Below are positions 1 to 27,680 of a stretch of 27,680 bases of DNA, piece after piece. Every line of letters starts with the position of its first letter. Positions within the stretch are counted from its first letter, which is position 1. A program made the translations under genes and the position numbers. Under the pieces are notes generated by a model. The model was not told the DNA's origin, ran no database searches, and was given only the letters and a program-made list of their open reading frames with translations. The stretch comes from a virus: positions 1 through 27,680 of IMG/VR virus record IMGVR_UViG_3300017605_001649, one strand, 5' to 3'.

Positions 1-11
1 GCCTTTTCCTC

Positions 12-2231
12 CTACGGTATCGTCTCCAAAAGTCTCAGAGTGTCGTTGTAGTGATCGGCTAATATTGGCGGGCTCAAATAGGGTTCTCCGCTGTAGGAGC
101 TGAAGGGCTCGCTGACGTCGTTGTACCAGGGGATCATTTGGGCGGGGAGGAAGAAGGGTTGGACAATCAATGTCTCACGGCATTTGTAGGCGAGCTTGAT
201 GTTGCTCAGGACGGGGATGGATTCGAAGGAGTCGTCGGGCTCGCTGGAACGCCAGGTGCGGTAGTTTTGGTTTCCGTTCAATGTGCCGCGGAAAAGCGTT
301 GTGAATTGATCGGCGGGTTTGCCGAGGATTCCGTAGGCGCCGATCTCGAAGGAGAGGGCGGCACTGCTCGTTGGGAATTGGCCAGCGTCGTTCGGGCAAC
401 GGCTGACGGTGAGTCGGGTGATGGTGCCGAGGAAATCTTTGGCGGCAAACGCGGCGGGGAGGACGATGCTCGAGGCGGCGGATCCGCTGGCTCCTCTTTC
501 GGCGGGGTATGGGTAGATCGGGAGGGTGACGTAGTCGAGGCGGTGCTCGAGGGGGACGCCGTCGAGGTCCTCCACGAATTGCACTTCGCCTTGCTGGCGA
601 TTGGGAGCGAAGATGTCATTATAGGCGCCAATGTTTTGCAGGGCTCGTGGCGGGAGGCTGTAGCTATGCATCATGGCGTTGTAGGGATTCTGGCCGGGGA
701 CCAGGCCCATGACGACGGCGCCGAGGTTGGTCTCAAAATCGGTGCGGTGATCCCAGCGATCGATCTGACGCTCGGCGGTGTCGTCGAAAATGGGAGTGTC
801 GCCGGGGAAGCGGACGTAGAAGAAGGGATCGTCTAAGGGGGGAAGATAATATTGGACGGTGGGGGCGCTGGCGTCGTCGCCGAGGCCGCGCCAGAGGGGA
901 GAGTAGGCTTCATCGAATTCAATCTTTTGCAATGGCTTTTGCGCGAGGCCCTGGGCGGGGGCGGAGTCATAGTCGTAGATGAAACGGAGGGCGCTGCCGG
1001 TGACGTTGTTGCCGCCGAGGAAAAATGGGCCGCTGCGGAAGAGGCCTTGCCGGAAGGTGTGCGTGGCGCCTCCGGGATCGAGGAAGAATGAGGCGGAGCC
1101 GCCCTCCCAGATGGTGTCAAATTCGAGGCGGGTGATGTCCGCGCCTAAAAAGGGATCGCCGGAGGGATAGACGGTGATGCTTTTGACCAGGTGCATGTCG
1201 CCTTTGACGAGGAGATCGTGCGGGTCGGTATCGTTGTAAAAGACGTAGGCGTTGCCGAGACACCAGAGAGTGCCGACTAATCGCCCGGGCTTGGAGGCTT
1301 GGATGCGGAAGCCGGTGATCGGGCTGCGCACGCCGGGGACGCGGAAGGAATCGCCAATGACGCCGAGGACAGGATAGACGATCTGTTGGGCTTGGAGGCT
1401 TTGCCCGGAATCGCGCTGGACGTAGATGGCGGGCTTGGGACCGGGTGTGCCGGAGGAATCGGCCGGGGCGCGGCCGAGGCGGAGGCCAGCGACGCCGGGA
1501 ATGGAGGAGGAATCGGTGGCCCACTCGAGGCCGGCGGTATTATCGATCAGAGTTTGGGGCCAGGGGCCGGAGATGCGGCAGCTTTGCTTGAGGCCGATTT
1601 GCGGGAGGATGCCGCCGGGCGAAGGAGGCGTGTAGTCCCCTCCCCTGCAGGTGAGCTTGCGGAATAAATAATTGCGGAGGCGGTTGAGTTCGTCCGTCCA
1701 GGAACCGATGGGACACCAGCCAGATCTGTTGCGCGAGCCGCCGGCTTCTTCGGCGACGCCCACGGTTGCGGGATCGTAGCGATAGAAGACGTGCGAGCGG
1801 AAGTCGCCGCGCGATCCTTCGAAGGGGACGGCGACGGGAAGCTGGGCTTGCAAATTCCCGCGGTCGGGACCGTAAGTGAGAAATTCAGCGGTGACAATGG
1901 CGTAGGGCGGAGGCGGATCGAGGCTGATCAATTCTTCGACGCGGTCGACCAGGGCGATCTCGGTGACGCTGATCTTTTGCCAGTTGGCGGCGCTGCGCGC
2001 GGGATAGGCCAGCAGGATCCAGCCGGAGTAGCCGACGCCGGCGAAACGGGAGAAGGCGATGTCGCCGATGGCGGCGTCGGAGATGTGTTGGAAATCGGCG
2101 TCGCTGCCGGCGTAGGGGAAGTAGATGAGGTTGCCGAAAAAGCGATAGGGGGCGCCGGAGAGCTTGGCGTTGGCCTGGGCGGCGAGGGTGGCGAGATCCG
2201 CGGCGGTGATCTGTTGGCCGGCTTTGATCAT
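12..2231 (-). CDS. Large tail-module protein, unknown family
   Basis: I do not recognise a named family in this 739-residue product. It opens MIKAGQQITAADLATLAAQ and continues as a long chain rich in Gly, Pro, Asp and aromatic residues, with no membrane segment and no coiled coil, which suits a beta-rich virion component. It is the last gene of the leftward late operon in the window, after the tape measure and two smaller tail genes, so a tail-tip, hub or receptor-binding role is inferred from position alone. The ATG lacks a clear Shine-Dalgarno sequence, and a dispersed repeat lies just upstream. The TAG stop is 11 bases from the contig end, so any following gene is lost. Confidence 0.8.
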   Translation of the reverse strand: MIKAGQQITAADLATLAAQANAKLSGAPYRFFGNLIYFPYAGSDADFQHISDAAIGDIAFSRFAGVGYSGWILLAYPARSAANWQKISVTEIALVDRVEELISLDPPPPYAIVTAEFLTYGPDRGNLQAQLPVAVPFEGSRGDFRSHVFYRYDPATVGVAEEAGGSRNRSGWCPIGSWTDELNRLRNYLFRKLTCRGGDYTPPSPGGILPQIGLKQSCRISGPWPQTLIDNTAGLEWATDSSSIPGVAGLRLGRAPADSSGTPGPKPAIYVQRDSGQSLQAQQIVYPVLGVIGDSFRVPGVRSPITGFRIQASKPGRLVGTLWCLGNAYVFYNDTDPHDLLVKGDMHLVKSITVYPSGDPFLGADITRLEFDTIWEGGSASFFLDPGGATHTFRQGLFRSGPFFLGGNNVTGSALRFIYDYDSAPAQGLAQKPLQKIEFDEAYSPLWRGLGDDASAPTVQYYLPPLDDPFFYVRFPGDTPIFDDTAERQIDRWDHRTDFETNLGAVVMGLVPGQNPYNAMMHSYSLPPRALQNIGAYNDIFAPNRQQGEVQFVEDLDGVPLEHRLDYVTLPIYPYPAERGASGSAASSIVLPAAFAAKDFLGTITRLTVSRCPNDAGQFPTSSAALSFEIGAYGILGKPADQFTTLFRGTLNGNQNYRTWRSSEPDDSFESIPVLSNIKLAYKCRETLIVQPFFLPAQMIPWYNDVSEPFSSYSGEPYLSPPILADHYNDTLRLLETIP

Positions 2232-2234
2232 GAG

Positions 2235-2272
2235 GCGGAATTTTTTACAGAAGGTCGCGAAGGTAGCGGAGG
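2235..2272. repeat. Dispersed repeat family F, copy 1
   Basis: A 38-bp element beginning GCGGAATTTTTTACAGAAGG and continuing with AAGGTAGCGGAGG-type trimers. It has a near-identical second copy at 9784-9821 (three mismatches). This copy fills the gap between two tail genes. Confidence 0.8.
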
Positions 2273-2285
2273 TACAAAGGAAGAA

Positions 2286-2711
2286 TCATACCCAGTTGCT
2301 TTGGTCAACGATGCGGCCGAGGAGGACCCATTGGATGCCGAGCCAGGGGAAGGCGGTTAAGGGATCGGCTACGCTAATGGTGTTGCCGGCGCTGTCGAGG
2401 CCGGGGACCATGGTGGTCGACGTGAGCGCGAGATAAAAGCCGCTGGCGAGGCCGTCGCTGATTTTGACGCCGTCTCCAACGCTGTACTGGACCAAGGGAG
2501 ACCATTCGCCTTGGAACCATTCGCCAGTGGTCGCGGTGACTTTGCCGACGGCTAAGGATTCGTGGCTGACGCCGATGGCGGTGTGTTTGGTGCGGGTGGT
2601 GTTAGCCAATGACGGGGCGAGGCTGCCGACGGCTTCGCGGAGTTGATTGAGCCATGAGCCCAACGCTTTCATGCGCTTCATCGGCGGCAATGGAGGCGGG
2701 AGGGTGTTCAC
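2286..2711 (-). CDS. Small tail protein, unknown
   Basis: The product is 141 residues and of no recognised family. The start used is a GTG giving MNTLPPPLPP; an internal ATG at residue 11 (MKRMKALGSW) is an equally possible start. The middle contains VQYSVGDGVKISDG followed by aliphatic and aromatic stretches, which resembles the small beta domains in which phage tail or carbohydrate-binding modules begin with a YxxGD turn. That resemblance is weak. It lies between the gene after the tape measure and the large tail protein, four bases from its upstream neighbour, so it is co-transcribed with the tail module. Confidence 0.72.
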   Translation of the reverse strand: MNTLPPPLPPMKRMKALGSWLNQLREAVGSLAPSLANTTRTKHTAIGVSHESLAVGKVTATTGEWFQGEWSPLVQYSVGDGVKISDGLASGFYLALTSTTMVPGLDSAGNTISVADPLTAFPWLGIQWVLLGRIVDQSNWV

Positions 2712-2715
2712 TTCT

Positions 2716-3471
2716 TCAGGTGACGTTGTAGAGGAGCGTGGACCAGGCGGCGAACACGAAGTCTTTCACCTCTTCGACGCGATTGTAGGCGGGGATGAAG
2801 ACGGAGTTGTCCTGGCGCTCTTTCCAGGCCCAAACGCAATCGTCGGGGTGAGTGGATGGGTCCTCGGGAAGGCGCGCCGCAATGGATGCGGGAATTCCCC
2901 AGGCGGCGACCAGGCTGCCGGTCGTGTAGATTCGCTCGACGGCATTTGCGGTGGCGGGTGCGGAGTAACCGATGGAGATCGTTCGCCGGCGGCGAAGGAC
3001 GAATCTTTTTAATTCGTGGGAGACTCCGCCGCGGAGCAGGAGTTTGTAGATCGCTTGCTGAGTGGCGTTGGAGACGGTGGCAGGAGCTTTATATGGTCGC
3101 GTGGCGAGCCAATCATCGATGTCGCTTTTCCAGGAGGCGGCCTGATCGGCGCTGCCGGCAAGGGCGAGGATCTTCGGATTGCTCCAGACGTCTTCCTGCA
3201 CGTATTCGGTGACGCGCTCCCATTGGTCGACGGGGACTTCGTTGCTGCCGTCTTGCAAGGCGCCGTAGATGATGCTCGCGCGGTAGACGGGGCCTTCGTG
3301 CTGGTAGACGCGCGTGCGTGCGCCGAAGATAGTGGATTGGGCGGCTACGCTGTTGATGGCGTTTTGGAGGCCTTGATAAATGATCTCGGTTTGGTAGCCA
3401 TACTGCGGATCGAAGGCGGGTTGAACCGCGATAACGCGGGCGCTGACATCACCTTTTTTGATTACGGCCAT
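2716..3471 (-). CDS. Tail protein downstream of tape measure
   Basis: The product is 251 residues, soluble and of no recognised family. It has a basic cluster (KRFVLRRRRTISIGYS, about residues 155-170) and a Trp-rich acidic C-terminal part (DDCVWAWKERQDNSVF). It follows the tape-measure gene with a gap of five bases and precedes another tail gene by four. In long-tailed phages this position normally holds distal-tail or tail-hub proteins, so a distal-tail role is inferred from order rather than from sequence. It starts at ATG (MAVIKKGDVSARVIAV). N-terminal similarity to structural beta proteins is only impressionistic. Confidence 0.75.
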   Translation of the reverse strand: MAVIKKGDVSARVIAVQPAFDPQYGYQTEIIYQGLQNAINSVAAQSTIFGARTRVYQHEGPVYRASIIYGALQDGSNEVPVDQWERVTEYVQEDVWSNPKILALAGSADQAASWKSDIDDWLATRPYKAPATVSNATQQAIYKLLLRGGVSHELKRFVLRRRRTISIGYSAPATANAVERIYTTGSLVAAWGIPASIAARLPEDPSTHPDDCVWAWKERQDNSVFIPAYNRVEEVKDFVFAAWSTLLYNVT

Positions 3472-3476
3472 TTGCT

Positions 3477-4823
3477 TTAGTCGTTGGCTGGATCGGTGTT
3501 AGTGGCTGTGCGCTCGGAGGCGCGGGCGATGCGCTCCTGGAGATCGAGGCCGACGTCGGCGTTTTGGGTGAAGCCGCCAATGCGGGCGAGGCTGTCGAAG
3601 GCGCCGGCTCCTCCTCCGCCGCGCTGGGCGGATTCGATCAGGGAATGGCCGATGCGCAGGCCGGCCAGGCGGTTGGCTTCGGCGTCGCGGAGGAAACGTT
3701 CGCCGGCGGCGCTGCCGGGGGCCTCGAGGCTGGCGAGCTCGCGGTTGCGCTTTTCTTCCATGCGCGCGGCTTCCAGGCGATCGCGGAGCATTTGGCGGCG
3801 TTCGCTGGGGGATTTGCCGGCCAGGGCGTTATCCATCTCGGCTTGCTCGGCTTCGGCGCGGATCTTGTCGGCTTCTTTGCGGTGTTCGGCAGCGGTTTCG
3901 AGATCGGCTTTGCGCTGCTTCTCTTTGGTGATGCGGTTCTTGTACTCTTCGGCTTCGGCATCGGCGGTCTCGCGGGCGGCTTCCTGGGCGCGGGCGCGAT
4001 TGGAGGCGGCGGCGGATTGTTTGTATTGCTCGTGGGAATAGGTGTCCTCGAGGCTGGCGCCGCCGAAGGGGATGAATTGGCGGACTTTGTCGTAGAGCAG
4101 ATTTACGCCGGTGCCGATGCGGTTCATTAAACTGCGGCGATTGGCGGCGGCGACTTTGTCGATGGCGGCGCTGTGCGCTAGGGCGGCTTGCTGGTCTTCA
4201 CTGAGATTGCCGGCGTTGGCGATGAAGGAGTTGAGGCCGATTTGGCCGGCGGGGATGAGCCCGGGACCGCCGCGGCCCATGACGTTGCGCATGGCGGCGA
4301 CGGTGGCGTCGGAGACATTCCCCTGCCCCTCGAGGCCGGCGAGGATCTTGAGCGCGACGCTTTGGCGGGTGCCGTTTTGGATATCGGAAATGGAGACGCC
4401 GAGTTGGCGGAAATCATCGATGAGCTTTTCGAAGCCGGGCTCGCCGTGGCGGATCTTTTCCAGGGATTCGGCGATATGATCCATGGCGACGGCGACGGCC
4501 TCGGGGCCGCTGCCGGTGGCGCGGGTGACATTGCCGAGGCGCTCGGCCAGGCCGATGTCGACTTGCATCTCGCGCGCGGCGGCGCGGGCTTCGGCGAATT
4601 GTTCTTTGACGCTCTTGGCGGCTTCGGCGATGACGCCGAAGGCTTTTTGCAGGCCGAAGGCGCCGGCGACGCCACCGAGGAGGCCGGCGGGACCGCCCGT
4701 GAAGGCGGATTCGAAGTAGCCGGAGATTTTCGCGCCGGCTTGCTTAGCTTCGCCGACGGCTTGATTGAGGCCGCTGGAGAAGCCGCGGCCGTCATAGCCG
4801 AGTTTGCCGATTAGTTCCGGCAC
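3477..4823 (-). CDS. Putative tape measure protein (short)
   Basis: The 448-residue product has the usual tape-measure make-up. There is a glycine- and alanine-rich hydrophobic stretch near the N terminus (GGPAGLLGGVAGAFGLQ, about residues 43-59), an all-helical body, and a long charged coiled-coil region (about residues 265-370, repeated EAARE, KADLE and EKRNRE segments). It follows a gene in the tail-chaperone position and overlaps it by 13 bases. The start is GTG. At roughly 1.5 angstrom per residue, the rule for such proteins, it would set a tail of only about 65-70 nm. No lytic or peptidase domain is visible. Confidence 0.72.
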   Translation of the reverse strand: MPELIGKLGYDGRGFSSGLNQAVGEAKQAGAKISGYFESAFTGGPAGLLGGVAGAFGLQKAFGVIAEAAKSVKEQFAEARAAAREMQVDIGLAERLGNVTRATGSGPEAVAVAMDHIAESLEKIRHGEPGFEKLIDDFRQLGVSISDIQNGTRQSVALKILAGLEGQGNVSDATVAAMRNVMGRGGPGLIPAGQIGLNSFIANAGNLSEDQQAALAHSAAIDKVAAANRRSLMNRIGTGVNLLYDKVRQFIPFGGASLEDTYSHEQYKQSAAASNRARAQEAARETADAEAEEYKNRITKEKQRKADLETAAEHRKEADKIRAEAEQAEMDNALAGKSPSERRQMLRDRLEAARMEEKRNRELASLEAPGSAAGERFLRDAEANRLAGLRIGHSLIESAQRGGGGAGAFDSLARIGGFTQNADVGLDLQERIARASERTATNTDPAND

Positions 4824-5443
4824 ATGGCCTCCGCTTTTTCTCGGGTCTGGCCGTCCATGGCGTTAGCCAGGTCGTGCCAGGCGAGGCGCTCTTCGCTGTG
4901 GATGTCGGCGCGGCCTTCGTTTTCCCAATAGGTGTAGTAGTCCCAGAGGGCGAGGGAATATGGGGCGTCCATCGCTTCGGCGGGGCTGTAGTGGAGGCGG
5001 GAAATTAAGGTGGTGCGGAGGTGCTGGAGGAACGGGGCGCCGGAGGGACCGCCGGTGCCGAATTCTTCGGACTCGAGGACGCGGGGGCCGTTGCCGGTGT
5101 GGCAGGCGATGTATTCGTGGAAGAGGGCGATGCGATCTTTGATGGTGGGTGCGGAGCGATGCTCCGCGCTCCGCTTGCTGCGCTTGCGATCGAGGCGGCG
5201 CAGGCGGAAACTCCACCATTTTAGTTTCCAGTTGAGCCGGGGATCGTCGAAGGCCTCGAGGACTCGCGCGGCCGGGCGGCTGCAAATGATGACGGCGCGG
5301 ATTAACTGATCGAGGGTTTCGACGGGGTCGCACTCGAAGCGGCGAAGGAGCAGTGCATGGCCGAGGCTGAAGGGATGGAGGCGTTTACCGAGGACCGTGA
5401 AGGGGTCCGGAAAGGCGGCTTTTAAATAATCCGGCAGCTCCAT
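4811..5443 (-). CDS. Tail assembly chaperone-position protein
   Basis: The product is 210 residues and begins MELPDYLKAAFPDPFTVLG. It is mostly helical, with several Trp and Tyr residues (LNWKLKWWSF, ALWDYYTYWE). Its place directly before the tape measure is where long-tailed phages keep their tail chaperone, so that role is inferred. No slippery heptamer for a programmed frameshift was identified. Residues around KRSKRSAEHRSAPT are translated from a copy of the family D palindrome, so part of this protein derives from a dispersed repeat. The ATG is five bases after the preceding stop codon. Confidence 0.72.
   Translation of the reverse strand: MELPDYLKAAFPDPFTVLGKRLHPFSLGHALLLRRFECDPVETLDQLIRAVIICSRPAARVLEAFDDPRLNWKLKWWSFRLRRLDRKRSKRSAEHRSAPTIKDRIALFHEYIACHTGNGPRVLESEEFGTGGPSGAPFLQHLRTTLISRLHYSPAEAMDAPYSLALWDYYTYWENEGRADIHSEERLAWHDLANAMDGQTREKAEAMCRN
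5151..5172 (+). repeat. Dispersed palindrome family D, copy 1
   Basis: A 22-bp element of the form GCGGAGCGATGCTCCGC followed by GCTCC. Its stem is GCGGAGC/GCTCCGC. It lies inside the tail-chaperone-position gene and is translated as SAEHRSA. Plus-strand orientation matches the copy at 6666 and is opposite to the two copies beyond 20.5 kb. Confidence 0.8.
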
Positions 5444-5448
5444 CCATT

Positions 5449-5871
5449 TTACGAGGTGGTTGTGCTGAGGTCGGTGGCCCAGGCCTTGAGGGTGATATCG
5501 AATTCGACGTGGCTGTCGACTTTGCGCGCTTTGCCGACTTTCAAGCAGACATAGGTTCCGGCGATGTCCGGATCGTCAGTATCGGCGATGACGACTTTAT
5601 CGCCGACGTTCAGGCCGCAAGTGCCGGCGGCGGTGATGGCGGCGGCCAAGGTGGTGTCGGAGGGATAGACGCGGAGATCGATTTCTTCGGTGGGATTCCA
5701 GAAGACCAGGCCGACGGCTTCGCCGTTTTGATCGGGCATCTCGACCATTTGGGCGTTGCGCTGGTAATTGGCGGAAAGGGGTTTGACTTTGAGCGGGGTC
5801 GCGACTGCGGTGAAGGTGAACCCGGCGCCCATGCCCCAGGCGATGCCGATTGCTTTTTGGACTACTGCCAT
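5449..5871 (-). CDS. Putative major tail tube protein
   Basis: The product is 140 residues, beginning MAVVQKAIGIAWGMGAGFTF. It looks like a compact beta protein with regularly alternating hydrophobic residues and a C-terminal DITLKAWATDLSTTTS. A small soluble beta protein just before the tail-chaperone and tape-measure genes is typically the tail tube or a tube-like structural subunit, so the assignment rests on size, fold impression and order. Its ATG sits exactly one base downstream of a perfect 9-bp hairpin (5873-5895), a setting shared with two other late genes. Strong, regulated translation would fit a high-copy subunit, but that is inference. Confidence 0.65.
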   Translation of the reverse strand: MAVVQKAIGIAWGMGAGFTFTAVATPLKVKPLSANYQRNAQMVEMPDQNGEAVGLVFWNPTEEIDLRVYPSDTTLAAAITAAGTCGLNVGDKVVIADTDDPDIAGTYVCLKVGKARKVDSHVEFDITLKAWATDLSTTTS

Positions 5872-5872
5872 A

Positions 5873-5895
5873 GCGGTTGACGCGGAGTCAACCGC
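5873..5895 (-). promoter_or_regulatory. Start-codon hairpin, copy 1
   Basis: A perfect inverted repeat with arms GCGGTTGAC/GTCAACCGC and a 5-base loop. It ends one base before the ATG of the putative tail tube gene. On the coding strand it contains the core TTGACTCC, also present in the hairpins at 8483 and 16535. Confidence 0.7.
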
Positions 5896-5899
5896 GGGG

Positions 5900-5930
5900 A
5901 AAGGCTAAAGGCTGAAGGCTAAAGGCTAAA
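5900..5930. repeat. Heptamer tract family A, copy 1
   Basis: Tandem 7-bp units alternating AAGGCTA and AAGGCTG on the plus strand, about four units. The tract lies immediately upstream of the start-codon hairpin of the tail tube gene. The TAG stop of the next gene upstream (5926-5928) falls inside it. Confidence 0.85.
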
Positions 5931-6387
5931 TTCTCGCGTTCGCGGCTATGACTTCGAGGTTAAGGGCATTGCGCAGATTGAAGCTCTCGGTGTCTTCGAC
6001 CAGGGCGGGGTTTAGGATGTCGATCACGGTGACTTCGAGGGCGAGGTCGATGGCGGCTTGGTTGAGCACGGAGATTATGTCGTCTCTGATTATGGCGTCG
6101 CGGACTTGGGCTACGCGGCTTTGATGGGCGGCTAATACGGCTCCGCTGTCGGCGGCGTTGTTTTCGTCGAGGCCGAGGCTCTCGACTTGGATTTGCATTT
6201 GGGCTCGGTGGACGCTGCTCCCGATGACCACCTCCGCGGAGGTGGGGCAGAAGCACACTGACTTGGGGAGTTGCAGGAGTTGATCGGTTAGGCCGGTAAA
6301 ATGAGTTAAGCCGGCGGGGATCGCGGCCACTAGCACGGTGCGGAAGATGGCTTCGAGCTTGGCTTCGAGGTTGTTGTAGTCGCTCAT
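5926..6387 (-). CDS. Tail terminator-position protein, unknown
   Basis: The product is 153 residues. The chosen start is MSDYNNLEAKLEAIF; an in-frame ATG six codons earlier would add residues encoded by the heptamer tract and is less likely. It is an alpha/beta-looking protein with a Cys pair (VCFCP) and a long helical segment (AAHQSRVAQVRDAIIRDD). Its size and its position directly before the tail tube gene match tail-terminator or tail-completion proteins of long-tailed phages, which is the inference here. No motif confirms it. Its stop codon is embedded in the family A heptamer tract. Confidence 0.7.
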   Translation of the reverse strand: MSDYNNLEAKLEAIFRTVLVAAIPAGLTHFTGLTDQLLQLPKSVCFCPTSAEVVIGSSVHRAQMQIQVESLGLDENNAADSGAVLAAHQSRVAQVRDAIIRDDIISVLNQAAIDLALEVTVIDILNPALVEDTESFNLRNALNLEVIAANARI

Positions 6388-6390
6388 GGG

Positions 6391-6420
6391 AATGGCAAAT
6401 GGCAAATGGCTAATGGCAAA
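6391..6420 (+). repeat. Heptamer tract family B, copy 1
   Basis: Tandem 7-bp units of AATGGCA/AATGGCT type, about four copies. It fills the short gap between two tail-completion genes, just upstream of the ATG at 6387. Confidence 0.85.
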
Positions 6421-6423
6421 GGT

Positions 6424-6639
6424 TTAGGTGCGGAGGTCGGGGTCGTAGTCGTGCGGGGGGAGTTCGATGGGGAAGGCTTGGAGGGTTTGGAATTCCCTTT
6501 GCAGTTGTTTTTCGCTGTCGCCGAAGATGACGTTGCGCAGTTCCGGATGGGCAAGGTAGGCGCGCTCGAGGAAATTGTGCAGGCTGAGCCGGATGTCGAG
6601 GAGCTGCTTGAGGAGAGTCTGTTTTTCGGTGCTGGTCAT
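6424..6639 (-). CDS. Small helical protein, unknown
   Basis: The product is 71 residues, beginning MTSTEKQTLLKQLLDIRLSL. It is rich in Leu, Glu and Lys, is probably two or three helices, and has no membrane segment. It lies between two tail-completion-type genes and is co-directional with both. No family is recognised. A weak GGAATAA stands upstream of the ATG. The 49 bases before it hold a family D palindrome followed by a T-rich stretch on the coding strand, which could attenuate transcription from the gene before it. Confidence 0.68.
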   Translation of the reverse strand: MTSTEKQTLLKQLLDIRLSLHNFLERAYLAHPELRNVIFGDSEKQLQREFQTLQAFPIELPPHDYDPDLRT

Positions 6640-6665
6640 TTTTATTCCAAAAATTATTCCGTGCT

Positions 6666-6687
6666 GCGGAGCAATGCTCCGCGCTCC
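6666..6687 (+). repeat. Dispersed palindrome family D, copy 2
   Basis: The form is GCGGAGCAATGCTCCGC plus GCTCC. It lies between two genes. On the minus strand it forms a stem and is followed 11 bases later by a T-run, so it may also act as a weak attenuator. Confidence 0.8.
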
Positions 6688-6688
6688 G

Positions 6689-7441
6689 TTAATGCGTCTT
6701 GAAATTTTTTTGCACGATATGCTCTAGGCGTTTGGTTAGGGACTCTACTCTTCGCTCGTAGGCTCGCTTGATGATGCCCAATTTCGGGCCGTGGGGTTGG
6801 GCGTAGGGGACGAGGTTGGCTATGGTGATGGATTGGTTGTCGGGGGTGCCGAGGTTGAGTTGCACTTGGCCGGGACCGGCGTGTCTCGTGATCCAGGCGG
6901 GGAGTTTTACGCCGAGGGCGTTGGCGGCGGCGGTCCAGCCGCTTTTCTCCATGCCGACGCGCTTTTGGGCGGCTCGCAGGATGCGGCCGATGCTGGCGGT
7001 TTGCAGGACCAGGCGGGGCTTGCGCAACGTCCGGCCGCCGGCGCCGCGCAGGGATTTGTGGAGATCGGCAGTGGCGGCGAGGATGACGGGGATCTTCACG
7101 CCGAGGCGGCGGAGGAGGACGGCGGCTTTGTCCAATGCGCCGCGGCGGGCGTATTTTTTTAGTTCTTCGGCGAGCTTCGGGTTGCTCTGGACGATCTGGA
7201 GGGATTCCCAGGATTTGAAAATTTTCTGGATGTCGTTTTGGATGGCGCGCTCCCCTGCCCTTCTCTGGACGTTGAATGATTCGCGGAAGGGGTTTTTGGC
7301 GTTGGGCGGAGTGAGGCGGATGCAATCCAATGTGAAGAGGGCGGCTTCGGATTTGAGGACTTCGCCGGCGTCGCGGCCGGTGACGCGCAGGAGATGCTTG
7401 GCTTGATCGGACCAGCGGGTGAAGTCGATTTCGAAGGACAT
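6689..7441 (-). CDS. Minor tail / tail-completion protein, gp10/gpZ-like
   Basis: The product is 250 residues, beginning MSFEIDFTRWSDQAKHLLR. The first part (ALFTLDCIRLTPP) matches the way HK97 gp10-like and lambda gpZ-like tail completion proteins start: a helix, then a 'various substances that become proper structure' Pro-rich turn. The middle is basic and helical, and the C-terminal part has a short beta segment (QSITIANLVPYAQ) typical of this group, where an active-site-like VPYA is often followed by His and Gly (QPHGPKLG). The assignment is moderate, from memory of the family pattern and from gene order. It starts two bases after the stop of the previous gene. Confidence 0.65.
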   Translation of the reverse strand: MSFEIDFTRWSDQAKHLLRVTGRDAGEVLKSEAALFTLDCIRLTPPNAKNPFRESFNVQRRAGERAIQNDIQKIFKSWESLQIVQSNPKLAEELKKYARRGALDKAAVLLRRLGVKIPVILAATADLHKSLRGAGGRTLRKPRLVLQTASIGRILRAAQKRVGMEKSGWTAAANALGVKLPAWITRHAGPGQVQLNLGTPDNQSITIANLVPYAQPHGPKLGIIKRAYERRVESLTKRLEHIVQKNFKTH

Positions 7442-7443
7442 GA

Positions 7444-7656
7444 TTAGCTTCTTTTGTTCAATGCCATCACGGTCTCGGGATTCCAGAACCAGTAATCGCC
7501 GCGGTCCTCGAGGTGGTTCCATTGGATGCCGTCGGCGGTTTTGATGTAGAGGCGCGCCGCACAGTCTCTGCGTAGCCGGAGACGCCATTTGCCCGCCGGT
7601 GCCAAAATGCGCTTCACCGGCTGAACGCCGAAGATGATTTTGCGGCCAAAGGTCAT
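7444..7656 (-). CDS. Small basic protein, unknown
   Basis: The product is 70 residues, beginning MTFGRKIIFGVQPVKRILAP. It is basic, with a Trp-rich C-terminal third (GIQWNHLEDRGDYWFWN). Its ATG overlaps the stop of the upstream gene as ATGA, and its own stop is two bases before the next start, so the three genes are translationally linked. No family is recognised; it probably belongs to the head-tail connector group by position. Confidence 0.7.
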   Translation of the reverse strand: MTFGRKIIFGVQPVKRILAPAGKWRLRLRRDCAARLYIKTADGIQWNHLEDRGDYWFWNPETVMALNKRS

Positions 7657-7925
7657 TCGGCTTCGGTGAAATCGAGATAGAATTTCTGGCCTGGCTTGAA
7701 CTGGCCGCGGAGGGCAGGATTGGTAATGGTAAGATTGAGGCTCCCGTTTGGGGTGTATCGGGCATAGGTGTTATCTTCGGACTCGCCTTCTTTACCGAAG
7801 GGGGCTTTGCCACAGACGGCAGCGAATTTGATTTCTTCGCACATGTTGAAACAGGCGACGGATTGGATTTCCATTTTGGCTCTCATTACGCTCATATTTT
7901 TCGGGGGTTTGGATGTGCTAGTCAT
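7653..7925 (-). CDS. Small connector-region protein, unknown
   Basis: The product is 90 residues. It starts MTSTSKPPKNMSVMRAKM; later in-frame ATGs (residues 11 and 14) are alternatives. The C-terminal half is beta-like (SLNLTITNPALRGQFKPGQKFYLDF) and reads like a small beta-barrel with the 'KPG-K-F-Y' turn common in phage structural proteins. It overlaps the upstream gene by 8 bases and the downstream one by 4. No named family is recognised. Confidence 0.72.
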   Translation of the reverse strand: MTSTSKPPKNMSVMRAKMEIQSVACFNMCEEIKFAAVCGKAPFGKEGESEDNTYARYTPNGSLNLTITNPALRGQFKPGQKFYLDFTEAE

Positions 7926-8481
7926 GGTGTGGAACGTGATCGGCGAAAGTGGGGGCGGTCTTGGCGGCCTTGGGGCTGACTTTCGGGCTGCTGGGTTCTT
8001 CGACCATCCGGATTAACTCCGCGGCTTTGTCTTGGAGGAGTTCTTGGGCGTGCTTCCGAAAGACATCGCCGGCGGCGATGGGCTTGTAGTGTTTGCTGAA
8101 GAGTTTGGCGAAGGCTTTGCCGGCGATCTCTTTTAAGTTGCCGAGGCGGATGAGCTTCTTGTCTTTGAAGCGGTAGGCGACGGGATCCAAGGCGGGGAAG
8201 AAAAAGCTGCTGATGAGTTTGGGCTTGGGGAATTGGACTTCCATGACTTCGCCCGAAGGACTGCAGTAGGTCCAGGTGGTGCCGACTTCGGCCATGCCTT
8301 GCTTGGCGGCGTCGAGCTTGGCTTCGTCGATGAAGCGGTTTTTGTAGAGCTGGTAGATTTCCTCGCAGGCTTTGATGTGGCGATCCATGTGGACGGCAGC
8401 GGTGACGAGGCCGGGGATTTCGAGGCTGGTTAGCTGCGAAATCTGTTCAGGCTCGAGGGCAAGAATCTGTTTCGAGGTCAT
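7918..8481 (-). CDS. Unknown structural-module protein
   Basis: The product is 187 residues. The chosen start is MTSKQILALEPEQISQLTSL; an upstream in-frame ATG would add residues encoded by the repeats. The N-terminal third is helical, the middle has an aromatic Lys-rich patch (FFFPALDPVAYRFKDKKLIR), and the C terminus is a low-complexity Pro/Lys/Ala tail ending HVPHHD. The family is not recognised. Its ATG is one base after a perfect hairpin, which is preceded by family A and then family B heptamer tracts, the same arrangement as at the gpW-like gene. Confidence 0.75.
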   Translation of the reverse strand: MTSKQILALEPEQISQLTSLEIPGLVTAAVHMDRHIKACEEIYQLYKNRFIDEAKLDAAKQGMAEVGTTWTYCSPSGEVMEVQFPKPKLISSFFFPALDPVAYRFKDKKLIRLGNLKEIAGKAFAKLFSKHYKPIAAGDVFRKHAQELLQDKAAELIRMVEEPSSPKVSPKAAKTAPTFADHVPHHD

Positions 8482-8482
8482 G

Positions 8483-8499
8483 GACTCCGCTGCGGAGTC
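8483..8499 (-). promoter_or_regulatory. Start-codon hairpin, copy 2
   Basis: A perfect 8-bp inverted repeat GACTCCGC/GCGGAGTC with a single-base centre, ending one base before the ATG at 8481. The 3' arm contains GGAG, the only Shine-Dalgarno-like sequence there, so folding would hide it. Confidence 0.72.
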
Positions 8500-8530
8500 A
8501 AGGCTGAAGGCTAAAGGCTGAAGGCTGAAG
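8500..8530. repeat. Heptamer tract family A, copy 2
   Basis: Four tandem units of AAGGCTG/AAGGCTA, directly abutting the start-codon hairpin of the gene at 8481. Confidence 0.85.
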
Positions 8531-8542
8531 TGGGACAAGCCG

Positions 8543-8576
8543 ATGGCAGATGACAAAATGGCAAATGGCTAAAATG
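8543..8576 (+). repeat. Heptamer tract family B, copy 2
   Basis: Degenerate AAATGGC/AGATGAC units. The TAG stop of the LamG-like gene (8569-8571) lies within it. Confidence 0.75.
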
Positions 8577-9855
8577 GAGACATCGTAATTGGGACGATGC
8601 AGTCGCCGCTGTGGTTGACGGTGTTCGTTATTCCTAAATTTACAGTACCGCCGGGGATGAAGAATTCGCACTCGTGGCCGGGGGTGACGCTGACGGTGAT
8701 CATTTGGGTAGTGCCGGCAATGAGGGTGCCTGCGGCGGGGCTGATGGTTACCCAGGCGGCGCTGCCGCTCGAGCTGGTGTTGGTTTGGCTGGTCCAGGTA
8801 AGGTCGCCGTTGCCGAGGTTGGCTATTTGCAACGCGGTCTGCACGAAGGGGCCGGCGCATTCGGGGCCGCTCAGTGTGACCGCGGCGGCGTTGGTGGCGA
8901 GGTACGGGGCGGTATTGCTGAAGGCGAGGCCGGGGTAATACCGGCGCATGATGTTTTCGAGGCGGAGGCTCTCGGTTACTTCGAAGGCGTGGTTGACGAG
9001 GACTAGCTCGTAGAGATCGATGCGGCTGCCGCCGAGTTGGTTGGTGCCACCGCTGTCGGCGAGGTAGCCGAGATGAAAGCTGCTCTGAGCACTCACCACA
9101 AAATTGGTGGGACGGGACCAATAGCCTACGGCGGCGGTGCCATTTACGCGCAGGAGGACGTTGCTGCGGTTTACGCTGGCGATGAGGAGCGCGGGTTGAT
9201 TGGTGTCGGGGACCCGGAGGAGGAGTGGGGATCCGGAAGTGGGCGGGCCGTTGGTCAGGAAAAGGGGGGTGAGCGGGGTGGCGTAGCTCTCGGCGAGATT
9301 CACACAATAGGATCCGCCGGAGAAGCCGAGGCCCCAGTCGAGTTTTTGTTGGGGGTCTTCGGGATCGGTGCTGAGGACTCCGCTGCCGGCGACCAGGGCG
9401 TGATCGTTGCCGGCTTTCGGCTGGATTAGGGCGGCGATGGTGAAGCCGTTGGTGTATTGGCCGATGGCGGCGCCGGTGGTGAGGCGGTGGATCAGGCGGA
9501 AGACGGCGTTGGTGCCGGTCCAGCTCGGGGGATGGCCGCTGGCTTGGACGCTGCCCAGGGCGAAACGAGAGGTCCAGACGCCGAGGTTCGTGGTGTTTAA
9601 GGAGACGCTGCTGCGCGGGGGGGCGCTGAGCCAGAGGTCGATGCCGGACATTTGATCGGCGTTGGCGCGGGAGCGGGAGCCGAGGGCGGGGACGGTGAGG
9701 AGAGAGGCGGCCGGGGAATTGACCACGGATTGCACGGATAAAACGGATAAGAAAAGGATGGGAACAATTGTTCCCATTGGAGCGCGGAATTTTTTACAGA
9801 AGGTAGCGAAGGCAGCGAAGGCCTGGCCTCCATAGGCTTTGCGAAGGAGGCTCAT
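8569..9855 (-). CDS. Secreted LamG-like adhesin-type protein
   Basis: The product is 428 residues. After a hydrophobic N-terminal stretch (GTIVPILFLSVLSVQSVV, about residues 28-45, then SPAAS), which looks like a Sec signal or anchor, comes a concanavalin/LamG-like domain (about residues 75-300; motifs GFTIAALIQPK, GLGFSGGSYCVN, SSFHLGYLAD, RIDLYELVLVN). A C-terminal Ig/BACON-like domain follows (about 330-425; LTWTSQTNTS, WVTISPAAGTL, ITVSVTPG). Such modules bind glycans or mediate adhesion. The ATG overlaps the upstream stop as ATGA. The first 45 codons are built from four dispersed repeats. A signal peptide in a virion operon is unusual; a host-derived moron is the alternative. Confidence 0.78.
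   Translation of the reverse strand: MSLLRKAYGGQAFAAFATFCKKFRAPMGTIVPILFLSVLSVQSVVNSPAASLLTVPALGSRSRANADQMSGIDLWLSAPPRSSVSLNTTNLGVWTSRFALGSVQASGHPPSWTGTNAVFRLIHRLTTGAAIGQYTNGFTIAALIQPKAGNDHALVAGSGVLSTDPEDPQQKLDWGLGFSGGSYCVNLAESYATPLTPLFLTNGPPTSGSPLLLRVPDTNQPALLIASVNRSNVLLRVNGTAAVGYWSRPTNFVVSAQSSFHLGYLADSGGTNQLGGSRIDLYELVLVNHAFEVTESLRLENIMRRYYPGLAFSNTAPYLATNAAAVTLSGPECAGPFVQTALQIANLGNGDLTWTSQTNTSSSGSAAWVTISPAAGTLIAGTTQMITVSVTPGHECEFFIPGGTVNLGITNTVNHSGDCIVPITMSPF
9760..9775. repeat. Palindrome family E, copy 1
   Basis: The perfect palindrome GGGAACAATTGTTCCC, extended by AT on both sides. It is translated on the minus strand as MGTIVP within the LamG-like gene. Other copies are at 17717 and 27016. 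Confidence 0.88.
9784..9821. repeat. Dispersed repeat family F, copy 2
   Basis: The second copy of the element at 2235-2272. Here it is translated within the leader of the LamG-like gene (AAFATFCKKF on the minus strand). Confidence 0.8.
9822..9852 (+). repeat. Dispersed repeat family C, copy 1
   Basis: A CCTCCATAG...GCGAAGGAGG hairpin-like element, translated as LLRKAYGGQ at the very start of the LamG-like gene. Related copies are at 25239 and 25808. Confidence 0.75.
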
Positions 9856-10886
9856 TTGAAGCGGTCGCTGCAAACTCTCACGTTGTTGGTGGCGTAGCAG
9901 ATGATCGAGAGGTCTAAATAGCAGTTGGTGCGCACGTAAGTATTCGTGGTTGGGAGGTCGGTGTAGGCGTCGACGGGCCATCTCGCTACGACGTTGGCGG
10001 GCCAGATGTAGCTGACGGCGTTGCTGCCGGCGGGGCCGGCGAGGGAGAAGTTCAGGTTTAGGCCGGGGAAAATATTGGTGAATCTTAGGGTGACATTGTA
10101 GCCGGTGTTAAGATTGGTGACGATTTGCAAGGGCGGGTTTAGGCCATCGATGATGATCGTGCTGTTGGTGCTGAGTTGGGTTACGCCCATGCTGATGGGG
10201 CCGCTCATGATCGTGGTGGATGAGATGCTGATGCTGCCGGCGATGATGGTGTTTTGATAGAAATTGAGTTTGGTCCAGAGGGGATCGTTGGCTAGTTGGA
10301 TGCCGCCGGCGCCATCGTCGTTGAGGACGTTGAGGCTGTTGATCTGATAGCTGCCGAGGCTCGGGGCTTTGAAGGCGCTGAAGGTGGCGAGGGTTCCGGA
10401 GACGTCCCCTGCCCCGACAATGGCGGTGTTGTTGGTGATGCTGCCGCGGAGGGAGAGGTTGGTTACTTCGGCGCCGCTCTTGATGGTGAGGGTGGAACTG
10501 GGGCCGAATTGGTTGCCGTTGGTGGACGCTACTCCGCCGGCCCCGACGCTGATGCCGAGATGGGCGACTCCGCCGGCCTGGTAGCCGGTGACGCCGGTGT
10601 CGAAGGAGAAGGTGCCGATGTTGGTGCCTAACGTGACGTTTTGGGTTTTGATTAGGCTATTCGTAAATGGATTGCCGGCGATGCCGTAGAGTTCGGTGAA
10701 ATTCGAATTCGCTTTTTGAAAGGCGACGCGGAGGCTGTCGCCGGTGCCATCGTTGGCGGTGCTGCCGACGTTGATGGTGTACTGGGTGGCGTGGGCTAGC
10801 CAGACGAAGAACAGGGAGATCGCGAAGGCCACAAACGGGATCCAAGGGATCCAGTGGCGGGGGCGGATTCGGAGTAGAATTTTCAT
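9852..10886 (-). CDS. Secreted tail-fibre-like protein
   Basis: The product is 344 residues. It has a clear signal peptide: a basic start (MKILLRIRPRHW), a hydrophobic core (WIPFVAFAISLFFVWLA) and a probable cleavage after AHA (about residue 33). The mature protein opens with YTINVGSTANDGTGDSLRV, the motif found at the head of many phage tail fibres and capsid-decorating proteins (NxGxxxNDGTGDxLRxAF). A Gly, Ser, Thr and Asn-rich repetitive beta region follows, with no catalytic motif. The combination of a fibre domain with an export signal is odd. ATGA overlaps link it to the small gene upstream and the LamG gene downstream. Confidence 0.8.
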   Translation of the reverse strand: MKILLRIRPRHWIPWIPFVAFAISLFFVWLAHATQYTINVGSTANDGTGDSLRVAFQKANSNFTELYGIAGNPFTNSLIKTQNVTLGTNIGTFSFDTGVTGYQAGGVAHLGISVGAGGVASTNGNQFGPSSTLTIKSGAEVTNLSLRGSITNNTAIVGAGDVSGTLATFSAFKAPSLGSYQINSLNVLNDDGAGGIQLANDPLWTKLNFYQNTIIAGSISISSTTIMSGPISMGVTQLSTNSTIIIDGLNPPLQIVTNLNTGYNVTLRFTNIFPGLNLNFSLAGPAGSNAVSYIWPANVVARWPVDAYTDLPTTNTYVRTNCYLDLSIICYATNNVRVCSDRFK

Positions 10887-10996
10887 GGAGAATGCTGAAG
10901 GCTGAAGGCTAAAGGCTGAAACTTGGGGATCATTTGGGTGAGGCGAAAGGTTTCGATCAGAGCCTCCTGACGTCGGCTGCTACGAGATGATTTCAT
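10883..10996 (-). CDS. 37-residue peptide gene
   Basis: A short frame encodes MKSSRSSRRQEALIETFRL followed by 18 more residues. Its ATG overlaps the stop of the upstream gene (ATGA at 10993-10996), and its TGA overlaps the ATG of the fibre-like gene (10883-10886), so it is framed on both sides by coupling overlaps. The N-terminal part is a basic amphipathic helix. The C-terminal third (FQPLAFSLQHSP) is translated from a family A heptamer tract. Its function is unknown. It may exist mainly to carry ribosomes from one gene to the next. Confidence 0.62.
   Translation of the reverse strand: MKSSRSSRRQEALIETFRLTQMIPKFQPLAFSLQHSP
10893..10921. repeat. Heptamer tract family A, copy 3
   Basis: Four units of AAGGCTG/AAGGCTA within the 37-residue gene, just upstream of the fibre-like gene. 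There is no start-codon hairpin here. Confidence 0.85.
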
Positions 10997-11388
10997 GCGT
11001 TGCGGCTGCTGTGTTGATCGGCTAAATGCAAAACGACGTGGCTGCCGCCGGCGGCTAGTTTGGCGCTCAATACTCGATACCGGGTTCCGGGATCGTTGCC
11101 GGGATAGGTCACGATTTGGCCGGTGACGGGGACGGGTTTGTCGTTGTCGGCGGTATAGAGGTCGGAGTCGACGGTGATTAGCGTACTGTCGGCGGTGAGG
11201 AAGTTGCTGAGGCGGACGAAGAGGGTTAGGCCGATTTCGACGGGGTTGCCGCCGACCATGATTTCGATGCCGCGTTGGAGGCTGCTGGGGGTGCAGGGAA
11301 TCGTGACGTTTTTCCAGCCGAAGGTGGGGGTGCTGAGGAGTTTCTCGGTTTTACGGAGGGCTCGGGTGATGGCGGCGGGGAAGGTCAT
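10993..11388 (-). CDS. Head-tail joining or completion protein, putative
   Basis: The product is 131 residues, beginning MTFPAAITRALRKTEKLLST. A helical start is followed by a beta-rich body (GIEIMVGGNPVEIGLTLFVR, TYPGNDPGTRYRVLSAKL). The closing pattern, in which a value is obtained from a short beta hairpin ending with VVLHLAD, is reminiscent of small head-tail joining proteins such as lambda gpFII-like components. Size and location between capsid and tail genes fit, but no diagnostic residue was seen. A family B tract lies just upstream and no strong ribosome-binding site is visible. Confidence 0.62.
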   Translation of the reverse strand: MTFPAAITRALRKTEKLLSTPTFGWKNVTIPCTPSSLQRGIEIMVGGNPVEIGLTLFVRLSNFLTADSTLITVDSDLYTADNDKPVPVTGQIVTYPGNDPGTRYRVLSAKLAAGGSHVVLHLADQHSSRNA

Positions 11389-11394
11389 TCTTTA

Positions 11395-11426
11395 GATGGC
11401 AAATGGCTGATGGCAAATGGCAAATT
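11395..11426 (+). repeat. Heptamer tract family B, copy 3
   Basis: Four units of GATGGCA/AATGGCT/AATGGCA type, directly upstream of the ATG at 11388. Confidence 0.82.
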
Positions 11427-11445
11427 TGGGGGCTCCTCTCCCCTG

Positions 11446-11467
11446 CCCTCTCCTCCCGAGGAGAGGG
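11446..11467. repeat. 10-bp inverted repeat
   Basis: Arms CCCTCTCCTC and GAGGAGAGGG separated by two bases. It stands between the terminator and the next gene. It has no T-run, so it is not itself a terminator. Confidence 0.7.
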
Positions 11468-11517
11468 AGTCGGATGGCTGATCGCTCCGCTTGCTTTGGC
11501 TTCGCTCTGTCATTTTC

Positions 11518-11551
11518 AAAAAGAAACGCCGCTCGGTTGGGGCGAGCGGCG
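11518..11551 (-). terminator. Rho-independent terminator, minus strand
   Basis: On the minus strand the arms CGCCGCTCG/CGAGCGGCG enclose a 7-base loop and are followed directly by TTTCTTTTT. It lies 50 bases after the stop of the signal-peptide protein gene and would end the transcript that carries terminase, portal, protease and capsid. Confidence 0.72.
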
Positions 11552-11600
11552 AAATGGGCCGGGCAAATTCCGCTTGCTTGCGCTCGCGGGCGGTCGGTTT

Positions 11601-12305
11601 TTAGTTTTTGCCGCCGTTGCCGTTGTAGTAGTCGCCGGTGATGCTGTGGATGGTGGCGGCGTTGCTGTAGAGCATTTCGCAAAGGAGCGGACTCCCCTTC
11701 TTGCCGATGAAGAAGCCGCCGGCTCCGCGGTTGTAATTGGTGCGGCCGACGCCCGGGGTGGGCAGGACGGCGATTTGGGTCATTTTCCAGATGCGATCGT
11801 TAGGGCCGTTGGTGACGGCGGCGCTGGGAAAGATGCTGATCTGGGAGGTGGTGGCGTTCGTGACCATGCATCGCTGGTAGAGGCCGGCGTCGGTATATTG
11901 GATGACAATGATGTCATTGGAGGCGATAACCGAGGAGCCGTTTTGGACCCAAAGCTGGTTCGTGCCGGAAATGCCTCCGCCGTTGGTGATGCCGATGGCA
12001 TTGGTGCTGGTGTAGATCGTCATGTCTTTGCCGACGAGGTCGCCGGTGAAGCTGAGATCGAGGAGGCGCGGGGCGGCTTTGTAGCTCACCGGGGCGATGA
12101 ACCAGACGACGTTGGATGTCGCCATGGGGCCGGTGCTGACGCAGTTGGTCAGGCCCTGGCCGCCGAAGGCTTCGGGAACGCCATCTACGCCGCTATACAT
12201 GGAGGTGCCGGCGGCGCAGTTGCCCTGGGCAAAGGCTGAAGGCTGAAGGCTGAAGGCTGAAGTGATCAGCATCGCGGAGAGGAGGAGTTTGGTGAGCTTA
12301 TGCAT
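11601..12305 (-). CDS. Secreted protein with repeat-built signal peptide
   Basis: The product is 234 residues. The first 27 form a textbook signal peptide: MHK, a hydrophobic core (LLLSAMLITSAFSL), then SAFA before the probable cleavage at Q27. The last part of the leader (SAFSLQPSAFA) is translated from a family A heptamer tract. The mature part has no recognised family. It is rich in Gly, Asn, Ser and Thr, with four or five Cys residues and beta-like stretches (DIIVIQYTDAGLYQR, ATTSQISIFPS), and resembles secreted or virion-surface beta proteins. It follows a small gene after the capsid gene and is itself followed by a terminator. There is no Shine-Dalgarno; a T9 run precedes the ATG. Confidence 0.77.
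   Translation of the reverse strand: MHKLTKLLLSAMLITSAFSLQPSAFAQGNCAAGTSMYSGVDGVPEAFGGQGLTNCVSTGPMATSNVVWFIAPVSYKAAPRLLDLSFTGDLVGKDMTIYTSTNAIGITNGGGISGTNQLWVQNGSSVIASNDIIVIQYTDAGLYQRCMVTNATTSQISIFPSAAVTNGPNDRIWKMTQIAVLPTPGVGRTNYNRGAGGFFIGKKGSPLLCEMLYSNAATIHSITGDYYNGNGGKN
12231..12262. repeat. Heptamer tract family A, copy 4 (coding)
   Basis: Four units of AAGGCTG. On the minus strand the three-heptamer, 21-bp period gives the 7-residue period SAFSLQP, used here as the end of a signal peptide. Confidence 0.87.
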
Positions 12306-12324
12306 AATAAAAAAAAATCGTTCG

Positions 12325-12606
12325 TTATTTGCGGGCGCGTTTGGGGATGAGCTTGGTTTCTTCTTCGGAGGATGGGACCGCGGGGACGGATGGGGCGGCC
12401 GCGGCGGCGGCGAGCTGGGCATGGGTTTGCCAGGCTAGCACGGATTTGGAGCGGAAGAGGCGGCCTTTGCTGATGACGTCCACTTGCCGGGCATCTTCGG
12501 GGGGAGATTGGGCGACCTTCAGGGCGGCCATGATGTCCCGGCCGGCGTAGAGGCACTTCACTTCCCCATTGGGGAACTCGGCGATGGTGATGGCGGCTTT
12601 GATCAT
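12325..12606 (-). CDS. Small capsid-adjacent protein, unknown
   Basis: The product is 93 residues, beginning MIKAAITIAEFPNGEVKCLY. The first 60 residues look like a small alpha/beta domain (AEFPNGEVKCLYAGRDIMAAL). The rest is an Ala/Pro-rich linker ending in a basic tail (KLIPKRARK). It sits 11 bases after the major capsid gene and has a good AAGGAT ribosome-binding site. In lambda-like phages this slot holds head-completion proteins such as FI, which fits an Ala/Pro-rich accessory protein, but no homology is claimed. Confidence 0.75.
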   Translation of the reverse strand: MIKAAITIAEFPNGEVKCLYAGRDIMAALKVAQSPPEDARQVDVISKGRLFRSKSVLAWQTHAQLAAAAAAPSVPAVPSSEEETKLIPKRARK

Positions 12607-12617
12607 CCGAAAAATCC

Positions 12618-13505
12618 TTATGCGCTCTTGATGCGGATGAGGTTGGCGGCGACGCCAACGGCGGCTCCGTGCTGGGTGAGCATTTGGAGGCGGTGCTCGG
12701 CGCCGTCGTAAAAGTGGCGGAATTGGACGGGGAGGCCGGTGACGGGTTCGATGGTGTTCTCGACCTGGCCGTACCAATCTTGCGGATCGACGGGGCGGCG
12801 CGCGGCTAAACAAATGGCGGCGGGACCGCAGGCGAATCCGGTGAGGTTTTCGCCGTTAGTCGGGATGGTGCCATTATACTCATATTGGTCGATGCCGTGG
12901 ACACGGGTGGCCATGTTGTTGCGGATGGCTTCGGCGCCGCCGTAGGCATAGGACTGTTGAATACTGCCGTCGCGCTGGAGGTTCCCGTAGTAGGCGGGAG
13001 CGACGATGGCGGAGCGCGGGTTCTTGGGGATTTTGGCCACGCTCATGGCTTGCGAGATGGTGCTGACCATATCGGCATCGTAGGCGGCGGAGGCGGCGAT
13101 TTGGTTTTGCGCGAAATTTCCACTGGTCACCAGGGCGAAGATGGTGGCCATGATGTCTTCGATAATGGCGGTGACGCCGGGGCGGATGAAGAGTTGCTCG
13201 AGCTGGATCTCGGAGTTGATGACTTCGACGTCGTTGAAGCCGATGTCCACGCCGCGCGGGTTGCCGATGTTTACCTGGACGCTGTTGATGGTGCTGTTGT
13301 CGCTGACGCGGTTGGCGGCGGTGAGCAATTGCTTGACCGTGGGATTGGTCGGATAGCGGGTGGTGACGCTCGGGCCTTTGGCGACTTCGTCGGAGAAGTC
13401 GGTGACGAAAATGCCTTTAAGGGGCACGAGCTCAGTGACGAGGGAATCGAGGCTGCGTTGCGCGATGCGGGCGAGGTTTACGCCGCCGATGGTGTTTGTG
13501 GACAT
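12618..13505 (-). CDS. Major capsid protein
   Basis: The product is 295 residues. It begins MSTNTIGGVNLARIAQRSLD, then LVPLKGIFVTDFSDE and VTTRYPTNP. This pattern, with a short N-terminal arm, a central long helix (IIEDIMATIFALVTSG, about residues 112-127) and a C-terminal beta-rich part, agrees with HK97-fold coat proteins of the kind that follow a protease/scaffold gene. Its position after the ClpP-like protease and before head-completion genes supports the call more strongly than any single motif. There is no ribosome-binding site; a pyrimidine-rich CCCTCTTTT precedes the ATG. Confidence 0.82.
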   Translation of the reverse strand: MSTNTIGGVNLARIAQRSLDSLVTELVPLKGIFVTDFSDEVAKGPSVTTRYPTNPTVKQLLTAANRVSDNSTINSVQVNIGNPRGVDIGFNDVEVINSEIQLEQLFIRPGVTAIIEDIMATIFALVTSGNFAQNQIAASAAYDADMVSTISQAMSVAKIPKNPRSAIVAPAYYGNLQRDGSIQQSYAYGGAEAIRNNMATRVHGIDQYEYNGTIPTNGENLTGFACGPAAICLAARRPVDPQDWYGQVENTIEPVTGLPVQFRHFYDGAEHRLQMLTQHGAAVGVAANLIRIKSA

Positions 13506-13509
13506 AAAA

Positions 13510-13535
13510 GAGGGTTAGTGGATTCGGGGTTCAGG
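13510..13535 (+). repeat. Short repeat with TTCGGGGTTCAGG, copy 1
   Basis: AGGGTTA then TTCGGGGTTCAGG, between capsid and protease genes. A second copy with the same 13-base core and the same plus-strand orientation is at 23958-23984. Confidence 0.6.
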
Positions 13536-13538
13536 TGT

Positions 13539-13958
13539 TTACATTGCGGCTTTGTTCGCGAGGTAGAAGTCGCGGGCGGCTTTTTTGCCGTCTTTGGCCT
13601 GGATGGTCTTGAACTCGGCCCAGAGTTCGTCGGGGGTCTTGGCCGCGGCTTTGGGACCGGGAGTCTCAGCGGCGACGGCGGTGTGGCCGGCTTTGGCGAG
13701 GGTCTCGGAGGCTTTGGCGTTGGCGCGGGTTTGCATCTCGGCTTCTTTGGTGGGGATGCTGGCTTTGACCTGTTGCAGTTCGGCGCGGAGATTGGTGATC
13801 TCGGTGCGGAGGTTGGTTAGTTCCTCGGCTTTATTATCGGGCGCGGGGCTGAGGAGGTTTTTTAGGCGGTCCAGCAGGGAAAGGGGTGTTTCGGCGGCGG
13901 GAGCGGGAACGACGATGGGAGATGGTGCGGGCGCAGCGGCCGCGGTGGCGGTGTTCAT
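13539..13958 (-). CDS. Possible nested scaffold protein (in-frame internal start)
   Basis: An in-frame ATG at 13956-13958 (MNTATAAAAPAPSPIVV) would give a 139-residue scaffold made from the C-terminal domain of the protease gene alone, like lambda Nu3 within gene C. The upstream context is AGAGAAATTCAAAAT, a weak Shine-Dalgarno. A family B tract and a degenerate TTGACTCC core precede it, the same leader signals found before true start codons elsewhere in this window. This is an inference from architecture and context. Confidence 0.45.
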   Translation of the reverse strand: MNTATAAAAPAPSPIVVPAPAAETPLSLLDRLKNLLSPAPDNKAEELTNLRTEITNLRAELQQVKASIPTKEAEMQTRANAKASETLAKAGHTAVAAETPGPKAAAKTPDELWAEFKTIQAKDGKKAARDFYLANKAAM

Positions 13959-14657
13959 ATTTTGAATTTCTCTAGTCTTCGATTCAACGGGGATTGATGG
14001 GGAGTCAACTGGGCCGGCAGATGGCAGATGGCAAGATGGCAAATGGCAAATGGCTTTTGGGGCGTTGCGGAAGTGGGTGAGGTCGAAGGAATTGGTCAAG
14101 GCGACTTCTTCGGTGGCTTGATCGGCCAGGCCCCAGGCGGCGGCTTCGGCGCCGGTATACCAGGTCTCGGCGGACATGGCTTTTTCGATCTCGGCCATGG
14201 GCTTGCGGGTTTTGGCGTGGTAGATGCCAACGAGGACGGCTTTGTTTTTGTCGAGGATGCTGGCCATCTTGCGCATCTCATCGGCGTTGCCGTAGGCGAG
14301 GCCGCTGGGATCGTGGATCATCATCAGGGCGTTTTTGGGCATTCGGGTCTCACGGCCGGCCATGGCGATGATGCTGGCGATGCTGGCGGCCATGCCGTCG
14401 ACGCGGGAGACGACTTTGGCGTGGCGGGCCTGGAGTTGGTGATAGATGGCGAGGCCGTCGAAAACGTTCCCGCCTGGTGAGTTGATGGCGACGACGATTT
14501 CGCGATCTAATGGTATCTCTTTGAGGGCTTGCGCGAAGTCTTTGGCGCCGACGCCGGAGTCGTCCCAATAGGATTTTCCGATGCGGTCGTAGATGAGGAT
14601 TTCGGCGGGGCCGCTGTCGGTGGCGGCGGCATTGCGGATTTCAAACCAGGTTTTCAT
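13539..14657 (-). CDS. Head maturation protease (S14/ClpP-like) fused to scaffold
   Basis: The product is 372 residues. Residues 1-200 form a ClpP-type serine protease: NSPGG (59-63) shapes the oxyanion hole, GMAAS gives the nucleophile Ser92, MMIH gives His115, and Asp136 in ILDKNK is the likely acid. It should process the prohead and cut the scaffold. Residues 201-233 are a linker encoded by a family B heptamer tract. Residues 234-372 are an Ala/Pro segment, a coiled coil (EELTNLRTEITNLRAELQQV) and a helical tail, typical of scaffolding protein. The ATG overlaps the portal stop. Gene order portal-protease-capsid is that of lambda B-C-E. Confidence 0.88.
   Translation of the reverse strand: MKTWFEIRNAAATDSGPAEILIYDRIGKSYWDDSGVGAKDFAQALKEIPLDREIVVAINSPGGNVFDGLAIYHQLQARHAKVVSRVDGMAASIASIIAMAGRETRMPKNALMMIHDPSGLAYGNADEMRKMASILDKNKAVLVGIYHAKTRKPMAEIEKAMSAETWYTGAEAAAWGLADQATEEVALTNSFDLTHFRNAPKAICHLPSCHLPSAGPVDSPSIPVESKTREIQNMNTATAAAAPAPSPIVVPAPAAETPLSLLDRLKNLLSPAPDNKAEELTNLRTEITNLRAELQQVKASIPTKEAEMQTRANAKASETLAKAGHTAVAAETPGPKAAAKTPDELWAEFKTIQAKDGKKAARDFYLANKAAM
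14019..14054 (+). repeat. Heptamer tract family B, copy 4 (coding)
   Basis: Five degenerate units (AGATGGC, AAATGGC) translated as AICHLPSCHLPS in the protease-scaffold linker. A TTGACTCC core follows at 14001-14008 on the minus strand. Confidence 0.82.
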
Positions 14658-16276
14658 TTTGACATGGGCATTGGCTCGGGCTCGCTCGCTGTTTCGCTCG
14701 CGGCCGCGGTCGCGCTGGCGGGCTGGCCGTTGGGGGTGCGTTGCTCGAGGAGTTGCACGCAGTCCATTAAGGTGAGCTCGGGGAATTCGGTTTGGAGTTC
14801 GGTGGCGCGGAGCAATAGATCCCGGGTTTCGATTTGCTTTTGTTTGCGGATTTCTTCCCACCAGCAGCCGTCTTCGCTGGCCCATTGGCGCAAGGTGAGG
14901 ATGCCGAGTTTGTATTTCTCGCGTTTGGCGGATTCGTCGTTGCCGCTGTCGGCGGTCAAGCGCGCGGGGCCGGAGTAGTCCCAGGAGAAGATATCGCCGT
15001 CGGGGGGCGCGGGGAGGAGTTTGAGATCGATGGCTTTGGCCAAGGCATAGGTGTCTTCGGCGAGCTGGCAGCGGGCTTCGATGCGCTGGTTGTTGGCGAT
15101 GGCACGGTTGATCTTTTGCAGGATCGTTCTGGCCCAGGCTCCGCCGGGCTCTTTGATGGCTAAGGCGAAATCGGGATCCCATTCGATGCCGTAGAAGGCG
15201 CCGCGGACGATGCGGTCTTCGAATTCCTGGCAGCCGGGGCCGGGGCGGTCGGGGCGGATGAGCTCGAGGCCGCTGCCGGTGTTGCTGCGGTAGTAGCGGG
15301 TGAGGCCTTTGTCGAATTGCTCGATGGTGACGCCGGCGACGCTGGTGGCATCGATGGTGGGGTCGGCTGTGCTGGGGATGAAATTGGCGCCGGAGGCTTC
15401 GCCTTCTTCGTTTTGCTCGAGCAAGGCTTCGCGGGCCTGGATCTGTTGGGCGCGCATCTCGTATTCGCGGAGGCGTTTGATTTCGCCAAAGCTGCCGATG
15501 CTGGCCATCAATTCCGAAATGCCGCGGGATTGGTCGGAGTAATCGGGATTGTAGCAGAGGAGGAAGGAGGCGGCGGGGATGTCTTGATCGTCTTTGGGTT
15601 CGTCGGCTAACAGTCGGTAAGCGATGGGGCGGCCGCGGCGATCGGTGATGATGCCGTTGTCGATCTTGGCGCCGTTGTAGGGGCCGCCTTGGACGGTGCC
15701 GTCCGTTTTGGTGCGGGAGCGGTCTTCACGGAGGCCGATGCGGTGGGCGCGGATGAATTGGAGGCGCGGATAGCCGGTGGCGTCGTCGAAGGTGAGGAGG
15801 CGGCCGATGTCGCCGTCGGTTTTGCGAGCGAGGAGGCGGACGCGGGCGGAGACGTGGCAATCGAACGGGCCGCCGCGATATTCGGCTTGTTGTTTCCAGT
15901 AGTAGAGCCATTCCTTTGCCAGACGTCCCCAGGCGTCGTCTTCGCCGGTATAGTGGGGCTCCAGCGGGAAGCTGTAACTGGCTTGTTCAAGAAGCGCGCC
16001 GCGAAGAATGGGGACGTTGGCAAAAAGGAACCGGCCGGAGTTGAGGAGCTGTTTCCAGTCACAGCGTGGGAGAAGGGCTTGAGTGTCGCGGGTGGCGTCG
16101 AGCCAGTTTTGCGTGACCAGGTCGCCCTGGGAATTGTAGCGGTTGCCGCCTTCGAAAAAGGTGACGTAGCTGCGGATTTGGCGGGCGGAACCGTTAGCCT
16201 GGCCGTTGACGCGGGGGGAAATTCCGGGGCGGCGAGCGGCGCGCGGGCGCGGGGACTTGTGGGCGCGGCGTTTCAC
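14654..16276 (-). CDS. Portal protein, lambda family
   Basis: The product is 540 residues and matches the lambda-type portal in length and layout. It has a basic N-terminal arm (KRRAHKSPRPRAARRPG), then YNSQGDLVTQNWLDATRD, a helical wing region (KRLREYEMRAQQIQAREALL, about residues 260-280), and a stem/crown segment with YGIEWDPDFALAIKEPGGAW (about 378-397) typical of the family. The C-terminal tail is low-complexity Ala/Ser/Glu/Pro. Portals form the dodecameric DNA channel at one capsid vertex and dock terminase. The start is GTG, overlapping the gpW-like stop as GTGA; the stop overlaps the protease start as ATGA. Confidence 0.9.
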   Translation of the reverse strand: MKRRAHKSPRPRAARRPGISPRVNGQANGSARQIRSYVTFFEGGNRYNSQGDLVTQNWLDATRDTQALLPRCDWKQLLNSGRFLFANVPILRGALLEQASYSFPLEPHYTGEDDAWGRLAKEWLYYWKQQAEYRGGPFDCHVSARVRLLARKTDGDIGRLLTFDDATGYPRLQFIRAHRIGLREDRSRTKTDGTVQGGPYNGAKIDNGIITDRRGRPIAYRLLADEPKDDQDIPAASFLLCYNPDYSDQSRGISELMASIGSFGEIKRLREYEMRAQQIQAREALLEQNEEGEASGANFIPSTADPTIDATSVAGVTIEQFDKGLTRYYRSNTGSGLELIRPDRPGPGCQEFEDRIVRGAFYGIEWDPDFALAIKEPGGAWARTILQKINRAIANNQRIEARCQLAEDTYALAKAIDLKLLPAPPDGDIFSWDYSGPARLTADSGNDESAKREKYKLGILTLRQWASEDGCWWEEIRKQKQIETRDLLLRATELQTEFPELTLMDCVQLLEQRTPNGQPASATAAASETASEPEPMPMSK

Positions 16277-16533
16277 AGATCGTCAAAGCGCGAGGTGGTG
16301 ACGCGGATGCGTTGGACCTGGCTGGCGGGATAGGTATCGGGATCGAGGAGGTTTAACGCTTTGAGGAGGAGTTCAATGCGGCGTTCGACGCCAAGGTTGC
16401 GGCCGGGCATGAACTGGGAGTTGACATCGGCGACGGCGGCTTGAGTCAAGGTAGTGCCACCGGCCAATTCTTCCTGGCATTCGGCGAGCCAGGTCTCGAG
16501 TTGGGATTGTGCAACGCCGATGAACGGGTTCAT
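16273..16533 (-). CDS. gpW-like head-tail connector
   Basis: The product is 86 residues. The pattern of two helices around a short hairpin, with a conserved-looking start (MNPFIGVAQSQLETWLAECQ) and a Thr/Ala-rich middle (GGTTLTQAAVADVNSQF), then GVERRIELLLKAL, fits the gpW family (lambda gpW is 68 residues). The position directly before the portal is that of lambda W before B. The protein would stop the DNA leaking from the filled head and take part in tail joining. Its ATG is one base downstream of a perfect hairpin preceded by family A and B heptamer tracts. Confidence 0.82.
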   Translation of the reverse strand: MNPFIGVAQSQLETWLAECQEELAGGTTLTQAAVADVNSQFMPGRNLGVERRIELLLKALNLLDPDTYPASQVQRIRVTTSRFDDL

Positions 16534-16534
16534 G

Positions 16535-16551
16535 GACTCCCGGAGGGAGTC
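16535..16551 (-). promoter_or_regulatory. Start-codon hairpin, copy 3
   Basis: Perfect 7-bp arms GACTCCC/GGGAGTC with a 3-base loop, ending one base before the gpW-like ATG. It shares the core TTGACTCC with the hairpins at 5873 and 8483. Confidence 0.72.
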
Positions 16552-16554
16552 AAG

Positions 16555-16587
16555 AAAGGCTGAAGGCTAAAGGCTAAAGGCTAAAGG
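16555..16587. repeat. Heptamer tract family A, copy 5
   Basis: Four to five units of AAGGCTG/AAGGCTA, next to the start-codon hairpin of the gpW-like gene. Confidence 0.86.
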
Positions 16588-16601
16588 GGGAGAGAGGAAG
16601 G

Positions 16602-16627
16602 ATGGCAAATGGCTAATGGCAAATGGG
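16602..16627 (+). repeat. Heptamer tract family B, copy 5
   Basis: Three to four units of AAATGGC/TAATGGC type, between the family A tract and the rightward cassette. Confidence 0.82.
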
Positions 16628-16675
16628 AAAGCTGCCGATTTGCAAGTGGAGGGAAAACTGCTAAGGCTTTAAGGC

Positions 16676-16945
16676 ATGGCTGGCGGTGATTCAACTGAAG
16701 AAGAGCGAAGGCCCGAGGATGCTCCATCCTCCTGGGCGCTCATTTATTGGCGATTCGTCGATGGGAAAGGACGGATGCGCGAACAAATCTCAAGCACCCA
16801 ACTGGTCAAGCGGCAAGACGAGGCGTGCAGCTTCGTCGAATCTTTGCTGCCGGCTAACGCGAAGGCGGGCCTGATCGTTTTCAGCGGGACTTATCCCACC
16901 TTGGCGGAGTCTCTGAAGGAGCTGGCTATTCGGTTGGGGCGATGA
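16676..16945 (+). CDS. Rightward cassette gene 1, unknown
   Basis: The product is 89 residues. An acidic start (MAGGDSTEEERRPEDAPSS) is followed by a small alpha/beta-looking domain (WALIYWRFVDGKGRMREQ, KAGLIVFSGTYPTLAESLK). No family is recognised. It is the first of five genes read opposite to the surrounding late operon. Its TGA overlaps the next ATG as ATGA, which supports both. A weak AAGG precedes the ATG. No credible minus-strand gene covers this stretch. Confidence 0.72.
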   Translation: MAGGDSTEEERRPEDAPSSWALIYWRFVDGKGRMREQISSTQLVKRQDEACSFVESLLPANAKAGLIVFSGTYPTLAESLKELAIRLGR

Positions 16946-17184
16946 AGGCACTGGCTTCAGCTTTGGGGGATCCGTTAGGGATCCAGATCGATGTGGCGGA
17001 TCTGGAATCGAAGTGGAGGAGTGACGCTTATGGGATGCCTTATTGTTGCGCGGCTTGCGGGCGGCGATTAGAGGACCAGGTGGATGTGCCGCTGGTGCTG
17101 TGGCGGCGCGAAGGTGCGGAGATTCTGACGCTGCATTGGGAGTGCGCGCAGTTGCGGATGATTTCGGTGGGGCAAAGGAACTAA
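16942..17184 (+). CDS. Rightward cassette gene 2, Cys-rich
   Basis: The product is 80 residues. A cluster CCAACGRRL (about residues 35-43) and a later HWEC (about 68-71) provide four or five possible zinc ligands in a CxxC...HxxC arrangement, so a small zinc-ribbon fold is inferred. Such proteins often bind nucleic acid or act as small adaptors. It is coupled to the gene before it by an ATGA overlap and followed three bases later by the Tat-leader gene. Confidence 0.72.
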   Translation: MKALASALGDPLGIQIDVADLESKWRSDAYGMPYCCAACGRRLEDQVDVPLVLWRREGAEILTLHWECAQLRMISVGQRN

Positions 17185-17187
17185 GCT

Positions 17188-17628
17188 ATGATGAATCGAA
17201 GATCTTTTATTAAAGGGACGGGGCTGGGCGCGATTCTTTGGCCGCTGCTGCCGCGATTGGCGGAGGGGCGCGGGCCGGGATTGATCGGTCAGCCGCGGGT
17301 GGATTATATGGGGAACGAGTGGGCGGCTTGTGTAGGCATCAGTTACAATCAAGGGCGCAAAGCATCGTTTAACACAGAGGTCGATTATCAGGGGACGCCC
17401 GGTGCGATTCGAAAGCTGAATGATTTGGTGCTCAGGCAATTGCACGAATCTGTTTTCGTGGCGACACTTAGCCCTGGAGTGGAAGTCGAGAGGTTCGACA
17501 GTTGGGGCAGGCTCGAGTGCATAATGCAGTTCGCGCCCTGGCGATTAAGCGTACAGCTTCATGGTCTTTGGCTCGTCGAGATGGGGCCGGTGGAGAGCGG
17601 GCAGACCAATATCAAGCGGCTCGGCTGA
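17188..17628 (+). CDS. Rightward cassette gene 3, Tat-signal protein
   Basis: The product is 146 residues. It starts MMNRRSFIKGTGLGAILWPL: NRRSFIK matches the twin-arginine consensus (S/T-R-R-x-F-L-K) and is followed by a short hydrophobic stretch, so export of a folded protein by the Tat system is predicted. No clean AxA cleavage site is seen, so it might stay membrane-anchored. The mature part has no recognised family and includes aromatic and acidic beta-like stretches (NEWAACVGISYNQG, EVERFDSWGRL). AAAGGA gives a good ribosome-binding site. Its TGA overlaps the next ATG as TGATG. Confidence 0.75.
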   Translation: MMNRRSFIKGTGLGAILWPLLPRLAEGRGPGLIGQPRVDYMGNEWAACVGISYNQGRKASFNTEVDYQGTPGAIRKLNDLVLRQLHESVFVATLSPGVEVERFDSWGRLECIMQFAPWRLSVQLHGLWLVEMGPVESGQTNIKRLG

Positions 17629-17738
17629 TGAAGCCGGAGACGCGGGATTATCTGAAGTTTTTCGCGGTGGTGGCGGCTTGTGTTTTGGCGGCGCTCATCG
17701 GACGATGGTTGCGGATGGGAACAATTGTTCCGTTTTGA
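17628..17738 (+). CDS. Rightward cassette gene 4, 36-residue membrane peptide
   Basis: A short frame beginning MKPETRDYLKFFAVVAAC has one hydrophobic span (about residues 11-25) followed by Arg-Trp and a C-terminal GTIVPF translated from the family E palindrome. The start overlaps the upstream stop (TGATG). A single-span peptide of this size could be a holin-like or membrane-accessory protein, but there is no endolysin nearby to support a lysis role. Confidence 0.6.
   Translation: MKPETRDYLKFFAVVAACVLAALIGRWLRMGTIVPF
17717..17731. repeat. Palindrome family E, copy 2
   Basis: GGGAACAATTGTTCC, translated on the plus strand as MGTIVP at the C terminus of the membrane peptide. Confidence 0.85.
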
Positions 17739-17741
17739 GTG

Positions 17742-17900
17742 ATGCATTACCAAGATTATTTGCGCAGTGAAAAGACGCACTTCCTCCGGTGTCCGGAATG
17801 CGGCAGCGCATGGCCAAGGAAAAAAAAGCGCGTCTGTCCACGATGTCGTATAAAGCTGGTTTCCGAATTGCGGATGACTATGCTCCGCGCTGCGCGCTAG
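17742..17900 (+). CDS. Rightward cassette gene 5, zinc-ribbon peptide
   Basis: A 52-residue frame begins MHYQDYLRSEKTHFLRCPEC and has a second pair CPRC about 12 residues later. Two CPxC knuckles around a Lys/Arg-rich loop (WPRKKKR) form a classic four-Cys zinc ribbon, so nucleic-acid binding is inferred. A GTG one codon earlier is an alternative start. It begins three bases after the membrane-peptide stop, and its TAG overlaps the large-terminase stop end to end by four bases, marking the convergent junction. Confidence 0.7.
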   Translation: MHYQDYLRSEKTHFLRCPECGSAWPRKKKRVCPRCRIKLVSELRMTMLRAAR

Positions 17901-19804
17901 CCTTCTGCTGGCCTGGCGCCGAGGATTTCGGCCATGGCGGCGCCGACGAGGGAGATGCGCCAGCAGTCTAACAAATGGTTTGGGCCGACGCAGCGGACTT
18001 TGTGCACGGTGTGGCCTAGCGGGCTGATGATGGTCTCGGGTTGCTCGCCTTGGAGTTGCTTGGAGAATTCTTCGTTCCAATCGCCTTTGGCCATGTGCGC
18101 GACTTGGCCGCGGAGGAGGAGCTCGCGGCGCTCGAAGCTCATGGGGTCGATGGTGCCTTTGGCGAAGTAGATGAGCGGGCACTGTTTGCCGCGGAGGATG
18201 GGGAGGTCGGGATCGTCGGAGCGCATTCCCAGGCAGGGATCGGCCCATTGGGAGGGCCAACTGTAGGGCAGATCGATGCGGCGGCCTTTCTGGCGTCCGC
18301 GGCGGATGGTGTAAACGTAGTGCCGGCGGGCGTCGCCCATGACGGCGGTCCAGCAGATCCATTGCATGTGGTTGCCGACGCGCTGGACGCGGCCATGCAG
18401 GGTGCAGTTGCGGTAGACGTCGTGGGGTCGGTGGCGGGCGTCGAGGAACATGCAGCGGTGCTGGATGTTGAATGCTTTTTGTTTGTCTTCGATGTCTTGC
18501 CAGGTATGGAGGCGGCCGGCCCAGAGGACCATGGATTCGCCGGTCTTGGACCAGGCTTCGACGAGGCCCCAGAAGTGATCGCGTTGGACGTCGAAGGCGC
18601 CGAAGATGAAGTCTTGTTGGTCCCAGAATTTTTTTGGTTTGTCGGCGGGCTGGGCGGGATCGCTGGTGAGGATGATGGCGGGGGCGAGGTCGAAGGTGCG
18701 GTGGGCTTCGGGATCGTAACTGAGGGCGGCGCGTTTTTGATACCATTCGCGGATTAGGACGCGGTTGCCGATCTTTTCCTGGTCTTTGGCGCGGAGGTAT
18801 TCCTCGACGATTAGATACCAGCTGACTTCGACGCAGGCCCAGGATGGCCAATGGAAGCTGCGGCGGTCGCGCGGGGCGCCGGGATTGGTGACGCGGTAGC
18901 GGCCGAGGGCGTTCATCTTGCGGCGGAGGAGTTTGTCGTCGGGAGTTTCTTTGCGGCAATGGGGGCAGATGAAGCGGATGGTTGGCTTAAGGGCGTCGAA
19001 ATTCCAGACGCCGTTTGGGCGGGTGGTTTCGTTAGTGTCCCAGGCGAGGCCTGCGTAGGTGAATTGGCCGTTGTGTTGGCCCAGGCGGAGGTTGAACGGG
19101 AGGGAATGGAATTGATCGCAGTGGAGGCATGGGACTTCCCAGACTTCCATGGTGCCGGCCTGGAAGGCCTGATCCATGTCGGAGCCTTTGTCGCCGGCCT
19201 GGGAGATGTTGATGATCTTGGCGCGCCAGTCATAGTAGGTGGTGCGGGCGACGGCGTGTTGATACATGGCGGGGCGCCATTCCCAGAGCTCCTCGTTGAT
19301 GACGACGGGGACGGAATGGGATTGGAGGTTGGTCTCGTTGGCGGCCTGGATGGCGAGCCACATGTTGCCGAGGCGGAGTTCGGTTTTGCCGATGTCGTGG
19401 CGGTTGATGAGCTGGGCTTTGGCGATGCGCTCGGCGACGATGGGGCAGGCGCGGAGGAATTTCATGGCGCGGCGTTGCGCGTAGGCGTTGGCTTGCTTGT
19501 CGGTGGGGAAATTCCAATAGAGATTTTGCGGCCGGGTGCAGATGAGATGGGCGACGGTGATGTCGCCGGTGACGGAGCCGCCGGTCTGCACGCCTTTCTG
19601 GATGGTACTCGAGCGGATGCTGTCGTCGCCGTTGGCGCGGAGGGGCTCGATTAGATATTCGGAGCCGGTGAAGTTGAGGCGGCCAGTGAGGGCATAGCCG
19701 GCGCCATGCGGGAGGATGACGTTTTCCATGGCCCATTCGTGAATGGGGCGGCGATCCGGAGCGGACCAGGCGGCGGCGAAGGCGTGGGAGATGGAGGTTT
19801 TCAC
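17897..19804 (-). CDS. terL: Terminase large subunit, GpA family
   Basis: The product is 635 residues. The ATPase domain has a deviant Walker A KGVQTGGS (70-77) that aligns with lambda gpA KSARVGYS, including the shifted lysine. It also has a Walker B-like VVINEE (167-172). Two CxxC pairs (Cys226/Cys229 and Cys280/Cys283) form a zinc-binding insert typical of GpA-type terminases. The C-terminal nuclease starts around FGAFDVQ, with Asp405 as a likely metal ligand. It cuts concatemers and drives DNA packaging. The start is GTG, overlapping the small-subunit stop as GTGA. Order small subunit-large subunit-gpW-portal equals lambda Nu1-A-W-B, except for the inserted opposite-strand cassette. Confidence 0.92.
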   Translation of the reverse strand: MKTSISHAFAAAWSAPDRRPIHEWAMENVILPHGAGYALTGRLNFTGSEYLIEPLRANGDDSIRSSTIQKGVQTGGSVTGDITVAHLICTRPQNLYWNFPTDKQANAYAQRRAMKFLRACPIVAERIAKAQLINRHDIGKTELRLGNMWLAIQAANETNLQSHSVPVVINEELWEWRPAMYQHAVARTTYYDWRAKIINISQAGDKGSDMDQAFQAGTMEVWEVPCLHCDQFHSLPFNLRLGQHNGQFTYAGLAWDTNETTRPNGVWNFDALKPTIRFICPHCRKETPDDKLLRRKMNALGRYRVTNPGAPRDRRSFHWPSWACVEVSWYLIVEEYLRAKDQEKIGNRVLIREWYQKRAALSYDPEAHRTFDLAPAIILTSDPAQPADKPKKFWDQQDFIFGAFDVQRDHFWGLVEAWSKTGESMVLWAGRLHTWQDIEDKQKAFNIQHRCMFLDARHRPHDVYRNCTLHGRVQRVGNHMQWICWTAVMGDARRHYVYTIRRGRQKGRRIDLPYSWPSQWADPCLGMRSDDPDLPILRGKQCPLIYFAKGTIDPMSFERRELLLRGQVAHMAKGDWNEEFSKQLQGEQPETIISPLGHTVHKVRCVGPNHLLDCWRISLVGAAMAEILGARPAEG

Positions 19805-20445
19805 GCGGCGGCGCTGAATTCTTTGCAGAGGCGGTCGACCAGCTCTTTCATGTGCGTGCGGATGATGGCGGCGGGCTGATTCTGCAGGAGGGGCGGGAGT
19901 TCGTCCTCGAGGGCGGAGCGGAGTTTGGATTTGAGGAGCTCGGCGAGGTCTTTGATTTGCGCGAGGGTTTTGTCCCGGGGAAGGAATTGGCCTTCGCGGA
20001 CTTCGTTTTCGAATTTGATGCGGCGGATCTGTTCGCGGAGCTTTTCGTCCTTCAGGTGCAGGGCGTCGAGGGCGGGCGTTTCGGATTTGTCGAGGAGCTC
20101 CGGATGGGCTTCGAAGAATTTGCGCCAGGCCGGGACGTGGTGATCGCCATTGGCCCGGGGCTTGGGCGCGTCGGCGAATTGCTTGCGGAACCGCGGGAAG
20201 GAAGCGCGATGGGGACCGAAGATTGAGCCGAGGGCCTCATACGAGCTGACCCATTCCGCCGGCGGCGACGTCGGATCCGCCGCCGCGGCTGCAGGGGATT
20301 GGAAACTGGCGATGAGGGATTGCTCGCGGGCGGTTAAGGTTTTGCCGGCGGCGGCCTTCTTAACGATGTTCGTGACGTTTTTCTGGAGGATTTTTTCGGC
20401 TTCCTGGGCGGAGAGAATGCGGGGCTTTTCACGGGCGGCGGCCAT
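19801..20445 (-). CDS. terS: Terminase small subunit
   Basis: The product is 214 residues. A basic helical N-terminal region (ILSAQEAEKILQKNVTNIVK, then TLTAREQSLIASF) is followed by an Ala/Pro linker, EALGSIFGPHRASFPRFRKQ (an HTH-like, Nu1-type segment with a 'YEALG...G' start, about residues 69-88), and a long coiled-coil (LKDEKLREQIRRIKFENEVR, about 130-150). HTH plus coiled coil is the usual small-terminase layout, and the adjacent GpA-type large subunit supports it. No strong Shine-Dalgarno precedes the ATG. Confidence 0.85.
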   Translation of the reverse strand: MAAAREKPRILSAQEAEKILQKNVTNIVKKAAAGKTLTAREQSLIASFQSPAAAAADPTSPPAEWVSSYEALGSIFGPHRASFPRFRKQFADAPKPRANGDHHVPAWRKFFEAHPELLDKSETPALDALHLKDEKLREQIRRIKFENEVREGQFLPRDKTLAQIKDLAELLKSKLRSALEDELPPLLQNQPAAIIRTHMKELVDRLCKEFSAAA

Positions 20446-20460
20446 GAATCAGATCGGGCA

Positions 20461-20495
20461 GTCAAAAATTTTCCTGTGTAACTTGAATTTTTGAC
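20461..20495. promoter_or_regulatory. 10-bp inverted repeat upstream of terS
   Basis: GTCAAAAATT and AATTTTTGAC, perfect complements with a 15-bp spacer, 16 bases from the terS start. Candidates are a terminase-binding site, an operator for the late operon, or a second weak terminator. Confidence 0.6.
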
Positions 20496-20503
20496 CAACT
20501 CAC

Positions 20504-20527
20504 AAAAAAACGCGCAAATTGCGCGGC
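20504..20527 (-). terminator. Early-operon terminator
   Basis: On the minus strand the stem CGCGC/GCGCG (up to CGCGCAA/TTGCGCG) is followed at once by TTTTTTT. It lies about 80 bases after the last early gene and separates early from late transcription. Confidence 0.8.
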
Positions 20528-20605
20528 AACCTGTTTCGTTGGCGCTCGGAAAAAGATTCCTTATGGGGGTGGGGCTCATATCTATACGCGCCGTGGAGCG
20601 TATTG

Positions 20606-21244
20606 TCAGGCGTTGGGTAATAGCCGGTGGTACAGTTCGACGAGCGGACGGAGCTGCGAGGCCAGCGCGGCTCTTCGGTTCGGATCCCAATGCTCCACTC
20701 GCTGTGATCTAAACCATCGCATTCCCGATGCTAGCCAAGTCGCCGGGACAAATCCCAAGCACCTCGCGCTCGAAGGTTTGCGCGTCGCTTGAGCTTTCCT
20801 CACTGCAATTCGTAGCTCACTAACACTCCAATCCTTCTCCAAGGCCATCTTCAACCACTTCCGCTGCTCCTCGCGTTCCAATGGCGCAACCACCGCATGG
20901 TGCGTCCAATCCAGTTTGTCCTCCCGGGAGGACAAATGCACATTGGCGCAAACGTAGGAGCAATTCCGCAAATGCTGATACTCCCAATCCGTAATCTCAA
21001 TCGCCATCGCGTACTTGCTCCCCCACTTGCGCTCCCCGAAATTCACCCAATCCCCCACAAACCAATTCAGCGATCCGCGAAACTCCTTTATCTCCCGCCA
21101 AAGCGCCTTCCAATCCTTCCGCTCCATTCCCTCCGCGAACTCCGCCCCGATGGAACTCCATACCAACTGCCGCGACTCCAACAACCGCTTCAACACTGAC
21201 ACATCCTGCCCCCCAAACACCGTCATGCCATTGCTTGCGTTCAT
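20606..21244 (-). CDS. ParB-like-pattern regulatory protein
   Basis: The product is 212 residues. The middle reads LNWFVGDWVNFGERKWGSKY, then HLRNCSYVCANVHLSSRED, DWTHHAVVAPLEREEQRKWL, and WSVSELRIAVRKA. I recognise this block (GDWxNxGExxYGxKYxxA, HHxxVAxL, WSVxELRxAV) from many phage and plasmid proteins of unassigned function with a ParB/KorB-like helix-turn-helix flavour. DNA binding is inferred, not shown. It is the last gene of the early operon, coupled by ATGA to the gene before it and followed by a terminator. A 22-bp perfect palindrome lies inside it. Confidence 0.7.
   Translation of the reverse strand: MNASNGMTVFGGQDVSVLKRLLESRQLVWSSIGAEFAEGMERKDWKALWREIKEFRGSLNWFVGDWVNFGERKWGSKYAMAIEITDWEYQHLRNCSYVCANVHLSSREDKLDWTHHAVVAPLEREEQRKWLKMALEKDWSVSELRIAVRKAQATRKPSSARCLGFVPATWLASGMRWFRSQRVEHWDPNRRAALASQLRPLVELYHRLLPNA
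20915..20936. repeat. 22-bp perfect palindrome
   Basis: Arms TTTGTCCTCCC and GGGAGGACAAA, no spacer. It lies inside the last early gene and is translated as HLSSREDK. It resembles the GGGACAAAT part of the repeats at 23524-23615. Confidence 0.75.
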
Positions 21245-21744
21245 CGCGCCTCCCCAGGTCGATAATTCCCCAGCGACATCCGTTTCCGCGCCGCGCTATC
21301 ACGCATATTGCGCGTCTGCCGCAACCCATATTTGCGCGCGTAACGGACGATCCCCTGCTGAAAATCCTGTTTCGACACTCCAAACTGCGCCGCATAATCC
21401 GTCCCACTCACCTCCATCGCATCCATGATTCCCGTCGCGAAACAAATCTGCACCGCCGCCAGGCCGGCATCCTTCGCGTCCTTGATGTCACACAAAATCC
21501 CCCCTACCAGTAGCGCCCATTCCGACTCCATCCGTTCCCGCACCATCCGCCGCAGCAGCAGCTCCACGCCCCCCGTGCGCAACGCCTCCCGCACCTGGTC
21601 CTCCAGGCTATCCACCCGCGCGCACACCCCCTCAAAATCGAAATCCTCCGTCCGCACCGCCGACCGCTGGTCCTCCACCCACACCACCGGCACGCGGAAC
21701 CGAGTCTCCCCACAACACACACCGCCAGAATGTTCTTTGGGCAT
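21241..21744 (-). CDS. Early protein with HTH-like segment
   Basis: The product is 167 residues. The start MPKEHSGGVCCGETRFRVP is chosen because GGAGG lies just before it; a GTG 15 codons earlier is possible. The central part is acidic and helical (DFEGVCARVDSLEDQVREAL). The C-terminal part (TDYAAQFGVSKQDFQQGIVR) has the spacing of a helix-turn-helix (AAQFGVSKQDFQQGI), so a DNA-binding or regulatory role is plausible. The stop overlaps the next start as ATGA. Upstream lie 198 bases without a gene. Confidence 0.68.
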   Translation of the reverse strand: MPKEHSGGVCCGETRFRVPVVWVEDQRSAVRTEDFDFEGVCARVDSLEDQVREALRTGGVELLLRRMVRERMESEWALLVGGILCDIKDAKDAGLAAVQICFATGIMDAMEVSGTDYAAQFGVSKQDFQQGIVRYARKYGLRQTRNMRDSAARKRMSLGNYRPGEAR

Positions 21745-21942
21745 AATCCTCCGCTCAGCGTATTTGATGCCAAAAAAGTTGACTGGCACCCCGCCTGCTC
21801 CGCAAAACCCGTCTAAATGCAGACCACGCGAAAATGCACGGCCAATCCCAGCGGCAAGAGCCGCGGCCTTTTTTAAATCTTTCGCGCTCCAATCGATAGA
21901 AAAGTTCGGAACGGCCCAAAGAGGAGCCGGGCCGAATCCCCG
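21745..21942. other. 198-bp gap in the early operon
   Basis: No gene with a start codon is seen. One minus-strand frame is open through most of it and joins the downstream gene in phase, but it lacks ATG, GTG or TTG in the upstream part. A hairpin at 21851-21864 with a plus-strand T-run points away from the operon. Confidence 0.5.
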
Positions 21943-22761
21943 TCAAAAATTCTTCCACAGAATCTCCATCCGTTGAATGCGCCCTTTTTGCCCACTCGCC
22001 TGGGCCACGCGCTGGACGACATTCCAATCCCGATAGATCCTCTCGTACAACTTCGACCAATACCCGCTAATGATCGCCCGCCCCTTAATCGCCCCTAACA
22101 ACTCGCCCAACTCCTCATGGTCCCGGATCGACATCCGGTGCTGATACTGTTTGCAATTCGAGTTTGGCCGCGTTGAAGGCAAATATTCCGGATCCAAGTA
22201 GAACAAAGCCTGCGGATGATCCTGCTGTTGAATCACCTCGAGAGCCGCGCGATTCTCAATCGTCACTCCCTTCAGCCGCTCCGTCACAATCCACAAGCAC
22301 TCCGGCAAATTCACCCAGTCCATCGAATGTGGACGCCCCGTCTCCTTCGACGCCGCCCGGAACCCTGTCGAGTATCGGATATTATGTGCCGCACTCCCAA
22401 ACCCCAGAAAAGAACGCACCACAAGCCGTCTGGCGCGTTCCAATGGCTCATCTGATATTTGATAAGCCTCCTTGAAATCCACTCGCCCAAAAGGCGTCAA
22501 CGATAGCAAATCGCACAACTTGAGCGCCTCTTCCCGGCATCGAAGCACCCGAAACAGATTAACCACCTCCTCATCCAGGTCGTTATAAACCTCGCAAAAA
22601 GTCCGAGGCTTCCTCAGCAAGACCGAGCCCGCGCCCCCGAACGGCTCAACGTAGATCTTGTGCGGCGGAAAATGAGAAATGATCCAAGGCGCCAGCAACC
22701 ATTTGCCCCCATGGTACCGCAGGACCGGCCGCTGCAACAGCGCGGTCTCAAACAGATCCAT
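21943..22761 (-). CDS. D12-class DNA adenine methylase (Dam-like)
   Basis: The product is 272 residues. The N-terminal motif RYHGGK (15-20) and YVEPFGGAGSVLL (SAM-binding, around 38-50) are typical of Dam-type N6-adenine methylases, as is the D-x-x-x-E region (YNDLDEEVVNLFRVLR). The catalytic motif IV, normally DPPY, reads DPEY here (190-193, codons GAT CCG GAA TAT). The later part (HEELGELLGAIKGRAIISGY) fits the family. The start MDLFETALLQRPVLRYHGG overlaps the upstream gene by 14 bases. The dense GATC cluster nearby suggests GATC as a target, which is an inference. Confidence 0.85.
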   Translation of the reverse strand: MDLFETALLQRPVLRYHGGKWLLAPWIISHFPPHKIYVEPFGGAGSVLLRKPRTFCEVYNDLDEEVVNLFRVLRCREEALKLCDLLSLTPFGRVDFKEAYQISDEPLERARRLVVRSFLGFGSAAHNIRYSTGFRAASKETGRPHSMDWVNLPECLWIVTERLKGVTIENRAALEVIQQQDHPQALFYLDPEYLPSTRPNSNCKQYQHRMSIRDHEELGELLGAIKGRAIISGYWSKLYERIYRDWNVVQRVAQASGQKGRIQRMEILWKNF

Positions 22762-23074
22762 GAGCCAAAGTTTTCTCCATCCGTTCCACCATCCGCGCGT
22801 GCATCGCCGAAGCCTGCTCCCGCGATCCTCCGCAACGATCCATTTGCTCTCCGCTATGGTCCTCGCCTCGAAAAACCATCGTCTCCCACAGGACCGGCTC
22901 GTCACCTCCCCAATTATGATCCAGCCCCAAAAATACGGTGCTCACGAGCATCTCCCCGATCTGCGTCTTCGCCACAGTTCGCTCCGCAGTTTCCATCCAT
23001 TCAGCCCACTCCCGGAAATCCGTCACAGCCTCGGGCTCACCATTAGAATCCAATCGGTAACGTAGCGCACTCAT
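22748..23074 (-). CDS. Conserved phage early protein, unknown
   Basis: The product is 108 residues, beginning MSALRYRLDSNGEPEAVTDF. The pattern YRLDxNGEPxxVxDxxxWAxW, then VAKTQIGEMLVSTVFLGLDH, WETMVF and REQASAMHARMVE is one I have often seen in phage early regions without a known function. It looks like a small alpha/beta domain. It is coupled to the replication-initiator gene by ATGA and overlaps the methylase gene by 14 bases. Confidence 0.78.
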   Translation of the reverse strand: MSALRYRLDSNGEPEAVTDFREWAEWMETAERTVAKTQIGEMLVSTVFLGLDHNWGGDEPVLWETMVFRGEDHSGEQMDRCGGSREQASAMHARMVERMEKTLAHGSV

Positions 23075-23988
23075 ACGCTCGGCAAACTTTGCCCGCCTTG
23101 CAAACTTTGCCCCGCCGGGACCGCCGGCCCGCGGAACAGCGGCTTGCTCAGCAGCTCCGGATGCGCGACAAAATAATTCTGCACCAGCGTGGTCAAAAAC
23201 TTGTGTGGATAATCCCCATCTGCCGCGGCCTGTCCCAACAGGCTCACGGCCGCATCCGGTGCCCGCGAAAGCAAGTACCAGAATCGCGCCGCAGTGGCCT
23301 TTCCCTGAGGAACTTCCCCACGCAACTCGGCAGCCAATCGCTGCAACTTCGGCAGTTTCAATTTCTCCTCAATGTAGGGCGGGACCACCGCCGGGCGACG
23401 AAACTGAATTTTCCGAAGCTCCTCTTTAACCTCGATCCTTAATCGATCCGGTACGATCGGATCGATTATGATCGGGTTAAAATTCTTCTTATCGGTACCG
23501 AAGATCGGTACGGATCGATGCGCTCCGTCCTGTCCCGGACGGGACAAATCCGCCGAATCCTGAGCAAAAACCCCTGTCCCGTCCCGGACAGGACGCGTCC
23601 CGTCCCGGACAGGACAAGACTGCGCCGCCGCATCTCCCCCGGTTAGCACCTCGCCCAGATCCGACCCTGGTGGATCCATCACCAGCACCCTTTGTCCGCT
23701 CGGGGACAACACCGGCGCCGGGTACAACTTCACCACCATCTCCTCCCGCAAAGCCCAACCCCGATCCGTATGCACGATCAGCCCGCGATTCTTCAGAGGA
23801 TACACCACCTTCTCCATCACCTTCGCCAATCGTGGCGAGCCCGGGAAACAAGGCCCCATCAACTCCGCCGCCGAACGTGCCCCGCCCCCATGCAGAAGCA
23901 CGATGGCCATCCGTTGCGCCGGCGACAAATCACTAACAGCCACCCCCGCCAACAGTTGAGGGTTAATCGTTCGGGGTTCAGGATTCAT
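23071..23988 (-). CDS. Putative replication initiator (O-like)
   Basis: The product is 305 residues. Residues 15-85 look like a winged helix (DLSPAQRMAIVLLHGGGARS, then VVYPLKNRGLIVHTDRGW). A linker (about 100-175) is partly translated from repeats. A C-terminal helical domain (IEEKLKLPKLQRLAAELRGE ... ARFWYLLSRAPD) follows. The linker DNA contains seven GATC sites, a 10-bp inverted repeat and direct repeats, like the iterons inside lambda gene O. DNA binding and origin recognition are inferred from this combination. The start MNPEPRTINPQL is fixed by an ATGA overlap with the gene before it. Confidence 0.65.
   Translation of the reverse strand: MNPEPRTINPQLLAGVAVSDLSPAQRMAIVLLHGGGARSAAELMGPCFPGSPRLAKVMEKVVYPLKNRGLIVHTDRGWALREEMVVKLYPAPVLSPSGQRVLVMDPPGSDLGEVLTGGDAAAQSCPVRDGTRPVRDGTGVFAQDSADLSRPGQDGAHRSVPIFGTDKKNFNPIIIDPIVPDRLRIEVKEELRKIQFRRPAVVPPYIEEKLKLPKLQRLAAELRGEVPQGKATAARFWYLLSRAPDAAVSLLGQAAADGDYPHKFLTTLVQNYFVAHPELLSKPLFRGPAVPAGQSLQGGQSLPSV
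23434..23516. other. GATC-rich candidate replication origin
   Basis: Seven GATC tetramers in 83 bp, an inverted repeat AATCGATCCG (23441-23450)/CGGATCGATT (23458-23467), and direct repeats ATCGGTAC (23491 and 23504). An AT-rich stretch (23464-23492) lies between them. It is inside the initiator-like gene. Confidence 0.5.
23524..23615. repeat. GTCCCG palindromes and 21-bp tandem repeat
   Basis: TGTCCCGGACGGGACA (7-bp arms) is followed by two exact 19-base copies of GTCCCGTCCCGGACAGGAC (23576-23594 and 23597-23615), 21 bases apart. They are translated in the initiator linker as PVRDGT twice. Confidence 0.72.
23958..23984 (+). repeat. Short repeat with TTCGGGGTTCAGG, copy 2
   Basis: Shares a 13-base core and a flanking AGGGTTA with the copy at 13510. 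It encodes the first residues of the initiator gene (NPEPRTINPQL). Confidence 0.6.
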
Positions 23989-24254
23989 AGGAGCGCGGAG
24001 CATTGCTCCGCGAGTTGAGCTTTGCCATTTGCCATCACTCCCCCATTTGCCATTGCCGCGCGGCAGCGCGGCAGTCCTGGGAAAGCTTCGGGCAAGAGGA
24101 ACCGCGTCGGCCCCCCAGGACCACCACCCGCCGGGCCAAGAGCGGAGGCGCACGTCTGCGCCCCGCACTTATCGGACCCCCGTTGCGCAGCGCCCGGCGA
24201 CGCCACGATGGACCAGCCAACAAGCCCAGTCCACGTTCCGACAAATTCTATCAT
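23985..24254 (-). CDS. Early protein largely made of repeats, unknown
   Basis: The product is 89 residues, beginning MIEFVGTWTGLVGWSIVASP. It is Gly/Ala/Pro-rich, has four Cys residues and shows no known domain. The reason to accept it is context: its ATG overlaps the upstream stop and its TGA overlaps the ATG of the initiator gene, both as ATGA. The last 25 residues (MANGGVMANGKAQLAEQCSA plus LL) come from family B and family D repeats. It may be a translated spacer rather than a functional protein. Confidence 0.45.
   Translation of the reverse strand: MIEFVGTWTGLVGWSIVASPGAAQRGSDKCGAQTCASALGPAGGGPGGPTRFLLPEAFPGLPRCRAAMANGGVMANGKAQLAEQCSALL
23990..24011 (-). repeat. Dispersed palindrome family D, copy 3
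   Basis: GGAGC followed by GCGGAGCATTGCTCCGC, reversed relative to the copies at 5151 and 6666. It is followed by GAGTT, as in copy 4. Confidence 0.82.
24021..24056 (-). repeat. Heptamer tract family B, copy 6 (coding)
   Basis: GCCATTT units, the reverse of the late-region orientation. It is translated as MANGGVMANGK. Confidence 0.82.
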
Positions 24255-24760
24255 AGCAGATTTCCCTCCTCTTTCGCCACCCCATCTCGCCTCGCCAGAA
24301 CCTCAGCCGGTTTCTGCCCATTAGCCCAGCCACGTTGCGGCGCAATCGAATGCTCGGGATGAAGAATCTGCCGTCCAATCTTCTTGCCGATCTCCGATGC
24401 CGCCGGCGTGCTGAAAAGATAATAGTAATTACTCGTATCGATCAGCCTCGACTCCGCGGGATAGAGTTCAACGGCCTCGGCCTCTTCACCGAGAATGTCA
24501 TTCTTGATCCGCTGGAAATCCCGCCAGTCGTGCCGCGGCTCGCCATCCAGAGAGAAAATCCCAATGCAAACACCGTCCTCCCGCCGCCAAACATTCGCGC
24601 AATAGAGGTTATTCATCCACACCTCGCCGCGCTCGCCCTGCGGAGTCTCCGCGACGTCATTCGTGCGCACCATCGCTTCCCAGACGCGCGACGGCTTCAG
24701 CCGTTCGCCGATCCGTCGCGCCTCCTGGATGCTAATCATTAATCCGCTGCGAGGCTTCAT
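24251..24760 (-). CDS. DUF7694-like phage protein
   Basis: The product is 169 residues. The block WMNNLYCANVWRREDGVCIG, then HDWRDFQRIKNDILGEEAEA and VELYPAESRLIDTSNYYYLF, corresponds to the phage family I know as DUF7694 (WxNxxYxVxV..., HDWRxLQRIKNEL, EAVELYPAESRLVDTANQYHLW). Its function is not known. The sequence reads as a complete domain, with a basic N-terminal helix in front and a polar tail. Both ends are coupled to neighbours by ATGA overlaps. Confidence 0.8.
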   Translation of the reverse strand: MKPRSGLMISIQEARRIGERLKPSRVWEAMVRTNDVAETPQGERGEVWMNNLYCANVWRREDGVCIGIFSLDGEPRHDWRDFQRIKNDILGEEAEAVELYPAESRLIDTSNYYYLFSTPAASEIGKKIGRQILHPEHSIAPQRGWANGQKPAEVLARRDGVAKEEGNLL

Positions 24761-25197
24761 GCCGCCTTTTTATAAAACGCCAGCCGGTAAACCCGTGGCA
24801 GATGCGTCCCCGCGCCCCAGGCCTTCGCCCCATTAAAGCACGGCACCACGAACCGGCTCCGCGGCCAACACGCCATGGCATCGAACCCATCCGTCGATTC
24901 ACTCACGAAGACGTGCTCGCCATCCTTAATGTCTCGCGCATACGGTAAATACGTAACGCACGCCTCTAACGACTTGCCGCACTCCGAACACACTAAGCTC
25001 GAAGGGATCCTCCACTTCGCCACATGCTGCACGTAGATTCTCCCATGGGTCCCAGCCGTCCCATCCTTGACAACATTGGCTGATTCTGCGATTAGAGAAA
25101 CAGAAGCTACAGCAGCCTTGGGTGGCAGTTGAACTTCCTGGGCGGCTCTTTTGCGGGAGCCGCCCTCCTCATTTAGATCCATCATTTTCATGTGCAT
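24757..25197 (-). CDS. Early protein with a CxxC pair, unknown
   Basis: The product is 146 residues. Several ATGs open the frame (MHMKMMDLNEEGG); AAGGTG is best spaced for the second of them, at 25191. The middle has VCSECGKSLEACVTYLPYAR, giving a CxxC pair plus a third Cys, then a Trp/Pro/Cys-rich stretch (CWPRSRFVVPCFNG). A small metal-binding domain is possible. No family is recognised. It overlaps the upstream gene by 29 bases and the downstream one by 4. Confidence 0.72.
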   Translation of the reverse strand: MHMKMMDLNEEGGSRKRAAQEVQLPPKAAVASVSLIAESANVVKDGTAGTHGRIYVQHVAKWRIPSSLVCSECGKSLEACVTYLPYARDIKDGEHVFVSESTDGFDAMACWPRSRFVVPCFNGAKAWGAGTHLPRVYRLAFYKKAA

Positions 25198-25456
25198 TCA
25201 CCTTTCGTTCTTCCCCCGAGTTTACCCTCCCCGAAAATCCCCTGTCCTCCATAGCTCGCGAAGGAGGATCCATCGCCCCCCACAATTCGCCCATCAACCT
25301 CTCCCGTTCCGCCCTGGTCGGCACCGCCACCGCCGCCAGCCAAGCCGCCAAATTCAGCGCCTCTTCCTGCGACATGCAAAGCGGCACGCGCCCCATCACC
25401 GACACCCCGCCCTTCGCCGGGTACCGCAAAACCGTAAAAACATTCTCCGCGATCAT
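25169..25456 (-). CDS. Small early protein, unknown
   Basis: The product is 95 residues, beginning MIAENVFTVLRYPAKGGVSV. A short beta start is followed by a helical region (QEEALNLAAWLAAVA, RAERERLMGELWG). The C-terminal part (around AMEDRGFSGR) is translated from family C sequence. Function and family are unknown. The start overlaps the upstream stop as ATGA. Confidence 0.7.
   Translation of the reverse strand: MIAENVFTVLRYPAKGGVSVMGRVPLCMSQEEALNLAAWLAAVAVPTRAERERLMGELWGAMDPPSRAMEDRGFSGRVNSGEERKVNAHENDGSK
25239..25271 (+). repeat. Dispersed repeat family C, copy 2
   Basis: CCTGTCCTCCATAGC then a short loop and GAAGGAGGATC, an imperfect hairpin, close to copy 3. It lies inside a small early gene. 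Confidence 0.78.
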
Positions 25457-25650
25457 GATTCAACAACCGCCGGATCCGCTTTCGAATTAAGATACGGAGC
25501 CGCTCGCCGGGCCGCGCCACCGCTCTGGCGCAAATAAGCCGCTAGTTCAACCAGCACCGCCGCCGTAAAATTCTCCCAATCATCCTCCGCCAGGCCGGCA
25601 TCCACTGCCAGCTCCAGCGACCGCGAATCAATGGCAATCGTCAGCTTCAA
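25453..25650 (-). CDS. Small early protein, TTG start
   Basis: The product is 65 residues, beginning (with TTG) MKLTIAIDSRSLELAVDAGL. It has an amphipathic beta-alpha start and a helix (WENFTAAVLVELAAYLRQSG). The TTG overlaps the upstream TGA as TTGA, which fixes the start. Its stop overlaps the next ATG. No family is recognised. Confidence 0.68.
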   Translation of the reverse strand: MKLTIAIDSRSLELAVDAGLAEDDWENFTAAVLVELAAYLRQSGGAARRAAPYLNSKADPAVVES

Positions 25651-25805
25651 TGGATCAGCCTCCCAATCGCGGCCCCCAAGGCGAACCCCGCAAAAAAAGC
25701 CGTGGCCAGCCAGACCTTCAGCGCCCGTTCCACCCGCAAGATTCGCTCCTCATAAATCGAATCCGGCAAAGCCCGCCGCCGCCTGGTGATCAGTGAGAAC
25801 CTCAT
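25647..25805 (-). CDS. 52-residue membrane protein
   Basis: The frame MRFSLITRRRRALPDSIYEE continues to one hydrophobic span (LATAFFAGFALGAAIG, about residues 33-48) and ends in Arg-Leu-Ile-His. With a basic N terminus and one span it is probably an inner-membrane peptide. The ATG overlaps the upstream stop as ATGA, so the longer in-frame extension (which would be repeat-encoded) is rejected. Its role is unknown. Confidence 0.68.
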   Translation of the reverse strand: MRFSLITRRRRALPDSIYEERILRVERALKVWLATAFFAGFALGAAIGRLIH

Positions 25806-26035
25806 ATCCCCTGTCCTCCATAGCTTGCGGCGGAGGATTTGCCATCTGCCATTGCGCATTTGCCATTGGCCCGAACCTCCACAAACACCACCCGCGCATT
25901 CACCCGCCGCATTTGCAACCGCGGATAATAGAACTCCCGCTGCCGATCAATCCGCGAGCGAATCGCATTCGTCGTCAATCCCGTCCGCCGCGCCTCCTCA
26001 AACAGCCACCGCTTCAACGGCACCCAGCGCGTCAT
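25802..26035 (-). CDS. Small HTH/excisionase-like protein
   Basis: The product is 77 residues. MTRWVPLKRWLFEEARRTGL, then TTNAIRSRIDRQREFYYP and VNARVVFVEV, reads as a winged helix of the excisionase/AlpA type: a helix, a turn TGLTTNAIRSRI and a hairpin wing RVVFVE. DNA binding is inferred. The last 25 or so residues (RANGKCAMADGKSSAASYGG onwards) are encoded by family B and C repeats. The start overlaps the upstream stop as ATGA. Small HTH proteins of this type often act in excision or early regulation. Confidence 0.65.
   Translation of the reverse strand: MTRWVPLKRWLFEEARRTGLTTNAIRSRIDRQREFYYPRLQMRRVNARVVFVEVRANGKCAMADGKSSAASYGGQGI
25808..25839 (+). repeat. Dispersed repeat family C, copy 3
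   Basis: CTGTCCTCCATAGCTTGC then GGCGGAGGATTT. It is translated as SYGGQGI at the end of the HTH-like protein. Confidence 0.8.
25839..25870 (-). repeat. Heptamer tract family B, copy 7 (coding)
   Basis: GCCATCT/GCCATTG units. It is translated as NGKCAMADGK near the C terminus of the HTH-like protein. Confidence 0.78.
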
Positions 26036-26331
26036 ACCGCCGCCTCCTTTGCCATCTGCCCATTTGCCATTTGCCATCCGAAGGGCACCACAAACGCCCG
26101 GAACCTCCCCTCCCCCATCGGTTCCACCCGCGTCAAAAACTCCTCCAACCCGCTAGCATCCGGCCCCCCCCAAAAATAACGATTCGCAATCTCCCGCGCC
26201 GCCGTCGCCCGCGGCACCTTGTGCCCATTAAACGACGAAATCCCCGCCCCTTGCGCGGTAGCCAACAGCCCCAGCGCCGTCCGCTGCGTCGTAATCACCA
26301 CCGCCCCCCGGTGAAGCACTTCCCGCATCAT
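26032..26331 (-). CDS. Small early protein, unknown
   Basis: The product is 99 residues, beginning MMREVLHRGAVVITTQRTAL. It is rich in small and basic residues, with a central EIANRYFWGGPDASGLEEF. It looks like a small alpha/beta fold of no recognised family. The end (FGWQMANGQMAKEA) is encoded by a family B heptamer tract. Both ends are joined to neighbours by ATGA overlaps. Confidence 0.7.
   Translation of the reverse strand: MMREVLHRGAVVITTQRTALGLLATAQGAGISSFNGHKVPRATAAREIANRYFWGGPDASGLEEFLTRVEPMGEGRFRAFVVPFGWQMANGQMAKEAAV
26049..26079 (-). repeat. Heptamer tract family B, copy 8 (coding)
   Basis: Four GCCATTT/GCCATCT units. It is translated as QMANGQMAK at the C terminus of a small early protein. 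Confidence 0.82.
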
Positions 26332-27632
26332 TTGCCCCTCCGTGATTTGGAGCGCGGAGCATTGCTCCGCGAGTTAGCCTTCGTCGCCCCCTTCTTCCCA
26401 TTCGAGAACTGGTAATCCTTCACCTCAGTAAGAAGATCATCCACCTTATGCAGCGCCCCTCCGAACGCCCCCGACCATTCATAATCCTCCAGCTTAATCA
26501 TCTGCTCACTCGCCTCCTGCATCCATTTGCGAGCCATCCGCAAGGTCAGGAGGATTTCCACCTGCAAACTCTTCGTCATCAGCGGCCACTTCGCTTTCGC
26601 CTTCTCCGCCACTTTGCCATTTGCCATTTCCCCATCTGCCATCTTCCCCGGCAGCCCCGGCTCCGAGCCCTCCTCCACCCACGAAGCCAAACTCCGCCAC
26701 GTCCCCGCGCTCATCACCGTCACCTGCTCCGGATCACCCCCGCGCGCTTTGACATACTTTTCCGCCTCCTTCAGCGACCCCACCACCGTAGCGATCCGCC
26801 AATTCGGCGCCTCCTTCACCTGCCAACCCGCCGAGCCAAAAGCCTGGCTCACCCGAAACTTCTCCTTCCGCTCCGCCACCACCTCCCGAATTACCCGCGC
26901 CGTCGGCGCAGTCGCCCCCTTCCCCGTCCGCTCCCAAGCCTCCTTATATACCTGGGCCTGCTCCTCCGCCGGCACCCCCTTCAACTCCCGCGCCTGGCTC
27001 TCGCTCTCCGGCAGCGGAACAATTGTTCCCATCGCCGCAGTAGCGGCGCCGGCGGCGCCCTCTTCCGGAGAAGAACCGCCGACGCCTTCGATTGTCGCAT
27101 CTGCTAAGAACGACAACCGCAAAGTCTCCCGCACCTCCGCCGCATCACAAAGCTGCCGGGCCCGGCGCGAACTAAAATGCCATCGCTCCTGGCAATACTC
27201 CTCAAAGGTATCGTGCGATTCCCGATACAGCCGCTCCACGCGAATCGTGTTCAACGCCGCCCCCACCTCGAAAAACGTCTCCAGCCCCTTCCCTATCACC
27301 TTCTCGCACTCCTGGAGATGCTCCCGCTCCGTCGCTAGCAAAAACGTCCCCGAGTCCACTCCAGCCTTGCCAAGCGCAGCGTCCACCTCGCATCCTGCCT
27401 CCACCGGCCCGGCCGGACCGACAGTTTTGGTATTGGTTTTATTGAGGCCACTGCTCCTTCCCCCCTTCACTTTCTCCGGCCCGGCCGAGCCTAAATTCTC
27501 CGTCACCACGGAAGCCTGTTGGGTCCACCACGAGCCCTTCGCCAGCCCTTCCGCCTTCTCCTGTGTCCAGCCCGGAGCTGGCGTAACATTATCCTTGCGA
27601 GTTCCTCTTACACTTGCACTAGATCTCATCAT
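26328..27632 (-). CDS. Early DNA-binding-like protein, 5' end truncated or uncertain
   Basis: The readable product is 434 residues. Residues 100-180 (LQECEKVIGKGLETFFEVGA, then DTFEEYCQERWHFSSRRARQ) match a segment I have seen in many phage proteins, where ERWxxSxxRxxQL looks like a helix-turn-helix. A charged helical C-terminal half (WMQEASEQMIKLEDYEW) follows. DNA binding or regulation is inferred. The apparent ATG ends one base before the sequencing adapter, so the true start may lie beyond the contig and the first residues are unsafe. Repeat-encoded pieces include GTIVP and GKMADGEMANGK. Confidence 0.7.
   Translation of the reverse strand: MMRSSASVRGTRKDNVTPAPGWTQEKAEGLAKGSWWTQQASVVTENLGSAGPEKVKGGRSSGLNKTNTKTVGPAGPVEAGCEVDAALGKAGVDSGTFLLATEREHLQECEKVIGKGLETFFEVGAALNTIRVERLYRESHDTFEEYCQERWHFSSRRARQLCDAAEVRETLRLSFLADATIEGVGGSSPEEGAAGAATAAMGTIVPLPESESQARELKGVPAEEQAQVYKEAWERTGKGATAPTARVIREVVAERKEKFRVSQAFGSAGWQVKEAPNWRIATVVGSLKEAEKYVKARGGDPEQVTVMSAGTWRSLASWVEEGSEPGLPGKMADGEMANGKVAEKAKAKWPLMTKSLQVEILLTLRMARKWMQEASEQMIKLEDYEWSGAFGGALHKVDDLLTEVKDYQFSNGKKGATKANSRSNAPRSKSRRGK
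26349..26370 (-). repeat. Dispersed palindrome family D, copy 4
   Basis: Identical to copy 3, including the GAGTT that follows it. It is translated as RSNAPRS at the C terminus of the first early protein. Confidence 0.83.
26614..26643 (-). repeat. Heptamer tract family B, copy 9 (coding)
   Basis: GCCATTT/CCCATCT units. It is translated as MADGEMANGK inside the first early protein. Confidence 0.8.
27016..27030. repeat. Palindrome family E, copy 3
   Basis: GGAACAATTGTTCCC followed by AT, translated on the minus strand as MGTIVP inside the first early protein. Confidence 0.86.
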
Positions 27633-27680
27633 AGATCGGAAGAGCGTCGTGTAGGGAAAGAGTGTACGTCCTGGTGTAGA
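27633..27680 (+). other. Illumina TruSeq adapter and i5 index (contamination)
   Basis: AGATCGGAAGAGC starts at 27633 and the standard adapter continues to 27665. ACGTCCTG, an 8-base index, and GTGTAGA, the next part of the adapter, follow to the end. ACGTCCTG is the reverse complement of index D507 as I remember it. This is not biological sequence. Confidence 0.97.

What the first reader, a model, noticed from the sequence alone, without database searches (positions are those of the whole stretch)
5869..16627. Three late genes share a leader: heptamer tract, hairpin, then ATG exactly one base on
At 5873-5895, 8483-8499 and 16535-16551 there are perfect hairpins whose 3' arm ends one base before an ATG (putative tail tube, an unknown gene, gpW-like). 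All three share the core TTGACTCC on the coding strand. Each is directly preceded by a family A heptamer tract, and two of the three by a family B tract as well, in the same order B-A-hairpin-ATG. In the two copies at 8483 and 16535 the only GGAG lies in the hairpin's 3' arm. A translational control element that hides the ribosome-binding site is one reading; a repeat-insertion hot spot is the other.
Basis: partly seen in the sequence, partly recalled or inferred. Interest (0 to 1): 0.76.

Follow-up and report, generated by a model that had tools for sequence, protein, structure and literature searches.

The report
Phage-specific start signal: TTGACW before ATG
The three look-alike gene leaders in this phage are strong examples of a start-of-gene signal, TTGACT or TTGACA about 14 bases before the start codon and sometimes with a hairpin in the gap, that recurs in related phages and prophages of Verrucomicrobiota but is absent from sampled host chromosome, so these phages may mark their own genes for expression in a way not described before.

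Summary
Three of 34 putative minus-strand starts have a perfect hairpin (7 bp or more) ending exactly 1 nt before ATG (0.03 expected; 0 of 2000 shuffles gave three), each behind an A-type heptamer tract. What is conserved, however, is not the hairpin but the 'core': TTGACT exactly 14 nt before ATG, present at a fourth start (terS) without hairpin. In related phages picked only by terminase homology, TTGACT is the top hexamer of 4096 for lying 12-18 nt before an ATG. In prophages of Verrucomicrobiota genomes the top hexamer is TTGACA (55 of 149, 5.1 expected). Pooled TTGACW: prophages 61/213 (7.3 expected, p 4e-38), host chromosome 7/180 (6.8 expected), five control phages 4/134 (4.8 expected). 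In gpW leaders the motif recurs in 14 phages. The spacer folds better than shuffles (z -5.8), but clear hairpins occur at only about 15% of motif starts. No -10 box follows. Heptamer tracts are a separate layer, common before starts in many viral contigs. Best reading: a phage-specific start-site signal, probably acting at translation initiation on late mRNAs, with a hairpin option that this phage uses strongly. Whether RNA or DNA is read is not settled.

The parts
5869..5891 (-). TTGACT-N14-ATG start element of the putative tail tube gene (5449-5871)
5873..5895 (-). hairpin, 9-bp stem, 5-nt loop, -15.8 kcal/mol; includes TTGAC in the stem; no GGAG
5900..5930 (-). A heptamer tract (CCTTYAG on the coding strand)
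8479..8501 (-). TTGACT-N14-ATG start element of gene 7918-8481 (unknown)
8483..8499 (-). hairpin, 7-bp stem, 3-nt loop, -10.2 kcal/mol; GGAG in the 3' arm
8500..8530 (-). A heptamer tract
8543..8577 (-). B heptamer tract (TTGCCAT type)
16531..16553 (-). TTGACT-N14-ATG start element of the gpW-like gene (16273-16533)
16535..16551 (-). hairpin, 7-bp stem, 3-nt loop, -11.1 kcal/mol; GGAG in the 3' arm
16555..16587 (-). A heptamer tract
16602..16630 (-). B heptamer tract
20443..20465 (-). fourth TTGACT-N14-ATG element, before terS (19801-20445), no hairpin and no tract
10890..10920 (-). A tract directly before gene 9852-10886, without TTGACT or hairpin
21241..21744 (-). helix-turn-helix protein upstream of terS, conserved in L200, L201, L007 and L202; candidate late regulator only

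Best explanation
Late genes of this phage and its relatives carry a phage-specific start-site element: TTGACW (W = A or T), then a C-rich to G-rich spacer of usually 13-16 nt, then the start codon. Shown: the motif and its spacing are conserved at many unrelated late genes in phages and prophages of Verrucomicrobiota, and not seen in sampled host chromosome. Shown: the spacer has an excess of secondary structure, in a minority as a hairpin ending next to ATG. Inferred: because spacing is fixed to the start codon, GTG/TTG starts show it too, many copies lie between or inside adjacent late genes, and no -10 box follows, the element most likely acts on mRNA at translation initiation, marking phage late genes in SD-poor hosts. 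The spacer hairpin would be a tuning part that must be opened, or that brings UUGACW close to AUG. The three window hairpins are the strongest such cases; they also pair part of the motif (GACT, or TTGAC), so they would keep the signal closed until a factor or passing ribosomes open it. The heptamer tracts upstream are a separate, unstructured pyrimidine-rich layer.
For: IMG/VR terL relatives: TTGACT ranks first of 4096 hexamers, 21/89 vs 2.9 expected; TTGACW 36/206 vs 6.7. Prophages: TTGACA 55/149 vs 5.1, z 22; offset peak at 13, 14, 16, and GTG/TTG at 13-14. Sampled host chromosome of five genomes 7/180 vs 6.8; five control phages 4/134 vs 4.8. 99 motif starts fall in 52 protein clusters; gpW leaders of 14 phages have it. 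Spacer MFE -1.73 vs -1.10 in dinucleotide shuffles (z -5.8); under -4 kcal/mol at 15.3% vs 6.8% shuffled and 3.7% of control starts. No conserved -10 or second box anchored on TTGACW or ATG. Some Verrucomicrobia are listed as SD-scarce (PMC10783764).
Against: TTGACA is exactly the bacterial -35 consensus, a striking coincidence if the signal is read as RNA. Sense and antisense strands of the spacer fold equally well (-1.73 vs -1.62), so structure does not show that RNA is the acting form. Most motif starts (about 85%) have no clear hairpin. No ribosomal partner for UUGACW was identified, and no transcript or protein data exist. Cultured Verrucomicrobia phage P8625 has TTGACA about 30 nt before ATG with -10-like boxes, i.e. 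probable promoters of near-leaderless mRNAs.
Confidence: 0.5

Rival explanations
1. TTGACW is a DNA signal for transcription: a phage-specific promoter or activator site placed so that late mRNAs begin at or next to ATG, read by a phage regulator with a sigma-region-4-like helix-turn-helix (for example the protein of 21241-21744) or by an unusual polymerase.
For: TTGACA is the sigma-A -35 consensus. P8625 has TTGACA-N17-TATNNN-N7-ATG before several genes, 4 of 20 TTGACA at N28-32 vs 0.5 expected. The 21241 protein is conserved beside terS in motif-bearing phages, and its best, non-significant, structural matches are sigma factors and sigma region 4 bound to -35 DNA.
Against: With TTGACW 13-16 nt before ATG there is no room for a -10 box and start site before the gene, and none is seen. 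Fold matches have E of 1.1 or worse; Pfam sigma-70 region 4 matches one homologue at E 0.17 only. The spacer's extra structure has no clear role at DNA level.
Confidence: 0.3
2. The window hairpins hide the ribosome-binding site (GGAG in the 3' arm) and switch these three genes.
For: Two of three hairpins contain the only GGAG, 3 nt before ATG, in a -10 to -11 kcal/mol stem.
Against: The third hairpin has no GGAG; GGAG 3 nt from ATG is close for a Shine-Dalgarno site; relatives' leaders of the same gene keep TTGACW and lose GGAG or the stem. It can only be a local addition to the general element.
Confidence: 0.12
3. Hairpins and tracts are mobile or slippage-made repeats that collect in intergenic gaps, without function at the start codon.
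For: Heptamer tracts are common in phages and some Verrucomicrobiota genomes, lie inside ORFs too (12232, 14016), and slippage is proposed for heptamers (PMC4679880).
Against: Hairpin sequence differs between copies and between orthologous leaders while TTGACW and the spacing to ATG stay constant; the hairpin family is not repeated elsewhere in viral contigs. Sixty-one of 213 TTGACW copies in prophages sit at the one spacing.
Confidence: 0.05
4. Chance: palindromes and TTGACT happen to lie before ATG.
For: Only three hairpins, in one 27.7-kb window.
Against: 0 of 2000 shuffles reach three; the motif replicates in independent sets at p 2e-16 and 4e-38.
Confidence: 0.02

Closest known systems
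TAACTGA heptamer repeats before start codons in Beggiatoaceae (MacGregor 2015, PMC4679880)
   Same: Short heptamer arrays directly upstream of start codons, with few Shine-Dalgarno sites; a translational role was proposed.
   Different: Different heptamers (CCTTYAG, TTGCCAT); here the tracts are separate from the single TTGACW hexamer and its fixed spacing, which the parts of that paper I read do not describe.
Shine-Dalgarno ribosome-binding site
   Same: One short motif at a narrow distance before the start codon, tolerant of ATG or GTG.
   Different: Sequence not complementary to the CCUCC anti-SD; located at about -20 instead of about -10; found in the phages, not in sampled host chromosome.
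Sigma-70 -35 promoter element
   Same: Identical consensus TTGACA.
   Different: No -10 element at 17 nt; the start codon falls where the -35/-10 spacer would be.
Phage translational operators near AUG, such as T4 RegA sites (PMC3014915)
   Same: RNA signals overlapping or just 5' of AUG shared by about 30 phage mRNAs.
   Different: RegA sites are A+U-rich, unstructured and on early/middle genes; here C-rich, partly structured, on late genes; no RNA-binding protein identified.
Phage-encoded bS21 selecting late phage mRNAs (PMC9723584)
   Same: Proposed preferential translation of phage late genes by altered host ribosomes.
   Different: The words 'motif' and 'start codon' do not occur in that paper's text; no bS21 gene was looked for in these phages.

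Membership tests
Shine-Dalgarno site | complementary to the 16S CCUCC tail, about 5-9 nt before start | tested here: not met
   TTGACW is not complementary; its end lies 12-18 nt upstream
Sigma-70 promoter | -35 TTGACA plus -10 TATAAT-like box 16-18 nt downstream | tested here: not met
   No enriched -10 at any fixed distance in 98 motif starts; met only in P8625 at about three genes by eye
Sigma-70 promoter | transcription start downstream of the box | not testable with these tools
   No RNA data
RBS-hiding hairpin | SD paired in a stem at each regulated gene | tested here: not met
   Two of three window copies only; not conserved in orthologous gpW leaders
RBS-hiding hairpin | stem disruption raises expression | not testable with these tools
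   Needs reporter fusions
TAACTGA-type heptamer repeats | heptamer arrays within several nt upstream of start codons | tested here: met
   90 of 168 CCTTYAG tracts in viral contigs have an ATG of a long ORF within 60 nt, 64 within 25; the reverse orientation 47 and 28 of 168
TAACTGA-type heptamer repeats | same heptamer sequence | tested here: not met
   CCTTYAG and TTGCCAT
REP or dispersed palindrome | same palindrome repeated at many places, mostly extragenic | tested here: not met
   Hairpin sequences differ; tract-plus-TTGACTCC was found at 0 viral contigs and 3 unrelated-looking genome places; 12 hairpin-ATG matches in viral contigs look like chance

The most novel reading that the evidence does not exclude
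Verrucomicrobiota phages recruit host ribosomes to late genes with a non-Shine-Dalgarno signal, UUGACW plus a foldable spacer before the start codon, read by a phage-specific factor and largely unused by the host.
Probability: 0.35. Interest if true: 0.88.

Novelty: new variant of a known kind. Interest (0 to 1): 0.72.

Why it matters
A single hexamer at a fixed distance from the start codon that sharply separates prophage late genes from sampled host chromosome of the same genomes would be a new handle on how phages favour their own genes in SD-poor bacteria. It is easy to test in any inducible Verrucomicrobiota lysogen, it improves gene-start calling in these phages, and it could be used to spot such prophages. 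If it proves to be transcriptional, it is a new late-promoter type with near-leaderless mRNAs; if translational, a new ribosome-recruiting signal.

Tried and rejected
Tract-then-TTGACTCC pattern in viral contigs (0) and genome contigs (3, not the same thing). TTGACTCC hairpin in 388 Verrucomicrobiota genomes: no enriched lineage. Hairpin plus N plus ATG in viral contigs: 12 hits, mostly inside ORFs. General hairpin peak 1 nt before ATG in the heptamer-bearing viral contigs: none. L109/L117 hairpin at ATG: probably coding sequence (RLSxEER), rejected by eye. TGA of TTGAC as upstream stop codon for coupled re-initiation: frame run lengths do not differ. A longer 16S tail complementary to the motif: the 3' regions read show none. 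Second palindrome GCGGAGCAWTGCTCCGC: other positions, unrelated. Fold of the 21241 protein: sigma-4-like matches not significant.

Full report
WHAT IS THERE. The window is a 27.7-kb virus record, with terminase, portal, major head protein and a terminase small subunit identified by PHROGs. On the minus strand three genes start with a perfect hairpin whose 3' arm ends one base before ATG. Among 34 putative minus-strand starts this is 3 against 0.033 expected for one offset, and none of 2000 shuffled sets gave three. The heptamer tracts A (CCTTYAG on the coding strand) and B (TTGCCAT type) are also as described.

WHAT IS CONSERVED. I tested it in three steps. First, the gpW-like gene: leaders of its homologues in L006, L007 and L089 all contain TTGACT upstream of the start although the rest differs. 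Second, a screen of all hexamers in 28 viral loci collected only by terminase homology: TTGACT is first, 21 of 89 copies lying 12-18 nt before an ATG of an ORF of 60 codons or more, 2.9 expected; a few of these 28 (L006, L007, and L201, which is the same contig as L089) had already been seen in step one. Third, the terminase profile finds prophages in 25 of 388 Verrucomicrobiota genomes; in 18 of these regions the top hexamer is TTGACA, 55 of 149 against 5.1, with distances of 13, 14 and 16 nt preferred and GTG/TTG starts peaking at 13-14. Pooled as TTGACW: prophages 61/213 vs 7.3 (p 4e-38), viral relatives 36/206 vs 6.7 (p 2e-16), window 4/13 vs 0.4, host chromosome of five of the genomes (400 kb) 7/180 vs 6.8, five control phages (lambda, NrS-4, Mano, a Helicobacter prophage, MinM1) 4/134 vs 4.8. 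The 99 motif starts fall into 52 protein clusters; the gpW cluster alone has 14 members from window, viral contigs and prophages. Some loci are close relatives of each other, so the counts are not fully independent; but many single loci reach p below 1e-4 by themselves, while several prophage regions (such as L259, L261, L265) show no excess.

THE HAIRPIN. Spacers between TTGACW and ATG fold better than dinucleotide shuffles (mean -1.73 vs -1.10, z -5.8) and than other starts in the same loci (-0.62); 15.3% are below -4 kcal/mol, against 6.8% shuffled and 3.7% control. The first half is C-rich and A-poor, the second G-rich. Hairpins next to ATG with unrelated sequences are seen, for example, in L199, L197, L200, L207, L224, L227, L248, L249, L253 and L258. 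But most motif starts have no clear hairpin, including the window's terS and the tract-borne starts of G392. So the hairpin is an option, used strongly in this window, where the stems also take up GACT or TTGAC of the motif.

THE TRACTS. CCTTYAG tracts occur in 111 stretches of IMG/VR contigs, and 64 of 168 distinct ones are within 25 nt of an ATG of a long ORF in the coding orientation, 28 of 168 in the reverse one. They also occur in 12 of 388 Verrucomicrobiota genomes sampled. In G392, a terL relative, the tract abuts TTGACT directly at several genes, so the order tract-TTGACT-ATG is not unique to the window. Most phages with the motif have no tract. Tracts and motif are therefore separable. 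TAACTGA repeats before start codons (PMC4679880) are the closest published parallel for the tracts.

HOW IT MAY WORK. The narrow distance to the start codon, the use of GTG starts, the position between or inside adjacent late genes (stop-to-ATG distances from -17 to 177) and the absence of a -10 box favour action on mRNA at translation initiation. Against it stands the identity with the -35 consensus, and P8625, a cultured Verrucomicrobia phage, in which TTGACA lies about 30 nt before ATG with -10-like boxes, i.e. probable near-leaderless promoters. A small helix-turn-helix protein encoded beside terS is shared by several motif-bearing phages; its fold (mean pLDDT 73) gives only non-significant matches, the top ones to sigma factors. 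It is a candidate, no more. I put the RNA reading at 0.5 and the DNA reading at 0.3. That the element exists as a start-linked phage signal I hold above 0.9.

LIMITS.

Noticed in passing
window 27633-27680: The contig end carries Illumina adapter sequence (ACACTCTTTCCCTACACGACGCTCTTCCGATCT on the minus strand), an assembly artefact that extends ORF 26328-27680.
   Followed up: no
window 5151, 6666, 23995, 26354: A second palindrome family, GCGGAGCAWTGCTCCGC (at 5151 with a GAT loop), four copies, inside ORF ends and intergenic; its longer form is found in only two viral contigs (L194, L195).
   Followed up: partly
window 12232-12262: An A tract lies inside a gene and encodes part of a putative signal peptide (LITSAFSLQPSAFAQG); a relative's protein reads LVLAFSLQPSAFAS.
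   Followed up: no
window 25839-25868 and 26048-26077: B-type units in the opposite orientation (ATGGCAA) supply start codons and MANGK-type N-termini of early-region ORFs.
   Followed up: no
L292 (NC_029047.1) upstream of 5448, 10772, 15594, 22442: Phage P8625 has TTGACA exactly 36 nt before ATG at four genes, three with a GTATCC..GGATAC-like inverted repeat, suggesting near-leaderless promoters.
   Followed up: partly
L114/L174 (contig 3300011438_000025): Heptamer tracts in inverted pairs joined by a palindrome (AAAGTCTGATCAGACTTTAGCC) between genes.
   Followed up: no
G130, G166, G231, G187, G330, G218: No exact GGATCACCTCCTTT in these genomes, including one held as a single 3.75-Mb contig; the 16S 3' end may differ or be missing.
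   Followed up: no
window 16676-17628: Plus-strand ORFs between gpW and the terminase, opposite to the late operon; no PHROG match.
   Followed up: no
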